From positions 248,001 through 312,000 of the forward strand of contig NZ_JYIJ01000018.1 of assembly GCF_001543895.1 (NCBI RefSeq): a DNA stretch of 64,000 nt, read 5' to 3'. Made by a program: the position numbers and the translations under genes. Positions 1 through 64,000 of this stretch are shown here, one piece after another (position 1 is the stretch's first letter; the number at the start of each line of letters is the position of its first letter). A model generated the notes under the pieces. The model worked only from the letters and a program-made list of their open reading frames with translations. It ran no database searches and was not told where the DNA came from. This stretch comes from Carbonactinospora thermoautotrophica. Lineage in GTDB: Bacteria; Actinomycetota; Actinomycetes; Streptomycetales; Carbonactinosporaceae.

Positions 1-993
1 GAGGCCCCGTCGCACACGCTTCAGCAAACGCTGCGCGACCTGGAGCGGGCATGCACGAGGCACGGCACGTTCAAGGTCCGATGGCGCTCCAAGCGGAAAA
101 ACGCGCCGACGTTTCGCTTCCCCGATGCCAAGCAGATCACCGTGGAGCGAATCTCCCGTCGCTGGGGCCGGGTCAAGCTGCCCAAGCTGGGCTGGACCCG
201 CTTCCGGTGGACACGCCCGCTCGGCGGGCAACTTCGCAATGCCACCGTGCTCAAGGACGGCGGGCGCTGGTACATCTCCTTCTGCGTCGAAGACGGGCTG
301 GTGGAGTCCGCACCGAACGGCAAACCCCCGGTGGGGGTGGATCGTGGTGTCACTGTCGCAGTCGCCACCTCGTCCGGGTGGATGCGTGACCGCGAGTTCG
401 TCACCCCAGGGGAGGCGGTACGACTCAAGCGGCTTCAGCAGCAGCTCGCCCGGCAGCGGAAGGGCTCCAACCGGCGCGCGGCCACCCGGGCGAAGCTGGC
501 CAAGCTGAACGCCCGCATCCGCGCCCGGCGTACCGACTTCCTGGCGTGGACCGCCAACCGCCTCACCCGTGACCACGGACTGGTCGTCGTGGAGGACCTG
601 AACATCAAGAACATGACGGCCAGCGCAAAGGGAACCGTCGAACAGCCAGGCCAAAACGTCCGGCAGAAAGCCGGGCTGAACCGGGCGATCCTGGCCAAGG
701 GCTGGGGCGGACTGCTGACCGCCTTGGAACACAAGGCTCGTTACAACGGCTCCCGGATTCTGCGGGTGCCACCTGCGTTCACGTCGCAGACCTGCCATGC
801 CTGCGGGCACTGCGCGCCGGACAACCGTGAGAGCCAAGCGGTGTTCCGGTGCCGCGCCTGCGGCCACCAGGACAACGCCGACGTGAACGCCGCGAAGAAC
901 ATCCTCGCCGCCGGGCTGGCGGTGACAGGGCGTGGAGACCTCGCCGTTGGGCGGTCTGTGAAGCGCCAACCACCCGAGGCCGAGGTCGCGTGA
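1..993 (+). CDS. tnpB: TnpB, RNA-guided nuclease of an IS200/IS605-type element (5' end outside window)
   Basis: The frame is open from base 1, so the N-terminus lies outside the window; the GTG at 142 is internal to homologous sequence and should not be taken as the start. The three RuvC-like catalytic acids are visible: Asp in GVDRGV (codon at 340), Glu in VVVEDLNIKNM (codon at 592) and Asp in NADVNAAKNI (codon at 880). Between the last two sits a four-Cys zinc ribbon (CHACGHC ... CRACGH). TnpB proteins are guided by an omega RNA made from the element's right end and cleave the donor site after excision, which retains the element. No Y1 transposase TnpA is visible; it could lie upstream or be absent. 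All three catalytic residues are kept, so the nuclease is probably active. Confidence 0.93.
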   Translation, partial: EAPSHTLQQTLRDLERACTRHGTFKVRWRSKRKNAPTFRFPDAKQITVERISRRWGRVKLPKLGWTRFRWTRPLGGQLRNATVLKDGGRWYISFCVEDGLVESAPNGKPPVGVDRGVTVAVATSSGWMRDREFVTPGEAVRLKRLQQQLARQRKGSNRRAATRAKLAKLNARIRARRTDFLAWTANRLTRDHGLVVVEDLNIKNMTASAKGTVEQPGQNVRQKAGLNRAILAKGWGGLLTALEHKARYNGSRILRVPPAFTSQTCHACGHCAPDNRESQAVFRCRACGHQDNADVNAAKNILAAGLAVTGRGDLAVGRSVKRQPPEAEVA

Positions 994-1045
994 ACGCGCC
1001 TCAGCCACGGGAATCCCCCGCCTTCAGGCGTGGGGAGGAAGTCAA
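994..1045 (+). ncRNA. Right end of the TnpB element and 3' scaffold of its omega RNA
   Basis: Directly after the tnpB stop is a hairpin: CCCC (1015-1018) and CGCC (1019-1022), a TTCA loop, GGCG (1027-1030), a bulged T and GGGG (1032-1035), followed by AGGAAGTCAA ending at 1045. This CCCC-hairpin-GGGGAGG-TCAA layout is typical of right ends of IS605-group TnpB elements, where the omega RNA scaffold ends and the guide begins. If so, the transposon ends near 1045 and the guide would be the next 16-20 bases of flanking DNA (from about 1046). The 5' boundary of the RNA, probably inside the end of tnpB, cannot be placed by eye. Confidence 0.6.
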
Positions 1046-1115
1046 TCAGAGAGTCGCTTCCAGCCGGCGTCTTCCCTTGCCACACTGATCGGCGTTCGGT
1101 AGTGGATGGAGGGGG

Positions 1116-2684
1116 ATGTTGTTCCAGTACGGTGCGCTGACGCGCGGCTCTGGCGTCGACCCGCGTGGCTTGACGTTCGCGGTCATTGACCTGGAGACGA
1201 CAGGGCTGGACCCGGCCAGGGGCTCGCGTGTCTGCGAGGTGGGCGTCGTCCGAATGCGGGGCGACGGCTACGTGCTCGACGAGTTCGCGACCCTGGTGAA
1301 CCCGCAGCTCTCGCGGATCAGCAACAGCGACGTGCACGGCATCACCACCGCGATGGTCAAGGACGCCCCGACGTTCGGTGAGATCGCCGGGGATCTGCTG
1401 GCCGTGCTCTCGGACGCGATCATCGTCGGACACAACCTGGAGTTCGAGGAGAAGTTCCTCGCCGCCGAGTTCACCCGCCTCGGTCTGCGCCCGACCGGAG
1501 TTCCCGGGCTGTGCACCCTGGTCACGGCTCGTTCCCAGCTCGACCTTTGGGGCTACCGATTGCCGGACCTGACCCTCCGACTGACTGGTGAATGGCCCAG
1601 CGCTCAGCATTCGGCCCTCGGGGACGCCCGGGCATGCGCCCTCGTGCTCGCCGAACTGATCTCCAACGCGCCCCACCCGCTGCGCTACGCCGGCCCTGCG
1701 CCTCGACCTCTTCCACCAGCTCCGCGGAGCGGACGTGTCGCGGCACGCGTGGTGGGCCTGCGCCGCGGGAACCAGGGCTGGCTGTCGTCCCTGGTCGCGC
1801 AACTGCCGCTGATGAGCCAGCCGCCGGTGCCTCGTCCCGCGGAGGTCGCGAAGTACAAGGCTCTGCTGGGTCATGTCCTCGCGGACGGCAAGGTCACCGG
1901 TGAGGAAGCCCAGCAGCTGGCCGTGCTCGCGGCTCGAGCCGGGCTGACGCAGACCACCGCGCAGCAGGTCCACCAGGAATTCCTTCTGGAGGTCCGGGCG
2001 AAGGCCGAAGCCGACGGGGTCGTGACCGCGGCCGAACTCCGCGAGCTGCAGCGCGCCGCCAAGAACCTCGCAGCCGGGCACCTCATCCGCGACCTGGAAG
2101 AGGCCGCAGCAGCGGACCGGGCCCGCAAGAACGGGCCGTTGAAGGGGTGGCGGATCCTGCCAGTCGGCGACGACCCCTCGGTGATCCAGCTCATGGACTG
2201 GGCCGTCGGCCTCGGAGCCACGGCCGCGGTCAACGTGACCAAGACCGTGCGCATGGCCGTCAGGGCCAACGGCGTAGAAGACCCTCGCCTGGCCAAGGCA
2301 GCCGTGGCCGGAATCCCCGTACTCGACCCTGAGACAGCTCGGGCACGCCTCGAACAGGTCGTCGCCGAAGCATCCTCGACCCGCAGCCTCCTCGACTCCG
2401 AAGAAGGCGAGCGGATCGCGACCGAGCTGGAGCGCATTCAACAGCCGTCGAGACCCGAATGGCACGAGCACTGGCGTCGCCGTGAACTCAACCCGCGCCA
2501 CTGCCGCGGCAACTTCAAGCCGACCGGCACCCGATCCGGGTACACCACCACGATCGAGATCCCGAAGGCGCGCATCCCGGCCACGAAAGACGGCGGATGC
2601 GCCCTCGTCTTCCTCGCTCTCACGGCAAGCGCCCTCGGACTGACCTGGAGCGTGGCACAGCTCGTGTCTCGCATCGTCGCGTAG
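1116..2684 (+). CDS. DnaQ-like DEDDh 3'-5' exonuclease with TerB-like middle, BRCT-like domain and C-terminal membrane segment
   Basis: Residues about 20-185 are an exonuclease fold: Exo I is DLETTGLD (Asp25, Glu27), Exo II is GHNLEFEEKFL and Exo III is HSALGDARA. In Exo II the usual second Asp is replaced by Glu. Residues about 235-325 are helical, with a repeated L.DGKVT.EEA / ADGVVTAAEL pattern that resembles TerB-like or EF-hand-like modules. Residues about 345-410 (RILPVGDD ... PVLDPETA) look BRCT-like. The last 25 residues are hydrophobic and may anchor the protein in the membrane. A purine-rich GGAGGGGG abuts the ATG at 1116, so translation might begin at the TTG at 1119. The gene is monocistronic and lies next to the TnpB element. 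It may act in DNA repair or defence; the substrate is unknown. Confidence 0.75.
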   Translation: MLFQYGALTRGSGVDPRGLTFAVIDLETTGLDPARGSRVCEVGVVRMRGDGYVLDEFATLVNPQLSRISNSDVHGITTAMVKDAPTFGEIAGDLLAVLSDAIIVGHNLEFEEKFLAAEFTRLGLRPTGVPGLCTLVTARSQLDLWGYRLPDLTLRLTGEWPSAQHSALGDARACALVLAELISNAPHPLRYAGPAPRPLPPAPRSGRVAARVVGLRRGNQGWLSSLVAQLPLMSQPPVPRPAEVAKYKALLGHVLADGKVTGEEAQQLAVLAARAGLTQTTAQQVHQEFLLEVRAKAEADGVVTAAELRELQRAAKNLAAGHLIRDLEEAAAADRARKNGPLKGWRILPVGDDPSVIQLMDWAVGLGATAAVNVTKTVRMAVRANGVEDPRLAKAAVAGIPVLDPETARARLEQVVAEASSTRSLLDSEEGERIATELERIQQPSRPEWHEHWRRRELNPRHCRGNFKPTGTRSGYTTTIEIPKARIPATKDGGCALVFLALTASALGLTWSVAQLVSRIVA

Positions 2685-2948
2685 CAGGGCGGGCTACCAC
2701 CGCGCACTGCTCGCGAGGCCTTCCCTCCCGCGGTGGATCGTGTCGGACTCATGGCTGCTTCTTCAACGGTCGGGGAGGACTACCACCGGGGCCCCTTGCT
2801 CGCTCGTCGCCGTCCGGGGCCGGCTGTCTTTGGCTCACGCTGTCCACGGGTGCCTGCGGGGAACACGCGGAGGATCCTGAGGCGATCTGTCCCAGGAAGC
2901 ACCAGGACCAGATGCCGGGAGCGAACCGTGAGGCTCGACCGGCAGTCG

Positions 2949-3383
2949 TCAGACGCGAACTACCACCACCCGCCGCTCCTTGGGCTCCCCAGGCTCTTCG
3001 ACCAGACGGTGGAGATCGTCGGGGTCGCTGGTGAGCAACACGACTGGACGGGATTGCGCCAGGGCAGTCGCGGCCACCAGGGCGTCAATCGCGCATCGGT
3101 GACCACCGAGGCCTGTCGCGCCCAGCAGTTCGCCGGCATGACGCGCCAAATCAGGCGTGACGGGAACGATGCTGGCGGCGCCTAGAACACGGTGGACAGC
3201 GGCGTCACGTGGCGTGCCGCGCAGTACTTCTGTCAGGGTGACGGCACTGACCACGACCCTCGCCCGGCGACGCAGCGCGGTCTGCAGGTAAGCGCGCACC
3301 CGGGCCTTGCCAGCGGCGGCCTTCACCACGCCCTCACTGTCGAGGACGAGCGTGCCCCCTACGCCTCCGACTCGTCGGGCCAC
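2949..3383 (-). CDS. PIN-domain ribonuclease toxin (VapC-like)
   Basis: The 144-aa protein has the PIN layout: LVLDSEGVVKAA near the N-terminus (first Asp), TEVLRG with the conserved Glu around residue 53, and CAIDALVAATAL with the third acid around residue 100, then VVLLTSDPDDL with the fourth. PIN toxins are Mg-dependent RNases that usually cut tRNA, rRNA or mRNA. The GTG start (3381-3383) lies inside the 3' end of the upstream antitoxin gene; the 25-bp overlap implies translational coupling and the usual antitoxin-toxin order. All expected acidic residues are present, so the toxin looks intact. Confidence 0.85.
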   Translation of the reverse strand: MARRVGGVGGTLVLDSEGVVKAAAGKARVRAYLQTALRRRARVVVSAVTLTEVLRGTPRDAAVHRVLGAASIVPVTPDLARHAGELLGATGLGGHRCAIDALVAATALAQSRPVVLLTSDPDDLHRLVEEPGEPKERRVVVVRV

Positions 3384-3844
3384 GCCGCCTCCGCCTCAGC
3401 CAACAGGTCCTCCGGCACCGCGCCGTGTTCGGCTTCCAGGGCCGCGAGCAGGTCGGCGAGCAGGTCCAGCTCGAACTGCCGCGCGACCGCCTCGGTCACG
3501 TACCGACTGAAGCCACCAGGCCCGACGCGCTTCCGAACCGCCTCGGTCAGCCCTTCCGGCATGGACACGCTGACCTTGCGCACCGATCCTTCAGTCAGGT
3601 GAGCGTGCGTGGCCGAGAGAAAATCCTCGTCACCGGCGGCAGGGTCGAGCAGGCGAGAACCCGAGGAGAGACTCCCCCAGGTGCGCAGCTCCCCGGCGGC
3701 AGCCGCGAGATGAAGATGAAAACGATAGAGCCTGTCGACGTCCTTCTCATGCGTCAGCAGCGCATCGGCTATGCGTTCCAGCCGTTCGGAGCTGCTTGTG
3801 GCCTCGTCGACAGGGTCGCCGCCTGCCCGCTCTGGTGCGTTCAT
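3359..3844 (-). CDS. Ribbon-helix-helix antitoxin partner of the PIN toxin, with long N-terminal extension
   Basis: The ribbon-helix-helix segment RKVSVSMPEGLTEAVRKRVG, followed by GFSRYVTEAVARQF, lies in the second half of a 161-aa protein; the acidic tail after it probably wraps the toxin. The first 80 or so residues are not typical of VapB and look helical (ERLERIADALLTHEKDVDRLYRFH), so this is longer than the usual 70-90-aa antitoxin. I chose the ATG at 3842-3844; a GGAGG lies 12 bases upstream. A longer frame extends to 3904, but it runs back through the probable operator. The toxin gene overlaps its end. Autoregulation through the palindrome just upstream is expected for this family. 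Confidence 0.75.
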   Translation of the reverse strand: MNAPERAGGDPVDEATSSSERLERIADALLTHEKDVDRLYRFHLHLAAAAGELRTWGSLSSGSRLLDPAAGDEDFLSATHAHLTEGSVRKVSVSMPEGLTEAVRKRVGPGGFSRYVTEAVARQFELDLLADLLAALEAEHGAVPEDLLAEAEAAWPDESEA

Positions 3845-3854
3845 ACCAATGATG

Positions 3855-3869
3855 CTACCTCCGGTAGTA
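3855..3869. promoter_or_regulatory. Palindrome over the antitoxin ribosome-binding site, probable operator
   Basis: GCTACC TCC GGTAGT forms a near-perfect inverted repeat (CTACC/GGTAG arms 5/5, one mismatch in the sixth pair) immediately upstream of the antitoxin start. It contains the Shine-Dalgarno GGAGG on the minus strand. Ribbon-helix-helix antitoxins bind short palindromes of this kind, so binding here would block both transcription and ribosome access. The function is inferred from position only. Confidence 0.4.
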
Positions 3870-4025
3870 AGAGCTTTGCCGTACGTCGGCGCGCAAGGGT
3901 CCAACCGGTACCCGAAGCGCTCGGCCGATCACGGGACGGGGGGACCGGCCAGATTCATCTGGCCTGTGATGGGCGGGACGCCCGCTCGCGATCGTCGGCA
4001 CGGGCGGGCGACCGTACCCGGTCTT

Positions 4026-4748
4026 TCATCGGGCCCGTGCGGACGCCGACTGGGCGGGGGTGTCGGGGCAGGTGTCGAGCATGGCGTCGAGGGTGTCGCG
4101 CTCGGGTTCGGTGACGGTCAGGTCGTAGACGTACTTCACGTGGGTCCAGGCGCGGGCGTAGGTGCACCAGTAGCCGCGGTTGGGCGGGGCCCACTGGTCG
4201 GGGGACTGGTCGCCCTTAGCTCGGTTGCTCGACGCGGACACGGCGATCAGCTGGGGGTTGCTCAGGTCGTTGGCGAACTGCCTGCGCTTGGCGGTGTCCC
4301 ACTCGCCCGCGCCGGATCGCCAGGCGTTGGCCAGCGGGACCATGTGGTCGATGTCGACCTGGGAGGCGCTGGTAAGGATCCGCTCGTCGTAGGGGCTGTA
4401 CCACAGGCCAGACACCGCCCGGCAGACGTCGTCTCGCACGACGTCCTGCCCGTCGCGGGCGAGTACCACCTCGCGGGTGTCGCACTGGCCGTACTGTCGG
4501 GCCCAGTGGGGGAACTTGTCCCGGCTGTAGCCGGCCATCGATCCCGGCGGCGCTACCTCCAGATCCTGCAGTTCCTTGCGTGCGGTGTCTGCGTCCGGTG
4601 GCTCTGGGAGCCGTGCCGGGCTTGACGTAGCAGGGGGTGTTGAGGTGGTCGAGACGGCGGTGGCCGGCGTCACCGCCCCGGCGGCCACGACCGCTAACCC
4701 CAGCCCTACCGCCCGAGCCCACAGCACGCCCTTGCGCCATCCCCTCAT
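4026..4748 (-). CDS. Secreted HNH-family endonuclease (DUF1524-like)
   Basis: The N-terminus MRGWRKGVLWARAVGLGLAVV plus an Ala-rich stretch is a signal peptide, followed by a Thr/Ser/Pro linker to about residue 50. The nuclease core has DIDHMVPLANAWRSGA (His-metal motif, about residues 131-146), LSNPQLIAVSASSNRAKGDQ and a WCTYA segment. This is the C-terminal GmrSD/DUF1524 type of HNH common in actinomycete secreted proteins. The ATG at 4748 has GGAGG seven bases upstream. The protein probably degrades extracellular DNA. The gene is divergent from the HipA-like pair and has no obvious immunity gene beside it. The catalytic region looks intact. Confidence 0.88.
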   Translation of the reverse strand: MRGWRKGVLWARAVGLGLAVVAAGAVTPATAVSTTSTPPATSSPARLPEPPDADTARKELQDLEVAPPGSMAGYSRDKFPHWARQYGQCDTREVVLARDGQDVVRDDVCRAVSGLWYSPYDERILTSASQVDIDHMVPLANAWRSGAGEWDTAKRRQFANDLSNPQLIAVSASSNRAKGDQSPDQWAPPNRGYWCTYARAWTHVKYVYDLTVTEPERDTLDAMLDTCPDTPAQSASARAR

Positions 4749-4928
4749 GATCGCCTCCGGTGTCCTTGATCCCGCATATGTGCGTAATCTTGGACATATT
4801 GATCACGAGGTATGTCGTACCGAACGGGTGAATTTCTGGCGTCAGCCCAGGCGGCGACCCCCGGTCCGTCGTGGTCCTGCGAGGCATTCACCACGCGCGA
4901 ACCGTGCAAAGGCTCGACAACTAGGCTC

Positions 4929-5693
4929 ATGGTCGTGCTCCCCGAGGTGACCGCCATCCGGTACGTGACGCCGCTGCGCGAGGGCGGGTCCCTGCCCGGT
5001 CTCGTGGAGGCGGACGACCTGGGCACGTACGTGCTGAAGTTCCGCGGCGCCGGCCAGGGCCCGAAGGCGCTGGTGGCCGAGGTGATCGGCGGGGAACTCG
5101 CCCGCCGGCTCGGGTTGCGCGTGCCAGATCTGGTGCTGGTGGACGTCGACGTGGCCATCGCGGCCGGCGAGCCCGACCAGGAGGTGCAGGACCTGCTGCG
5201 GGCCAGCGCCGGGCGCAATCTCGGAGTCGACTTCCTCCCGGGGGCGCTCGGTTTCGACCCCCTCGCCTTCGCCCCCGACCCGGAGCTGGCCAGCCGGGTG
5301 GTCTGGCTGGACGCGTTCATCAGCAACGTGGACCGCAGTTGGCGCAACCCGAACCTGCTGGTCTGGCACGGCGAGCTGTGGTTGATCGACCACGGCGCCT
5401 CGGTCCTTTTCCACCACGACTGGAGCCGCGCGGAGCGGTCTGTCCTGCGCCCGTACGACGCCGCCGACCACGTGCTGGCGCCGTTCGCCCGCGATCTGGC
5501 CGCCGCCGACCGGGAGCTGGCGCGCCAGGTCACGCCCGAACTCCTGGCCGAGGTGGTCGCGCTCGTCCCCGATGAGTGGCTGGCCGGCGAGCCCGGCTTC
5601 ACCGACCCGGACGCCGTGCGCAAGGCCTACGTCCGCCACCTCGCCGCCCGGGTGGCGTCGTCGGCCGCCTGGCTGCCGGAGATGGTGACATGA
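4929..5693 (+). CDS. HipA-like kinase-fold protein
   Basis: About 254 residues. It has the compact HipA-type kinase features: a glycine-containing loop GTYVLKFRGAGQG near residue 30, a Lys/Glu region ALVAEVIGGELARRLGL, the catalytic-loop-like DAFISNVDRSWRNPNLL around residue 125-140, and the metal-binding LWLIDHGA. Full-length HipA is about 440 aa; this short type lacks the N-terminal domain. The ATG at 4929 starts the conserved region, whereas the frame upstream is not conserved-looking. It overlaps the next gene by ATGA, and the HipA-like/DUF3037 pair is a recurrent two-gene operon in actinobacteria and elsewhere. The substrate and any toxin role are unknown. Confidence 0.8.
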   Translation: MVVLPEVTAIRYVTPLREGGSLPGLVEADDLGTYVLKFRGAGQGPKALVAEVIGGELARRLGLRVPDLVLVDVDVAIAAGEPDQEVQDLLRASAGRNLGVDFLPGALGFDPLAFAPDPELASRVVWLDAFISNVDRSWRNPNLLVWHGELWLIDHGASVLFHHDWSRAERSVLRPYDAADHVLAPFARDLAAADRELARQVTPELLAEVVALVPDEWLAGEPGFTDPDAVRKAYVRHLAARVASSAAWLPEMVT

Positions 5694-6088
5694 CCGGGCA
5701 CGACGAGAGCCGGGTCCCGTTCGAGTACGCGGTGGTACGGGTCGTGCCCCGGATCGAACGCGGCGAGCGGATCAACGTCGGGGTGCTGCTGTACTGCCAG
5801 GCGCGCGGGTTCCTGGCCGCGCGGATCCACCTCGACGAGGCGCGGTTGCGGGCGCTGGACCCCACGGTGGACGTGGCCGGGGTGCGCGCCGCCCTGCGCG
5901 CGCTGGAAGCCGTCTGCACCTGCGGCGCGGCACCCGGCCCGGCGGGGGAGCACCTGCGGCCGGGGCAGCGGTTCCGCTGGCTGACCTCGCCGCGCAGCAC
6001 CATCGTGCAGACCGGGCCGGTCCACACCGGGCTTACCGCTGACCCGGAGGCGGAGCTGGACCGCTTGGTCGACCTGCTCGTGCGGTGA
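5690..6088 (+). CDS. DUF3037 family protein
   Basis: The 132-aa protein opens with the family signature FEYAVVRVVPRIERGERINVG, followed by LLYCQARGFLAARI and, later, RFRWLTSPRSTIVQTGPVHTG. The last two segments are the conserved part of DUF3037. The ATG overlaps the stop of the HipA-like gene by four bases, so the two are translationally coupled. The partner kinase suggests that DUF3037 is its regulator, substrate or antidote, but I know of no demonstrated activity. The gene looks intact. Confidence 0.82.
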   Translation: MTGHDESRVPFEYAVVRVVPRIERGERINVGVLLYCQARGFLAARIHLDEARLRALDPTVDVAGVRAALRALEAVCTCGAAPGPAGEHLRPGQRFRWLTSPRSTIVQTGPVHTGLTADPEAELDRLVDLLVR

Positions 6089-6304
6089 GCGCCCGCCGGT
6101 CGCGCCGAGACTTGTCCGGCGGTACCGACCAGTACCGGCGCAGCCGGACGCACACGCCGGTTGATCGGGATTCGTCGATTCTCGGGATGGTTGTCGGCGG
6201 GCCGCCATAGAGTGGCGGCTGTCGTCCGTGGTTCACGGGATCGCGGAGCTTATGACAGGAGTTTCGGCGGTGGGGGCGCAGCGTTCCGGCGGATCCCGCT
6301 GGAC

Positions 6305-7822
6305 ATGTTCCGGTTCGCGACGCACGACGAGCTCTACCTCGCCGTCATGCAGGTCTTTGGGGAGGCGAACGACCGGCTGGTCACCGCGCTCACCTTCGAC
6401 GAGGTGCTGTCGGGCCTGCGGGAGGTGGGCTGGTTCGATCCGGTGCCGGGTGACCGGCTGGATCGTGCCCTCGGCCAGCTGTGCGAGTGGGGCCTGCTCG
6501 ACCGGGTGCAGAACCACGGCGCCCATTACGCCACCGCTGAGGAGTACGAGCGGAAGAACCTGCAGTACTCGCTGACCAAACGCGGCGAGGCGGCCTTCGA
6601 GGGCGTGTAACACGCGCTCTACCTGCTCGCCTCCTCCGGCGCGCTGCAGTCCGCGGTGCTCGACGCGATCGCCGCCCACCTGGACGACCTGTACGGGCTG
6701 CTGCGCGACCCGGCCTCGGACAACCGGCGGATCTTCACCACGCTCGCCGGCTTGGAAGGCCACCTGGACGCGTTGCGCACCAACACCAAGCAGTTCAACG
6801 GCGAGTTGCAGCGGCTGCTCCGGGACGACGCCGCCGATCTCGCCACGTTCGACGAGGTGAAACGGGCCACGGTCGCCTATCTCGAGGAGTTCGTCACCGA
6901 CCTGGACGTGCGCAAGCATGCGATCGCCGCGGCGATCGCGCGGGTCGAGGAGCTCGGCGTCGCCGTGCTGCACACGCGGGCGCTCGCCGGTGCCGACCTG
7001 CCTGTGCTGCCCGGTGCCGCCGACCCGGCGCCTCGCTGGCTCGCCCAGCGGCAGGCCAAGTGGGACGGCCTGCATCGCTGGTTCGCCCCGCTGGACGGTT
7101 CACTACCGGCGGTCGAAACCTTGCAGGACATCGCTCGCCGGGCCATCGTCTCGCTGCTGCGGGTGCTGGAGCGGTTCGGCGAGGCCCGTCGCCGCTCGGC
7201 GAGCACGATCCAGGATTTCCGTACGCTGGCGCGCTGGTTCTCCGCCTGCCCGACCGACGAGGACGCGCACCGGCTGTTCAACGCGGCGTTCGGCCTGTGG
7301 CCGGCCCGCCACGCGCATCTCGCCCTCGACGATCCGGACGAGGTGCCGGCCGCCACCCCGTGGCACGCCGCTCCCCGGGTTCCGGTCTCCCCGCTGTTGC
7401 GCACCCACGGCGTGACCGAGAAGGCCGCGCGCACCGCCCGGGTGCGGGACGTGGCCGAGATCCGGCGCCGCCAGCGGGCCAGGGCGTTGCGGGAGCGCGC
7501 GGAACTGGAGGCGGCGTGGGCACGGCTCGCCACCGACGGCACGGTCCGGCTCTCGACCTTCGGCGAGCTCGACCACGCCACCTTCGCCCGGTTGCTGCAC
7601 CTGCTCGGCCGGGCGCTCTCGGTACGCCCCGGCCGCGACGGGCTGCGGCGCGCCACCACCACCGACGGCCGTCTGGAGGTGACGCTGCGCGATCCCGGGG
7701 ACGGGCGTACCGCCACGATCAGGACACCGTCCGGCGAGTTCACCGGACCCGACTACGCGGTGGAGATCCGCAGCCCGCTGCGTGAGATCCGCCGCGAGTC
7801 GCGTGACGAGGAGGCGCTGTGA
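6305..7822 (+). pseudogene. jetA: jetA of a type II Wadjet system (DUF2397/TIGR02677), broken by an in-frame stop
   Basis: Reading from the ATG at 6305 (FRFATHDELYLAVMQVFGEA) the frame matches the TIGR02677 family. It meets TAA at 6608-6610 and then resumes in the same frame (HALYLLASSGAL) to the stop at 7822, giving about 505 aa without the stop. The context GGC GTG TAA CAC GCG would read Gly-Val-Gln-His-Ala with CAA, so a single C-to-T change explains the lesion. In Wadjet, JetA is a kleisin-like subunit of a condensin-like complex (JetABC) that, with the nuclease JetD, destroys small circular DNA. The stop leaves a 101-residue N-terminal fragment. The GTG of jetB overlaps its terminal TGA. 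Confidence 0.85.
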
Positions 7823-9071
7823 GCGAGCGAACCATCGAGCAGAGCAGCGAGCCACAGCGAGGCGGGCGCGTGAGCCGGCTCGCCGACCACCTGACCCGCC
7901 AGGAGGACGAGGAGGTCGCCCGGGCGGTCCGCGTCCTGCTCGCCAATCCGTTCCTCACCGCCGAGCAGGACGAGGCCGCCTTCGACCTGGTGCGGCGCAG
8001 GCGCGAGCGGCTCACGGCCTGGTTCGAGCAGCACTGTGGCTGGCGGTTGCACGTCGACACCCGGCAGCGGTACGCCCGGCTGGTGAAGATCACCGACCGG
8101 CCCGACGCCACCCGGCCGGCCCGCTGGCTGCGGTCCACCCGGGCCGCGTTCGACCGCCGCCGGTACGCCCTGCTGTGCGTGGTCGCCGCGGAGCTGCTCG
8201 TCACACCGGCCACCACGATCGGCCTGCTCGCCGCCCGCGTCACCGAGGCGACGGCGGCGGACCCGCAGGTGCCGACGTTCGACTCCACTCGCCGTGAGGA
8301 ACGCGCCGCGTACGTCGACGCGCTCAAGCTGTTGGAGCGTCTCGGGGTGGTCCGGGCCGTGGACGGGCTGACCGACGCGTTCGTCGACCAGGCCGATGTC
8401 AAGGTGCTCTACCGGGTCGACACCTCCCGGTTGCTGTGGCTGCTCGCCGCTCCGGTCCCACCGTCCAGGCTCAGGGTTCGCGACGTGGCGGCGCTCACCC
8501 GGGAACCGCGGTACGGCGACGCGCCCGACCCCGCGGCCGAGGTGGCGGACACCCAGCGGAACCTGTGGCTGCGTCACTCGATCATGCGTCGCCTGCTCGA
8601 TGACCCGGTCGTCTACCACGCGGACCTGACGGAGGCCCAACGCGCCTACCTGGCCACACCGACCGGCCGGAGGCTGGTCCGGCAGGCCGCCGCGCAGGCC
8701 GGGTTCGTCCTGGAGGAACGCGCCGAGGGGCTGCTGCTGGTCGACCCCGACGCGATCGCCACCGACGAGAAGTTCCCCGACGACCGCAGCCACACCAAGC
8801 ACGCCGCGTTGCTCTGCTCGACGTGCTGGTGTCCGCGGACGGGCCGGTGCCGGAGGAGAAGCTCATCGCGTGGATCACCGAGCGGCTGGAGCGCTTCCCC
8901 GCTTGGGCGAAGACCTACCAGTCCGAGGGCGGGCCGGCCCGGCTCACGCAGGAGGCGGTCGGGCTGCTGTGCGCGTTCGGGCTGGCTGAGCGTACGACCG
9001 AAGGGGTGCGGGCCCGGCCTGCCGCGGCCCGCTACGCGGTGCGACCCGAACCCAGCGGAGGCGCACGATGA
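7819..9071 (+). pseudogene. jetB: jetB of a type II Wadjet system (DUF2398/TIGR02678), broken by a one-base deletion
   Basis: From the GTG at 7819 the frame gives a TIGR02678-like protein up to KFPDDRSHTKHAALL (codon at 8812). The conserved sequence then continues one frame over as LDVLVSADGPVPEEKL (codons from 8817) and ends at the TGA at 9069-9071. Only two bases (TG) separate the two conserved segments, so one base has been lost near 8815. The shifted product would run past 9800 as noise. JetB is the partner of JetA in the clamp complex. The start overlaps jetA and the end overlaps the jetC ATG (9068), so the original operon spacing is kept. Confidence 0.85.
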
Positions 9072-11738
9072 CCGTCACCCGGTTGCGTCCAGCGGGCCGA
9101 GCCGAACGGGCAGGGCCCGCGCGATGGCGGCCGACGCGGGCCGGCATCGTGAACGTCTGGCGCTACTACAACGAGACCTTCCACTTCCACAACGGCCGCC
9201 TGCTGCTGCGCGGTCCGAACGGCACCGGCAAGTCCAAGGCGCTCGAGCTGCTCCTGCCGTACCTGTTCGACGCCAACCTGCGGCCGACCCGGCTGTCCAC
9301 GTTCGGCGGTTCGGAACGGACCATGTTCTGGAACCTGATGGGCGACGGGTACCCGGGCACGACCCGGGTCGGCTACGTCTGGCTGGAGTGCGGGCGCACC
9401 GGCGACGACGGGTGGTTCACCTGCGGCGCGCGGCTGCAGGCGAGCAAGCACAGCCGCAACGTGACCGCGACGTACTTCGTCACGCACCGGCGGATCGACA
9501 CCCCCGGCGGCCTGTCGCTGCTCACCGCCGACGGCCGGCCGCTCACCCGTGGCGACCTGGCCGCCGCGATCGGCGACTCCGGCGGGGTGTTCGACTCGGC
9601 CGCGGACTACCGGCGGATGGTGCGGCACACGCTGTTCCCGGAGTTCACCGAGGAGCAGTACGAGGCGCTGATCTCGGCCCTGCTCAAGCTGCGCACCCCC
9701 AAGCCGTCGGAGCACCTCGATCCCAAGGAGCTGTCGAAGCTGCTCTCCGAGGCGCTGCCCGTCATCGACCAGCAGGACGTCGCCGAGATCGCCGAGGGGT
9801 TCGAGAAGCTCGACCGCCGTCGCGAGGAGCTGGCCAGGCTGGCGCAGGAGGTCGAGGCGGCCCGCGGGCTCGCCGAGCGTAACCGCACCTATGCCCGGCG
9901 GGTGCTGCGCGCCGCCGCGGCCTCGCTCATCTCCGCGACGAGCACGATGGACGGGATCACCCGCAAGGCGCGGGAGAGCCGCGAGGCGTACGAGAAGGCG
10001 AAGCAGCGGCTCGCCGAGCTGACCACCGAGCAGGAGCGTCTCGCGGCCGAGGACGACGAGCTCGCGCACCGAATCGACGGCCTGCAGGAGAGCGACCTGT
10101 TCCGGGAAGGCCAGCAGCTGGACCGCCTGCGCCGGGACGCGGACACGGCCGCGCAGGCGGCGGCCGCCGCGGAACGGAAGGCCGCGGAACGCGCACGCGA
10201 AGCCGACGACGACGCGGCCAAGGCGAGTGCGGTCCAGGCCGCGTACGAACAGGCCGAGCAGGCCGCCGACCGCGCCCGTGGGGAGGCGGGGCAGGCGGCT
10301 GAACGGGTCGGGTTCGCCGCCTCGTTCGAGGAGGTGGCCGCGGCCCGGGACGTCCCGACGGCGCGCAAGCTGCTCCAGGCGGCGGTCGACTCCCGCACCC
10401 GCCAGGTCGATCAGGGGCGCAAGGCACTGTACGAGCACGTGGGCGCGGTCGCCGAGCGGCGCAAGGCCGAGACCCGCCTGGAGGACTGCCGGGAGCAGGA
10501 GGCGCGAGCTGAGGCACGGCTGGTCGAGGCCCAGACGCGCCGGGAGGAGGCGCTGGCGCGGCTCCGGGAGGCGATCGAGCGGTGGTGCTCCGAATGCCGC
10601 GAGCTGCCGCTCGCCGCGCGGCTCGACGAGCTGGTCGACGCCGCCGAGGACGAGAACGCCGTGATGCGCGTCGTCAACGACGCCGCGGCGGCCGTCGCCG
10701 ACGAGCTGACCCGCGCCGAGACCACGCTGGACGCGCGGCGCCAGGCGCTCGCCGAGGAGCGCGCCCGGCTCGACGCGGAGCGCGCGGAGCTGGCCCGGCG
10801 CACGGTGCTCGCCCCCGAACCACCCCGGACGCGCACTGCGGACCGGTCACGCCTGCCGGGCGGCCCGCTGTGGCGGCTCGTCGACTGGCGGCCCGGGGTG
10901 GATGAGTCCACCCAGGCCGGCGTCGAAGCGGCCCTGGAAGCCTCCGGCCTGCTCGACGCGTGGGTGCTGCCGTCCGGAGAGCTGGCGGTCGACGGGCACG
11001 ACACGTTCGCGGACGGAGCGCTCACCACCCCGGCTCCCGGCAGCTCGCTCGCCGACGTGCTCACCGTCGACCCCGACGCGCCGGTGCCCCGGGGCGCCGC
11101 GTTGCTGCGCGGGATCGCCTTCGGCGTGACCGCGCCGGACCACCCGGCCGCGATCGGCGCCGACGGCACCTGGCGGCTCGGCGCAGCGCGAGGCAGCTGG
11201 GCCAAACCCGCGGCAGGCTTCATCGGGGCCGCAGCCCAGGAACGCGCCCGGGCGCGGCGCATCGCCGAGCTCACCGCGCGGATCGAGGACCTGGACGAGC
11301 GCATCGCCGGGGTGCGGGCCGAGCTGGACGCGCTCGCCGGGCGGCGTGAGGCGCTCAACGCCGAGCAGCGCCGCCGGCCAGGCCACGACGAGCTGCGCGC
11401 CGCCACCGGCCAGGTGGCCAGGGCCGAGGCCGAGGTAGCGGCCCGCGCCGACGCGGTAAGCCGCGCCCAGCAGGAGCACGCCGCCGTCGAGCGGCGCGTC
11501 GCCACGGCCCTGCGGCAGCTCTCCCTGGTGGCGGGCGAACACGGCCTGCCGACCGAGGAAGCAGCGCTCGACGCGGTGGACGCGGCGCTCGGGGCGTACC
11601 GCAACAAGTGCCACGCATGGCTCGACCTGCGCCAGCAGGCCGCCACGCTCGCCGGTCAGGCACAGGCCGCTGCCGAGCGGGCGGCCCGATCACGGCGGGA
11701 CGCGGACGCGGCGGCCCAGGAAGCCGCGGACCTGCGGC
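9068..11738 (+). pseudogene. jetC: jetC SMC-like ATPase of a type II Wadjet system (TIGR02680), C-terminal third deleted
   Basis: The first 60 residues contain the SMC-type Walker A (GPNGTGKS, residues 49-56). A Q-loop-like region and long coiled coils rich in Glu/Arg/Ala (about residues 230-620 and 740-890) follow. TIGR02680 proteins are about 1350 aa and end with an ABC signature (LSGGE-like) and Walker B (LLDEAF-like). Neither is present here: at about 11730-11740 the sequence passes into the middle of jetD, and the jetC frame stops at 11755. Without the C-terminal half of the nucleotide-binding domain the ATPase cannot be assembled. The break looks like one deletion removing roughly 1.3 kb of jetC plus the first half of jetD; that size is inferred from family lengths. 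Confidence 0.85.
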
Positions 11739-12431
11739 GACTCCCACGCCCTTGACGACGGCCGCCGGCTGGCGACGTACGTGCTGCGCGCGCTGGCGTG
11801 CCTGTACGACGAGCCACCACCGGTGAACGCCGAGCAACGCCGGGCCCTGTGGCGGAAGGCGGGCCTGGAATGCGACACCCTCTCCACCTCGGTGCTCGTC
11901 GCCGGCCTGCGCCCGCTCGGCGAGGGACCGCTCGCCACCACCACCCGGCTGTGGACGGCGGCCGGGCAGGCGACCCGGCTCACCCTCGCCCAGCTGCGCG
12001 CGGATCCGGTGGCCGGCATCCCGCATCACCAGGTGTGGATCGTCGAGAACCCCTCCGTTCTCGCGCAGGCGCTGGACCGGTTCGGGCCGGGATGCCCGCC
12101 GCTGGTGTGCACCTCGGGCTGGCCGAACACCGCGGTGATCGAGCTGCTGCGGCAACTGCGGGCGGCCGGGGCGGAACTTCGCTGCCACGCGGACTTCGAC
12201 GGCGAGGGGCTGCGCATCGCGGCGTACGTGGTCGCGAAGGCCGGCGCCTCCCCGTGGCGCATGACCACGCGGGACTACCTGAGCGCCGTGCCGGCACACG
12301 GCCCGTCCGTGGGCCGCGTGTCCGAGGTCCCGTGGGACGCGGACCTGGCCGCGGCGTTGCGGCTCAAGGGCGTCACGGTGCTGGAGGAGCGCGTCGCCGA
12401 CTCGCTGCTCGACGACCTCGATGCCGCCTGA
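11736..12431 (+). pseudogene. jetD: jetD of a type II Wadjet system, only the C-terminal TOPRIM-like (DUF2399) half remains
   Basis: The jetD frame is recognisable from GDSHALDDGRR (codon at 11736) to the TGA at 12431, about 231 residues. It includes VWIVENPSVLAQAL (TOPRIM-like Glu), CHADFDGEGLRIA (the DxD-like DFDGEG motif) and VLEERVADSLLDDL at the end. Family members have a DUF3323 N-terminal arm of about 200 aa first; it is missing, and no start codon or ribosome-binding site fits this frame at the junction. JetD is the nuclease that cuts plasmid DNA fed to it by the Jet clamp. The acidic motifs survive, but the protein has lost its N-terminus and its partners are broken. Confidence 0.85.
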
Positions 12432-12475
12432 AGACCGCGGTGATGCGGACGGCCCGCGACAGGGCGGCCGCGCCG

Positions 12476-13102
12476 TCAGAACTCCTCGTCCTCGGGGTAC
12501 TCGTACTGGGGCGGGGGAGGTACCCGGAGCGGCGTGCTCACCACAGGCAGCGGCCCGCCGGTCGGCTCGGCGGGATGGGCCGGGCGGATGACGCGGATCG
12601 CGTGCCACCACTCGTCGCCGAAGTCGAACAGGTACGCGCACGCTTCCCCGACCGTGAGGTGGGCTGTCACCTTCTCGCGGCACCCGTCGATCCAGGGCCG
12701 GCGGTACTCGTCGAGCCCCAGATCCTCACGATCCCGGCTGGTCAACCGGGTGCGCTCCCAGTAACCGGGCGGCAGGACAGCTCGCGTGCCGCGCCACTCC
12801 CGGTCCCACATGCCGAACGCCCAGACGTTGCGCAGCCGGCGGTCGTCGGGGATGCGGAACTCGGCCAGGTGCGGGTCGTCCCGCTCCATCACCTGATCGA
12901 TCACCACCGCGAGGTCGCGGAAGGTGTGGTCCGGGCCGACGACGACGGTGAACGAGCAGTCCGGGTCGCGGTAGCCGAGATCCACCAGGACCACCACGGC
13001 GGCGCCGGGCGTCCGCGGTCCGCGCCGCACGCTCGGCGCCCTGGACGCGGCCAGCATCCGGCGGTCCCGCTCCAGCAGCGCTTCGAGATCGTCTGTGCTC
13101 AC
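12476..13102 (-). CDS. Plasmid pRiA4b ORF-3-like protein
   Basis: About 208 aa. The DHTFRDLAVVIDQVM ... HLAEFRIPDD segment and the later AYLFDFGDEWWHAIRVI match the two hallmark regions of the pRiA4b ORF-3 family (PF07929), which occurs on plasmids and in mobile or defence neighbourhoods and has no firm function. I prefer the GTG at 13102 (VSTDDLEALLERD), with GGAG just upstream; the frame also allows 13147. The Pro-rich C-terminus (VPPPPQYEYPEDEEF) is probably disordered. The gene is divergent from the helicase operon, sharing the 190-bp gap with its promoter. Confidence 0.65.
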   Translation of the reverse strand: MSTDDLEALLERDRRMLAASRAPSVRRGPRTPGAAVVVLVDLGYRDPDCSFTVVVGPDHTFRDLAVVIDQVMERDDPHLAEFRIPDDRRLRNVWAFGMWDREWRGTRAVLPPGYWERTRLTSRDREDLGLDEYRRPWIDGCREKVTAHLTVGEACAYLFDFGDEWWHAIRVIRPAHPAEPTGGPLPVVSTPLRVPPPPQYEYPEDEEF

Positions 13103-13221
13103 GTCTCCAGTCTGGACCCTGATAGCGGCCGTGATCGAGACGGGCACGGCCTGCTCCGGGCCCGGTCGCGCGGGCGGAAGCGGAAGTGTCGGCGGGCCCT
13201 GCTATGACCTGCGCCACACGA

Positions 13222-13252
13222 GTGACAACTCCTACGGCAGGCAGGATGTATT
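13222..13252 (+). promoter_or_regulatory. Candidate promoter of the helicase/methyltransferase operon
   Basis: GTGACA (13222-13227) and GATGTA (13245-13250, overlapping TGTATT) are spaced 17 bases apart, 45 bases upstream of the ATG at 13295. The start codon has a strong GGGGGAAGGAG five bases upstream. This is the only AT-leaning patch in the gap. The match to sigma-70-like hexamers is moderate. Confidence 0.3.
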
Positions 13253-13294
13253 ACCGCCGTCGCGCGCCGACGTCGACCTGGGGGGAAGGAGTAC

Positions 13295-16200
13295 ATGGAC
13301 GTCTTCGAGGTCCACGAGCGGCTGGTGTCCGACTACGCGGAGTTCACCGCCTCCCTCGTGGCGGTCCGCGACGCCCGGATCGCCGAGCATCTCGCCGACG
13401 AGTGGCGCCGGCGCACCCGCTGGCCGGACCCGTGGCTGTCGCTCAACCCGAGGTTCGCCACCGGTGGCTCGGTCGAGGAACTCGTCGCCGAGGGCCTGCT
13501 CCACCCCGAGTGCGCGCGGATCTTCCGCGTCAAGCGCGACCCCGACGATCCCGGCGCGCGGCCGATCGTGCTGCACCGCCACCAGCGCGAGGCGGTGGTC
13601 GCGGCCCGCGAGGGCGACAGCTACGTGCTCACGACCGGGACGGGATCGGGCAAGAGCCTGACCTACATCGTGCCGATCGTCGACTCGGTGCTGCGCGACC
13701 CGGAGCCGGGCCGCATCAAGGCGATCGTCGTCTACCCGATGAACGCGCTGGCGAACAGCCAGCACCACGAGCTCACCCGCTTCCTGTGCTGGGGCTTCCC
13801 AGGCGGGCGCGGCCCGGTGTCGTTCGCCCGCTACACCGGGCAGGAGAGCGAGTCCGACCGCGACCGCATCCTGAAGGAGCGGCCGGACATCCTGCTCACC
13901 AACTACGTGATGCTGGAGTACCTGCTCACCCGGCCGCACGAGCGCGAGGTCCTGCTGGCCGCCGCGCGTGGCCTGCGTTTCCTCGTGCTCGACGAGCTGC
14001 ACACCTACCGCGGACGGCAGGGCGCCGACGTGGCGTTGCTGGTGCGCCGGCTGCGCGACGCCTGCGCCGCGCCGACGCTGCAGTGCGTAGGCACCTCAGC
14101 GACGATGGCGACCGCGCGTACTTTCGCCGAAACCCAGGAGACGGTGGCGGACGTGGCCACCCGGCTGTTCGGGGTGCCGGTCGCGCCGCAGCGGGTGATC
14201 GGCGAGACGCTGGTCCGGGCCACCGCGCGGCAGGACCCGGAGCCGGAGGCGCTGCGGACGGCGATCGGCGACGCCCACCGCACCGGCCGCTCCTACGCCG
14301 AGCTCGCCGCCGACCCGCTCGCCTGCTGGGTGGAGAGCACGTTCGGGCTCACGACCGAGGAGGAGAGCGGCCGGCTGGTCCGCCGCCGTCCCACCCGGGT
14401 ACGGGACGCGGCCGAGGAACTCGCCGAGCGGACCGGGCTGCCGGCCGAGCGGTGCGAGCGGGCGATCCAGGACGTGCTGCGTGCCGGCTCGCGGGCCCGC
14501 CACCCGGAGAGCGGCGCTCCGCTGTTCGCGTTCCGGCTCCACCAGTTCCTCTCCAAGGGCGACACGATCTACGTGAGCCTGGAGCCGGAGGAGGCCCGGC
14601 ACATCACGAGCCAGTACCAGGTGAGCGTGCCCGGCGAGCGGGAAAAGATCCTGCTGCCGCTGGCCTTCTGCCGGGAGTGCGGCCAGGAGTACCTGGTGGT
14701 GGCCCGCACCGAGCAGGGCGGCACGGTGACCTACGGGCCGCGCCAGGAGCAGGACGTGTCGGGCGGCGACGCCGCCAACGGTTACCTGTACGTCAGCACC
14801 GAGCACCCCTGGCCGGACGACCCGGTGGTGGCCGGCCGGCTGCCTGATTCCTGGGTGGCCAACGGGGACGACGGCGACAGCTACGTGCTCCCCCGGCTGG
14901 AGAAGTACCTGCCGCGCCCGGTGTGGGTGGGGCCGGACGGCACGGAGCGCCCGGCAGGCGAAGGACTGCGCGCGGCGTACGTGCCCTCGCCGTTCCGGTT
15001 CTGCCTGCGCTGCCGCGTCTCCTACGAGCAGACCCGCGGCCACGACTTCGCCAAGCTCGCCACGTTCGGTGCCGAGGGCCGCAGCTCGGCGGTGTCGATC
15101 ATCAGCGCGAGCATCGTCCGCAGCCTGCGCGAGTCAGACCTCGACCGCAAGACGCGCAAGCTGCTCACGTTCGTCGACAACCGGCAGGACGCCAGCCTGC
15201 AGGCGGGCCACTTCAACGACTTCGTGCAGGTCACCCAGTTGCGCGGGGCGCTGTACCGGGCGGCGCGCGAGGCCGACGGGCTGTGCCACGACGACGTGGC
15301 CCAGCGGGTGGCCGCCGCGCTCGGCCTGGACCTCCCCGACTTCGCGCAGAACCCGGACGTGAAGTTCAGCCAGCGGGAGGCGGTGTGGCGCGCGTTCCGC
15401 CAGGTGATCGCGCTCCGCGTGTACCTGGACCTGGAGCGCGGCTGGCGGGTCACCATGCCCAACCTGGAGCAGACCGGCCTGATCCGCTTCGACTACGTCG
15501 ACCTCGCCGAGATCGCCGCCGAGCCTGAGTGCTGGGCCGACGTCCACCCAGTGCTGCGCGACGACGATCCGGCGCACCGCGCCGAGCTGGGCCGCATCGT
15601 GCTGGACGAGATGCGCCGCGCCCTCGCGGTCGACGTGGACGTGCTGACGGCGGAGGGTTTCGAGCGGCTGCAGAAGCAGTCCGACCAGCACCTGACCGGC
15701 CCCTGGGCGCTGCCGCAGAACTCGCCCTTGCCGCAGGTGCGCACCGTGTTCGCCACTCCGGCCGGTCGCGGCAGCCCGCGGGCGCACGTCCACTTCACCG
15801 GCCGCTCGGCGCTCGGCCGGTACCTGCGCCGGCCCCGGGAGTTCCCGCACGCGGGCGGCGATCTCACCGTGGACGACGCGCAGAAGATCATCTCTGACCT
15901 GCTGCGCGTGCTGGAGCGGTACGGCCTGCTCACCGTCGCCGTCGACCCCCGCGACGGCGGGGCGCCCGGCTACCGGCTGAAGTCCTCGGCGATCGTCTGG
16001 CGGGCCGGCGACGGCGCCACGGGCGCCCCGGACCCGCTGCGCAAGACGGTCGACCCGGAGGTGGGCGCCAGGGTCAACGCCTTCTTCCGCGACCTGTACC
16101 GCGACGTCGCGGAGAAGCTGGCCGGGCTGTTCGCGGCCGAGCACACCGCCCAGGTCAGGGCGGACGTGCGGCAGCAGCGGGAGGAGGCCTTCCGGGAAGG

Positions 16201-18493
16201 CGACCTGCCGGTGCTGTACTGCTCGCCCACCATGGAGCTGGGCGTGGACATCTCCACCCTGAACGCGGTGGCGATGCGCAACGTGCCGCCCACCCCGGCC
16301 AACTACGCGCAGCGGTCCGGCCGGGCCGGGCGGAGCGGGCAGCCCGCCCTCGTCACCACCTACTGCTCCACCGGGTCGGCTCACGACCAGTACTACTTCC
16401 GGCGCTCGGAGCTGATGGTGGCCGGCAGCGTCGCCCCGCCCCGGCTCGACCTCACCAACGAGGACCTGCTGCGCTCGCACGTCCACGCGATCTGGCTGGC
16501 CGAGACCGGGGCGAGCCTGGGCCGGCGGATGACGGACGTGCTCGATGTCTCCGGGGAGAAGCCGAGCCTGGAGATCTTCCCCCGCCTGTGGGACCAGCTC
16601 ACCGACCCCGCCGCCCAGCGCCGCGCGGTCGAGCGGGCGCACGCCGTGTTGGACGGGTTGTCCGACCTGTTGAAGGACAGCGCTTGGTGGTACGACGGCT
16701 GGATCGAGGACACGGTTCGGGCGGCGCCCCGGATGTTCGACGCGGCCTGTGAGCGGTGGCGCTCGCTGTACCGCAACGCCCTGGCCGACCAGGAGGAGCA
16801 GAACCGCCGGGTGCTCGACCACGCCACCTCTCCGGAGGCCCGCCGCCGGGCGCAGCGGCGCCGCCTGGAGGCGGAGAACCAGCTCCGGCTGCTGAAGAAC
16901 GAGGACGAGGAGGAGATCTTCAGCGACTTCTACTCCTACCGGTACTTCGCGTCCGAGGGCTTCCTGCCCGGGTACGCCTTCCCCAGGCTGCCGCTGGCCG
17001 CCTACATCCCGCCGCAGCGCGGCGCGGACGGCGCTTACATCCAGCGGCCCCGGTTCATCGCGATCAACGAGTTCGGCCCGGGCGCGCTGATCTACCACGA
17101 GGGGCAGCGCTACCAGGTGCAGCGGGTGCAGCTCCCGGCGGGCGACGGCGGGGACGTGGCCACCACCGACGCCTCGATCTGCACCGGGTGCGGCTACTGG
17201 CACGACCGGCGGGCTGGCGTCGAGGTCTGCGAGCAGTGCGACATGCGGCTCGGGCGGCCCACGACCGGCCTGATGCACCTGCAGACCGTGTTCACCGTGC
17301 GACGGGAGCGCATCTCCTCCGACGAGGAGGAGCGCCGCCGCGCCGGCTTCGAGCTGCAGACCAGCTACCGGTTCAGCGACCACGGGGCGCGGTCCGGCCG
17401 GCTGCCGGCCGAGGTCCGGGCGGCGGACGGATCGGTGCTGGCCGACCTGATCTACGGCGACACCGCCACCGTGCGGGTGATCAACCGGGGGCGGCGGCGT
17501 CGCCGCGACCGGAGCGACGTCGGGTTCTGGCTCGACACGGTCAACGGCCGGTGGCTGTCGGAGAAGCAGGCCGCCGAGCTGAGCGCGCCCGAGGACGCTG
17601 AGCTGGACGACCGCGACAGCGCCGCCCGGGCGCTGCGGGTGGTGCCGTACGTGGAGGACCGGCGCAACATCCTGGTGCTGCGGCTGGCCACGCCGGTGCC
17701 CGAGCACGTCGCGGTGACCCTGCGGTACGCGCTGGAACGCGGCACGGAGACGGTGTTCCAGTTGGAGGACTCCGAGCTGGTCAGCGAGCAGCTTCCCGAC
17801 CCCGAGGCCCGGGGCCGGATGTTGTTCATCGAGAGCGCCGAGGGCGGTGCCGGGGTGCTGCGGCGGCTGCAGGCCGAGCCGGACGCCCTGGCCCGGGTCG
17901 CCCGTGCCGCTTTGGAGGTCATGCACGTCGACCCGGAGACCGGCGCCGACCTCGGGCACGCGCCTGGGGCGCGGGAGCGCTGCGAGCGGGGCTGCTACGA
18001 CTGCCTGCTCTCCTACGGCAACCAGGCCGACCACGCGCGTATCGACCGGCTCGCCGCGGTCGACCTGCTGCGCGCCCTGACCGCCGCCGAGGTCCGGGCG
18101 ACTGGCGGCTCGGCGGCGCCGGGCCCGGACCTCGGCGGCGGGGCGGAGGAGCGGCTCGCCCGGCTGGCGGACGCCTGCCGCTCGGACCTGGAGCAAAAAT
18201 TCCTGCGGTTCCTCGACGAGCGGCGCTACCGTCTTCCGGATGAAGCGCAGACGCTCGTGCCCGAGGCGGTCGCCCGCCCCGACTTCGTCTACCGCCTGCC
18301 CGGCGGCGATGTCGCGGTGTTCGTGGACGGCCCGTACCACGACGCCGCCGAGGTGGCGGAGCGTGATCTCAAAGCGACGTACCGACTGGAGGAGCAGGGC
18401 TGGCTGGTGATCCGGATCCGCCACGACGACGAGTGGGACACGCTGGTACGCGAGTACCCGAGCGTTTTCGGACCTGGACGGGGGGAGCGATGA
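13295..18493 (+). CDS. Very large DExH helicase with DUF1998 and a C-terminal Vsr/PDDEXK-like nuclease domain (DISARM-related)
   Basis: 1732 aa. Helicase motor part 1 has Walker A TGTGSGKS (Lys120), the DELH box (residues 233-236) and VGTSATM. Part 2 has LYCSPTMELGVDIS near residue 975 and QRSGRAGR near 1006, so the two RecA lobes are separated by a large insert. A Cys-rich stretch near 1310 (CTGCGYWHDR ... CEQCDM) and the DUF1998 signature CERGCYDCLLSYGNQ near 1567 are MrfA/DrmA-B-like. The last 90 residues (PDFVYRLPGGDVAVFVDGPYHD ... ERD ... GWLVIRIR) look like a Vsr/MTES_1575-type PDDEXK nuclease. The ATG has a strong ribosome-binding site, and the gene overlaps the SNF2 helicase by ATGA. 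It probably translocates on and cuts invading DNA as part of a modification-linked defence system. All motifs appear intact. Confidence 0.85.
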   Translation: MDVFEVHERLVSDYAEFTASLVAVRDARIAEHLADEWRRRTRWPDPWLSLNPRFATGGSVEELVAEGLLHPECARIFRVKRDPDDPGARPIVLHRHQREAVVAAREGDSYVLTTGTGSGKSLTYIVPIVDSVLRDPEPGRIKAIVVYPMNALANSQHHELTRFLCWGFPGGRGPVSFARYTGQESESDRDRILKERPDILLTNYVMLEYLLTRPHEREVLLAAARGLRFLVLDELHTYRGRQGADVALLVRRLRDACAAPTLQCVGTSATMATARTFAETQETVADVATRLFGVPVAPQRVIGETLVRATARQDPEPEALRTAIGDAHRTGRSYAELAADPLACWVESTFGLTTEEESGRLVRRRPTRVRDAAEELAERTGLPAERCERAIQDVLRAGSRARHPESGAPLFAFRLHQFLSKGDTIYVSLEPEEARHITSQYQVSVPGEREKILLPLAFCRECGQEYLVVARTEQGGTVTYGPRQEQDVSGGDAANGYLYVSTEHPWPDDPVVAGRLPDSWVANGDDGDSYVLPRLEKYLPRPVWVGPDGTERPAGEGLRAAYVPSPFRFCLRCRVSYEQTRGHDFAKLATFGAEGRSSAVSIISASIVRSLRESDLDRKTRKLLTFVDNRQDASLQAGHFNDFVQVTQLRGALYRAAREADGLCHDDVAQRVAAALGLDLPDFAQNPDVKFSQREAVWRAFRQVIALRVYLDLERGWRVTMPNLEQTGLIRFDYVDLAEIAAEPECWADVHPVLRDDDPAHRAELGRIVLDEMRRALAVDVDVLTAEGFERLQKQSDQHLTGPWALPQNSPLPQVRTVFATPAGRGSPRAHVHFTGRSALGRYLRRPREFPHAGGDLTVDDAQKIISDLLRVLERYGLLTVAVDPRDGGAPGYRLKSSAIVWRAGDGATGAPDPLRKTVDPEVGARVNAFFRDLYRDVAEKLAGLFAAEHTAQVRADVRQQREEAFREGDLPVLYCSPTMELGVDISTLNAVAMRNVPPTPANYAQRSGRAGRSGQPALVTTYCSTGSAHDQYYFRRSELMVAGSVAPPRLDLTNEDLLRSHVHAIWLAETGASLGRRMTDVLDVSGEKPSLEIFPRLWDQLTDPAAQRRAVERAHAVLDGLSDLLKDSAWWYDGWIEDTVRAAPRMFDAACERWRSLYRNALADQEEQNRRVLDHATSPEARRRAQRRRLEAENQLRLLKNEDEEEIFSDFYSYRYFASEGFLPGYAFPRLPLAAYIPPQRGADGAYIQRPRFIAINEFGPGALIYHEGQRYQVQRVQLPAGDGGDVATTDASICTGCGYWHDRRAGVEVCEQCDMRLGRPTTGLMHLQTVFTVRRERISSDEEERRRAGFELQTSYRFSDHGARSGRLPAEVRAADGSVLADLIYGDTATVRVINRGRRRRRDRSDVGFWLDTVNGRWLSEKQAAELSAPEDAELDDRDSAARALRVVPYVEDRRNILVLRLATPVPEHVAVTLRYALERGTETVFQLEDSELVSEQLPDPEARGRMLFIESAEGGAGVLRRLQAEPDALARVARAALEVMHVDPETGADLGHAPGARERCERGCYDCLLSYGNQADHARIDRLAAVDLLRALTAAEVRATGGSAAPGPDLGGGAEERLARLADACRSDLEQKFLRFLDERRYRLPDEAQTLVPEAVARPDFVYRLPGGDVAVFVDGPYHDAAEVAERDLKATYRLEEQGWLVIRIRHDDEWDTLVREYPSVFGPGRGER

Positions 18494-21309
18494 GCAGGTA
18501 CGCGCCGGGCAGCCTGGTGGCGGCGCGCGGCCGGGAGTGGGTGGTGCTGCCCGGGAGCACCGAGGAGTTCGTGGTCGCCCGGCCCCTGGGCGGGGACGCC
18601 GACTTCGTCGCCGGGCTGTTCCCCGAGGAGGTGAGCCCGGCCTCGCTGTCCCGCCCGTCAGCCGATCCGGCCGAGATCGGCGACCATCGCGGCGCGAGCC
18701 TGCTGCGGACCGCCCTGCGCATCGGGTTCCGCTCCAGCGCCGGGCCGTTCCGGTCGCTCGCCGAGATCGCGGTCGAGCCGCGCCAGTACCAGCTCGTGCC
18801 GCTGCTGCTGGCGCTGCGCATGGAGACCGTGCGCCTGCTCATCGCCGACGACGTCGGCATCGGCAAGACGATCGAGGCCGCCCTGGTCGCCAAGGAGCTG
18901 CTGGAGCAGGGGGACGCCGCCGGGCTCACCGTGCTCTGCTCCCCGGCGCTGGCCGAGCAGTGGGCGGCGGAGCTGCGGGAGAAGTTCGCGATCGACGCGA
19001 CCCTGGTGCTGCCGTCCACGGCCGCCCGGCTGGAGCGCGACCTGCCGCCGGGCCAGTCGCTGTTCGACCACCACCGCTACACGGTGGTGTCCACCGACTT
19101 CATCAAGAGCGACCTGCGCCGGGCCGCGTTCCTGCGCACCTGCCCGGACCTGGTGATCGTGGACGAGGCGCACACCTGCGTGCCGGCGGGGGCCGGGTCG
19201 GGCCGGCGGCAGCGCCAGCTCCGGTACGAGCTGCTGCGCGGGCTCGCCGACAAGCCCGACCGGCACCTGATCCTGGTCACCGCCACCCCGCACAGCGGCA
19301 AGGAGGGGTCCTTCCGGGATCTCCTCGGGCTGCTGGACCCCGCGCTCGCCCAGCTCGACCTGGAGCAGGTGAAGAACCGGGAGCGCCTGGCCCGGCACTT
19401 CGTGCAGCGCCGCCGCCGCGACATCCGTCACTTCCTGGACGAGGAGACCCCGTTCCCGCTCGACCGGCAGCTCCGGGAGGTGACGTACGAACTGGGCGCG
19501 GAGTACAAGGCGCTGCACGAGGCGGTGCTCGACTACGCGCGGGCCTCGGTGACCGGGCCGGAGGGGCTCGCCCAGCGGGTGCGCTGGTGGTCGGCGTTGG
19601 CGCTGCTCCGCTCGGTCGCCTCCTCGCCCCGGGCGGCCGCCGCCACCCTGCGCACCCGGGCCGCCGCGGCCGGGGCCGCCACCGTCGCCGAGGCCGACGA
19701 GTTGGGCCGCGCCGCCGTGCTCGACGCCACCGACGAGGACACCCTGGAAGGGGTCGACGCCCCGCCGGGCGCGGATGACGAGACCCTGCCGGCCGCGGAC
19801 CGCAGGCGGCTGCTGGAGTTCGCGAAGAAGGCGGAGCAGCTGGAGGGGCCGCAGTGCGACCGCAAGCTCGCCAAGCTCATCGACGAGGTCAAGGCGCTGC
19901 TCGCCGACGGGTACGACCCGATCGTCTTCTGCCGGTTCATCCCGACCGCCGAGTACGTGGCCGAGCACCTGGCCAAGGCGCTGGGCCGCAAGGCCCACGT
20001 GGAGGCGGTCACCGGGACGCTCCCGCCCGAGGAGCGCGCCACCCGGGTCGCCGACCTCGCCGGCCGGGACGGCCGGCACGTGCTGGTGGCCACCGACTGC
20101 CTGAGCGAGGGCATCAACCTGCAGGAGCACTTCCAGGCCGTGGTCCACTACGACCTGGCCTGGAACCCGACCCGGCACGAGCAGCGCGAGGGCCGGGTGG
20201 ACCGGTTCGGGCAGCGGCGGCCGTACGTCCGCGCGGTCACCCTCTACGGCGTGGACAACGCCATCGACGGTGTCGTGCTGGACGTGCTGATCAGGAAGGG
20301 CCGGAAGATCCGTCACGACACCGGGGTCGCGGTCCCGGTCCCCGACCGGGGGGAGACCCTGCTCAACGCGCTGGTCGAGGGGCTGCTGCTGCGCCGCGAG
20401 GAGGGCCGACAGCTCGCCCTCGACGTCGAGGTGACCAAGCACCGGGACGAGCTGCACCGGGAGTGGGAGAGCGCGGCGGAGCGGGAGTCGAAGGCGATCA
20501 CCAAGTACGCGCACAGCGCGATCAAGCTGGACGAGGTGCGCGCCGAGGTCGACGCGATCCGCGCCGCGCTCGGCGCCAAGGCCGACATCGCCGGCTTCGT
20601 CCGCGACACGCTGGCCGAGCTGAAGGTGCCGGTGCGGGACACCGGTGACGGGTTCGCCGCCCCGACCCACCTGCTGCCGGCCGGGACGCGGCACATGCTC
20701 ACCGCCGCGCTCGGCACGACCCCGGAGGAGCTGGTCTTCCACCGCGACCTGCCGGTCCCGCCGGGGGAGCACGCCCTGGTGCGCACCGACCCGGCGGTGG
20801 CGGCGCTGGCCCGCTACGTCTTCGACACCGCGCTCGACCCGGCTGAGGCGGAGCGCCCGGCCCGGCGCTGCGGGGTGATCCGCACCGCAGCGGTGCCGGC
20901 GCGCACCACCCTGCTGCTGGTGCGCTACCGCTTCCACCTCACCCTGCCCGGCCGGCAGGAGAAACGCACCGTGGTGGCCGAGGATGCGCGCATGCTCGCC
21001 TACCGGGGCCGCGCCGACGAGCCGGAGTGGCTCACCGACGAGGAGGTGACCGAGCTGCTCGCCGCGCAACCGGACGCGAACCTGCTCCCGGAGCTGGTCC
21101 GCCGCCAGGCGGAGCGGGCGATCGACGACCTGGACGCCCTGCAGGACGCGCTCGACGCGCGCGGCGGCGAGCTGGCCGAGGAGCTGCACGCCGCCCACCA
21201 GCGGGTGCGCGGGGTGGTCGGGGCGACGCGCCGCGGCCTGTCCGTGACGTTCCAGCCGCGGGCCGACGTGATCGGGGTGTACGTGTACCTGCCGGGAGGC
21301 GCCCGGTGA
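18490..21309 (+). CDS. SNF2-family helicase (DrmD-like)
   Basis: 939 aa. Motifs in order: a Q-type region RQYQLVPLLLALRM, Walker A LIADDVGIGKTIEAA (about residues 116-130), LVIVDEAHTC (DEAH, about 222), LVTATPHSGKEG, motif IV-like PIVFCRFIPTAEYVAEHL, motif V VATDCLSEGINLQE and motif VI EQREGRVDRFGQ (about 566). A charged coiled-coil-like tail follows. This is the RapA/DrmD branch of SNF2 translocases, which in class 1 DISARM pairs with an adenine methyltransferase. The ATG overlaps the upstream helicase stop by four bases, and its own stop overlaps the next gene (GTGA), so the three subunits are translated in step. No lesion seen. Confidence 0.85.
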   Translation: MSRYAPGSLVAARGREWVVLPGSTEEFVVARPLGGDADFVAGLFPEEVSPASLSRPSADPAEIGDHRGASLLRTALRIGFRSSAGPFRSLAEIAVEPRQYQLVPLLLALRMETVRLLIADDVGIGKTIEAALVAKELLEQGDAAGLTVLCSPALAEQWAAELREKFAIDATLVLPSTAARLERDLPPGQSLFDHHRYTVVSTDFIKSDLRRAAFLRTCPDLVIVDEAHTCVPAGAGSGRRQRQLRYELLRGLADKPDRHLILVTATPHSGKEGSFRDLLGLLDPALAQLDLEQVKNRERLARHFVQRRRRDIRHFLDEETPFPLDRQLREVTYELGAEYKALHEAVLDYARASVTGPEGLAQRVRWWSALALLRSVASSPRAAAATLRTRAAAAGAATVAEADELGRAAVLDATDEDTLEGVDAPPGADDETLPAADRRRLLEFAKKAEQLEGPQCDRKLAKLIDEVKALLADGYDPIVFCRFIPTAEYVAEHLAKALGRKAHVEAVTGTLPPEERATRVADLAGRDGRHVLVATDCLSEGINLQEHFQAVVHYDLAWNPTRHEQREGRVDRFGQRRPYVRAVTLYGVDNAIDGVVLDVLIRKGRKIRHDTGVAVPVPDRGETLLNALVEGLLLRREEGRQLALDVEVTKHRDELHREWESAAERESKAITKYAHSAIKLDEVRAEVDAIRAALGAKADIAGFVRDTLAELKVPVRDTGDGFAAPTHLLPAGTRHMLTAALGTTPEELVFHRDLPVPPGEHALVRTDPAVAALARYVFDTALDPAEAERPARRCGVIRTAAVPARTTLLLVRYRFHLTLPGRQEKRTVVAEDARMLAYRGRADEPEWLTDEEVTELLAAQPDANLLPELVRRQAERAIDDLDALQDALDARGGELAEELHAAHQRVRGVVGATRRGLSVTFQPRADVIGVYVYLPGGAR

Positions 21310-24300
21310 GCCAGACCGCCTACACCGCCGTGCGCATCGAGGGGAACCTGCTGCCCCATGACCTGCTGGAGGCGATCCAGCGCGGCGACCACGACGTTCC
21401 CGGGATCCGCCCGGAGGACTACCACCTGGCCGCCGGGGAGCGGCTGAACCACGCGGCGAGCCGCAAGTGGGACTACCTGACCGGCGTGTACCGGTCGTTC
21501 CGGGACCGGCTCGCCCAGCTCCCCGAGACCGACCCCGCGACCACGCTCACCCGGGAGCGCTGGCTGCTCATCCTCCTCGACGAGCTGGGCTTCGGCCGCC
21601 TGCCCTACCAGCGCGGCGGGCTCGCCGCCGAGGGGGAGACCTACCCGGTCAGCCACGCCTGGCAGCAGGTGCCGATCCACCTCCTCGGTTGGCGCACCGA
21701 GCTGGACCGGCGCACCGGCGGCGGCAAGGCGGGCCGCGCGCCGCAGGCGATGCTCCAGGAGTTCCTCAACGCCAGCGACGAGCACCTGTGGGGCGTGCTG
21801 TCGAACGGCCGGCAGCTTCGCATCCTGCGCGACTCCACCAACCTGGTCGGCGCGGCGTACGTCGAGTTCGACCTGGAGGCGATCTTCGACGGCGAGCTGT
21901 ACAGCGAGTTCGTGCTGCTGTACGCGCTGGCGCACGTGTCCCGCTTCGAGGCGCGCCCGGTCGGCTCCGAGGGCGCGCCGGTGCCGGCCGGCTGCTGGCT
22001 GGAGCGCTGGCGGGCGTACGCCGCCGAGACGGGTGAGCGGGCCCGGGAGCGCATGCGCGACGGGGTCAAGGCGGCGCTGGAACGGCTCGGCACCGGCTTC
22101 CTGCGCGCCAACCCCAAGCTGGCCCAGGCGCTGGCCGAGGGCCGGCTGAAGAAGGAGGACTTCCAGCACGAGCTGCTGCGCCTGGCCTACCAGCTCATCT
22201 TCTGCTTCGTGGCCGAGGACCGCGGGGTGCTGCTCGACCCGCAGGCCCCGGAAGCCGCGCGCCAGCGCTACCGCGACTACTTCTCCACCGCCCGGCTGCG
22301 CGAGATCGCGGCCCGCCGGTACGGCGACCGGCACACCGACCTGTGGCAGGCGCTGGTGTACGTGCTCGACGGGCTGGGCAGCGGCAACGACCGGCTCGGC
22401 CTGCCCGCGCTCGGCGGGCTGTTCTTCCGGGACGAGAAGCTGGAGAGCCAGCAGCTCGACCTCGACGCCGACCCGGCGCGGGTCCCGCCCGACTTCCTGC
22501 GCCGCTGCCCGCTGGCCAACGCCGACCTGCTGGAGGCGGTGCGGCACCTGGCCACGTTCCGCGACCGGCAGGGGCGGCTGCACGCCACCAACTTCCGCCA
22601 CCTGGGGTCGGAGGAGCTGGGCAGCGTGTACGAGTCGCTGCTGGAGCTGATCCCGGCCGTGGAACCCGGCCCGTCCTTCGTGCTGCGGGAGCGGCCCGGC
22701 AACGAGCGCAAGACCACCGGCTCGTACTACACCCCGGACCCGCTCATCCAGTGCCTGCTCGACACCGCGCTCGACCCGGTCATCGAGGAGCACGCCAAGC
22801 GCGGCGTGCCCGACGACCTGCTGAAGATCACCGTCTGCGACCCGTCCTGCGGCTCCGGCCACTTCCTGGTCGCCGCCGCCCGGCGGATCGCCAAGCGGTA
22901 CGCGGCCATGGTCACCGGCGAGGACGAGCCGGTGCCGGAGAAGGTCCGCGAGGCCATGCACGAGGTGGTCGCCCGGTGCGTGTACGGGGTGGACATCAAC
23001 CCGCTCGCCGCCGAGCTGGCCAAGGTGTCGCTGTGGCTGGAGTCGGTGCGGCCGGGCAAGCCGCTCGCCTTCCTCGACAGCAAGATCAAGGTCGGCAACG
23101 CGCTGCTCGGGGTGACGCCGAAGCTCCTGGAGGCGGGCATCCCCGACGAGGCGTTCAAGCCGATCGAGGGAGACGACAAGAAGATCGCCGCCAGCCTGCG
23201 CAAGCAGAACGAGAAGGAACGCAGCTACCAGCTCGGACTCGACCTGTTCTCCGGCCCGGTCGTCCGCGTGGGCAACGTGGAGATGGCCAAGCAGGCCACC
23301 GCGCTGGCCGCCGCCCCGGTGCGTACCCTCGCCGACATCCGCGAGCAGGCGCGCCGGTTCCGGGAGCTGGAGAACCACCCGGAACGGGTGCGGCGCAAGC
23401 GCGTGGCCGACGCCTGGTGCGCGGCGTTCGTCTGGCGCAAGCACGCCGACGCCCCGGAGGCCATCACCACCGCGACGCTGCGCCGGCTCGACGAGGGCGG
23501 CGAGCTGCCGAAACCGGTGGCCGAGGAACTGGACCGGCTTGCCCACAGCTACCGCTTCTTCCACTGGCATCTGGAGTTCCCCGAGATCTTCGAGGTGGCC
23601 GACGAGGAGCGCCCCGACCACAACCCCGACACGGGTTGGCGGGGCGGTTTCACCTGCGTGCTGGGCAACCCGCCGTGGGAGAAGATCGAGTTCAAGGAGG
23701 AGGAGTTCTTCGCCTCTCGCCGGCCCGAGATCGCGCAGGCGCGAAACGCCGCCGCGCGCAAGAAGATGATCCAGGTGTTGGCCGACAGCGGCGACGAGAC
23801 GGACGGCAAGCTCTACGCCGAGTACCGCGACGAGTTGCGGAAGACAGTGGCATGGAGTCACTCCCTGCGTTCCTCCGGCCGCTATCCGCTCACCGGAAGC
23901 GGCCGACTGAACACCTATGCCGTGTTCGCTGAGACCGCTCGCGCTCTTCTCACCCCGCACGGCCGCAGTGGCTTGGTGCTGCCCACCGGCATCGCCACCG
24001 ACGCCACGACCGCGCTGTTCTTCGGTGATCTGGTACGCAACGCCAAGCTGGCGGCGTTCCTGGAGTTCGAGAACGAGGCGTTCATTCTGAGCCGCGACGT
24101 CGATCACAGTGTTCGTTTCTGCCTCTTGACAACAACGGGACGCGCCCGCGAGGCAGACCGAGTCCGATTCGCATTCGGCATTCGTTATATTGAAGATCTG
24201 CCCGATCGGCAACTAACTATGTCTGCCGCTGATATCCGGCTCGTCAATCCGAACACCGGAACCGTGCCGCTGTTCCGGTCCTGGCGCGAAGCGGAGATCA

Positions 24301-25361
24301 CGCTCGATATATATCGGCGCGTGCCAGTGCTGTGGCGGGAAAGTCCGCAGAAGAACCCTTGGAAGTTGTCCTTTTCGCAAGGGATCTTCAACATGGCCAG
24401 CGACGCTGGCCTGTTCCACATCCGTGCTGAGCTGGAGGCCGAAGGCTGGGAGCTGCATGGCGACATCTTCGTCAAGGATGGCAAGCGAATGTTGCCGCTC
24501 TACGAGGCGAAGATGATCCATCACTTCGACCATCGGTTCGGCACCTACGAAGGCCAGACGCAGGCACAAGCGAACATGGGTACTCTGCCTCGTCCAACTC
24601 TGGTTCAAAAGGCCGACCCGACCTTTATGGTTCTGCCCCGGTACTGGGTCGCGGAAGCCGAGGTCGAGGAGCGGCTGAAGAACCGGTGGGACCGTGGCTG
24701 GCTGCTCGGCTGGCGGGATATCTGCCGCAGTAGCCACGAACGCACGGTGATTCCGGCAGTCATCCCATGGGCGGCTGTGGGACACACCTTGCCGCTGATG
24801 TTGTCCGAGAACGAGCGGCTGCCGCTTCTCTACGCCAACTTGACGGCTTTCGTACTCGACTACGTCGCCCGGCAGAAGATGGCGGGAACCCATCTGACCT
24901 ACGGGTACCTGAATCAGCTCGCGGTGCTCCCTCCCGAGCGCTACGACGGTCCCGCGCCATGGGCTCCTGAGCAGGAATTGGCCGACTGGATCAGCTCGCG
25001 CGTCCTCGAACTCACCTACACCGCCTGGGACCTGGAGCCGTTCGCCCGTGACCTCGGGGACGACGGGCCGCCGTTCGTGTGGGACGAGGAGCGGCGGTTC
25101 GCCATGCGTGCCGAGCTGGACGCCGCCTTCTTCCACCTCTACGGGGTCGAGCGCGACGACGTGGCCTACATCATGGACAGCTTCCGGGCGTTCCGGAACA
25201 ACGACCCCGAGCGGTTCGCCCGCACCAAGGAGCTGATCCTCCAGGTGTACGACGCCATGGCCAAGGCGATGGAGACCGGCGAGCCGTACCGGACCATCCT
25301 CGACCCGCCGCCTGGCCAGGGGCCGCGCCACCCGGAGTCCAGCCGGCCGGACTGGATGTGA
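21306..25361 (+). CDS. Large N6-adenine DNA methyltransferase, Eco57I/class 1 DISARM (DrmMI)-like
   Basis: 1351 aa. N-terminal 450 residues are helical and specificity-like. Motif X is TTGSYYTPDPLIQCLLDTAL, motif I is DPSCGSGHFLVAAARR (about residue 512), and motif IV is GNPPWEKIEF (about 787), the NPPW type typical of N6-adenine methylases. The C-terminal third should carry the target-recognition region. The GTG start is fixed by the GTGA overlap with the SNF2 gene. In a defence role it would mark self DNA, which the two helicases then spare. The stretch around 24.1-24.7 kb has clearly lower GC (about 57% in 24121-24240 against 71% in 22921-23040), as if the recognition domain had been exchanged. 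No restriction subunit is fused here; the cutting activity may be in the first gene. Confidence 0.85.
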   Translation: MSQTAYTAVRIEGNLLPHDLLEAIQRGDHDVPGIRPEDYHLAAGERLNHAASRKWDYLTGVYRSFRDRLAQLPETDPATTLTRERWLLILLDELGFGRLPYQRGGLAAEGETYPVSHAWQQVPIHLLGWRTELDRRTGGGKAGRAPQAMLQEFLNASDEHLWGVLSNGRQLRILRDSTNLVGAAYVEFDLEAIFDGELYSEFVLLYALAHVSRFEARPVGSEGAPVPAGCWLERWRAYAAETGERARERMRDGVKAALERLGTGFLRANPKLAQALAEGRLKKEDFQHELLRLAYQLIFCFVAEDRGVLLDPQAPEAARQRYRDYFSTARLREIAARRYGDRHTDLWQALVYVLDGLGSGNDRLGLPALGGLFFRDEKLESQQLDLDADPARVPPDFLRRCPLANADLLEAVRHLATFRDRQGRLHATNFRHLGSEELGSVYESLLELIPAVEPGPSFVLRERPGNERKTTGSYYTPDPLIQCLLDTALDPVIEEHAKRGVPDDLLKITVCDPSCGSGHFLVAAARRIAKRYAAMVTGEDEPVPEKVREAMHEVVARCVYGVDINPLAAELAKVSLWLESVRPGKPLAFLDSKIKVGNALLGVTPKLLEAGIPDEAFKPIEGDDKKIAASLRKQNEKERSYQLGLDLFSGPVVRVGNVEMAKQATALAAAPVRTLADIREQARRFRELENHPERVRRKRVADAWCAAFVWRKHADAPEAITTATLRRLDEGGELPKPVAEELDRLAHSYRFFHWHLEFPEIFEVADEERPDHNPDTGWRGGFTCVLGNPPWEKIEFKEEEFFASRRPEIAQARNAAARKKMIQVLADSGDETDGKLYAEYRDELRKTVAWSHSLRSSGRYPLTGSGRLNTYAVFAETARALLTPHGRSGLVLPTGIATDATTALFFGDLVRNAKLAAFLEFENEAFILSRDVDHSVRFCLLTTTGRAREADRVRFAFGIRYIEDLPDRQLTMSAADIRLVNPNTGTVPLFRSWREAEITLDIYRRVPVLWRESPQKNPWKLSFSQGIFNMASDAGLFHIRAELEAEGWELHGDIFVKDGKRMLPLYEAKMIHHFDHRFGTYEGQTQAQANMGTLPRPTLVQKADPTFMVLPRYWVAEAEVEERLKNRWDRGWLLGWRDICRSSHERTVIPAVIPWAAVGHTLPLMLSENERLPLLYANLTAFVLDYVARQKMAGTHLTYGYLNQLAVLPPERYDGPAPWAPEQELADWISSRVLELTYTAWDLEPFARDLGDDGPPFVWDEERRFAMRAELDAAFFHLYGVERDDVAYIMDSFRAFRNNDPERFARTKELILQVYDAMAKAMETGEPYRTILDPPPGQGPRHPESSRPDWM

Positions 25362-25420
25362 CCCTACGCCGGCTGTTCAGGTAAAACGGTCCCGCTGAGG
25401 TGATCTTGGGGGAGGGTACG

Positions 25421-26272
25421 GTGACCGAACGCCTCGCGCAGCGGCTCCGGCTGGCGCTGGAGATCCTGGCCCGGCATCCGGATGGCCTGCCACAGCAGGA
25501 GCTGTGGCGTCACGTGATCGAACGGCTGCCTCTCGACGAGGACGAACAGCGGCCGATCAGTACCGGAACGCCGTACGGCCGGCACGCCTTCACCATGAGC
25601 ACCGTCGAGTTGGTGAAAGCCGGTTGGCTGCACAAGGAGCGGGGCGTGTGGCATGCGACCGGCGTCGGCCGCAAGGCGCTCGCCGACCACCCCGACCCCA
25701 AGGACTTCTTCTCGGCCAAGAACGCCGCGTACCAATCTTGGAACCGCAATCGCGACAAGTTCAGCCGCGCCGAGCGCCTGGTCGAGGGGATCTCCGAGGG
25801 GCAGTGGGTGGCGGTCACCGACGTCGCTGCGATCACCGGGCTCGACCCGGACCGGCTGGTCGCCTACCTGCAGGGGACACGCCCCGAGGGGTGGCACCGG
25901 GTCCTCGACCCGGACGGCTCGCCGCCCAACGCCGCGCACCTGAGCGAGCACGAGCGGCAACGCTGGTGCCGCCTGCTCGAAAACGAGGATGTGACGGTCT
26001 TCCTCGGCCGGGCGGACCCGATGCGCCGGGTCGACCCCGAGGACCTGCGCCAGCTCGCCGCCGAGGAGCCGGGGGAGGAGCCGGCCGGCCCTCGCGCTTG
26101 GCTGGTGCGCGGGTCCAGCGTCCACGGGTACAACCTGGTGCCCGACTGGCTGAAGAAGGGGTACTGCTCGCTGTCGGCGGCCCGGCTGCGCGAGCTGCCC
26201 GCCGCGACCGCCGCCGTGCTCGCCACCTCCGGAATCGTCAAGGTGACCCCGGGGTCACGGTCGGGGCTTTGA
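25421..26272 (+). pseudogene. McrB-like DNA-reading N-terminus joined to the start of McrC (remnant)
   Basis: The GTG at 25421 has GGGGGAGG five bases upstream. Residues 1-85 look like an Mrr_N winged helix (LARHPDGLPQQELWRHV ... GVWHATGVGRKAL). Residues about 110-160 (WVAVTDVAAITGL ... GWHRVLDPDGS) resemble an MGMT-like DNA-binding fold. Residues about 225-255 (AWLVRGSSVHGYNLVP) match the segment that precedes the AAA GTPase in actinomycete McrB proteins. No AAA domain follows; instead the text runs into ATAAVLATSGIVKVTPG, which is McrC-like, and stops at TGA (26270-26272) where family logic expects Trp. I therefore read it as a deletion scar of a methylation-dependent McrBC restriction pair. 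A stand-alone reader protein remains possible. Confidence 0.55.
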
Positions 26273-26457
26273 CGGCTGGTCGCCCACCGGCTGGTGGGCG
26301 CCGTGCGGGTGGCGGGCGTCGAGCTGCGGATCGCCCCCGAGACTCCGAAGACAGCAGGGTCGAGATCGTGCAGCACGCCCTCGACCTGGCCGTGCCGCCG
26401 GACGACCTCCTCGCCCAGGTGCGCGAGATCGCCTCCCAGGTGGCGACCGGCCGGTAG
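26273..26457 (+). pseudogene. McrC fragments: N-terminal strand region fused to the C-terminal end
   Basis: In the frame of the preceding gene the text continues after its stop as RLVAHRLVGAVRVAGVELRI, a typical McrC N-terminal region (it normally continues into APK and the nuclease body). After about 26340 the coding signal moves one frame over and reads RVEIVQHALDLAVPPDDLL followed by a TAG at 26455-26457, matching McrC C-terminal ends. The PDDEXK nuclease core that should lie between is absent. So this McrC has an internal deletion with a frame change, in addition to the upstream stop. Confidence 0.5.
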
Positions 26458-26462
26458 CGGGG
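26394..26462. repeat. 69-bp direct repeat, copy 1 (3' end of mcrC)
   Basis: Identical at 67 of 69 positions to 27501-27569; the two copies are exactly 1107 bp apart in the same orientation and flank the ribbon-helix-helix/Fic-Doc gene pair. Copy 1 is contiguous with other McrC-like sequence, so it is the older location. Confidence 0.9.
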
Positions 26463-26612
26463 ACCGCCGCCCACGCGGTGCCTGGGAGCTGGTGTTCGAG
26501 CCCGGACTTCATACGGAGCCTGGACGAGGGTCAGCCGTGATTAGCATGCCGGTTGATTTGATCTTGACGTCATGAAACCATGAAATCGCCCCTACGTCAC
26601 AAGGAGGACTAG

Positions 26613-26840
26613 ATGGCCCGTATATCGGAGCGGCAGGCGCTCACCCTGCGCCTGCCACCGGAGCTTCACGAGCAATTGCGCGCGTACGCGTTCCTGACCA
26701 AGCGGTCGATCAACGAGACGCTGACCCGGGTCATCGCCGACTGGCTGGCGGGGCCGGGAAAGGCGGAGATGGTCGAGGCCGCCACCAAGCAGGGCCAGGA
26801 GGCGCACCGCGTGGCGCTCGACAAGCTCCGCGATCTGTGA
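26613..26840 (+). CDS. Ribbon-helix-helix antitoxin of a Fic/Doc pair
   Basis: 75 aa. LTLRLPPELHEQLRAYAF followed by KRSINETLTRVIADWL is a clear ribbon-helix-helix DNA-binding domain (beta strand plus two helices), and the remaining 25 residues are a charged helix that may cap the toxin. The ATG has AAGGAGG six bases upstream. The toxin gene begins 20 bases after its stop. In actinobacteria Doc toxins often pair with this type of antitoxin rather than with Phd. The pair sits between two copies of the mcrC end, so it was probably added after the McrBC locus decayed. Confidence 0.8.
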   Translation: MARISERQALTLRLPPELHEQLRAYAFLTKRSINETLTRVIADWLAGPGKAEMVEAATKQGQEAHRVALDKLRDL

Positions 26841-26860
26841 AGGAATGGTGAAAGTCGTCG

Positions 26861-27307
26861 ATGACGATCTACCTGACGCCGGATGAGGTCCAGCGGATCC
26901 ACGACCGGGAGATCGGTGAGGAGGGCCTTCCCGGCGTCGATCGGGGGAGGCTGGAGGCGGCGGTGTGCCGCTGCCAGGCCACCGTATTCGGTGAGGATGC
27001 GTTCCCGACGATCCACGACAAGGCCGCCGCCCTGTTCGCGGGGATCATCAAGAACCACCCGTTCGCCGACGGCAACAAGCGCACCGCCGTCCTGGCCACG
27101 TACGTCTTCTACGCCCTGAACGGGTACACCCTGGTCGCCGAGGCCGGTGAGATCGTCGCGCTGGCTCTCGCCACGGCGCAGGGCTACATCGATCTCGACG
27201 AGACCCGGTACGAGGTCGCGCTGGAGACCATCGCGGCGCGCCTGGCCGGGTGGGCCCAGCCCATCAAGTTCTACGACCCCGCGCTCGACGAGGGCGACCT
27301 GGGATAG
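26861..27307 (+). CDS. Fic/Doc family toxin
   Basis: 148 aa, typical Doc length (about 125-150). The Fic-domain core motif is HPFADGNKRTAVLATYVF, with the catalytic His, the acidic residue and the GNKR phosphate-binding part all present. An upstream IHDKAAALFAGIIKN helix and a downstream NGYTL hairpin complete the fold. Doc proteins phosphorylate elongation factor Tu, while Fic proteins transfer AMP; the short length and the antitoxin partner favour Doc. It lacks the inhibitory S/TxxxE(G/N) motif as far as I can see, consistent with inhibition by the separate antitoxin. Intact. Confidence 0.85.
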   Translation: MTIYLTPDEVQRIHDREIGEEGLPGVDRGRLEAAVCRCQATVFGEDAFPTIHDKAAALFAGIIKNHPFADGNKRTAVLATYVFYALNGYTLVAEAGEIVALALATAQGYIDLDETRYEVALETIAARLAGWAQPIKFYDPALDEGDLG

Positions 27308-27500
27308 GGCTTTTAGGGACGGCGGTACCACCGGCGGCACGGTCGAAGGCCTGCGCTCGCAGCGACAGGTGCCGACCGGTGGTAGTCCCTCGCGGAACAA
27401 AGCGCGGAGAAGGCTGTCCCGGTCTGGGGCGTCCGGCTCCCAGCCGGTGAAAGGCCCGGGATCGGGCGAGGTCACGTTACGAAGCCTAGTTCGGAGCAGC

Positions 27501-27569
27501 GCCGCCGGACGACCTCCTCGCCCAGGTGCGCGAGATCGCCTCTCAGGTGGCGGCCGGCCGGTAGCGGGG
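27501..27569. repeat. 69-bp direct repeat, copy 2 (3' end of mcrC)
   Basis: Second copy of the sequence at 26394-26462, differing at two positions. It again ends with an in-frame PPDDLLAQVREIASQVAAGR and TAG, but the sequence before it is not McrC-like. It abuts the 3' end of the HTH/TPR regulator. Confidence 0.9.
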
Positions 27570-27571
27570 CG

Positions 27572-29056
27572 CTACTTCGGCCTGGCGAGGAAGTCGCGCA
27601 GTTCGCGGGCGGCGGGGCGGTTGCGGTGTTTTTCGGGCAGGAGCAGCAGGACCTCCCGCGCCCGGTTGAGCACCAGCGGGGTGCGGTACTCGGGCGACAG
27701 GTCGAGCAGGGTGCGCAGCGCGGCGGCGCAGCCGGCGTCGAGGTCGCCGTCGTGAATGAGGCACTTGGCCTGGTCGAGCTTGGTACGGATCCAGGTGCTG
27801 GAGTTGCGCGGGTAGTGGCGCAGCACTTCGGGCATGGCGGCTCGCGCCTCATGAGTATGGCTGAGCTGGGTCATCACGTTGCTGATACGACCGTGCAGCC
27901 TGTGTTCCGGGTAGCCCCACAGCCGGGAGCGTTGCAGGTGCGCGGGCACCTGTTCCAGGGTGTCCTTGGCCCGGTCCAGAGCTGCGCGGGCGGCGGCCTC
28001 GTTGCCCAGGCAGGCGTGGGCGCGCGCTTCCAGGCCGCAGGCGAACACCAGGCCCGGTGTGGGGTTGCGGGCAAAAGCTTGGGCCTCCTGGGCGTGCCGC
28101 AGCGCGTAGGTGTGGTCGCCTTGCCGTGAGGCTTGCGCGGCCTGGCCGGCGCGTACCCAGGTGGCGAGGGGACGGTCGCCTGCCTCGTCGGCGGCCATCC
28201 GGGCGGTGGCGAGCCAGGCCGCCGCTTCCCGGTGCTGGCCGAGAAAGCTCAGCGTGTCGACGGTGAGGTCGGCGAGGTGGGCAGCGACGCGCCACAGGCG
28301 GCGCTGGGTCATGACCGGGAGGCGGTGGCCGAGCCAGCGGGTCACTTCGTCGAAGTCGGTGAGCAGCGCGCCCAGGCGGGGGATCGGGGCCAGCTCGTAG
28401 AAGCGCCGCTCGTACTCCGGGATCAGCGATTCCAGCCGGTCGAGGATGTCGGCGGGGATGCCGTTGCCGCTGGTGGTGTCGTGCAGGCGTTGCCTGGTCT
28501 GTTCGATCGCCACCAGGTGGCTCGGCGTGAGTACGAGTCCGGTGGTGACGGCGAGTTGGTGGAGCAGTTCGCGGCGGCGCATGTCGTCGGAGCCTCCGAT
28601 GCCGATCGACAACAGGCTGTGGCTCTTACGGTGACCGCCGTGGTCGGGTTTGTCGAGGGGGAACTGGGGTGGAAAAGGGGTGGCCGGCTGGGTGTTCTCG
28701 GGTTCCTCGCCGGGTGGGATCTCGCTGTAGTCGCCGCCGAAGCCGAGCCAGTCCGGGCGGGCCCGGTACAGCCGGCAGAAGGGGTCGATCATCCACACCG
28801 GCACTGGGGTGCGGCCCAGCTCGTACCTGCTCAGGTCGCCCTTGCGCAGCTTGGGTTGGCGCAGGCCGGCCTCGGCGCAGATCTCGATGAGCCGTTGGGC
28901 GGCCTCCTCCAGCGGCATGCCGTGGGCGAGTCGCCAGGCCCGCAGTGGCGGCACCTGGCAGCAGGCGACGATCTGGGCGGCGATGTGGACCAGCGGCCAG
29001 CCTTCCTGTTCGGCGCGTTCGCGGATGCGGGCGGCGCATGCCCTGCCGTGGGTCAT
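27572..29056 (-). CDS. Helix-turn-helix transcriptional regulator with TPR-like C-terminal repeats
   Basis: 494 aa. Residues about 35-105 are an XRE-like HTH (PLRAWRLAHGMPLEEAAQRL ... LSRYELGRTPVPVWMIDPF). A hydrophilic linker follows, and from about residue 210 a run of 34-40-residue helical repeats of TPR type (AAWLATARMAADEAGDRPLA, AARAALDRAKDTLEQVPAHL). Streptomyces has many such regulators of development and secondary metabolism. The ATG at 29056 has GGGGGTG upstream. A perfect tandem 10-mer lies about 20 bp upstream and may be its own operator. The gene marks the right edge of the defence island; its targets are unknown. Confidence 0.82.
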   Translation of the reverse strand: MTHGRACAARIRERAEQEGWPLVHIAAQIVACCQVPPLRAWRLAHGMPLEEAAQRLIEICAEAGLRQPKLRKGDLSRYELGRTPVPVWMIDPFCRLYRARPDWLGFGGDYSEIPPGEEPENTQPATPFPPQFPLDKPDHGGHRKSHSLLSIGIGGSDDMRRRELLHQLAVTTGLVLTPSHLVAIEQTRQRLHDTTSGNGIPADILDRLESLIPEYERRFYELAPIPRLGALLTDFDEVTRWLGHRLPVMTQRRLWRVAAHLADLTVDTLSFLGQHREAAAWLATARMAADEAGDRPLATWVRAGQAAQASRQGDHTYALRHAQEAQAFARNPTPGLVFACGLEARAHACLGNEAAARAALDRAKDTLEQVPAHLQRSRLWGYPEHRLHGRISNVMTQLSHTHEARAAMPEVLRHYPRNSSTWIRTKLDQAKCLIHDGDLDAGCAAALRTLLDLSPEYRTPLVLNRAREVLLLLPEKHRNRPAARELRDFLARPK

Positions 29057-29073
29057 GTGGTAACACCCCCGGT

Positions 29074-29093
29074 ACGTGAATTGACGTGAATTG
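29074..29093. promoter_or_regulatory. Perfect tandem 10-bp repeat upstream of the HTH/TPR regulator
   Basis: ACGTGAATTG occurs twice head to tail, exactly one helical turn apart, 18 bp before the regulator's start. On the minus strand it lies where an operator for autoregulation would be expected. Function inferred. Confidence 0.35.
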
Positions 29094-29214
29094 GATCGCG
29101 ACCGAACGGTAATGCCCGGAACACCCCGGTGGGGGCCGTTTCAGGGAATCGGTGACGAAGGTCGCTCCGGGGCCAACCTTGGGTTGCCCCTGCCCCGACG
29201 CCGTGCGCGCCGGG

Positions 29215-29784
29215 CGTTCCCCGAACTCACTCGTGGAGCTGCCGCTCCTGAGCCTCGGCGTAGCTGCGCTCCTGCTCGACCTGCTGCTGCGAGGCATTCA
29301 GCAGCTCACTCTCCTGGACGGTGCACTGCCCGGGCTGCGGCTGGTACTGGCTGGCGTGGATCTTGGGCAGTTCCGCCTGGCTTTCCACGAACGGCACCCG
29401 GTTGTCCGCGTCGGTCTGGCGGTACCGGTGGGTCACCCGGGCGGTGTTGCCGCGCAGGTTCTGGATTTGGGCGACCGTGTCGTTGAGCAGCAGGTGCAGC
29501 CGGTTCGACATGGTCCGGTACGCGCCCGCCAGCAGCGGGGAGGCCGCCAGCTCCCCGAGCTTGCCGTCGTCCAGCCGGCTGCCGTGCACCGCCTGCTGCG
29601 CGGCGCGGTCGAAGCCGTCGACGATCCCGGCCAGCTTGGCAGCGAACCGCTGCAGGGTGTCCACATCGGCGTGGGAGGAGTCAGCCACCGAACCCCCCGT
29701 CAAGCCGTCCGTATCCACCAGGAACGGTACCGGCGAGGGGTGACCACGGCAACGGCGCAACCCCTGACCACGGGCCTTTTCGGC
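29215..29784 (-). repeat. Duplicated EspC-like gene with its upstream region, copy 1
   Basis: About 570 bp that aligns with 33038-33604 across the coding region and roughly 95 bp of upstream DNA. A block of 90 consecutive identical bases occurs at 29274-29363 (matching 33093-33182), while the flanks have about one difference per ten bases. This points to duplication followed by local gene conversion. Confidence 0.8.
29227..29688 (-). CDS. WXG100/EspC-like type VII secretion-associated protein, copy 1
   Basis: 153 aa, all-helical. The start is set by alignment with its paralogue at 33046-33507: both begin GTG GCT GAC/GAT TCC after a GGGGGG ribosome-binding site, although the frame is open to 29865. 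Residues 8-100 (VDTLQRFAAKLAGIVDGFDRAAQQ ... AYRTMSNRLHLLLNDTVAQI) have the EspC/WXG100-type helix pair; the tail is Gln/Glu-rich coiled coil. No WXG motif is evident. The final gene of the minus-strand mycosin cluster, it shares a 90-base identical block with copy 2. It is probably a secreted partner or substrate. Confidence 0.65.
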   Translation of the reverse strand: MADSSHADVDTLQRFAAKLAGIVDGFDRAAQQAVHGSRLDDGKLGELAASPLLAGAYRTMSNRLHLLLNDTVAQIQNLRGNTARVTHRYRQTDADNRVPFVESQAELPKIHASQYQPQPGQCTVQESELLNASQQQVEQERSYAEAQERQLHE

Positions 29785-29845
29785 GCATCGGCACGTCGGC
29801 CCTGATGGGTGTGCGTGCCGTGTCGGGGGCACGCACACCCATGCC

Positions 29846-30309
29846 TTACCGGGCGGTGTTGTCACCCGGCCCGCAGGCGATGCCGTCGCGGTTGGTGTCG
29901 AGCCGGTGCCGGTCGCGGCCGTGCACGGGCAGTGGGTCGAAGCCGTGCGCGCGCAGCCAGGCGCAGCGGTCCGCGACGCCGGTCGGGAACCGCCACGGCA
30001 CGCATTGCCCGGGCTCGCCGTAGGCGCGGTCGCAGCCGTCGTACCCCGGCGGCAGCGACACCCGGGTCCGTTTCGGGGCGGGGTGCTTGCGCTGGCCGGT
30101 CAGCCGCTGGGCGAACGGCTGGATGTGCGGGGCCGCCGTGGGTTTCACGGACGGCGGGGCCGGCTTGGGCGCGCGGCGGCCTGGTCGATCGCCAGCCCGG
30201 TGCCCAGCGCCGCGGCGAGGCCGGCGTCGACACGTCGAACCAACTTTTTTCGCGGGGCCGCCCAGTGCTTGAAACGCCAAGCCGCCGCAGGGGTAAGGCC
30301 CACCGCCAT
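29846..30309 (-). pseudogene. Excalibur-type calcium-binding secreted protein, apparent frameshift after the signal peptide
   Basis: The ATG at 30307-30309 opens MAVGLTPAAAWRF, then a basic stretch and a hydrophobic segment AGLAAALGTGLAIDQAAA, a credible signal anchor, but this frame ends at about 30145. One frame over, the text continues sensibly as APKPAPPSVKPTAAP (linker) and ends with LDTNRDGIACGPGD at 29846, the DxDxDGxxC Excalibur motif. The switch lies near 30165-30180. A one-base indel thus separates signal peptide and domain; a sequencing error in this GC-rich run is an alternative. The gene follows mycP in the same direction. Confidence 0.5.
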
Positions 30310-30455
30310 GAGGCGTCTCAGCCGACGGTCCCCACACGGACACCGCGTCCGCTCATCGGCATGAGCGGACGGCACCCCGGCCGACCTGGCCAGCACCCCC
30401 ACCTCGGGGGTCTGGTCTTACTTCCGGTGGGTGCGTGGCCCACGGGCGGGGGTTC

Positions 30456-31742
30456 TCAGTGTTGGGGTGGTTGCCAGCCGGGCGGCGGGGGTGGGCCGGG
30501 CTGTGGCCACGGCCCGGGGGGTGTGCCGGCTTGCTGGTACTGCGGGCCGGGGGGTGGCCCGTATGGTCCGGGTGGCCCGGGTGGTGGTGGCCAGCCGCCC
30601 CCGCCCGGCGGCTGGTTGCGGTTCCCGCCGCGTCGGGCCAGGAGCACCGCGACCAGCACGACCGCCCCGACGGCGAGCAGGCCGCCCAGCGCCCACACCA
30701 GCACCCCGGGGCCGCCCTCACCGGAGTCGCTGGCCTGCGGCTGCTGGGTGGGCTGGGCGGCGGTCAACTCGGGGGCGAGGGGGTTCTTGTCCCGGGGCCA
30801 CTCGCCCACGTCCTCGGTCAGCGCGCGGACTGGGTTGATCATGCCGTAGCCGCAGTAGTCGTCCCTGCCCGGCGGCCCGCAGTCGTCGGCGGTGGTGATC
30901 AGCCGGTGGATCACCTGGTTCGCCGACAACTCCGGGTACTTCGCCCGGATCAACGCCACCGTCGCCGACACGTACGCGGCTGCGGTGCTCGTGCCGTTAA
31001 CCGTGTCGTAGCCTCCACCCGGCTTGGCGACCTTGATGTCAACACCGGGAGCAGCCACGGTGAGCCAAGGGCCATGGCCGGACTTCTGCCACGGACGCCC
31101 CTCCCGGTCAACTGCGGAGACGGCGATCACACCCGGATACGCTGCCGGATAAAAGGGCCGATTCGACCCAGTGTTTCCCGCACCCGCGACGACTACCACG
31201 TCGTTGCGCAGAGCTTCCTCGATCGCGGTCTTCTCCGGGTTGTCCTTCGCAAGCTCAGGATCCAGGGGACTGCCAAACGACAAGTTGAGGACCTTGATCT
31301 GCTGCGCGACAGCACTCTTTACGGCTTCCGCAACAGCGCTCGCGATCGGACTCCTCCCCCTCATAACGGTCAAGGGGAGGATCTTTGCTCCGTAAGCGAA
31401 GCCCTGCATATGCTGAGGTCCCCTGCCTTGACCAGCGATGATGCTGGCCATCGCGGTCCCGTGTCCCTCGAGGTCGGTGTCGGTCTTACCGTCGCCTGAG
31501 CCGGACACGAAGTCACGGCCAGATAGGACAGCGCTCTTCAAGTCGGGGTGGCTGGCGTCGACGCCGGAGTCCAGAAGACCGACGGTGACGCCCTGGCCCT
31601 GGGTGTGTTTCCAGGCCTCTTGCGCGTGTAGTTTCTGCAACGCCCACTGGTTGCCGACGCCAGCGGCAGCCGGTGTAGGGATGGCCAGCAGCAGCGTCCC
31701 GGAGGCGGTGAGCAGGCTCGCGGCCCGCAGCAGTCTTCGCAC
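30456..31742 (-). CDS. mycP: Mycosin, membrane-anchored subtilisin-like protease of type VII secretion
   Basis: 428 aa. Signal peptide to about residue 26 (AIPTPAAAG). Catalytic triad Asp58 (LLDSGVD), His94 (EGHGTAMAS) and Ser252 (NGTSTAAAYVS), with the oxyanion Asn190 (GAGNTGS). A Pro/Gln linker leads to one transmembrane helix (about 345-368, VLVWALGGLLAVGAVVLVAVL) and a cytoplasmic Pro/Gly-rich tail. This is the MycP layout. Mycosins process or stabilise ESX machinery outside the membrane. The GTG start (31742) has GGAG upstream and is 24 bp after the PPE-like gene, so they share an operon. No EccB/C/D/E genes are in the window; the machine must be elsewhere. Confidence 0.9.
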   Translation of the reverse strand: MRRLLRAASLLTASGTLLLAIPTPAAAGVGNQWALQKLHAQEAWKHTQGQGVTVGLLDSGVDASHPDLKSAVLSGRDFVSGSGDGKTDTDLEGHGTAMASIIAGQGRGPQHMQGFAYGAKILPLTVMRGRSPIASAVAEAVKSAVAQQIKVLNLSFGSPLDPELAKDNPEKTAIEEALRNDVVVVAGAGNTGSNRPFYPAAYPGVIAVSAVDREGRPWQKSGHGPWLTVAAPGVDIKVAKPGGGYDTVNGTSTAAAYVSATVALIRAKYPELSANQVIHRLITTADDCGPPGRDDYCGYGMINPVRALTEDVGEWPRDKNPLAPELTAAQPTQQPQASDSGEGGPGVLVWALGGLLAVGAVVLVAVLLARRGGNRNQPPGGGGWPPPPGPPGPYGPPPGPQYQQAGTPPGPWPQPGPPPPPGWQPPQH

Positions 31743-31766
31743 TCGTCGGCTCCGTTTCGTCCCGGC

Positions 31767-33029
31767 CTATTCGATGACCGGGGGCACGGTCGGCTTGTTG
31801 ACCGCCCAGGTCTCCTCGTCCTCCACCAGGTACGCCGGGCGGCGGCCGCGCTCGCGTTCCTGCTCACCCCCCGCGCCACCGTGCGCCCCGGGCACGCCCA
31901 TCATGCCCATCGGCCCACCAGCCCCGGTTGACCGGCCACCGCCCGCACCGGCCCCGGTCGGGCGACCCCCGGAGATCCCCGACCCGGGTACGGCACCGCC
32001 ACCGCTGCCCGGCACCCGGCCAGCCCCGCCCGCGCCACCGGGCACCACACCCCCGCCGCCGACCCGGCCGCCGCCGACCCCGGAGCCGCGACCGGCCCCA
32101 CCACCGCTCACCGGCGGCAGCACCCCGACCGGCGGGACGACCCCACCCGACACACCCGACCCCGGCGCAGTCGGCTGCCCGCCGCCCGGCGACTGGCCCG
32201 GCAACCCCTGCGGCGGGGTGACGCCTTCCAGCTCACTGCCCAACGGACCCCCGCCCGGGACCACGCCGCCGCCCGCCGGCACCCGCCCGCTCAGGCCACC
32301 ATCACCGGCCCCGCCATACTCGTGGAGGCTCCCGCCGCCGTGCCCGGCGACGCCCCCACCGCCGCCCGGGCCGGAGGCACCGGGGTAGCCGCTCCCCGGA
32401 TGGCCTGACACGCTCCCCCGCGACCCGCCGCCACCTGGGTCCTTCCAGTCCTCCACGTCAGGACCATCCTCGTCAGTAACTGCTGAGGCCTGCGGATCCA
32501 GGGTTTGCGCCGCTTCCCGGTAGGCGGCGTCGGCTGCGGTGATGAGGCGGATGGCCTCTTGGCGGTCGCGTTCCATCTGTCGCAGCTCGCGTTCGCCGAT
32601 CACGTGCCCGACGATCCCGCCGATGACGTTCACGCCGGGGGCAGGCGGTAGAGCCGCGCCTGCCCCGTGCTTGAGCGCCTTGGCCGCCGCGACCTTCCAC
32701 TCCGGTGGCGGGGGCGGCATCCGCTTGGCCTCGGCGAGGGCGTCCCCGGCGGAGGACAGCGCTTTGCCGGCGGTCTCTGCTTTGTTGGCGAGTGTGGTCG
32801 TGGACTTGATGATGTGGTCCACGGCCTGGCCGAACTGGTCGGCCGCCTGGCCCTGCCACGCGCCGGAGGCTTGCAGGGCGCGCACCTCGGCCTGCAGCAC
32901 GCCGATCTGCTCGCGCAGGTCGGCGGCGACCCGCTGCCAGTGGTCGCCCGCCCCGTGCAACGCGCCCGGGTCGGCGTTCTCGACCAGCTTCCAGAGCTGG
33001 TCGTGGTCCATCGACTCGTACTTCGGCAT
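31767..33029 (-). CDS. PPE/WXG100-like type VII secretion protein with Gly-rich tail
   Basis: 420 aa. Residues 1-110 form a WXG100-type helical hairpin (MDHDQLWKLVENADPG ... ALQASGAWQGQAADQF, with a WxG-like W-Q-G), and a second helical part runs to about 190. About 190-395 is Gly/Pro-rich and disordered, with short GGG-V and PGSG repeats. The end is ordered again: RPAYLVEDEETWAVNKP. This architecture is widespread in Streptomyces and relatives beside mycosins. The ATG at 33029 is preceded by GGGGGGTGCAGG. It follows the EspC-like gene by 16 bp and precedes mycP by 24 bp, so the trio is one operon. Probably a secreted substrate. Confidence 0.75.
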   Translation of the reverse strand: MPKYESMDHDQLWKLVENADPGALHGAGDHWQRVAADLREQIGVLQAEVRALQASGAWQGQAADQFGQAVDHIIKSTTTLANKAETAGKALSSAGDALAEAKRMPPPPPEWKVAAAKALKHGAGAALPPAPGVNVIGGIVGHVIGERELRQMERDRQEAIRLITAADAAYREAAQTLDPQASAVTDEDGPDVEDWKDPGGGGSRGSVSGHPGSGYPGASGPGGGGGVAGHGGGSLHEYGGAGDGGLSGRVPAGGGVVPGGGPLGSELEGVTPPQGLPGQSPGGGQPTAPGSGVSGGVVPPVGVLPPVSGGGAGRGSGVGGGRVGGGGVVPGGAGGAGRVPGSGGGAVPGSGISGGRPTGAGAGGGRSTGAGGPMGMMGVPGAHGGAGGEQERERGRRPAYLVEDEETWAVNKPTVPPVIE

Positions 33030-33037
33030 CCTGCACC

Positions 33038-33604
33038 CCCCGAACTCACTGGTGGAGCTGCTGTTCCTGTTTCTCGGCGTAGCGGCGTTCCCGCTCGACC
33101 TGCTGCTGCGAGGCATTCAGCAGCTCACTCTCCTGGACGGTGCACTGCCCGGGCTGCGGCTGGTACTGGCTGGCGTGGATCTCGGGCAGTTCCGCCTGGC
33201 TCTCCACGAACGGCACCCGGTTGTCCGCGTCGGTCTCGCGGTAGCGGTTCACCACCCGGGCGGTGTTGCCGCGCAGGTTCTGGATCTGGGCGACCGTGTC
33301 GTTGAGCAGCAGGTGCAGGCGGATCGACATGGTCCGGTACGCGCCCGCCAGCAGCGGGGAGGCCTCCAGCTCCCCGAGCTTGCCGCCGTCCAGCCCGCCA
33401 CCGTGCACCGCCCGCTGCGCGGTGCGGTCGAACGCGTCGACGATGCCGTGCAGCCTGCCCGCGAACCGCTCCAGCACGTCCACATCGACGCGGAAGGAAT
33501 CAGCCACCGCAACCCCCCGTCAGACCTTCTGTATCCGTGATGAACGGTACCGACGAGAGACGGCTCCCGGCAAAGCGCCACCCCCGACCACGGGCCTTTT
33601 CGGC
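33038..33604 (-). repeat. Duplicated EspC-like gene with its upstream region, copy 2
   Basis: Partner of 29215-29784. The shared upstream motif GACCACGGGCCTTTTCGGC is at 33586-33604 here and 29766-29784 in the other copy, the same distance from the start codon to within a few bases. Confidence 0.8.
33046..33507 (-). CDS. WXG100/EspC-like type VII secretion-associated protein, copy 2
   Basis: 153 aa, the same length as the copy at 29227-29688 and about 80% identical by eye, diverging mostly near the N-terminus (DSFRVDVDVLERF versus DSSHADVDTLQRF) and the tail. Helices at about 8-30 and 55-85 and a Gln/Glu-rich C-terminal coil (LLNASQQQVERERRYAEK). The GTG start is preceded by GGGGGG. First gene of the operon with the PPE-like protein and mycP, hence likely the original copy. 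The upstream sequence (GAACGGTACCG and CCACGGGCCTTTTCGG) is shared with the other copy, so both are probably controlled alike. Confidence 0.65.
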   Translation of the reverse strand: MADSFRVDVDVLERFAGRLHGIVDAFDRTAQRAVHGGGLDGGKLGELEASPLLAGAYRTMSIRLHLLLNDTVAQIQNLRGNTARVVNRYRETDADNRVPFVESQAELPEIHASQYQPQPGQCTVQESELLNASQQQVERERRYAEKQEQQLHQ

Positions 33605-33707
33605 CCGCCCGAGCGAAACGGCCACCCATCGCGAGCGCACCGGTCATGGGAGAGCGGCCGCCGCCTCCTTACCGTGAGGCCAACTGGCCGGGCTCGTGGA
33701 GAAGCTC

Positions 33708-34910
<1,203 letters not shown>

Positions 34911-34931
34911 GACAGCGCCCCTGGAGGGACC

Positions 34932-37085
34932 ATGACCAGCGAGACCAACGCGGCGATTCGCTACCACCGGGACGCCGACGGCGTCGTCACCCTCACCATG
35001 GACATGCCCGGCCAGTCCGCGAACGTCATGAACGCCGAGTACCACGCGGCGATGGGCGCCGTCCTGGCCCGGCTGGAGGCCGAACGCGACACCGTACGCG
35101 GCGTGATCCTCACCTCGGCGAAGAAGACGTTCTTCGCCGGCGGCGACCTGAACCTGCTGGTCGCGGTGGACCCGGGCGGCGCAGCGGAGTTCGCCGCGTT
35201 CATCGACGACATCAAGGCCCAGCTGCGCCGCCTGGAAACCCTCGGCCGGCCCGTGGTCGCCGCGCTGGGCGGCAGCGCGCTGGGCGGCGGCTGGGAGATC
35301 GCGCTCGCCTGCCACCGGCGCGTCTGCCTGGACGACGAGGCCATCCGGCTCGGCCTGCCCGAGGTGACGCTCGGCCTGCTCCCGGGCGCCGGCGGTGTCG
35401 TGCGCACGGTACGGCTGCTGGGCCTGGAGCAGGCGCTGCCGCTGCTCATGGAGGGCAAGCGGCTGCGTCCCCGCCAGGCCCTGGCGGCCGGCCTGGTGCA
35501 CGAGCTGGCGGCCACGCCCGAGGAGCTGCTGGCCCGCGCCCGGGACTGGGTGCTCGCCAACCCAGAGGCCAGGCAGCCCTGGGACACCCCCGGGTACCGG
35601 ATCCCCGGGCCGAAACCCACCGACCCGGCCGCGTACCCCATGCTGGCGGCGGCGCCGGCCGTGCTGTACCAAAAGACCCACGGCACGCTGCCCGCGCCGG
35701 AGAAGATCCTCGCCGCCGCGGTCGAGAGCGCTCTGGTCGACTTCGACACCGCGCAGCGGATCGAGACCCGGTACCTGACCGAGCTGGCCACCGGCCAGGT
35801 CGCCAAGAACATGATCGGGACCTTCTGGTTCCAGATGAACGAGATCAAGGCCGGCGCCTCCCGGCCGGCCGGCTTCGCGCCGTACCGGACCCGCCGGGTC
35901 GGCGTGCTCGGCGCCGGCATGATGGGTGCCGGCATCGCCCAGGTGAGCGCGGCCGCCGGCCTGGAGGTGGTGCTCAAGGACGTCTCCGCGGAGGCGGCCG
36001 CCGCGGGCAAGCAGCGGATCGCCGCCCTGCTGGGCGAGCAGGTCGCCGCCGGGCGGATGACGCCGCAGCAGCGCGACCAGGTCCTGGACCGGATCACCCC
36101 CACCGCGAGCGACGCCGACCTGGCCGGCTGCGACCTGGTCATCGAGGCGGTCTTCGAGGACCGGGCGCTCAAGGAGAAGGTGCTGGCCGCGGCCGAGGCC
36201 GCCGCCCCGCCGGACGCGGTGATCTCCTCCAACACCTCCACGCTGCCCATCACCGGGCTGGCCGGGGCGGTGCCGGAGCCGGCGCGGTTCATCGGGCTGC
36301 ACTTCTTCTCCCCGGTGCACAAGATGCCGCTGGTCGAGATCATCCGCGGCGCGCGCACCGGCGACGCCACCCTGGCCCGGGCGTTCGACTACGTGCGCCA
36401 GATCGGCAAGACGCCGATCGTGGTCAACGACGGCCGGGGCTTTTTCACCTCGCGCGTGTTCGGCGCGTACGCGACCGAGGGCATCGCGATGCTCGCCGAG
36501 GGCGTGCACCCGGCGCTGATCGAGAACGAGGCGCGCAAGGCCGGCATGCCGGTGGGCCCGCTCGCGGTCTCCGACGAGGTGACGCTGAGCCTGATGTGGA
36601 AGATCGGCCAGCAGACGGTCGCCGACCTGGCCGCGGAGGGCCGGAGCGTGCCCGACCACCCGGCGTACGCGGTGATCGACCTGATGGTCAACGAGCTGGG
36701 CCGCACCGGCCGCGCGGGCGGCGCGGGCTTCTACGAGTACCCCGAGCACGGGCGCAAGTACCTGTGGCCGGAGCTGCTGACCTGGTTCGGCGCGGACGCC
36801 GACGTCCCCCCTGCGGACGTGCGCGACCGCCTGCTGTTCGTCCAGGCGCTGGAGACGGTCCGCTGCGTGGCGGAGGGCGTGCTCACCGCCACCCGCGACG
36901 CCAACGTCGGCAGCGTCCTCGGCCTGGGCTTCGCCCCCTGGACCGGCGGTGTGCTGCAGTTCGTCAACCAGTACGGGCTCGCCGAGTTCGTCGCCCGGGC
37001 GGAGTACCTGGCCAAGCGGTACGGCGACCGCTTCACCCCGCCCGCCCTGCTGCGGGAGAAGGCCGCCCGCGGCGAGCGGTTCTGA
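34932..37085 (+). CDS. Fused enoyl-CoA hydratase / 3-hydroxyacyl-CoA dehydrogenase (FadB-type)
   Basis: 717 aa. Residues 1-290 are the crotonase half: an oxyanion region FFAGGDLNLL, Glu in GGGWEIALACHRRV and Glu in LGLPEVTLGLLPGAGG. From about 316 the Rossmann half starts with VGVLGAGMMGAGIAQVSAAAG, and the catalytic His lies in IGLHFFSPVHKMPLVEII. Two C-terminal 3HCDH domains follow (RGFFTSRVFGAYATEG, GRAGGAGFYEYPEHGRKY). Converts enoyl-CoA to 3-ketoacyl-CoA with NAD, feeding the thiolase just upstream. The ATG has GGAGG seven bases before it. Intact. A long inverted repeat follows the stop codon. Confidence 0.95.
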   Translation: MTSETNAAIRYHRDADGVVTLTMDMPGQSANVMNAEYHAAMGAVLARLEAERDTVRGVILTSAKKTFFAGGDLNLLVAVDPGGAAEFAAFIDDIKAQLRRLETLGRPVVAALGGSALGGGWEIALACHRRVCLDDEAIRLGLPEVTLGLLPGAGGVVRTVRLLGLEQALPLLMEGKRLRPRQALAAGLVHELAATPEELLARARDWVLANPEARQPWDTPGYRIPGPKPTDPAAYPMLAAAPAVLYQKTHGTLPAPEKILAAAVESALVDFDTAQRIETRYLTELATGQVAKNMIGTFWFQMNEIKAGASRPAGFAPYRTRRVGVLGAGMMGAGIAQVSAAAGLEVVLKDVSAEAAAAGKQRIAALLGEQVAAGRMTPQQRDQVLDRITPTASDADLAGCDLVIEAVFEDRALKEKVLAAAEAAAPPDAVISSNTSTLPITGLAGAVPEPARFIGLHFFSPVHKMPLVEIIRGARTGDATLARAFDYVRQIGKTPIVVNDGRGFFTSRVFGAYATEGIAMLAEGVHPALIENEARKAGMPVGPLAVSDEVTLSLMWKIGQQTVADLAAEGRSVPDHPAYAVIDLMVNELGRTGRAGGAGFYEYPEHGRKYLWPELLTWFGADADVPPADVRDRLLFVQALETVRCVAEGVLTATRDANVGSVLGLGFAPWTGGVLQFVNQYGLAEFVARAEYLAKRYGDRFTPPALLREKAARGERF

Positions 37086-37103
37086 ACCGCGCCCACCAGC
37101 TCC

Positions 37104-37157
37104 GCGTCGAGTGTGCGTGTCGTCACATACGTGTGTGACGACACGCACACTCGACGC
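37104..37157. terminator. 54-bp near-perfect inverted repeat between convergent genes, copy 1 of a shared element
   Basis: Arms 37104-37127 and 37134-37157 are perfectly complementary (24 bp), and the six central bases nearly pair too. It fills the 75-bp gap between the convergent fadB-type and araC-type genes, so it can terminate both. There is no T-tract, as is usual in actinomycetes. The arm sequence recurs at 54495-54548 behind the RNase P RNA. Confidence 0.8.
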
Positions 37158-37160
37158 AAG

Positions 37161-38159
37161 TCACCGCCCGGCCCGGTACGCGCCGGGTGTGGTCCCGGTC
37201 CAGCGCTTGAACGCGCGGTGGAAGGCGCTCGGCTCGGAGAACCCGAGCCGGGCGGTCAGCTCCTCGACGCTCTCCCCGCCCCGCACCAGGCCGGCGATGG
37301 CGGCGTCCCGGCGGATCTCGTCCTTGATCCGCCGGAACGAGGTGCCCTCCTCGCGCAGCCGGCGGCGCAGGGTCTGCGGGCTCATCGCGAGCCGGGCCGC
37401 GACCGCCTCCAGGTCGGGCACGGACCCGCCCAGGCCCTGGGTGAGGATGCGCCGGGCCCGGGCCGCGACCGTGGCGCCGTACTCGCGGCGGGACAGCAGG
37501 TCGGCGGGGGAGTTCTTGAGGAACACCCGCAGCGTGGCCTCGTCCTGCACCAGCGGCGCGGCCAGGAACCGCTCGTCGAACGCCAGCGCGGTCACCTCCC
37601 GGTCGAACACCAGGGGGCAGCCGAACATCGGGTCGTACTCGGCGACGTGCGCCGGCGCGGGGTAGCCGAACTCCACACGCGACAACGGGATGCGCCGGCC
37701 GATCAGCCAGTTGGCGAACCGGTGCCAGATCACCAGCAGCGACTCGGTGAGGAAGTGGTCCGGGTCGTCGGTCTCCCGCATGTCCAGCTCGACCCGGACC
37801 TCACCGGCCGCGTGGACCAGCCGAAACCGCGGACCGGAGGGGAACAGCCCGTAGAAGGCCGCGGCCCGCGTCAGCGCGGCGCCGAGATCCGGGCAGTGGA
37901 TCACCGCCCAGCACATCATCGCGAACGTGCCGCGCTTGCTGGGGACGTTCCCGAATCCCATGTACTCGTCGTCCAGCGCGTCCCACAGCTCCTGGATCAG
38001 CCGCGTGAACTGCTCGGGCAGGACCCGGGCCCGGTCGTCGGCGAGCAGCAGCGGGGAGATGCCGGCCGCGAGCAGCAGCGGCTCCACCGCCACCCCGCGC
38101 CGTCGGGCGCCGCCCAGCGCCGCCCGCACGTGGTGCATCGCGATGGTCCGACTCGACAT
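37161..38159 (-). CDS. AraC-family transcriptional regulator with an arabinose-binding-like N-terminal domain
   Basis: 332 aa from the ATG at 38159 (MSSRTIAMHHVRAAL); an upstream in-frame ATG at 38186 has a poorer context. Residues about 20-200 resemble the PF12625-type ligand domain of OruR-like regulators, and the last 100 are the double HTH (LEAVAARLAMSPQTLRRRLREEGTSFRRIKDEIRRDAAI ... LGFSEPSAFHRAFKRWTGTTPGAYR). Members often control amino acid or fatty acid catabolism. It lies between the two acyl-CoA operons, convergent with the first and divergent from the acyl-CoA dehydrogenase, so regulation of both is plausible. Confidence 0.9.
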   Translation of the reverse strand: MSSRTIAMHHVRAALGGARRRGVAVEPLLLAAGISPLLLADDRARVLPEQFTRLIQELWDALDDEYMGFGNVPSKRGTFAMMCWAVIHCPDLGAALTRAAAFYGLFPSGPRFRLVHAAGEVRVELDMRETDDPDHFLTESLLVIWHRFANWLIGRRIPLSRVEFGYPAPAHVAEYDPMFGCPLVFDREVTALAFDERFLAAPLVQDEATLRVFLKNSPADLLSRREYGATVAARARRILTQGLGGSVPDLEAVAARLAMSPQTLRRRLREEGTSFRRIKDEIRRDAAIAGLVRGGESVEELTARLGFSEPSAFHRAFKRWTGTTPGAYRAGR

Positions 38160-38275
38160 GTCCGTCCCGCTGACCGCCCAGGTCATCCGGCGTGAGCGCG
38201 CCCGCCATGGTGGCGCGCGACCGGGAGCCTTAGTTTCCCAGGTGTCGTATGTTCCCCGGGCTTGAAGGTCAGGCC

Positions 38276-39436
38276 ATGAGACGAAACTACTTCGACGCTG
38301 ACCACGAGGCGTTCCGGGCCACCTTCCGCGCCTTCCTGGAGCGGGAGGTCGTCCCGTACCAGAGGGAGTGGGAAGAGGCCGGCCGCGTCGACCGGGAGGT
38401 GTGGCGCAAGGCCGGCAAGCAGGGGTTCCTGCTTCCGTGGGCGGACCCGCGCCACGGCGGGCTGGGTCTCGCCGACTTCCGGTACGAGCAGGTCATCATC
38501 GAGGAGCTGGCGGCGATCCACGACAGCGGCCTGGCCATCCCGCTGCATTCGGCGATCGTCGCGCCGTACCTCGCCCACTTCGGCACCGCCGAACAGCAGG
38601 ACCGCTACCTGCCGGGCGCGGTCAGCGGCGACATCGTCTTGGCGCTCGCCATCACCGAGCCGGGCACCGGCTCCGACGTCGCCGGCATCCGCACCCGCGC
38701 GGTCGACGCCGGCGACCACTGGGTGCTCACCGGCCAGAAGACCTTCATCTCCAACGGCCTCCTCGCCGACCTGGTGATCGTCGCCGCGCGCACCGACCCG
38801 AACCAGCGGCACGCGATCGGGCTGTTCCTCGTCGAGGCCGGCACCCCGGGCTTCACCCGCGGGCGCAAGCTGGACAAGCTCGGCCTGCGCGCCCAGGACA
38901 CCGCGGAGCTGTTCTTCGACGAGGTGCGCATCCCGAAGGAGAACGCGCTCGGGGATCCGAAGGCGGGTTTCGCCGCGATCATGTGGATGTTCGCCCAGGA
39001 GCGCCTCGTGGTGGCCATCAGCTCAGTAGCCGCGGCCCAGGTCGCGCTGCGCGACACCGTCGAGTACGTGACGCAGCGCCAGGCGTTCGGCCGCGCGCTG
39101 GCCGACTTCCAGGACACCCGGTTTCGCCTGGCGGCGATGCGGACCGAGGTCGATGTGGCGCAGGCGTTCGTGGACCGGTGCGTGCTCGCCCACAACGACG
39201 GGGAGCTGACCCCGGTGGCCGCCGCCGAGGCTAAGCTGTTCGCCTCCGAGATGCTCGGCCGGGTAGTGGACGACTGCCTGCAGATGCACGGCGGCTACGG
39301 GTACATGTGGGAGTACCCGATCTGCCGGGCGTACGCGGACGCGCGCGTACAGCGCATCTACGCCGGCACCTCCGAGATCATGAAGGAGATCATCAGCCGC
39401 GCCATGCTGGGGGAGCACCGGGGAGGGGCAGCGTGA
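38276..39436 (+). CDS. Acyl-CoA dehydrogenase
   Basis: 386 aa. FAD-binding and substrate features in order: LALAITEPGTGSDVAGIRT (flavin loop), WVLTGQKTFISNG, the RQAFGRALADFQ region, and LQMHGGYGYMWEYPICRAYADARVQRIYAGTSEIMKEII at the end. The base Glu probably lies in AGTSEI. Oxidises acyl-CoA to enoyl-CoA, passing electrons to ETF. The ATG at 38276 follows TTGAAGGTCAGG. The stop overlaps the start of the next gene (GTGA). The substrate length is not readable; the downstream racemase-like gene hints at methyl-branched acyl chains. Confidence 0.93.
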   Translation: MRRNYFDADHEAFRATFRAFLEREVVPYQREWEEAGRVDREVWRKAGKQGFLLPWADPRHGGLGLADFRYEQVIIEELAAIHDSGLAIPLHSAIVAPYLAHFGTAEQQDRYLPGAVSGDIVLALAITEPGTGSDVAGIRTRAVDAGDHWVLTGQKTFISNGLLADLVIVAARTDPNQRHAIGLFLVEAGTPGFTRGRKLDKLGLRAQDTAELFFDEVRIPKENALGDPKAGFAAIMWMFAQERLVVAISSVAAAQVALRDTVEYVTQRQAFGRALADFQDTRFRLAAMRTEVDVAQAFVDRCVLAHNDGELTPVAAAEAKLFASEMLGRVVDDCLQMHGGYGYMWEYPICRAYADARVQRIYAGTSEIMKEIISRAMLGEHRGGAA

Positions 39437-40593
39437 GCAGGGAAGCCGTGAGCGGCCCGCTGGAGGGGCTGCGGGTGCTGGAGATCGCCAGCATGGCGCC
39501 CGGCCCGTTCGCCTGCACGGTACTGGCCGACCTCGGCGCGGAGGTGCTGCGCGTGGACCGGGCCGACCGGGTGCCGGACCCGCTCCCGGACACGCCCCCG
39601 CCCGACCCCCTGGGGCGCGGCCGGCGCTCGGTCGCGGTCGACCTCAAGCACCCGGACGGGGTCGCCACCGTGCTGCGCCTGGTCGAGCGGGCGGACGTGC
39701 TGGTGGAGGGGTTCCGGCCCGGCGTGTGCGAGCGGCTGGGCATCGGGCCGAAGGTCTGCCTGGAACGCAACCCGCGCCTGGTGTACGGCCGGATGACCGG
39801 CTGGGGGCAGGACGGGCCGTGGGCGAGCCTGGCCGGGCACGACATCACCTACCTTGCCCTGTCCGGGGCGCTGGAGCCGATCGGCCCGGCCGGGGCGCCC
39901 CCGGTGCCGCCGCTCAACTACGTCGGCGACTTCGGCGGCGGGGGGATGCTGCTCGTGGTCGGCATCCTGGCCGCGCTGTGGGAGCGGGAGCGCTCCGGGC
40001 GCGGCCAGGTGGTGGACGCGGCCATGATCGAGGGCGCTGCGCTGCTGTCGGCGTTCGCCCACGGCATGCGCGCCATGGGGACGTGGTCGGGCCGGCGGGG
40101 GGAGAACTTCCTCGACGGCTCCGCGCCGTTCTACACCACCTACGCCTGCCGCGACGGCCGGTACGTCGCGGTGGGCGCGCTGGAGCCGCAGTTCTACGCC
40201 GAGCTGCTGGACCGGCTCGGGCTGGCCGGCGAGCCGCTGCCCGCCCAGTGGGACCGGGACGGCTGGCCGGTGCTGCGGCAACGGTTCGCCGAGGTGTTCG
40301 CCTCCCGGGACCGGGACGAGTGGGCCGAGGTGTTCGACGGCACGGACGCCTGCGTGGCGCCGGTGCTCGCCCCGGACGAGGCGCCCGGCCATCCGCATCT
40401 TGCGGCGCGCGGGTCGTTCGTCGAGGTGGCCGGCATGGTGCAGCCCGGGCCCGCGCCGCGGCTGTCTCGCACGCCCGGCGCGGTGCGCTCGCCCGCGCCC
40501 CACCCGGGCCAGCACACCGACGCCGCCCTGCGTGACTGGGGCTTCACCGCTGAGGAGGTCGCCGCGCTGCGGGCCGCCCGCGCGGTCGCCTGA
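39433..40593 (+). CDS. CaiB/BaiF family CoA-transferase, probable alpha-methylacyl-CoA racemase
   Basis: 386 aa. The family signatures are LRVLEIASMAPGPFACTVLADLGAEVLRVDR, RSVAVDLKHPDG, DVLVEGFRPGVCERLGIGP and YGRMTGWGQDGPW. The length and the absence of a second transferase subunit fit alpha-methylacyl-CoA racemase better than oxalate- or succinate-CoA transferases. A racemase makes the (S)-2-methylacyl-CoA that acyl-CoA dehydrogenases accept, which agrees with the overlapping upstream gene. The GTG start at 39433 is fixed by that overlap. Intact. Confidence 0.85.
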   Translation: MSREAVSGPLEGLRVLEIASMAPGPFACTVLADLGAEVLRVDRADRVPDPLPDTPPPDPLGRGRRSVAVDLKHPDGVATVLRLVERADVLVEGFRPGVCERLGIGPKVCLERNPRLVYGRMTGWGQDGPWASLAGHDITYLALSGALEPIGPAGAPPVPPLNYVGDFGGGGMLLVVGILAALWERERSGRGQVVDAAMIEGAALLSAFAHGMRAMGTWSGRRGENFLDGSAPFYTTYACRDGRYVAVGALEPQFYAELLDRLGLAGEPLPAQWDRDGWPVLRQRFAEVFASRDRDEWAEVFDGTDACVAPVLAPDEAPGHPHLAARGSFVEVAGMVQPGPAPRLSRTPGAVRSPAPHPGQHTDAALRDWGFTAEEVAALRAARAVA

Positions 40594-40660
40594 CGCGCCG
40601 GCCTGCGTGGCTGTTTCGCCGGGCGGCCGGCTGAGGTCGCGGCATGGACGGGACCGTGGG

Positions 40661-41119
40661 TCAGTGCGGAACCCAGGCGTCGTCGTCGCGGGTGCGCCGG
40701 TGCACCTGCGCGGGCAGCTCGCCGTCGACGAGGTGCTGGAGCGTCACCGACTCCAGCACCTCGCGCAGGCTGCTCCTGGCCGCGATCCACACCAGTTGCA
40801 GCGAGCTGGCGGTGCCGTTGTACCGAACCGACTCCGGGCGCACGCCGTGGATGCTCACCAGGGGACCGTCCACCGCTCGTACCACGTCCGCTACGGTGAC
40901 GGTGTGGGCGGGCCTGGCAAGAGACCAGCCGCCGGCTGAGCCCCGCTGGCTCCGCACGATCCCCGCGCGCTGCAAGTCGGCGAGGATGGTGAGCAGGAAA
41001 CGACGGGAGATGTCCTGGGCCTGGCTCAGCTCCTCCGCCGTGACCGGCGCGTTCTCCTCGCGGTGGGCGATCTCGATCAGCGCCCTTAACGCGTAGTCGA
41101 CCGTGGCGGATACCCGCAT
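40661..41119 (-). CDS. Rrf2-family transcriptional regulator without cysteines
   Basis: 152 aa. MRVSATVDYALRALIEIAHRE, then EELSQAQDISRRFLLTILADLQRAGIVRSQRGSAGGWSLA, is the Rrf2 winged helix, and AVDGPLVSIHGVRPE the dimer helix region. No cysteine occurs, so it cannot hold an Fe-S cluster like IscR or NsrR and may instead sense a metabolite, as CymR does. It is the last gene of the minus-strand methanethiol-oxidase operon, 70 bp after the sulfur transporter, so it likely regulates that operon. Confidence 0.88.
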   Translation of the reverse strand: MRVSATVDYALRALIEIAHREENAPVTAEELSQAQDISRRFLLTILADLQRAGIVRSQRGSAGGWSLARPAHTVTVADVVRAVDGPLVSIHGVRPESVRYNGTASSLQLVWIAARSSLREVLESVTLQHLVDGELPAQVHRRTRDDDAWVPH

Positions 41120-41189
41120 GGCGGCATTCTCGCAGAGGTCCTGGTCACCGGCCGGCCAGGTTTTGAACGACGCCGGTGCGGGCCGAAGC

Positions 41190-42440
41190 TCAGCAGACCG
41201 AGTCGGTCGGCTTGGGGTTGGTCAGGCCGAAGAAAGGGCGAAGGGCGAGGCCCACGTAGGTCCCGGCGATCGCGAGCAGGCCCCAGATCCAGCCGTGCAG
41301 GCTGAACGAGGCGATGCCGGAGAAGTACGCCCCGATGTTGCAGCCGTAGGCGAGGCGGGCGCCGTAGCCCATGAGGATCCCGCCGAGGAGGGCGCCGAGC
41401 GCCAGCTTCCACGGCACCCGGCGGTGCAGCACGAACGTGCCCGACGCCGCGGACGCGACGAGCGCGCCGAGCACGATGCCGAAGTCCATGACCGAGGTGC
41501 GGTCGGCGAGGACCGACGCGTGGAGCGCCGCGGCACGGTCAGGCGTGGACCAGTAGGCCCAGCGCGACACGTCGACGCCCACGGCCGCGAGCAGCTTCGA
41601 CCCCCACAGGACGAAGGCGGACGTGATCCCCCAGGGCTTGCCCGACACGAACAAGGTGAGGGCGTTGAGCACGGCGAGCGCGACGGCTCCCACCCACAGC
41701 GGCCACGAACCCCGGATGACGCGGGCGAGGCCCCGTGCCCGCGGGGGCTGCTCGATCTCCGGCGGCCGCCTGCGGCGGGCGATGAGGAGGGTCAGCGCGT
41801 AGACGAGCGCCATGACGAGAAGGGACACCGCGAGCGCCCCGGCGTAACCAAGCGTCTGCGCCAAGGACACCGCCGGGCCGGTGGGGACGTCGTGGGTCCA
41901 GAAGGTGAAGTGCCACGCCCCCAGGACCGAGCCCGCGATGAAGCCGGCGAGGGTGATGAGGATCGAAGTCTGACCGCTGCCGACCGCGAAAAGCGTGCCG
42001 GACGCGCATGCGCCGCCGAGCTGCATGCCCACGCCGAACACGAACGCGCCCACCAGCAGGCTGACCCCGATCGGCGCCACGGTCGGCTGCGGCGCGCCGG
42101 CGAGGCTCGTGCCGGTGGCCAGCAGCGGGGCGAACAGGAGGCAGGCCACCCCGAGCATCACCATGTGGGCGCGCAGGGCAGCGCCCTGCCCCACCGCGAC
42201 CAGCTGCCGCCAGGCCGAGGTGAACCCGAAGCGGGAGTGGAAGAGCACGACGCCGAACGCGAGCCCGATGCCGTAGAGCACGGCCATCCGCGGCCCGCCG
42301 ACCGCGTGGACCGCCAGCCCGAGGGCAGCGGCGAGGAGGAGCCCGATCACGGCCACGCCGACGCGCGCGGGAGGCGCTTGCGGGGCGGTGGACCTGTCGG
42401 ACGCGGGGGGTGTTCTGGGGACGTTCTCGGTGACCGACAC
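41190..42440 (-). CDS. YeeE/YedE family sulfur (thiosulfate-like) transporter
   Basis: 416 aa, about ten membrane helices. The family's Cys signatures are GVGMQLGGACASGTLFAVG (about residue 140) and LAYGCNIGAYFSGIAS (about 370), which carry sulfur across the membrane in TsuA-type proteins. The GTG start has AGGAGG seven bases before it. It lies 25 bp after the CopD-like gene and 70 bp before the Rrf2 gene. In context it may import thiosulfate or export or salvage the sulfide-derived sulfur released by the methanethiol oxidase. Intact. Confidence 0.9.
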   Translation of the reverse strand: MSVTENVPRTPPASDRSTAPQAPPARVGVAVIGLLLAAALGLAVHAVGGPRMAVLYGIGLAFGVVLFHSRFGFTSAWRQLVAVGQGAALRAHMVMLGVACLLFAPLLATGTSLAGAPQPTVAPIGVSLLVGAFVFGVGMQLGGACASGTLFAVGSGQTSILITLAGFIAGSVLGAWHFTFWTHDVPTGPAVSLAQTLGYAGALAVSLLVMALVYALTLLIARRRRPPEIEQPPRARGLARVIRGSWPLWVGAVALAVLNALTLFVSGKPWGITSAFVLWGSKLLAAVGVDVSRWAYWSTPDRAAALHASVLADRTSVMDFGIVLGALVASAASGTFVLHRRVPWKLALGALLGGILMGYGARLAYGCNIGAYFSGIASFSLHGWIWGLLAIAGTYVGLALRPFFGLTNPKPTDSVC

Positions 42441-42465
42441 AGGAAACCTCCTGGGGACGTGGGAG

Positions 42466-44319
42466 CTAGCTCTCGCGCAGGGGACCGGTCACTGGGGTGA
42501 CCGTTCCGTCCGGGAGCCAGCTTCCGGCGTGGTGACTGGTGGCCTCTACAGGCATGTAGGCGACGTGGGACGCCGCGTACAACTGCGGTGGACCCGCCAC
42601 GGCTGAGCCTTTGGCGGCGAGCCATCCCGCGTAGCCCGCCGCCGTCGGGGGCTCCCCGTGGAAGCGCGCGGACACCGTGGCGGCGTACTGCAGCGGTGCG
42701 ACCTCATGCGGGTTGAACCGCAACGGGAAGAACCCGGCCAGGCCGGACTTGAGCACCGGCGCGCCGAGCAGCCAGGGCGCCAAGTAGGTGCCCGCCGTGG
42801 CTCGTGCCTCGTGGGATCGGGCGAGGTGAGCCAGCGTGCTGGCCGCGGTGGACCACCCGGCGGTGACGACCAGGGCGCCGCCCTTGCGCGGGCGGGCGCT
42901 GACGGCGACGCCGTGCCGGGCGGCGGCTGCCCGCACCGCCCGCGCCGCTGCCGTGCCGCGCGGGGACGCGTCGGCCACCAGGGTGAGGGCAGGTACGCCG
43001 CGGTGCGCGAGGAACCCGACGAGTGCGCGCAGCGACGCGGCGTCGCGGTCGTCCAGCCGGTCGGAGGGGCAGGAAAGCAGCGGCGTGCGCGCCCCGGCCA
43101 CGGCCGCGCCGAGCGCCATGCTCGCGCACTCCGGCCCGTCGGGGCCGGTGATCGCCGCCGGTGCCGTCCGGTCGTGGCCGGTGTCGACCGGCACCTTCGC
43201 GCTCTGGCCGTAGTACTCGATCCGCAGCGTGCTCCGCCCGGCGGGCAGCTCGACGAGCGCCCACCGTCCCGGTGCGCCAGCGCGTTCCTCGGCCGGTACG
43301 GGAGGGGAGGCCGGCGACGTGCGCACCGTGGCGCCCAGCGTGCCTTCTCCGCCGAGGTGGACCAGGTTCCAGCCCGGCCGATGCGGTGTGACCAGGACGG
43401 GCACCCGGTGGTCGGCCAGCGTCACCTCGCGGAGGAGCGGCACGCCAGGGGTCGGCGGCGGGTCGGGCACGGGGATCGTCGCCACCACGCCCCCGGCGAC
43501 GACGGCGACGGCGAGCACGGTCGCCTCGGCGCGGAACACCGGGGCCGTGGGGAGCTTGCGGCGCAGCGCGAGCACGCCGACGGCCGCGCACCCGAGGAGA
43601 ACGAGGGATTTGAGGAGCAGCAGCCGCCCGAACGCCGTCCCGTACAGCCGCTCGTCCAGGCCGATGCCGTCCTGGTAGGCCTGGGCGAGCCCGGTCCCGG
43701 CGACCGCCACCCCGGCCACGACCGATGCCGGGGCAAGCCGGCCGAGCAACGTTCGCCGGGGGCCTGTCGCGACGCACACCGCGGCGCCCAGCCACACGGC
43801 CGCACCGACGGCGTGCACGATGCCGACGAGGAACGCGGGGCTCCACAGCGCGGGTGTGGACTGCCCGGCGAGCAGCGCCAGCAGCAGGGCGCCCGCCGGG
43901 ACGGCGGCGATCCGCCAGCGCAGCAGCACCGGCACCGCGGCGATGGCCGCTGCCTGTGTGAGCGCGGCCGAAGGCCGGACGCCCTGCAGGATGCTCAGCA
44001 CGCTGCCGGCCGCCGCCACCGCCGCCGCCGTCCAGACCACGGTGTGACGCGCCCGGTTGGGGCGGCCGGCGAGCGGACGCAGCAGGGCGACCCCGGCGAC
44101 GACCGCGCCGCCTACGAGTACCGCGCAGCGCGCCGCCACCGTCGCCCACTCGACCGTCGGGGGATGCTGCTCAGCGGCGTGCGCCCATGCCGGGGCAGCG
44201 CCCTGGACGAGGTGCCACGCCACGAGACCGCCGAGCACCACGGTGCGGGAGAGTGCCCCGCGGTGGGGCCGCCCGGCCGGGCGGCCCCACCGCAGGAGTG
44301 CGTCAGCGGACGTCCTCAT
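42466..44319 (-). CDS. CopD-like copper-resistance membrane protein with a large extracytoplasmic C-terminal domain
   Basis: 617 aa. N-terminal eight or nine hydrophobic segments in residues 20-290, including the CopD-type LVGIVHAVGAAVWLGAAVCV and YGTAFGRLLLLKSLVLL. The remaining 320 residues lack membrane helices and include a GPDGPECASMALGAAV region and several Cys and His, reminiscent of a metal-trafficking domain, though I cannot name it. The start lies inside the end of the methanethiol oxidase gene (17-bp overlap). CopD proteins import copper; the oxidase family requires copper, so this gene probably supplies its cofactor. Confidence 0.8.
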   Translation of the reverse strand: MRTSADALLRWGRPAGRPHRGALSRTVVLGGLVAWHLVQGAAPAWAHAAEQHPPTVEWATVAARCAVLVGGAVVAGVALLRPLAGRPNRARHTVVWTAAAVAAAGSVLSILQGVRPSAALTQAAAIAAVPVLLRWRIAAVPAGALLLALLAGQSTPALWSPAFLVGIVHAVGAAVWLGAAVCVATGPRRTLLGRLAPASVVAGVAVAGTGLAQAYQDGIGLDERLYGTAFGRLLLLKSLVLLGCAAVGVLALRRKLPTAPVFRAEATVLAVAVVAGGVVATIPVPDPPPTPGVPLLREVTLADHRVPVLVTPHRPGWNLVHLGGEGTLGATVRTSPASPPVPAEERAGAPGRWALVELPAGRSTLRIEYYGQSAKVPVDTGHDRTAPAAITGPDGPECASMALGAAVAGARTPLLSCPSDRLDDRDAASLRALVGFLAHRGVPALTLVADASPRGTAAARAVRAAAARHGVAVSARPRKGGALVVTAGWSTAASTLAHLARSHEARATAGTYLAPWLLGAPVLKSGLAGFFPLRFNPHEVAPLQYAATVSARFHGEPPTAAGYAGWLAAKGSAVAGPPQLYAASHVAYMPVEATSHHAGSWLPDGTVTPVTGPLRES

Positions 44320-46168
44320 CGGCGATCACGAAGAGCATCGAGTGCGGCTTCGCGCTGCCTGTGTTGCCGTGCGGCCAGTGCGTCCGGTTGAAGTCGACGC
44401 ATGGCGTGCCCTTGTTCTCGTCGCGGAAGGAGGTGTCGAGCGACAGCCGGCCGGCCGGGTCGATGTTCGCGACGCAGACCTGGTGGTTGCCGTCGATGCC
44501 CGTCCGGGCGACGAAGTAGTTCGACGTCGCCAGCCGACGGGGCTGGGTCGTCTCGTGGTAGTAGCCGTCCGAGCCCAGCCGGAAGTTGTCCAGGGCGCCC
44601 CAGTGCGGCCCACCGCTGGTGTCGTCCCGCAACGGCAGCACGCTGACGAGCGCGGGGCAGTCGGCTTCCCGGCCACCGTCGTAGACCTCCGACAACTCGT
44701 CGATGCGGCACTGGGCCTTCGTGCCCGCGGCCACCAGCTTCTGGATGTCGAGGACGAAGACCATCCCCGGCGAGCCTGTGTCGCCCTCGCCGAGGGTGCC
44801 CGGGCTGCGGCCGATGACCGCGTGGAAGAGGAAGCGGTCGTCCGGGCTGGTCTGCAGCCAGCCGCCGCCGGAGCCCGCTCCCGTGGCCTCGCCGCCTGGG
44901 TTCGCGGCCTTGTTCGCGGTGGTGATGTCGAAGACCTCACGCCACTGCGGCTTGTCGGCGGTGATGTCCGGGGTGTAGTAGATGGCGCCGCCGCTCATCG
45001 TCGAGGCGAACGCGCCCCGGTGGCCGGGCTGGTTGGTCACCGTCGTCTCCATGGCGGCCCGGTTCTCCTCGTGGTGGACCAGCCGGTTGTGGCGCGGGCC
45101 GTCCGGCAGGAAGGAGACGGACTTCAACGTCGGCCGGTTGCGGTCGCTGATGTCCCAGACGCGCACCGTGGGCCGGCGGATGTACGACGAGGGGGCCTTC
45201 ACCGGGTCCAGGATGATGTTGCGCGGCTCGACGTAGTCGCTGGTGACCATCCGGTTCAGGTCTTCTCGCACCTGGACGCCGTGCGGGTTCGCGCAGGTCG
45301 GAACGGGAAGCTCCGGGATGCTCTCGCAGCGCTCCTGGGCCTCCGGCGTCTTCGACGCCGCGGGCGCCTCCGCGAGGGTTCGGCCGTCGGGCCCGATGCG
45401 GACGACCTCGCCCGGAGAACCAGCGAACCCGTTGCCGACGCGGATCTCCCCATTGCTGTAGACGCAGGGGCCGGGCACGTCGGGGCCACCCATGTACGTG
45501 CCGTAGGCCGTGCCGTCCTTCAGCACCCAGAACGCGTCGGGCACCGACCCGCACAGGGTGTCCTGGGGCAGGTTGACGCCGACCAGGCGGACCTGGGGCA
45601 GTCGCGTGACGTCGAAGACGTACGTGGCGTCGGAGAACAGGCCGCCCGCGTAGATCTTGTCGCCCTTGTGCCACACGTACTGCATGTGGTGCGGTTCGTT
45701 CTCCAGCAGCGGGCCGACCGTCACGGTGTTGACGACCTTGCCGTACGTCGGTGAGCCCTTCGTCGCATCGATGACGGCGAGGAAGTCGGCGCCGGGCAGC
45801 AAGTCGCCAGCCTCCTCGATCGCCTTGGGCGGGTCGACCGAGAGCGGGGGCTTGGAAAGGTCACCGCCGGTGGTGTCCGCGGCGTTGGCGTCCCCGGCCC
45901 AGACCACCAGCCACTCGCGACGGGTGCCGGAACCGGACGAGACCGCGTCGGCGAGTGACTTCCGCAGATGGTTCGTGACGCTGTAGGTCTTGCCGTCCGA
46001 ACCCTTGAGGCTGGAGGTGAAGACCTCGACGTCCTTCGCGTACGCGGGATCGCTCGCACCGAGGGGGACGAGGCCGGCGAGCAAGGCGGCGACCGCGGCG
46101 GCGGCACGGAACGACCGATGACGGGATCTGGGACGGGATCTGGATACCGACAAAGACAGCAAAGACAA
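44303..46168 (-). CDS. mtoX: Secreted methanethiol oxidase / selenium-binding protein (SBP56) homologue
   Basis: 621 aa. A basic N-terminus and hydrophobic Ala-rich segment end at ASDPAYA (about residue 44), a Sec-type signal peptide. SBP56 markers include NEPHHMQYVWHKGD (His160-161), CANPHGVQV, NRLVHHEENRA and the C-terminal THWPHGNTGSAKPHSMLF. The periplasmic oxidase converts methanethiol with oxygen to formaldehyde, sulfide and hydrogen peroxide, and holds copper. The TTG start at 46168 has GGAGGG seven bases upstream. Several Cys occur. The following CopD-like, YeeE-like and Rrf2 genes fit copper loading, sulfur handling and control. The alternative role is plain selenium binding. Confidence 0.85.
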   Translation of the reverse strand: MSLLSLSVSRSRPRSRHRSFRAAAAVAALLAGLVPLGASDPAYAKDVEVFTSSLKGSDGKTYSVTNHLRKSLADAVSSGSGTRREWLVVWAGDANAADTTGGDLSKPPLSVDPPKAIEEAGDLLPGADFLAVIDATKGSPTYGKVVNTVTVGPLLENEPHHMQYVWHKGDKIYAGGLFSDATYVFDVTRLPQVRLVGVNLPQDTLCGSVPDAFWVLKDGTAYGTYMGGPDVPGPCVYSNGEIRVGNGFAGSPGEVVRIGPDGRTLAEAPAASKTPEAQERCESIPELPVPTCANPHGVQVREDLNRMVTSDYVEPRNIILDPVKAPSSYIRRPTVRVWDISDRNRPTLKSVSFLPDGPRHNRLVHHEENRAAMETTVTNQPGHRGAFASTMSGGAIYYTPDITADKPQWREVFDITTANKAANPGGEATGAGSGGGWLQTSPDDRFLFHAVIGRSPGTLGEGDTGSPGMVFVLDIQKLVAAGTKAQCRIDELSEVYDGGREADCPALVSVLPLRDDTSGGPHWGALDNFRLGSDGYYHETTQPRRLATSNYFVARTGIDGNHQVCVANIDPAGRLSLDTSFRDENKGTPCVDFNRTHWPHGNTGSAKPHSMLFVIADEDVR

Positions 46169-46207
46169 GTGAGCCCTCCGAAAAGGTGAATCGGGAATGG
46201 GAAAGAG

Positions 46208-46257
46208 CCGTGGCTATGCCACGGAGTCCAAGCCGTGACTACGCCACGGAGTCCAAG
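46208..46257 (-). promoter_or_regulatory. Twin 25-bp tandem repeat, each a small hairpin, in the leader of the methanethiol oxidase gene
   Basis: Units 46208-46232 and 46233-46257 differ at two positions. Each contains a CCGTGG-CTATG-CCACGG type inverted repeat (perfect six-base arms in the first, one mismatch in the second). They lie about 40 bp upstream of the TTG start, inside the transcribed leader if the promoter is near 46570 or above, so they could act as an attenuator or protein-binding RNA. Function inferred. Confidence 0.4.
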
Positions 46258-46329
46258 AAGACGCCGTCGCCCGAAAGGCGACAGCGGCGTCGATGAGCGG
46301 GGAGAAACCTGGTCGGCGGGTGCTGCCCG

Positions 46330-46563
46330 TCAGCAGAAGCGACCGACGGCGAAGCGCGCGGGACAGTTGTCGTCGTAGTGGTGGCCTCGACGGCTGGGCC
46401 AGAACGGCTCGAGCAGCGAATCCCGCGCTGCGGTCAGCGCGGAATTCGGTGAAACCTCGCCCGGCACGGGTGTACGGGACTTCAGCCACGCATCCGGCAT
46501 CGCGTGGCGCGATTCGAGCCCCCGGCGCATGATGTGCACCATAGCCATGGATTTAGTGGACAT
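46330..46563 (-). CDS. Small ORF ending in CPARFAVGRFC upstream of the methanethiol oxidase operon
   Basis: Up to 77 codons (in-frame ATGs at 46563, 46548, 46542 and 46530), with no strong ribosome-binding site. The C-terminus has two Cys, one the last residue, preceded by RRGHHYDDN, so a metal- or thiol-binding end is imaginable. It has the orientation and position of a leader gene for the oxidase operon, and the twin hairpins lie between its stop and the oxidase. I recognise no family. It may also be noncoding, as the Cys/His-rich pattern is short. Confidence 0.35.
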   Translation of the reverse strand: MSTKSMAMVHIMRRGLESRHAMPDAWLKSRTPVPGEVSPNSALTAARDSLLEPFWPSRRGHHYDDNCPARFAVGRFC

Positions 46564-46569
46564 GCAATA

Positions 46570-46893
46570 CCGGAAATCAACGCGCTCTTGAGCCTTGGAA
46601 GTGAATTAGCATACTCATGGATGATTTATTTGGAATGTCGCTTTTATGCTGTTCTAGCGCGCGGGCACGTCGACCCTGCCGCGGCAGGCCAGCACCGCGC
46701 CTGTTCCTCCGCGCCGTCGGAGGACGTTCGGCTCCCGACACCCGCTCGCCCTTTCCGGATCCCCGCTGTTTTCCGTGGGGCTGGTTGACGGACGGGAAGG
46801 CGCCGCCCGGATGAGGCTCGTCGTGGCCGCGGTTTCGCCCCGCATGGGCGGGTACGGGCCCTGAGGTAGGTCCGACGGGCTGGAGGCGACCCG
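46570..46893. other. Divergent intergenic region with an AT-rich patch
   Basis: Between the small ORF (minus) and the DUF2267 gene (plus). 46561-46650 is clearly AT-richer than its surroundings and probably holds the promoter of the minus-strand operon; a TATGCT lies at about 46612 on that strand, but no convincing -35. The rest is GC-rich with nothing recognisable. Confidence 0.35.
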
Positions 46894-47307
46894 ATGCAGC
46901 ACGACGAGTTCATCGGTCAAGTGCAGTCGCGTGCCAAGCTCAGCTCCCGCGGTGACGCCGAGCGCGCCACCCGCGCGGTCCTGGAGACGCTCGGCCAGCG
47001 GATACCGGAGGGCCTGGCGGAGAACGTGGCGGCCCAACTGCCGCACGAGATCGGCGAGCACCTGCGGCGGGTGATCGTCGCGGGCGGACAGGGCACCGGC
47101 GAGCGGTTCGGCAGGCAGGAGTTCATCACGCGCGTGGCCGAGCGGGCCGGCGTGGACGAGCAGCACGCCGCCTACCTGGCCCGGGTGGTGTTCGAGGTGG
47201 TCGGCGAGGCCACCAGCGGCGGGCTGATGGGCAAGATCCGCAAGAGCCTGCCCGAGGATCTGGAGTGGCTGGTCACCGCCGGCAGCCGGGGCAAGGCGGA
47301 GGAGTGA
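46894..47307 (+). CDS. DUF2267 family protein
   Basis: 137 aa, all-helical. The HDEFIGQVQSRAKLSSRGDAERATRAVLETLGQRI opening and VAAQLPHEIGEHLRRVI are the DUF2267 signature (two repeated helical halves, the second at about residues 78-115). These proteins are small cytoplasmic factors of unknown function, often near stress genes. The ATG has a GGAGG seven bases upstream. Intact. Confidence 0.88.
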   Translation: MQHDEFIGQVQSRAKLSSRGDAERATRAVLETLGQRIPEGLAENVAAQLPHEIGEHLRRVIVAGGQGTGERFGRQEFITRVAERAGVDEQHAAYLARVVFEVVGEATSGGLMGKIRKSLPEDLEWLVTAGSRGKAEE

Positions 47308-47352
47308 CGGCCAGCCGGTCGAAGGAGGCGCGCAGGCGCTAACCTGCCAGGC

Positions 47353-48291
47353 GTGAAGCTCTGCGACGCGATCGCCGTCTTGGACGAGCTGTACGACCCG
47401 CGGTGGGCCGAGCCGTGGGACGCGGTCGGCCTGGTCTGCGGCGACCCCGACGCCGAGGTGCGGCGGGTGCTGTTCGCCGTGGACCCGGTCCAGGCCGTGG
47501 CAGAGGAGGCGGTGCGCACGCGCGCCGACCTGGTGGTCGTGCACCACCCGCTGTTTCTGCGGCCGGTGCACGGGGTGGCCGCGACCACGCCCAAGGGGCG
47601 CGTGGTCCACACCTTGCTCACCCACGGGATCGCCCTGCACGTGTGCCACACCAACGCGGACTCCGCCGCTCCCGGGGTGTCCGACGCGCTGGCCGCGGTG
47701 CTCGGGCTGACCGTCACTGGCCCGCTCGCGCCCGCCGCGGACGACCCGCGGCGGGGCATCGGGCGGATCTGCACGCTGCCCGAGCCCTGCACGTTGGCCG
47801 AGTTCGCCACCCGGGCCGCGCGGGCGCTGCCCCGGACCGCCGGCGGCCTGCGCGTCTCCGGCGACCCCGACCTGGTGGTCCGTACCGCCGCGGTGAGCGG
47901 GGGCGCCGGGGACAGCCTGTTCGAGCACGCCCGGGCCGCGGGCGTGGACGTGTTCCTCACCGCCGACCTGCGCCACCATCCCGCCTCCGAGGCGCGCGAG
48001 CACGGCCCGCCCGCGCTCATCGACGCGGGCCACTGGGCCACGGAATGGCCCTGGTTGGCCGAGGCCGCGCGGCTGTTCGAGGAGCGCGTCGCGCGGCGCG
48101 GGGATACGGTGGAGACCTACGTGTCCCACTTGGTCACCGACCCGTGGACCATGGTGGCCCTGGACAGGGCAGCGCCGTCGACAGCGCCATCAACAGCGCC
48201 GTCGACAGCGCCATCGACAGCGCCATCGACAGAGCCACTGACAGAGCCACTGACAGAGCCGACCGGACCGAGCACAGGGAGTACGAGCTGA
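47353..48291 (+). CDS. Nif3-like dinuclear metal protein (DUF34) with a repetitive C-terminal tail
   Basis: 312 aa. The family's metal ligands appear in DLVVVHHPLFLRPVHG (His-His near residue 63), ALHVCHTNADSA, and the C-terminal DAGHWATEWPW with the last His/Glu. Members may be GTP cyclohydrolase-like or hydrolases acting on small ligands; their role is not settled. Residues after about 272 are a tail of APST and EPLT repeats encoded by a 12-bp minisatellite, so the enzyme ends about there. The GTG at 47353 lacks a clear ribosome-binding site. Its stop overlaps the next gene (CTGA). Confidence 0.88.
   Translation: MKLCDAIAVLDELYDPRWAEPWDAVGLVCGDPDAEVRRVLFAVDPVQAVAEEAVRTRADLVVVHHPLFLRPVHGVAATTPKGRVVHTLLTHGIALHVCHTNADSAAPGVSDALAAVLGLTVTGPLAPAADDPRRGIGRICTLPEPCTLAEFATRAARALPRTAGGLRVSGDPDLVVRTAAVSGGAGDSLFEHARAAGVDVFLTADLRHHPASEAREHGPPALIDAGHWATEWPWLAEAARLFEERVARRGDTVETYVSHLVTDPWTMVALDRAAPSTAPSTAPSTAPSTAPSTEPLTEPLTEPTGPSTGSTS
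48166..48265. repeat. 12-bp minisatellite at the end of the Nif3-like gene
   Basis: Repeated units of the type GACAGCGCCATC and GACAGAGCCACT, about eight copies with small differences. All are in frame, giving APST and EPLT repeats, so copy-number changes lengthen the tail without breaking the gene. Confidence 0.85.
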
Positions 48292-49031
48292 ACGCCGCGC
48301 CCGCCGACCAGATCCGCCTGCTCGACCTGCAGGGCATCGACTCTCGCCTGGACCAGCTCGCCCACCGCAGGCGGAACCTGCCTGAGCTGGCCGAGATCGC
48401 CGAACTCGACGGCAAGCTGGCCAAGCTGCGCGACCGCATCGTCGCCGCCGAGACCGAGGAGGGCGACATCGCCCGCGAGCAGGCCAAGGCGGAGGCCGAC
48501 GTGGAGGCCGTGCGGGCCCGCGCCCGACGCGACCAGGAGCGGCTGGACTCCGGCAGCATCACCTCGGCCAAGGAGCTCACCAGCCTCCAGCACGAGATCG
48601 AGTCGCTGAAGAAGCGGCAGTCCGACCTGGAGGACACCGTGCTGGAGATCATGGACCGGCGCGAGCAGGTCCAGCGGCGGATCGCCGAGCTGAAGGCCGA
48701 GCAGGCGGAGGCCGAGGCCGCCCGTAAGGCCGCGGAGCAGCGCCGCGACACCGCGTTCGCCGAGATCGACGCCCAGGCCGCCACGCTGCGCGAGCAGCGC
48801 GAGCAGGTGGCCGCCGCGATCCCGGGCGACCTGCTCGCCCTGTACGAGAAGCTGCGCCAGCAGTTCGGCGGCGTCGGCGCCGCCGCGCTCCGGCAGCGGC
48901 GCTGCGAAGGCTGCCGGGAGGAGCTGTCCCTGGTCGAGCTGAACACGATCCGCCAGGCGCCCCCCGACCAGGTGTTCCGGTGCGAGTCCTGCCGCCGGAT
49001 CCTGGTCCGGACCGAGGAAGCCGGGCTGTAG
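48288..49031 (+). CDS. Coiled-coil protein with C-terminal C4 zinc ribbon (COG1579)
   Basis: 247 aa. Residues 15-185 form a long coiled coil (LPELAEIAELDGKLAKLRDR ... DLEDTVLEIMDRREQVQRRI), and the end has CEGCREELS and CESCRRIL, a four-Cys zinc ribbon. The family partners with Nif3-like proteins in many actinobacteria, exactly as here. No ATG, GTG or TTG fits; the CTG at 48288 has AGGGAG eight bases upstream and overlaps the Nif3 stop, so I take it as a rare CTG start with translational coupling. Function unknown, possibly nucleic-acid binding. Confidence 0.82.
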   Translation: MNAAPADQIRLLDLQGIDSRLDQLAHRRRNLPELAEIAELDGKLAKLRDRIVAAETEEGDIAREQAKAEADVEAVRARARRDQERLDSGSITSAKELTSLQHEIESLKKRQSDLEDTVLEIMDRREQVQRRIAELKAEQAEAEAARKAAEQRRDTAFAEIDAQAATLREQREQVAAAIPGDLLALYEKLRQQFGGVGAAALRQRRCEGCREELSLVELNTIRQAPPDQVFRCESCRRILVRTEEAGL

Positions 49032-49106
49032 CCTCCGTTGGTCACGCGCCGGCCGCGCGAGGGCGGCCGGCGGGTCCTTTTGCGTACGAAGGGAGATCGG
49101 CCCGCG

Positions 49107-50273
49107 GTGCGGCGGTTGATCGTGGAGGCGGACGGCGGGTCCCGGGGCAACCCCGGCCCGGCCGCGTACGGTGCGCTCGTCCGGGACGCCGACACCGGCG
49201 AGGTGCTGCGGGAGATCGCGGAGTACCTGGGTACCGCCACCAACAACGTGGCCGAGTACCGGGGCCTGATCGCGGGCCTGCGCGCCGCCCGCGAGGTCGA
49301 CCCGGACGCCAAGGTCGAGGTCCGCATGGATTCCCGCCTGGTCGTCGAGCAGGTCACCGGCCGGTGGAAGGTCAACAACCCCGGCCTGCGCCCGCTCGTC
49401 GCCGAGGCACGCGAGATCTACCCCGTGCCAGACCAGGTGACCTTCACCTGGGTGCCGCGCGAGGCCAACCGGGAGGCCGACCGGCTGGTCAACCAGGCCC
49501 TCGACGAGGCCGCCGCGGCCGTGGCGGAGCGGCCCGCGACGCCCGCCCAGGCGCCGGCGGCCGAAGTGACGCCCGCCCAGGCGCCGGCCGTCGTCGACGA
49601 GGCCGAGGTGGAGCCCGCCCCCGCGGTCGGGTGGGGGCGGGCGACAGGCTCGCCCACCACGCTGGTGCTGCTGCGGCACGGGGAGACCGCGCTGAGCGCG
49701 CAGAAGCGCTTCAGCGGCTCCGGCAGCGACCCCGAACTGTCCGAGCGGGGCCGCTGGCAGGCGGAGCAGGTGGCCGCCCGGCTGGGCCGGCGGGGTGCCG
49801 TGCAGGTGATCGTGTCCTCCCCGCTGCGCCGGTGCCTGCAGACCGCGGCGATCTGCCAGCGGCTGCTCCCGGGGGTGGAGGTGGAGGTCGAGCCCGGCTT
49901 CCGGGAGGCCGACTTCGGCGCCTGGGACGGGTACACCTTCGCCGAGGTCCAGCAGCGCTGGCCACGCGAGCTGAAGGCCTGGCTGGCCTCCTCCGCCGTC
50001 GCCCCGCCCGGCGGGGAGAGCTTCGCCGCGGTGTCCCGCCGCGTCCAGGCCGCCCGCGACGCCGTCCTGTCCCGGCACGCGGGCAAGACGGTCCTGGTGG
50101 TGAGCCACGTGACCCCGATCAAGACGCTGATCCGGCTCGCGCTGGAGGCCCCCACGAAGGCCTTGTACCGGATGGAGCTGGACCCCGCGGGCCTCAGCGT
50201 CATCCAGTGGTACCCGGACGGCAACGCCTCGGTGCGGGTGTTCAACGACACCGCTCACCTGTGGCCCGGCTGA
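49107..50273 (+). CDS. Bifunctional ribonuclease H / histidine phosphatase (Rv2228c-type)
   Basis: 388 aa. Residues 1-130 are RNase HI-like: EADGGSRGNPGPAAYGA, the Glu in NVAEYRGL, MDSRLVVEQ and a final Asp in REANREADRLVN. An Ala/Pro linker (150-185) joins a histidine phosphatase: LLRHGETALS, LSERGRWQAEQ, SSPLRRCLQTA, FREADFGAWDG and VSHVTPIKTL. Actinobacterial homologues combine RNase H with an alpha-ribazole or acid phosphatase activity of cobamide synthesis. I prefer the GTG at 49107 (AAGGGAG about 13 bases upstream). Intact, in operon-like order with the zinc-ribbon gene. Confidence 0.92.
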   Translation: MRRLIVEADGGSRGNPGPAAYGALVRDADTGEVLREIAEYLGTATNNVAEYRGLIAGLRAAREVDPDAKVEVRMDSRLVVEQVTGRWKVNNPGLRPLVAEAREIYPVPDQVTFTWVPREANREADRLVNQALDEAAAAVAERPATPAQAPAAEVTPAQAPAVVDEAEVEPAPAVGWGRATGSPTTLVLLRHGETALSAQKRFSGSGSDPELSERGRWQAEQVAARLGRRGAVQVIVSSPLRRCLQTAAICQRLLPGVEVEVEPGFREADFGAWDGYTFAEVQQRWPRELKAWLASSAVAPPGGESFAAVSRRVQAARDAVLSRHAGKTVLVVSHVTPIKTLIRLALEAPTKALYRMELDPAGLSVIQWYPDGNASVRVFNDTAHLWPG

Positions 50274-50297
50274 CCAGCCGCAGGCGGCGACGCGCCG

Positions 50298-51062
50298 TCA
50301 CACCCGCTCGACCAGCACGTCCAGCGTCCAGCCTGGCGTCAGCTCGACCTTCCAGCCGAGTGCGGTGAGCAGGTCGGCCAGCTCGGCGGGGGTCGCGGGC
50401 TCCTCGGGCGTCTGGAGCAGCGACCGGGCCAGCCGCCCCTTGGTCGCCTTGTTGTGGTGGCTCACCGCCGCGCGCGACCCGTCCGGCCGGACCTGGTACA
50501 CGCGCGCGGTCACCACCCGCGCCTCGCGCCCGGGCCGCCAGGCCGCCGCGTACGCGCTCGACCGCAGGTCCAGGACGAGCGTCCCGGCCGCGTACGCGTC
50601 GAGGACCGGGGTGAGCGCCGGCCGCCACACGCCGGCCAGCCCGCCGAGCCCCGGCAGCGACACGCCGATCGGCAGCCGGTACGGGGGCACGCGATCACCC
50701 GGCCGCAGCATCCCCCACAGGCCGCTGCACACCACCAGCCGGTTCTCGGCCTGCCGCCGCGCCGCCGCGTCCAGGGACGCTAGCGCCAGCGCCTCGTACA
50801 GCACGCCGGTGTACAGCTCGGCGGCGGGCAGCGTCGGCGCGGACCGGACCGCGCGGTTCGCCGCCAGGTCCGCCGCCTGCCGCGGGCCGAGCCCCAGCGC
50901 GGCCAGCGCTGCCGGCTCCGGGCCGGAGCACAGCGCCACCAGCGCGTCGAGCACCCGCTCGCGGGTCTCGGTGAGCTGGGGGAAGCTCAACGTGCCGAGG
51001 TCCACCGGCGGGCCGGAACCGGCCGCCGCCTTCCCTTCGGACGGGGGCAACAGGGTGATCAT
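50298..51062 (-). CDS. yaaA: YaaA-family peroxide stress protein (DUF328)
   Basis: 254 aa. MITLLPPSEGKAAAGSGP is the family opening; LYTGVLYEAL, CSGLWGMLRPGDRVPPYRLPIG and SHHNKATKGRLAR are further YaaA motifs. YaaA proteins limit iron-driven damage by hydrogen peroxide and bind DNA. The ATG at 51062 has GGAGGA upstream. The gene is divergent from the RNB exoribonuclease, with 60 bp between the starts. Intact and slightly longer at the N-terminus than some relatives if the earlier ATG at 51083 were used. Confidence 0.9.
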   Translation of the reverse strand: MITLLPPSEGKAAAGSGPPVDLGTLSFPQLTETRERVLDALVALCSGPEPAALAALGLGPRQAADLAANRAVRSAPTLPAAELYTGVLYEALALASLDAAARRQAENRLVVCSGLWGMLRPGDRVPPYRLPIGVSLPGLGGLAGVWRPALTPVLDAYAAGTLVLDLRSSAYAAAWRPGREARVVTARVYQVRPDGSRAAVSHHNKATKGRLARSLLQTPEEPATPAELADLLTALGWKVELTPGWTLDVLVERV

Positions 51063-51122
51063 GGTTCGTGTCCTCCGGGGCACAGCGCGCGTGCCAGGTT
51101 ACGGTACCGTAGGCTGCGTGCC

Positions 51123-52553
51123 GTGCCACGACGTCAGATGAAGCTCGAGGTCGGCGACGGGGCGGACCTGCGCGCGGGGTTCGCCGAGGTGCGCGCCTGG
51201 CTGGGCGTACCCGCCGAGTTCCCGGCCGCGGTCCTCGCCGAGGCCGAGGAGGCCGCACGCGCCCCCCGCCTGCCGGAGCGTGACGCGACCGACATCCCGT
51301 TCCTGACGATCGACCCGCCCGGCGCGCGCGACCTGGACCAGGCCCTGCACATCGAGCGGCGTGCCCCGCACGGGTACCGGGTGTGGTACGCGATCGCCGA
51401 CGTCGCCGCGTTCGTCCGGCCGGGTGGCGCGGTCGACGCCGAGGCGCACCGGCGGGTCCAGACCCTGTACCTGCCGGACGGGAACGCCCCGCTGTACCCG
51501 CCGGTGCTGTCCGAGGACGCGGCCAGCCTGCTGCCCGGCGAGATCCGGCCCGCCCTGCTGTGGATCATCGACCTGGACTCCTCCGGCGAGCACATCGGCG
51601 TCGACGTGCGGCGCGCCCTGATCCGCAGCCGGGAGCGGTTCGACTACGCCGACGCCCAGCTGCGGATCGACATCGGCACCGGCGACGAGCGGCTGCTGCT
51701 GCTCCGCGAGGTCGGCCAGCTGCGCCTGGAGCGGGAACGCGAGCGCGGCGGGGTCAGCCTGCCCGTCCCCGGCCAGGAGATCGTCCAGGCCGACGGCGGC
51801 TACACCCTGGGGTACCGCGCGCTGCTGCCGGTCGAGTGGTGGAACGCCCAGATCTCGCTGCTCACCGGCATCGCCGCGGCCGAGCTGATGATGTACGGCG
51901 GCGTCGGCGTGCTGCGCATCCTGCCGGACGCGCCCGAGCGCGAGCTGGAACGGCTCCAGCGCGTCGCCCACGCGCTCGGCGTCGACTGGCCGCCCGGCGT
52001 CCCGTATTCGGAGGTGATCCACGGCCTGGACCCGAACCTGCCGCACCACGCCGCCTTCCTGCAGGAGGCCAGCGAGCTGCTGCGCGGCGCCGGGTACGTC
52101 GCGTTCGAGGGAGGCGTCCCCGAGCAGGCCACCCACGCGGCGGTCGCCGCCGAGTACGCCCACGTCACCGCGCCGCTGCGCCGGCTGGTCGACCGGTACG
52201 CCGGGGAGATCTGCCTCGCGCTCGTGGCCGGCGCGGACGTCCCCGCATGGGTGCGGGGCGCCCTGCCCAGGCTGCCGGAGGAGATGGAGCGCGGCGAACG
52301 CCGGGCCGACCAGGTCGAGCGCGCCTGCGTGGACCTGGTCGAGGCGACCCTGCTGCGCGACCGGGTCGGCGAGGTGTTCGACGCGGTGGTGGTGGACGTC
52401 GACGACGGCCGGCCCGGTGGCCTGGTCCAGTTGCGCGACCCGGCGGTCCGGGCACGTTGCGACGCCGAGAGCCTGCCGCTGGGCCAGCCGGTCCGGGTCC
52501 GGCTCACCACCGCCGACCCGGGCCGCCGGGAGGTCCGATTCGCGCTGGCGTGA
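51123..52553 (+). CDS. RNB-domain exoribonuclease (RNase II-like), short form
   Basis: 476 aa. The catalytic signature DATDIPFLTIDPPGARDLDQALHIE has the metal Asp cluster; YAIADVAAFV, TLYLPDGNAPLYPPVLSEDAASLLPG and EYAHVTAPLRRLVDRYAG follow. No N-terminal cold-shock domains, as usual for the actinobacterial short type. It degrades single-stranded RNA 3' to 5'. The GTG at 51123 is preceded only by a promoter-like TACGGTACCGTAGGCT, so it may be leaderless; the ATG at 51138 is an alternative. Intact. Confidence 0.9.
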   Translation: MPRRQMKLEVGDGADLRAGFAEVRAWLGVPAEFPAAVLAEAEEAARAPRLPERDATDIPFLTIDPPGARDLDQALHIERRAPHGYRVWYAIADVAAFVRPGGAVDAEAHRRVQTLYLPDGNAPLYPPVLSEDAASLLPGEIRPALLWIIDLDSSGEHIGVDVRRALIRSRERFDYADAQLRIDIGTGDERLLLLREVGQLRLERERERGGVSLPVPGQEIVQADGGYTLGYRALLPVEWWNAQISLLTGIAAAELMMYGGVGVLRILPDAPERELERLQRVAHALGVDWPPGVPYSEVIHGLDPNLPHHAAFLQEASELLRGAGYVAFEGGVPEQATHAAVAAEYAHVTAPLRRLVDRYAGEICLALVAGADVPAWVRGALPRLPEEMERGERRADQVERACVDLVEATLLRDRVGEVFDAVVVDVDDGRPGGLVQLRDPAVRARCDAESLPLGQPVRVRLTTADPGRREVRFALA

Positions 52554-52636
52554 CGCCCGCCCGGCCCTGATCCCTCCGGGGTCCGCGATGACAGGCCCGG
52601 TGGGTCGCCAGCAGGACCAGGACGCGCGACTCCTCC

Positions 52637-53911
52637 TCAGCGCAGGTGCGGATCCTCGTCCAACACCTCCTGGACCACGGCCTCCTGATTCGCCAGCGAC
52701 GCGGGCCGGCCGCAGAACACCGGCTCCAGGGTGCGGCGCAGCCCCGTGTACACGGCGCTGTTGTTCGAGGCGTTGGCCATGATCGTGACCTGCCGCTGGC
52801 CGTCCTTGGAGGTGTAGCTGGAGTTCTGGTACCCCTGCACGACGCCGTCGTGGCCCACCACGGCCTCCCCGCAGGAGAGCACCAGCTCGCGCAGGCCCAG
52901 CCCGTACCGGATCTTGCCGTCCGGGGTCACCGGCTGGGTGCTCAGCATCTCCCGCAGCGTCTCCGGCTCGACCAGCTCGCCGGCGACCAGCGCCCGCAGG
53001 TACCGGGCCAGGTCGGCAGCGCTGGAGATGAGCGCACCCGCGCTCCAGATCCAGGAGGCGGTCTGCTCGGTCGCGTTGATCATCCCCCGCTTCTTGCGGT
53101 CGTGCGGCAGGTAACCCTCCGGATGCTCTCCCTCGATCGTGGTTTCCGGCACCACCCACGAGGTCTCGCGCAAGTCCAGCGGCTCGATGATCCGCTCGTA
53201 CACCAGGTCGCGGAACGGCTTGCCGGTCACGTTCTCGACCAGCAGGCCGAGCAGCACGTAGTTGGTGTTCGAGTACTGGTACGCGCTGCCCGGCTTCGAC
53301 CGCAGGCCGCGTTTCACCGCGATGGCGACCAGGTCCTTCGGGTCGAACCGCCGGTACCGGATCCGCTGGAACGCGCGGACCGTCTCGCCCTTCAGCAGGA
53401 CGCGCGAGTAGTCGGACAGCCCGCTGCGGTGGGTGAGCAGGTGCCGTACCGTGATCGGCCAGTTCGAGGGCAGCACGCCTGCGGGGAGGTGGGCGCGGGC
53501 CGGCTCGTCGAGCTTCACCTTGCCCTCGTCGACCAACTGGAGGACCAGCACCGCGGTGAAGGTCTTGGTGACGCTCCCGATGCGGAAACGCCCGCTGGGG
53601 TCGATCCTCGCCCGGTTCGACCGGTTCCCGACGCCGATCTCCTCCGTCAACACCCCGGCATGCGCGTCCTCGACCCGGGCGAACACCCCCGGCGCGCCGG
53701 CTTTTCGCACTTCCCCCAGGGCCTGGCGGATCCCGGCCGGATCGGGCGGGGGCCGCGTGCCCTTGTCCGCCGGATCTGTCGGGTTTACCGGCCGGGTCGG
53801 GTTTGCCGGCTGGGCGGCGGCGAGCGGTTCCCCGGTCGCCACGAGCCCGGGCGCGAACCCGGCGACCAGCGCTCCGACGAGGGCGATCCAGCGGCGGTGC
53901 GCACGTCCCAT
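52637..53911 (-). CDS. Secreted serine hydrolase (class C beta-lactamase / D-Ala-D-Ala carboxypeptidase family)
   Basis: 424 aa. Signal peptide MGRAHRRWIALVGALVAGFAPG; a Pro/Thr linker; then the penicillin-binding fold: SVTK (SxxK, about residue 114), YSN (YxN) near 215 and HDG (the KTG-equivalent) near 360. The RAHRRWIAL opening is not a strict twin-arginine motif. The enzyme may trim peptidoglycan or hydrolyse esters. The ATG at 53911 follows ACCCGGTTCTCGTGGAGGGTTTC, giving GGAGG at about seven bases. Intact. It is convergent with the RNB gene. Confidence 0.85.
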   Translation of the reverse strand: MGRAHRRWIALVGALVAGFAPGLVATGEPLAAAQPANPTRPVNPTDPADKGTRPPPDPAGIRQALGEVRKAGAPGVFARVEDAHAGVLTEEIGVGNRSNRARIDPSGRFRIGSVTKTFTAVLVLQLVDEGKVKLDEPARAHLPAGVLPSNWPITVRHLLTHRSGLSDYSRVLLKGETVRAFQRIRYRRFDPKDLVAIAVKRGLRSKPGSAYQYSNTNYVLLGLLVENVTGKPFRDLVYERIIEPLDLRETSWVVPETTIEGEHPEGYLPHDRKKRGMINATEQTASWIWSAGALISSAADLARYLRALVAGELVEPETLREMLSTQPVTPDGKIRYGLGLRELVLSCGEAVVGHDGVVQGYQNSSYTSKDGQRQVTIMANASNNSAVYTGLRRTLEPVFCGRPASLANQEAVVQEVLDEDPHLR

Positions 53912-54005
53912 GAAACCCTCCACGAGAACCGGGTCATACCGGGCTTAATTCGCATATGGTGACAGCGGCCGGCCTTCCGCGTGTGGGAATTCCGGGGAAG
54001 TCGCG

Positions 54006-54020
54006 TACGCTGTTCACCTA
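54006..54020 (+). promoter_or_regulatory. Probable promoter of rnpB
   Basis: TACGCT (about 54006-54011) lies ten bases before the first pairing base of the RNA (54021). No clear -35. Position alone suggests the -10. Confidence 0.3.
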
Positions 54021-54436
54021 GGCGGACGAGCCGGCCGGGCGGCCGCGGCAGGGCCGGAACCCGGCCCCGCCGAGGAAGGTCCGGACTCCACAGGGCAGGG
54101 TGGTGGGTAACGCCCACCCGGGGTGACCCGCGGGAAAGTGCCACAGAAAACAGACCGCCTCGGCCCCGTGCCGGGGTAAGGGTGAAACGGTGGTGTAAGA
54201 GACCACCAGCGCCCGAGGTGACTCGGGCGGCTCGGTAAACCCCACCCGGAGCAAGGTCAAGAGGGGGCGCCGCACAGGTGCCCCTGCGCGAGCGCTTGAG
54301 GGTGGCCCGCCCGATGCTCGCGGGTAGACCGCTAGAGGCTGCCGGTAACGGCAGTCCCAGAGGGATGGCCGCCGCCCGGCAGGGGGTAACCCCGCCGGGG
54401 CACAGAATCCGGCCTACAGGCCGACTCGTCCGCCTG
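54020..54436 (+). ncRNA. rnpB: RNase P RNA (M1 RNA, actinobacterial type A)
   Basis: The ends pair perfectly: GGCGGACGAG (54021-54030) with CTCGTCCGCC (54425-54434), stem P1. The universally conserved core blocks are GAGGAAGGTCCGGACTCC at 54072, ACAGAAAACAGACCGCC near 54143, GGTAAGGGTGAAACGGTG, and CAGAGGGATGGCCGCC near the end. The length of about 415 nt is typical. With the RnpA protein it matures the 5' ends of tRNAs. An inverted repeat follows 60 bp downstream as a likely terminator. Confidence 0.95.
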
Positions 54437-54458
54437 CTCCCTCCGCTGGCCTGTACCG
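54405..54458 (+). repeat. rnpB 3' end, repeat copy 1 (reference)
   Basis: 54 bases comprising the end of rnpB and 22 bases beyond it, starting GAATCCGGCCTAC. They recur with about 6-7 differences at 54919-54972. Confidence 0.75.
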
Positions 54459-54494
54459 ACGCGGCCAGCTCTCACTTCCCCGGCTGCCGACTTC

Positions 54495-54548
54495 CGTCGA
54501 GTGTGCGTGTCGTCACACCCTGGGGTGTGACGACACGCACACTCGACG
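54495..54548. terminator. Perfect 54-bp inverted repeat behind rnpB, copy 2 of a shared element
   Basis: Arms 54495-54520 and 54523-54548 pair without mismatch (26 bp) around a two-base loop. The outer 23 bases of each arm are identical to the copy at 37104-37157; only the centre differs. It lies between rnpB (plus) and the next gene on the minus strand, again a convergent setting. Confidence 0.8.
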
Positions 54549-54918
54549 CGGTCCCCAACAGGCCGGGCCTCCGGTCCCGGCCATGATGCGGCACTTGCCG
54601 GTGGGCGGCATGGCAGCGGCTCCCGGCCAACTCACGATCAAGCCCCCTACACTGAGGAGCAAGCCGAACCGCTGGCTAGCGTGACTCCCCCGGGAGGGAC
54701 AGGAACCGGCATGGGCCACGACGTCGTCGTCCAGGCCAGGTGCGCGCGATGATCTTCATCACCGCAGCTCACCCCCGCCGAAAACGACGAAGGGATTCCG
54801 CTGACCGCCCGCATGAGAGGGCATAGCGACCGACCAGCCACGACCCGGGACATAGCAGCAGGCCGGAAGTAGTTCGGCGGGGGGGGGAGCGGCGCAGCTC
54901 GGGGGAGGGCCGATCGCG
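54549..54918. other. About 370 bp without a gene
   Basis: No frame with a ribosome-binding site or recognisable product. Contains short fragments only and a run of eight G's near 54885. It lies between the terminator-like palindrome and the second rnpB 3' copy. Confidence 0.5.
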
Positions 54919-54972
54919 GAATCCGGCCTACCGGCCGGCTCGTCCGCATGTCCCTCCGCTGGCCCGTGCCGG
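54919..54972 (+). repeat. Diverged second copy of the rnpB 3' end
   Basis: Matches 54405-54458 at roughly 88% of positions, same orientation, 514 bp downstream. It includes the rnpB P1 3' strand and the 22 bases after it but not the body of the gene. Such 3'-end copies arise when an element integrates at an RNA gene. Confidence 0.7.
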
Positions 54973-55012
54973 CATGACCACCTGGGTGCCCGGCCTAGCC
55001 GGGCGGCGTCGC

Positions 55013-55906
55013 CTATCCGAGCGACATGAGCGCGGGCGCGAGCTCGCGCCACTCCCGCCGCGGCAACTCCTTCTCGTCGGCCGTGAGCACCTGGACGGCC
55101 ACGTGGTCCGCGCCCGCGTCCAGGTGTGCGCGCACCCGTTGGACGATCGCGTCGACGCCGTCCCACGCCACGATCGCGTCCACGAGACGGTCGCTGCCGC
55201 CATTCGCTACGTCGTCCTCGGTGAACCCCAGGCGGCGCAGGTTGTTCACGTAATTGGGCAGGCCGAGGTAGAACGCCACGTGCTGGCGGGCGATCCGACG
55301 GGCCGCGTGGGGATCGGTCTCCAGGACGACGGCCTGCTCAGGGATCAGGAGCCGGGACCGGGGGGCGAGGATCTCCCGGGCCTGCGCCGTGTGCTCCGGC
55401 GGCACCAGGTAGGTGTGGGCGCCGTCGGCGCGCTCCCGGGCGAGGGCCAGCATGCGGGGGCCGAGCGCCGCCAGCAGTCGTGGCGGGCGCGTCGGGGGAG
55501 GGACCGCCCGGTAGATGTCGGCCGCCCGGTCCATGCCGTCCAGGTAGTCGCGCATCGCCTCCAGGGGCCGGGTGTAGGCGTGGCCGCGCGCCTCCTCGAC
55601 CGTCCTACGGTGGCTCACCCCCAAACCAAGCAGGAAACGGTCCGGGTGGGCCTCGGCGAGCGTGGCCTGGCCGGCGAGCATCGCCATGGCGTCGCGTGCC
55701 CAGATCTGGGCGACGCCCAACCCGACGACGAGGCGACGGGTCCAGGAGAGCAGCAGCGCCGCCTGGCTGAACGCCTCGCGGCCGACGCTCTCGCCCACCC
55801 AGACCGACCCGTACCCGAGGTCCTCCAGCTCGGCCACGGCCTGCCTGACCGCCTCGGCCGGTTGGCGGTCGAACCTGGCCCACACACCCACGCGACTGAG
55901 TTCCAT
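55013..55906 (-). CDS. LLM-class F420-dependent oxidoreductase (TIGR03620-like)
   Basis: 297 aa. An alpha/beta barrel of the luciferase-like monooxygenase fold: VGVWARFDRQPA ... LEDLGYGSVWVGESVGREAF, VVGLGVAQIWARDAMAMLAGQATLAEAHPDRFLLGLGVSH, then LAALGPRMLALARERADGAHTYLVPPEHTAQAR. The last two segments mark the actinobacterial F420 subfamily. The ATG at 55906 starts at a conserved MELSRVGVW. The substrate cannot be read from sequence. Intact. Confidence 0.92.
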   Translation of the reverse strand: MELSRVGVWARFDRQPAEAVRQAVAELEDLGYGSVWVGESVGREAFSQAALLLSWTRRLVVGLGVAQIWARDAMAMLAGQATLAEAHPDRFLLGLGVSHRRTVEEARGHAYTRPLEAMRDYLDGMDRAADIYRAVPPPTRPPRLLAALGPRMLALARERADGAHTYLVPPEHTAQAREILAPRSRLLIPEQAVVLETDPHAARRIARQHVAFYLGLPNYVNNLRRLGFTEDDVANGGSDRLVDAIVAWDGVDAIVQRVRAHLDAGADHVAVQVLTADEKELPRREWRELAPALMSLG

Positions 55907-56039
55907 GCGTCCTCACCCCGCGTCACAACCAGGAGCCGGCATACGCGACCAGGAGCCGACGATACGCGACTCGGGCCGTCGCCCCGTGCGGTACCCGTCG
56001 CCCGCCCCGAGAACCGGCGACCGGGGCGGGTCGGTCCGC

Positions 56040-56534
56040 TCAGGGCTCGGCGCCGACGTGTTGGGCGCGGTGGCGGTCGAGGGCGGCTTCGGCCTCGGCC
56101 CTGAGGAACAGGCCGAGAAGCCGCCCGTCGGAGCTGGTGACGAGGATCCGCTCCACCCCGGCGCGGCGCATGCGTCCGGTGAGGGTCGCGACGTCCTCGC
56201 TCGGCCGGACCGTGGTGATGCCGAACCGCATGACCTCCTCCACGAGCGCCTCATCAGGGCCTTCCAGCGCCCGTCCCCGCACCAGGCCCTGGACGACGCG
56301 GTCGTCGTCCAGGACGACGACCAGGTCCTGGCCGGCCAGCTTGGCGCGGACGTCGCCGAGCCGGTCGCCGACTGAGCAGGTGGGCACGTCGCGGCGGACC
56401 AGGTCACCGACTAAGAGGGCGTTGCCCTCGTACGGGAGCCCGTAGGACAGCCAGTCCATCTTGCCGGCGACGTAGTCGTACACCGCGGGGAAGCCGAGGC
56501 GTTCCAGCCGCCAGGCCGCGCGGGGGCTCATGTC
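56040..56534 (-). pseudogene. 3' part of an interrupted rhodanese-CBS gene (end of rhodanese domain plus two CBS domains)
   Basis: From 56534 down the frame reads DMSPRAAWRLERLGFPAVYDYVAGKMDWLSYGLP, the C-terminal part of a rhodanese domain, followed by two CBS modules (LVRRDVPTCSVGDRLGDVRAKL and VEEVMRFGITTVRPSEDVATL). The IS copy immediately upstream cuts it from its start. Removing the element and one copy of GC joins it in frame with 57904-57698, restoring a protein of about 233 aa. CBS pairs bind adenine nucleotides and may gate the sulfurtransferase. An in-frame start may still give a CBS-only product. Confidence 0.88.
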
Positions 56535-56536
56535 GC

Positions 56537-57697
56537 TGCCTTGTCCAGGAAGGTTAATCATGTAACTGGTTGATCAGCTGCTGGGCTGGGAGGTGGGTGT
56601 GGCTCGTCCGCCGGATGTGTTCGTGCGGCCGCTCGCGATGGCGGAAGGGCGTCGTTTGCAGCGGATCTGCCGGACGGCGAGGGATCCGGTGAGGCTGCGG
56701 CGGGCGATGGTGGTGCTGGCCAGTGCGCAGGGTTGGCCGGTGCCGCAGATCGCGCGGCTGGCACAGACGTCGCAGCGGTATGTGCGGGGTGTGATCCACG
56801 ATTTCAACGAGGTCGGGTTCGCCGCGCTGGACCCAAAATGGAGCGGGGGCAGGCCGAGGACGATTTCTGAGGCGGCCCGCGCTGAGATCTGCCTGATCGC
56901 CCGGTGCTGCCCCCGCGACGTGGGTTTGCCGTTCGGCGCCTGGAGCCTGAGCAAGCTGCGCGAGTACCTGATCGACCGGGGCGTGGTGGCCTCGATCAGC
57001 CGCGAGACGATCCGGATCATCCTGCGTGGGGCGGGGATCAGCTGGCAGGCGACCAAGACATGGAAGGCCTCGACCGATCCGGACTTCGCATCGAAGATGC
57101 GCCGGGTGCTTGCCCTGTACGATCATCCGCCCGAGGGCGGCCGGGTGGTCTGCGTCGATGAGTTCGGGCCGCTGAACCTGCGGCCGCGTCCTGGCCGGGG
57201 CTGGTACCCGGCTGGGCGTCCCGCCCGGATCCGCGCCACCTACACCCGCACCCTGGGGGTGCGGCACATGCTTGCCGCGCTGGACCTGGCCACCGGCAAG
57301 ATTTTCTACCGGATCCGCGACCGGAAACGCTGGCGGGAGTTCCTCGCGTTCTTGAAGGTGCTGCGCCGCCGCTGGCCAACCGAACGGCTCTACGTGGTCG
57401 TGGACAACTTCGCCCCGCACCGGCACCCGAAGGTGCGCGAGTGGGCCGTTGACCACGACGTGGAGCTGGTGTTCCTGCCGACCTACGCGTCCTGGCTGAA
57501 CTGGATCGAGCCCGAGTTCACCGGCGTGCGCTACTTCGCGTTGAACGGTTCGGACTTCACCAGCCACGACCAGCAGAACGCCGCCATCGCCGCCTACCTC
57601 CGCTGGCGCAACCAGCACGCCGAACCCAAACGCGACTTCGCTGTCAGCTCCAAGATCCGCCAACCCGATTACGTGATCAACGTTGCTTGACGCGGCA
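56537..57697. mobile_element. IS630-family insertion sequence, 1161 bp
   Basis: The ends are imperfect inverted repeats: 56537-56575 against the complement of 57659-57697 (TGCC at both tips, about 24 of 38 positions matching). A two-base GC is present on each side (56535-56536 and 57698-57699), the apparent target duplication; IS630 members normally duplicate TA. Contains one transposase gene. Deletion of the element restores the rhodanese frame exactly, so the insertion is recent or clean. Confidence 0.85.
56593..57690 (+). CDS. IS630-family DDE transposase
   Basis: 365 aa. Residues 20-160 are two HTH modules (RARRAMVVLASAQGWPVPQIARLAQTSQRYV-type region and SLSKLREYLIDRGVVASISRETIRIIL). The DDE catalytic residues are Asp in VVCVDEFGPL (about 189), Asp in YVVVDNFAPH (about 271) and Glu in SWLNWIEPEF (about 307). 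Complete length for the family. The GTG start at 56593 lacks a strong ribosome-binding site, as is common in IS. Orientation is opposite to the interrupted gene. Confidence 0.93.
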   Translation: MGVARPPDVFVRPLAMAEGRRLQRICRTARDPVRLRRAMVVLASAQGWPVPQIARLAQTSQRYVRGVIHDFNEVGFAALDPKWSGGRPRTISEAARAEICLIARCCPRDVGLPFGAWSLSKLREYLIDRGVVASISRETIRIILRGAGISWQATKTWKASTDPDFASKMRRVLALYDHPPEGGRVVCVDEFGPLNLRPRPGRGWYPAGRPARIRATYTRTLGVRHMLAALDLATGKIFYRIRDRKRWREFLAFLKVLRRRWPTERLYVVVDNFAPHRHPKVREWAVDHDVELVFLPTYASWLNWIEPEFTGVRYFALNGSDFTSHDQQNAAIAAYLRWRNQHAEPKRDFAVSSKIRQPDYVINVA

Positions 57698-57904
57698 GCA
57701 TTCGGTGTTGTTGCAGTAGACGATCACCGGCCGGCCGCGCTCCAGCCTGGCCGCCGTCGTCGCGTTCAGGTCCTTCAACGGGAGGTGGACCGCACCGGCC
57801 AGGTGCGCCCACTCGTACTCCTTCTGGGGGAGCACCTCGACCAGTTGGGCGTTCTCCTCGCGGAGGAGTCGCTGGACCTCGTGGCGGTCAATGGCGGTGG
57901 GCAT
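57698..57904 (-). pseudogene. 5' part of an interrupted rhodanese-CBS gene
   Basis: 69 codons from the ATG at 57904 (MPTAIDRHEVQRLLREENAQLVEVL ... PVIVYCNNTEC) to the GC duplicate. This is the first half of a rhodanese domain ending at the active-site loop: the sulfur-accepting Cys of VYCNN is here, and the insertion is four codons after it. The remaining reading frame runs a few codons into the element. Rhodaneses transfer sulfur from thiosulfate to thiophilic acceptors. Confidence 0.88.
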
Positions 57905-57916
57905 GGCGAACCTCGA

Positions 57917-58048
57917 CTAGCCGGCCGGGCGGGCGGCGCTGGACGGCGGCGGGGCGACGGCGTCGCGGGGCTCCGGCTTCGCCTGGCGGGCGCATCGGCC
58001 GGTCGCCACCCGCCGCGTTGCTCGGCCGGGGGCGTCTTGGTACCGCAT
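57917..58048 (-). CDS. Small 43-aa ORF upstream of the rhodanese gene
   Basis: ATG at 58046-58048 with a GGAGG seven bases upstream; product basic at the start (MRYQDAPGRATRRVATGRC) and Pro/Ala-rich at the end. It ends 13 bp before the rhodanese start, in the same direction, so it may be a leader peptide or simply a chance frame. It contains a single Cys. I recognise no family. Confidence 0.3.
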   Translation of the reverse strand: MRYQDAPGRATRRVATGRCARQAKPEPRDAVAPPPSSAARPAG

Positions 58049-58221
58049 GGCATCCTCCGGGCGTCGGGTTCCGCTGCCGCGGCAGGACCGCTGCCGGCCG
58101 CTGCCGCGCCAGGCCCCTCTACCCGGTCGAGCAGCCATGAAACAGGGGCCCGGAGAAACAGGCGGGCGCCCGGGCCGGCTGATCCCCGGGTCCGGCCGGA
58201 CGCCCGCGCGGCTTCTGGGCT

Positions 58222-58713
58222 TCAGGACACCTCGGTGAGGGTGCCCTTCTCGACGGAGTAGACGAACCCGCGGACGGAGTCCTTGTGCGGGATGAAGGGG
58301 CTCGCCTTGATCCGGGCGATGGACTGGCGCACGTCCCGCTCCAGGTCGGAGAAGGCCTCGGCCGCCCACGGCGGGCGGATGCCGGTCTCCTCCTCGATCC
58401 GCGTCCGGAACTCGTCGTCGGTGAAGGTGAGCATCCCGCAGCCGGTGTGGTGGATCAGGATGATCTCGCGGGTGCCGAGCAGCCGCTGGCTGATCGCGAG
58501 GGAACGGATCGCGTCGTCGGTGACGGCCCCGCCGGCGTTGCGGATCACGTGCGCGTCGCCCTCGGTGAGACCGAGCAGGCCGTACACGTTGAGCCGGGCG
58601 TCCATGCAGGCGAGGACGGCCACGCCACGGGCGGGCGGCAGCGGGAGGTGGCCCTTGTCGAAGTCGCGCGCGTACAGCTCGGCGTTGGCGAGCAGTTCGT
58701 CGGTCACGCTCAT
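58222..58713 (-). CDS. Beta-class carbonic anhydrase
   Basis: 163 aa. Zinc ligands and catalytic pair: VLACMDARLNVYG (Cys, Asp, Arg), HVIRNAGGAVTDDAIRSL and IILIHHTGCGM (His, Cys). Short form of the family, without extra N-terminal helices. Interconverts CO2 and bicarbonate. The ATG at 58713 begins MSVTDELLAN with GGGAGAAG upstream; the longer frame to 58803 has low-complexity content. It is transcribed toward the rhodanese gene, 174 bp upstream of the small ORF. Intact. Confidence 0.92.
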   Translation of the reverse strand: MSVTDELLANAELYARDFDKGHLPLPPARGVAVLACMDARLNVYGLLGLTEGDAHVIRNAGGAVTDDAIRSLAISQRLLGTREIILIHHTGCGMLTFTDDEFRTRIEEETGIRPPWAAEAFSDLERDVRQSIARIKASPFIPHKDSVRGFVYSVEKGTLTEVS

Positions 58714-59005
58714 GTGTCTGCTTCTCCCAAGGTGTGAAGGGTGACGACCACTTGGGGGAAGGGGACGGACGCCGTGCTCCGCGCCGCGAGCGGCGCGTGG
58801 CACCGGGGATCAGCTGGCGGGTCGACCGCAGACCGGCGTCCGCCCCCGCAGACACGCCTGGTCGAACAGGTGCGTGCGGCGACCGGGCCAGAACTCGTCG
58901 AGGAGGTCCGCCTGCGCGCACATGCGATCAGTGTGCCCGCACGGCGGCGGCCGGTGCAATCCCCGGAGCTTTTCCCCGCGGGCACGGCGGGTACCCGTCG
59001 GTAAC

Positions 59006-60109
59006 ATGGCGGGCATGGCCGGTCGCGTCATCGTGTTCGGGGCCACCGGGTACACCGGGCGGCTCGTCGTGGAGAGCCTGCTGGCGGCGGGTGTCCGGCC
59101 GACCGTGGCCGGGCGGGACCCGGCCCGGGTCCGGGAGCTGGCCGAGCGGCACAGGCTGGCGGCGGCGACCGCGGACGCGGCCCGGCCGAAGACCGTGCGG
59201 GCGCTGGTCGACGAAGGCGACGTGCTGGTCAGCACGGTGGGGCCGTTCACCCGGTACGGGGAGCCGGCGGTCGAGGCGGCCGTCGACGCGGGCGCGCACT
59301 ACGTGGACTCCACCGGCGAGGCCGATTTCGTGCGGCGCGTCTTCACCGAGTTCGGGCCCCGCGCCGAGCGCAAGGGGTGCGCGCTGCTGACCGCGTTCGG
59401 GTACGACTTCGTGCCCGGCAACCTGGCCGGGGCGCTCGCCCTGCGCGAGGCCGGCGACGCGGCCCGGCGCGTCGACATCGGGTATTTCGTCACGGGCGGG
59501 GGCCGCATGAGCAGCGGCACCCGGGCCACGATCGCGATCAACGCGGGCCGGGGCGCGGCGCACCTGCTCGCCGACCGGCAGATCCGCCTCCTGCCGTTCG
59601 CCCGCCGGGTCCGCTCCTTCCCCGTCGACCACCACCGTCACCCGGCCGGGCTGGTCGGCGGCACCGAGCCGTACACCCTGCCCCGGATCGCCCCTGGGCT
59701 CACCGATGTCGGCGTGTACCTGGGGTGGTTCGGTCCCGCCACGCATCTGATGCGGCTCGCCTCGTACGCGACCCCGCTGCTCACCCGCGCACCGGGCGTG
59801 GCGACCGCGTTGCGCCGGGTCGGTGACCGGGCGCTCGCGCGGACCGGCGAGGGGCCGGACGAGCAGGAGCGCGCCCGCACCGGCACCCTGGTCGTCGCCG
59901 TCGCCGCGGACGAGCGCGACCGTGAGCTGGCCACGGTGCGGCTGACCGGCGCCAACCCGTACGACCTGACCGGCCGGTTGATCGCGTGGGCGGCCGCCGC
60001 GCTGGCCGCCGGGCGTGTTCAGGCGGGCGGCGCGCTGGGCCCGGTGGACGCGTTCGGCCTGGACGAGCTGGTCCGGGCCGCCCAGGACGCCGGCCTGCAC
60101 CGGGAGTGA
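59006..60109 (+). CDS. Saccharopine dehydrogenase-like NADP-dependent oxidoreductase (trans-acting enoyl reductase type)
   Basis: 367 aa. MAGRVIVFGATGYTGRLVVESLLAAG is the Rossmann GxTGYTGR motif; DVLVSTVGPFTRYGEPAVEAAVDAGAHYVDSTGEADF and CALLTAFGYDFVPGNLAG continue the family pattern. Actinobacterial relatives act as trans enoyl reductases in lipid (phthiocerol-type) synthesis, but most are of unknown substrate. The ATG at 59006 has no ribosome-binding site (a second ATG at 59015), so a leaderless start is likely. Intact. Confidence 0.85.
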   Translation: MAGMAGRVIVFGATGYTGRLVVESLLAAGVRPTVAGRDPARVRELAERHRLAAATADAARPKTVRALVDEGDVLVSTVGPFTRYGEPAVEAAVDAGAHYVDSTGEADFVRRVFTEFGPRAERKGCALLTAFGYDFVPGNLAGALALREAGDAARRVDIGYFVTGGGRMSSGTRATIAINAGRGAAHLLADRQIRLLPFARRVRSFPVDHHRHPAGLVGGTEPYTLPRIAPGLTDVGVYLGWFGPATHLMRLASYATPLLTRAPGVATALRRVGDRALARTGEGPDEQERARTGTLVVAVAADERDRELATVRLTGANPYDLTGRLIAWAAAALAAGRVQAGGALGPVDAFGLDELVRAAQDAGLHRE

Positions 60110-60373
60110 CCCCGACCCCCGAACGCCGGGGGAGGCGGCGGGCATGCCGGTGACCAGCGTGGCGATCCCGCCGCTGGCCACCTGCCACACGCCGCCCCGC
60201 CTGCGGGGGTACCGGCACGCCCGCTCGTGGTCCGGCCCGGGAGGCGGGCCGGACGTCCCCCGGGCGCGGGAATACTCCGGATTTGCCTGCTAAATGATAT
60301 TCTGTGCCAGATTTTCCTCGTTGTGGCCCTGACCTGCGCGACCGACGGTCCCGCTCCCCGGTGATGGCTGAAC

Positions 60374-60394
60374 GAGGAGGAACCCGCCCCCATG
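60374..60394 (+). promoter_or_regulatory. Ribosome-binding site and start of the large subtilase
   Basis: GAGGAGG (60374-60380) is followed by the ATG at 60392, with an 11-base spacer. It decides the start of the protease gene, where no other good site is present. An AT-rich patch lies at 60281-60303 and probably holds the promoter. Confidence 0.6.
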
Positions 60395-63300
60395 CGCTCA
60401 CGCGTCACGGCGGCGGTCACGATGGTCGTGACCGCCGCTCTTGTCATGACCGGCTTCGCGCCGGCCGCGACCGCACCGGATCCGCGGCCCGCGCCCGCCG
60501 GAACACCGCCGCTCACCGTCACCCTGGTGACCGGGGACCGCGTCACCGCCGCGCGGACCGCCCACGGCGTCCAGGTACTCGGCGTCGATCCGGGACCCGG
60601 CCGCGACCACGTCATGTTCACCCGCGCCCGGCTGGGCGACCACGAGCACGTGTACCCCGCCGACGCGCTCCCCCTGGTCGAGGCGGCACGCCTCGACCGG
60701 CGGCTGTTCGACGTGACCGGACTGGTCGAGCAAGGGTACGACGACGCGTCCCGCGCCGACCTGCCGCTCATCATCCAGCACGCCCGGCAGGCCCGTACCC
60801 TTCCGTACGGGACCCAGCTCACCGCCACCTTCGGGCGGCTCGGCATGAGCGCGGTCAGCGTGCGCAAGCGCGACACCGGCGGGGTGTGGCGGCAGTTAAC
60901 CGGAGGACCGTACGCCCTGTACCGCGGCGACAACGTCGCCGCGGTCTGGCTCGACGGCCAGGTGCGGGCCACGCTGGACGAGAGCGTGCGCCAGATCGGC
61001 GCCGACCGGGCGCACGTGGCCGGCGTCACCGGCGCCGGCGTCCCCGTCGCCGTCCTGGACACCGGCTACGACCCCGGCCACCCCGACCTGGCCGAGGCGG
61101 TCGTCGGCAGCAAGGACTTCACCACCGATGGCACGGTGGCCGACGGCCACGGCCACGGCACCCACGTCGCCTCCATCGTCGCCGGCCGGGGCACGGCGTC
61201 CGGCGGCCAGTACACCGGCGTCGCCCCCGGGGCCAAGCTGCTGGTCGGCAAGGTGCTCACCCGCCAGGGGACCGGCCGGGAGAGCTGGGTGCTGGCCGGC
61301 ATGGAATGGGCCGTGACCGCCGGAGCCCGCATCGTCAACATGAGCCTGGGCGGCCCCCCCACCGACGGCACCGACCCGCTGTCCCGCGCCGTCGACGAGC
61401 TCACCCGGCGTACCGGCGCCCTCTTCGTCGTGGCCGCGGGCAACCGCGGCGCGCCCGAGAGCGTGGGCGTACCCGGCGCCGCCACCGAGGCGCTGACCGT
61501 CGGCTCGGTCGACAAGGACGGGGACCTGTCGTCGTTCTCCAGCCGCGGACCGCGCCTGGGCGACCGCGCGGTCAAGCCCGACCTCGTCGCCCCGGGCGGG
61601 GGCATCGTGGCCGCCCGCGCCGCCGGCACGCTCCAGGAGTGGGCGGTCACCGACCGGTACGCGCGGCTGTCCGGAACCTCCATGGCCACCCCGCACGTGG
61701 CCGGCGCCGCCGCGCTGCTGGTCCAGCGGCACCCCGACTGGCGTGCCCCGCAGCTCAAGGCGGCCCTGGTCGGCAGCGCCGCCCCGATCGCTCAGGGGAG
61801 CGTCTTCGACCAGGGCGCGGGCCTGCTCGACGTGGCCGCGGCCATCCGCACCCCGCTGCGCGTCGAGCCGGCCAACCTCGGCGCCGCGCACCTGGCCTGG
61901 CCGCTCGAGCAGGCCAAGCCCACCGCCTGGACGGTGACCTACCGCAACGACGGGTCCCAGCCGCTGCGGCTGCACCTGACCGCGGTGGCGCGCGGGGCCG
62001 ACGGGGCACCGGCGCCGGCCGGGCTGGTCACGCTGTCCGCGACCCAGTTGACCATCCCAGCGGGCGGCACGGGCGCGGTCGCGGTCCGGGTCGACCCGGC
62101 CCACGCCGCCCCCGGCTGGTACGGCGGTGTGATCGAGGCCCGGGACGAGGCCACGGCGTCCACCACCGTGCGCACCACGTTCAGCGCCTTCGCGGAGGGC
62201 CCGTCCCACACCCTCACCCTCGTCCGCGCACCGCGCGCCGGGACCGCCGAGCGCGCCTTCGCGCACGTCGTCGTGCAGCAGGAGGAGACCGGGGCCACGA
62301 AGCTGGTCAGCGTGGGCGAGACCCCCCAGACGCACCGCCTGCCCGCGGGCACATACCGGATCTTCGGCTACCGGCACGAGGAACACTTCGCCGACGGCGT
62401 GCTGACCGACCAGACCGTGGTCCACTTCGCCCACCGCATCCGGCTCGACCGGGACACCACCCTCGTCCCGGACGCGGGCCCGCGCCTGCCGGTCACCACC
62501 ACGGTGGACGCGCCCGGCCTGCGCCTGCGGACCAGCGGCACCGGCATCGTGTCCCGACTGCCGTCCGGACGCGGGTTCGGGCTCCTCGCGCCGATCTTCG
62601 CCACCGGCCGGCACCGGGTCGAGGCGATCGGCAGCGGCCGGATCGACGGGCTGCTCTTCTTCCACACCGCGGCCTGGCAGCAACCCCTGCTGACCGCCAC
62701 GGCCGCCGGGGAGCCGTCGCTGGAGCTGGACGTGCGCCCGGTCGGCCCCGGCTTCCACGGGAAGGTCACCGGACAGGTCGTCGACGTGCGCGCCGGCACG
62801 CCGCAGGACCTCGGCGGGAAGGACCTGCGGGGCAGGATCGTCCTGGTCACGCCCGGGTGGGACACGCCGCAGCCGGAACAGGCAGCACGCCTGGCCGCGA
62901 TCGCCGCGTGCGAGCCCGCGCTGATCCTCCTCGCCGAGGGGACCGCCGCCGTCCAGAAGACGCCCGTGCTCCAGCTCGGCACGGCGAGCCTGCGCGCGCT
63001 GCGGCACCGGCTGGCGGCCGGGCCCGTCGAGGTGACCGTACAGGGCCTGCGGGCCAGCACCGACACCTGGTTCCTCGCCCACACGGTGGACGGCCGCGTG
63101 CCTGCGAGCGCGGCCTGGTCAGACCGGGCGGCGGACCTGGCCGTCGTGCGGGCCCGGTTCGGCGCGATCGGCCTGGAGGAACGGACACGCCCGCTGCTCG
63201 CCGTGGCCGAGCGCGACGGCGTCACCCTGCGCGGGGTGACCGCGGACGTGCGGCTGCCCCAGGAGCAGACGCTGCGGTACACGCCGGACCTGACCTGGAC

Positions 63301-64000
63301 GACCCGCACCTACCACGAACTCCTCAACGAGGACGGGGTGGAGTACTACGTGGGGGAGGCTGGCGACGGGCCGGTCCGCTACCGCCGGGGCGAGCAGCGG
63401 ACCGAGGACTGGCTCACCGGCCCGTACGGCCCAAGCCTCGCCGTCACCCCCCTGGACCCGGGAACCGGGCAGCGCCTGCCCGCCGTCCACCGGCGCGGCG
63501 ACCGCGTCGTGGTGACGCTGCCGCTGCTCGCCGACGCCCACGGCCATCTCACCCGAAACCAGCCGCGCATCGACCGGGGCGCCACGGTGCTCACCATGGC
63601 CGGCGGCATCCCGATAGGCCGCAACGATGTGCCCGGCCAGGGCGTGTTCGCCGTGCCCGGCCAGACCGCCACCTACCGGCTCACCACCACGGTCCGGCGC
63701 ACCCACCCCGCCTGGCAGTTGTCGACCGAGGTACGCGACACGTGGGTGTTCCGGTCCGGGCGGACCTCCTGGCCCGAGGCGCTGCCGCTGCTGGACATCA
63801 AGTACGCCCTGCCGTACGGCCCCGCCCCCGCCGGCCAGCCGTACGCGTTCGACGTCACCGCCACCCACCAGCCCGGCGCCTGGCCCGCCCAGGTGATCGG
63901 CGTCCACGTGTGGTGGTCGACCGACGACGGCGCCACCTGGTGGCCGGCCTGGGTGGCCGCGCGGGACGGCCGCTGGACCGTGACGGTCCCCAACCCCAAG
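60392..64000 (+). CDS. Large secreted subtilisin-like serine protease (3' end outside window)
   Basis: The frame is open to the last base: 1203 codons with no stop. A Sec signal is MRSRVTAAVTMVVTAALVMT to about residue 28. The S8 triad: Asp223 (VAVLDTGYD), His255 (GHGTHVAS) and Ser430 (GTSMATPHVAG), and the oxyanion Asn in AAGNRG. A PA-like or fibronectin-like region follows from about 520, with beta-rich domains thereafter, as in actinomycete subtilases of about 1200-1300 aa with an I9-like propeptide. Active extracellularly. The part seen is intact. Confidence 0.92.
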   Translation, partial: MRSRVTAAVTMVVTAALVMTGFAPAATAPDPRPAPAGTPPLTVTLVTGDRVTAARTAHGVQVLGVDPGPGRDHVMFTRARLGDHEHVYPADALPLVEAARLDRRLFDVTGLVEQGYDDASRADLPLIIQHARQARTLPYGTQLTATFGRLGMSAVSVRKRDTGGVWRQLTGGPYALYRGDNVAAVWLDGQVRATLDESVRQIGADRAHVAGVTGAGVPVAVLDTGYDPGHPDLAEAVVGSKDFTTDGTVADGHGHGTHVASIVAGRGTASGGQYTGVAPGAKLLVGKVLTRQGTGRESWVLAGMEWAVTAGARIVNMSLGGPPTDGTDPLSRAVDELTRRTGALFVVAAGNRGAPESVGVPGAATEALTVGSVDKDGDLSSFSSRGPRLGDRAVKPDLVAPGGGIVAARAAGTLQEWAVTDRYARLSGTSMATPHVAGAAALLVQRHPDWRAPQLKAALVGSAAPIAQGSVFDQGAGLLDVAAAIRTPLRVEPANLGAAHLAWPLEQAKPTAWTVTYRNDGSQPLRLHLTAVARGADGAPAPAGLVTLSATQLTIPAGGTGAVAVRVDPAHAAPGWYGGVIEARDEATASTTVRTTFSAFAEGPSHTLTLVRAPRAGTAERAFAHVVVQQEETGATKLVSVGETPQTHRLPAGTYRIFGYRHEEHFADGVLTDQTVVHFAHRIRLDRDTTLVPDAGPRLPVTTTVDAPGLRLRTSGTGIVSRLPSGRGFGLLAPIFATGRHRVEAIGSGRIDGLLFFHTAAWQQPLLTATAAGEPSLELDVRPVGPGFHGKVTGQVVDVRAGTPQDLGGKDLRGRIVLVTPGWDTPQPEQAARLAAIAACEPALILLAEGTAAVQKTPVLQLGTASLRALRHRLAAGPVEVTVQGLRASTDTWFLAHTVDGRVPASAAWSDRAADLAVVRARFGAIGLEERTRPLLAVAERDGVTLRGVTADVRLPQEQTLRYTPDLTWTTRTYHELLNEDGVEYYVGEAGDGPVRYRRGEQRTEDWLTGPYGPSLAVTPLDPGTGQRLPAVHRRGDRVVVTLPLLADAHGHLTRNQPRIDRGATVLTMAGGIPIGRNDVPGQGVFAVPGQTATYRLTTTVRRTHPAWQLSTEVRDTWVFRSGRTSWPEALPLLDIKYALPYGPAPAGQPYAFDVTATHQPGAWPAQVIGVHVWWSTDDGATWWPAWVAARDGRWTVTVPNPK

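Follow-up and report, generated by a model that had tools for sequence, protein, structure and literature searches.

Within the window (the whole 64,000-nucleotide stretch of Carbonactinospora thermoautotrophica DNA analysed here), the ORF listing places three intact, full-length and co-directional genes on the + strand at 13295-25361. The sequence-only reading had proposed an operon joined by four-base overlaps, and the three ORFs (13295-18493, 18490-21309 and 21306-25361) bear this out, the P0001/P0002 junction being an ATGA overlap and the P0002/P0003 junction a GTGA overlap. Its naming of a helicase-DUF1998 protein, an SNF2 helicase and an NPPW methyltransferase likewise agrees with the Pfam matches, which are DEAD, Helicase_C and MZB for P0001, SNF2/Helicase_C for P0002 and Eco57I/N6 methylase for P0003. 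Third-position GC amounts to 0.96, 0.98 and 0.91 in P0001, P0002 and P0003, respectively. The features of the locus are the following:

13295..18493, +, P0001, YprA-like SF2 helicase with DUF1998 and a C-terminal Vsr-type nuclease (ArmC-type); 1732 aa; profile matches, 65 same-order relatives, tree
13577..14110, +, DEAD/RecA1 region of P0001, residues 95-272, with Walker A TGTGSGKS and DELH; Pfam DEAD 1.8e-25, columns strongly conserved
16124..16339, +, Helicase_C/RecA2 region of P0001, residues 944-1015; Pfam 2.1e-12
17180..17239, +, CxxC...CxxC zinc motif of P0001 (C1296, C1299, C1312, C1315); conservation 1.00 over 96 rows
17720..18007, +, MZB/DUF1998 domain at P0001 residues 1476-1571, in which C1563, C1567 and C1570 are invariant; Pfam PF09369 8.5e-8, above cut-off
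18188..18490, +, predicted Vsr/EDxHD-type nuclease, C-terminal in P0001, residues 1632-1732 (E1633, D1663, D1678, H1682, D1691); model, VIA-align, alignment
18490..21309, +, P0002, RapA/BrxHII-like SNF2 helicase (ArmA-type); 939 aa; Pfam SNF2/Helicase_C, homolog of E. coli ATCC 8739 ArmA
21306..25361, +, P0003, PglX/type IIG-like N6-adenine methylase (ArmB-type); 1351 aa; Pfam Eco57I/N6 methylase, homolog of E. coli ArmB
21306..22025, +, PD-(D/E)XK-like domain without a D/ExK motif at the P0003 N-terminus, with invariant S116, H117 and H125; 35-relative alignment, model pLDDT 90
22680..23720, +, methylase core of P0003, residues 459-805, with SAM motif DPSCGSGHFL at 512 and NPPW at 788-791; Pfam Eco57I/N6_Mtase, conservation
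23853..25055, +, putative target-recognition region of P0003, residues about 850-1250; lower third-position GC
25400..26272, +, remnant of an McrB-like protein, cut short after the N-terminal Mrr_N wing and the beginning of the following domain; neither the GTPase nor mcrC is present; Pfam Mrr_N below cut-off, tblastn

The functions of DrmA and DrmB, which the sequence-only reading had suspected to be fused, do lie in the single P0001 protein. PADLOC gives DruE3 as its best match at 327 bits, with DrmA at 48 bits (1e-13). In a tree that does not contain the published type I reference protein WP_108720193.1 (PMC12458937), P0001 falls with about 93 order-conserved rows in a group that excludes Druantia, DISARM and E. 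coli ArmC (support 87-95, on long deep branches); the deep forks have moderate support, and DrmAB forms a very long separate branch. The different nuclease-like domain that had been noticed at the end of the first protein has a predicted fold matching Vsr. Plain Foldseek returned no significant match for the model of this C-terminal domain (AlphaFold m023ccde03528, pLDDT 89) or for that of the P0003 N-terminus, and folds were compared by VIA-align of Foldseek's candidate structures. By this approach the P0001 domain aligns with I-Bth0305I (Z 9.3) and with Vsr 1cw0 (Z 8.9, 2.5 A over 92 residues), and Pfam adds a hint of MTES_1575 below cut-off. Alignment of the nuclease domain from 41 chosen motif-bearing relatives shows E47, D77, D92, H96 and D105 to be invariant, and the putative catalytic E/D/H/D is intact in the window. 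From fold and residues together, we predict that the Vsr-type nuclease of P0001 is active.

The N-terminal model of P0003 aligns with DrdV (Z 8.3, large rmsd), BpuSI (Z 7.6) and EcoR124I HsdR (Z 6.0), and with its best rows at just Z 6-8 the fold assignment is tentative. No catalytic D/ExK is present in this domain across the 35 aligned relatives, and so P0003 alone should not cut. Its third-position GC falls to 0.62-0.82 in the putative target-recognition region, compared with 0.92-1.00 over residues 1-850, a dip that recurs in 34/59 homologs. We searched 396 genomes for a donor of this region and the nearest is 53% identical, so that no recent donor is known.

All 65 complete relatives contain the identical three genes in the identical order, a degree of conservation that marks the operon as far beyond chance. 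The sequence-only reading had proposed that DrmC is missing, and that the case would turn on whether the unit persists without drmC or always carries it or another fourth gene. The locus does lack drmC; a DrmC profile, which recovers both DrmC genes of the same genome, finds none in the 65 complete relatives, and no fourth gene is invariant among them. McrBC lies downstream of the operon in 17 of 57 loci. The McrB-like remnant of the window matches, by tblastn, McrB of Nocardioides pNOCA01 and a second copy in its own genome.

Taken together, the locus is very probably an ARMADA type I anti-phage operon. ARMADA is an antiviral system first described in 2025, in the bioRxiv preprint of Bell et al. 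(PMC12458937), where the phage experiments cover one type II cluster only. The published type I shares with the window the order YprA-like helicase, RapA/BrxHII-like helicase, PglX-like methylase, and the fusion of DUF1998 and a C-terminal Vsr-type nuclease to the helicase; it is abundant in Actinomycetota and lacks ArmD (PMC12458937). Its OB-CON-DUF1998 feature is represented by DUF1998 lying in the same protein as the helicase (MZB 1476-1571), a comparison that rests on the DUF1998 part. In the features compared, we found no departure of the window's protein set from the published type I, the McrBC partner of some relatives being a remnant here. The insertions described in the type I helicase are BrxA-like, MarR-like and coiled-coil (PMC12458937). 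Our assignment draws on gene content, order and overlaps, the published definition, and the C-terminal fold with its active site; on homology to the ARMADA II proteins of E. coli ATCC 8739 together with the tree grouping; and on the cyanobacterial and archaeal relatives, in which the SNF2-MTase pair precedes the YprA gene, in agreement with the preprint (PMC12458937). Type II (E. coli ATCC 8739, NCTC 12900) has homologous ArmA, ArmB and ArmC (23-34% identical in the aligned segments) but in the order ArmA-ArmB-ArmC-ArmD, where ArmD is a GajB-like helicase with a RelE-like domain; neither that order nor ArmD occurs in the window, and E. coli ArmD has no tblastn match there. The "distinct system" that had been offered as an alternative thus gives way to a described one, since the locus matches ARMADA type I (PMC12458937).

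The DISARM relationship that the sequence-only reading recognised was well judged, a DrmMI-like methylase and an SNF2 helicase being common to both. Class 1 DISARM also has a YprA-like helicase and DUF1998 functions. A DISARM subtype with drmA and drmB fused and drmC replaced by a C-terminal nuclease might therefore be envisaged, and it could call on the DrmA match at 1e-13 and on the similarity of P0002 to NCBIfam DrmD (NF038317), for which the score is 294.6 bits and the cut-off 610. However, DISARM keeps DrmA and DrmB separate and has the PLD nuclease DrmC, whereas the window fuses both and attaches a Vsr-type nuclease; P0001 is far closer to DruE3 than to DrmA; and DrmAB stands on its own very long branch. 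Real drmA, drmB and drmC genes are located elsewhere in the genome, with PLDc_2 matches adjoining drmB on contigs C11 and C14 and none on the window's contig (C18). Nor does the locus score as ordinary DISARM with all subunits, PADLOC giving DruE3 as the best match of P0001, the NCBIfam DrmD score of P0002 lying below its cut-off, and drmC being absent. The absence of drmC alone would not exclude DISARM, given that DrmC is reported as non-essential (Bravo et al., PMC9142583); its absence from all 65 complete relatives nevertheless adds to the case against. A PLDc_2 search of 40 genomes places, among the matches listed, a PLD match within 30 kb of the operon in one of ten coordinate-comparable genomes (G001), which is divergently oriented in a 1047-aa frame and thus not DrmC. 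Because a regular expression for PLD motifs, itself without a match, failed to detect even the PLD domains of E. coli DruE, it was discarded in favour of the DrmC profile. We consider a DISARM branch highly improbable.

Druantia is suggested by the best PADLOC match of P0001. Yet in type III DruE is accompanied by DruH, and the nuclease domains are of the PLD kind, while here P0001 is accompanied by a RapA-like helicase plus a methylase, with a Vsr-type nuclease; a PADLOC scan of flanking ORFs shows neither DruH nor another Druantia partner. Similarly, PADLOC labels P0002 "DpdE" at 1014 bits over the full length, whereas the curated NCBIfam DpdE gives 191 bits, below its cut-off of 500. No TGT-family protein (PF01702) is encoded in the whole genome (14/14 control genomes are positive), and hence no DpdA. 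We likewise consider it highly improbable that the locus is an ordinary restriction-modification system, of the type IIG or BREX kind, with two accessory helicases. P0003 resembles IIG methylases and PglX, and its N-terminal fold is similar to nuclease domains found in BpuSI and HsdR, but the missing D/ExK argues against this, the flanking ORFs of the window that were scanned show no recognisable pglZ or brxC, and the two helicases are never apart from the methylase in 65 loci.

As an ARMADA type I operon, the locus most likely serves non-abortive restriction of unmarked phage DNA. P0003 would mark the host DNA through site-specific adenine methylation; P0002 and P0001 would engage phage DNA that is unmarked or replicating, track along it and open it using ATP; and the Vsr-type domain would nick or cut it, such that replication stops and the cell survives. 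This scheme is modelled on three studied systems: ARMADA II in E. coli, which is non-abortive and requires each of its four genes, the Walker A of both helicases and the methylase NPPW (PMC12458937); DISARM DrmAB, for which unmethylated DNA bearing a single-stranded overhang is the activator (PMC9142583); and Druantia III DruE, acting on single-stranded replication intermediates (PMC13192584). In an alternative scenario, compatible with the ARMADA I assignment as it concerns mechanism, the helicases themselves block phage replication by stalling or stripping it, the Vsr domain plays a structural or regulatory part, and partners such as McrBC cut where needed. Of 94 relatives, 36 have a degenerate nuclease motif, through at least seven changes on the tree, with the remaining operon kept, and thus cleavage by this domain cannot be essential in all of them; the 17 loci followed by McrBC and the reportedly dispensable nuclease DrmC of DISARM (PMC9142583) point the same way. 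Against this, the window shares an intact motif with 57 other rows, a pattern suggestive of selection to keep it, and nuclease state shows no supported association with McrBC presence (five independent pairs only). We regard a helicase-driven block as possible but rather unlikely.

Judging from its motif and the tree, the nuclease seems to have decayed repeatedly across ARMADA type I relatives, which is unreported in the main text of the preprint. The same holds for a Ser/Thr kinase fused at the helicase N-terminus in one actinomycete clade (39/40 rows), a kinase that is apparently active. The P0001 of the window falls outside both the kinase-fused clade and the nuclease-degenerate group. A kinase is also known from Pgl/BREX-2, where PglW provides a parallel for phosphorylation-switched defence. 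More speculatively, and with lower probability than the helicase block, ARMADA type I might be a helicase-methylase block with an optional nuclease, in which Vsr decays repeatedly and McrBC is gained and lost, and which is switched by phosphorylation through the kinase in one actinomycete clade.

The "DISARM-like" operon of the sequence-only reading is therefore best placed in ARMADA type I, of which it is a good but ordinary example. As a compact three-gene cassette with its nuclease intact, it is suited to testing ARMADA type I, and the natural nuclease-dead and kinase-fused versions that exist beside plain ones make the mechanism of this family testable.

The operon that the sequence-only reading had proposed at 13295-25361 is real: its three genes are intact and joined by four-base overlaps (ATGA at P0001/P0002, GTGA at P0002/P0003).

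13295-18493, P0001, YprA-like (ArmC-type) helicase, 1732 aa, with DEAD, Helicase_C and MZB (DUF1998) domains
18490-21309, P0002, ArmA-type SNF2 helicase, 939 aa
21306-25361, P0003, Eco57I/N6 adenine methylase, 1351 aa, with SAM motif and NPPW

Profile tools alone would file these proteins contradictorily, under Druantia, Dpd and DISARM together, because their scores split over the three. The top PADLOC profile of P0001 is DruE3 (327 bits), with DrmA at just 48 bits; P0002 matches 'DpdE' over its full length (1014 bits), followed by DrmD (262); P0003 matches DrmMI and type IIG (194 bits), and none of the three reaches an NCBIfam curated cut-off. As defined in the 2025 preprint of Bell et al. 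(PMC12458937), ARMADA type I opens with the gene for a YprA-like helicase, to which OB-CON-DUF1998 and a nuclease of the Vsr type are fused; the genes for a BrxHII/RapA-like helicase and then a PglX-like methylase follow. The operon agrees with this in order, helicase pair, methylase and fused domains. Homologs of all three proteins are present in the ARMADA II of E. coli ATCC 8739; however, that system has the type II gene order, which differs, and ArmD, which was not found in the window. The operon is an ordinary member of the system described in 2025, ARMADA type I. The suggestion of a DISARM branch or distinct system thus survives as "not quite DISARM" but not as something undescribed, since type I was already published (PMC12458937).

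The PADLOC scores do not make an ordinary DISARM, and the unit proved to be conserved without DrmC: the DrmC profile, which recovers both its own source genes, has no match in 65 ARMADA loci. DISARM is disfavoured by this negative and by separate DISARM-like DUF1998 loci on other contigs of the same genome:

C11:200506-202673, drmB and drmC
C14:194447-200552, drmA, drmB and drmC
C19:916455-921778, drmA and drmB, no PLD gene found nearby

Dpd is ruled out for the operon by the lack of a TGT protein in this genome, versus its presence in 14/14 control genomes. The PADLOC model PDLC02853, which names P0002 'DpdE' despite the TGT-less genome, appears to represent ARMADA and not Dpd.

A scan of genome contigs kept at least 80 relatives, spanning Actinomycetota, Chloroflexota, Deinococcota, Acidobacteriota, Bacillota and others. 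Order and strand are as in the window in all 65 relatives with the three genes on one contig, and no fourth gene is common to all of them. Plasmid-borne operons of Nocardioides, Deinococcus and Roseomonas follow this order too; one in Acidithiobacillus is interrupted, both by an IS element and by a toxin-antitoxin pair. Cyanobacteria and Haloquadratum place the helicase-methylase pair ahead of the YprA-like gene, in agreement with the preprint (PMC12458937). Although ArmD is said to belong to ARMADA II (PMC12458937), four of the compared loci have an ArmD-like gene upstream of their type I operon:

L008:15667-18021, opposite strand to the operon, ArmD-like gene
L070:2813-4918, opposite strand, ArmD-like gene
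L085:7750-9801, opposite strand, ArmD-like gene
L096:7479-8951, opposite strand, ArmD-like gene

In 39 relatives the helicase frame extends upstream by approximately 330-600 codons carrying HRDxKPxN, DFG and APE motifs (Pfam Pkinase 2e-46 in the one example tested). On the tree these form a single actinomycete clade of 40 with one loss (39/40; 2 changes), in which an apparently active Ser/Thr protein kinase is fused to the helicase N-terminus. Neither ARMADA copy of the window's genome has the extension, and the preprint's main text never uses the word "kinase" (PMC12458937).

Kinase-fused loci, part 1: L015, L017-L022, L049, L051-L061, L063-L065, L067, L069-L072
Kinase-fused loci, part 2: L074-L077, L080, L081, L083, L084, L090, L091, L104, L106

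The last 146 residues of P0001 have a predicted fold (pLDDT 89) whose best VIA-align matches are I-Bth0305I at Z 9.3 and then Vsr at Z 8.9 (2.5 A over 92 residues). A mitoribosomal protein comes close to these scores, so the fold by itself is moderate evidence of a nuclease. Furthermore, E1633, D1678, H1682 and D1691 are invariant in 41 relatives, which were picked for carrying the motif. Of 94 relatives compared, 58 retain an intact motif, among them the window and the second copy of its genome, and 36 have a degenerate form of it (for example, in the C-terminal 130 helicase residues of L014, L016, L041, L044, L046, L050, L073 and L085), including the window's close Streptomyces relatives L014, L016, L046, L048 and L078. 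On a tree built without the nuclease domain, decay requires at least seven changes, the rest of the operon being retained. This repeated decay seems unreported, since the preprint describes the type I nuclease as predicted to be active (PMC12458937).

The first 240 residues of P0003 (21306-22025) are modelled as a PD-(D/E)XK-like domain closest to IIG and HsdR nucleases (Z 6-8). Since an alignment of relatives reveals no D/ExK motif there, P0003 would mark DNA without cutting it. S116, H117 and H125 are invariant and, along with Q151 and N155, perhaps represent a re-purposed site. The putative recognition region has lower third-position GC, a dip common to 34/59 homologs that would fit, without proving, repeated exchange of recognition modules.

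McrB or McrC lies downstream of the operon in 17/57 relatives, an association that Bell et al. bring up both in 2024 and in 2025 (PMC12458937). The operon is closely followed by a probable toxin-antitoxin pair, in which a Fic/Doc-family gene comes after a small ORF (26613-27307). A Wadjet operon (JetABCD type 2) at 6161-12431 has decayed.

25400-26272, McrB N-terminus, the sole McrBC remnant in the window
6161-6610 and 6656-7822, JetA, broken across two frames
7819-9882, JetB, profile match confined to part of the ORF
9068-11755, JetC ORF, without the C-terminal third of the profile
11781-12431, JetD, without the N-terminal half of its profile

The same genome holds a second, full ARMADA I operon (C19, approximately 392025-404145; 59-72% identity by gene), adjoining a divergent ArmD-like gene and a DruE-like gene and followed by an AIPR gene, then an McrB-like gene that contains an in-frame stop, then McrC. 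It sits in a second defence island, C19:374000-411000 (L008 and L009), with DruE-like, Hsp70-NYN, ArmD-like, ARMADA I, AIPR, McrB-like and McrC genes.

Gene integrity, domains, active-site residues and conservation are demonstrated here; the mechanism we propose draws on ARMADA II genetics (PMC12458937), the DISARM structure (PMC9142583) and DruE biochemistry (PMC13192584). P0003 would methylate self DNA, the P0001 and P0002 helicases would load on unmarked phage DNA, and the Vsr domain would cut it. The strongest rival to this last step is that the nuclease is optional, as the repeated decay of its motif among relatives suggests. The interest of type I lies in its being a predicted defence system, with kinase-fused and nuclease-decayed relatives.
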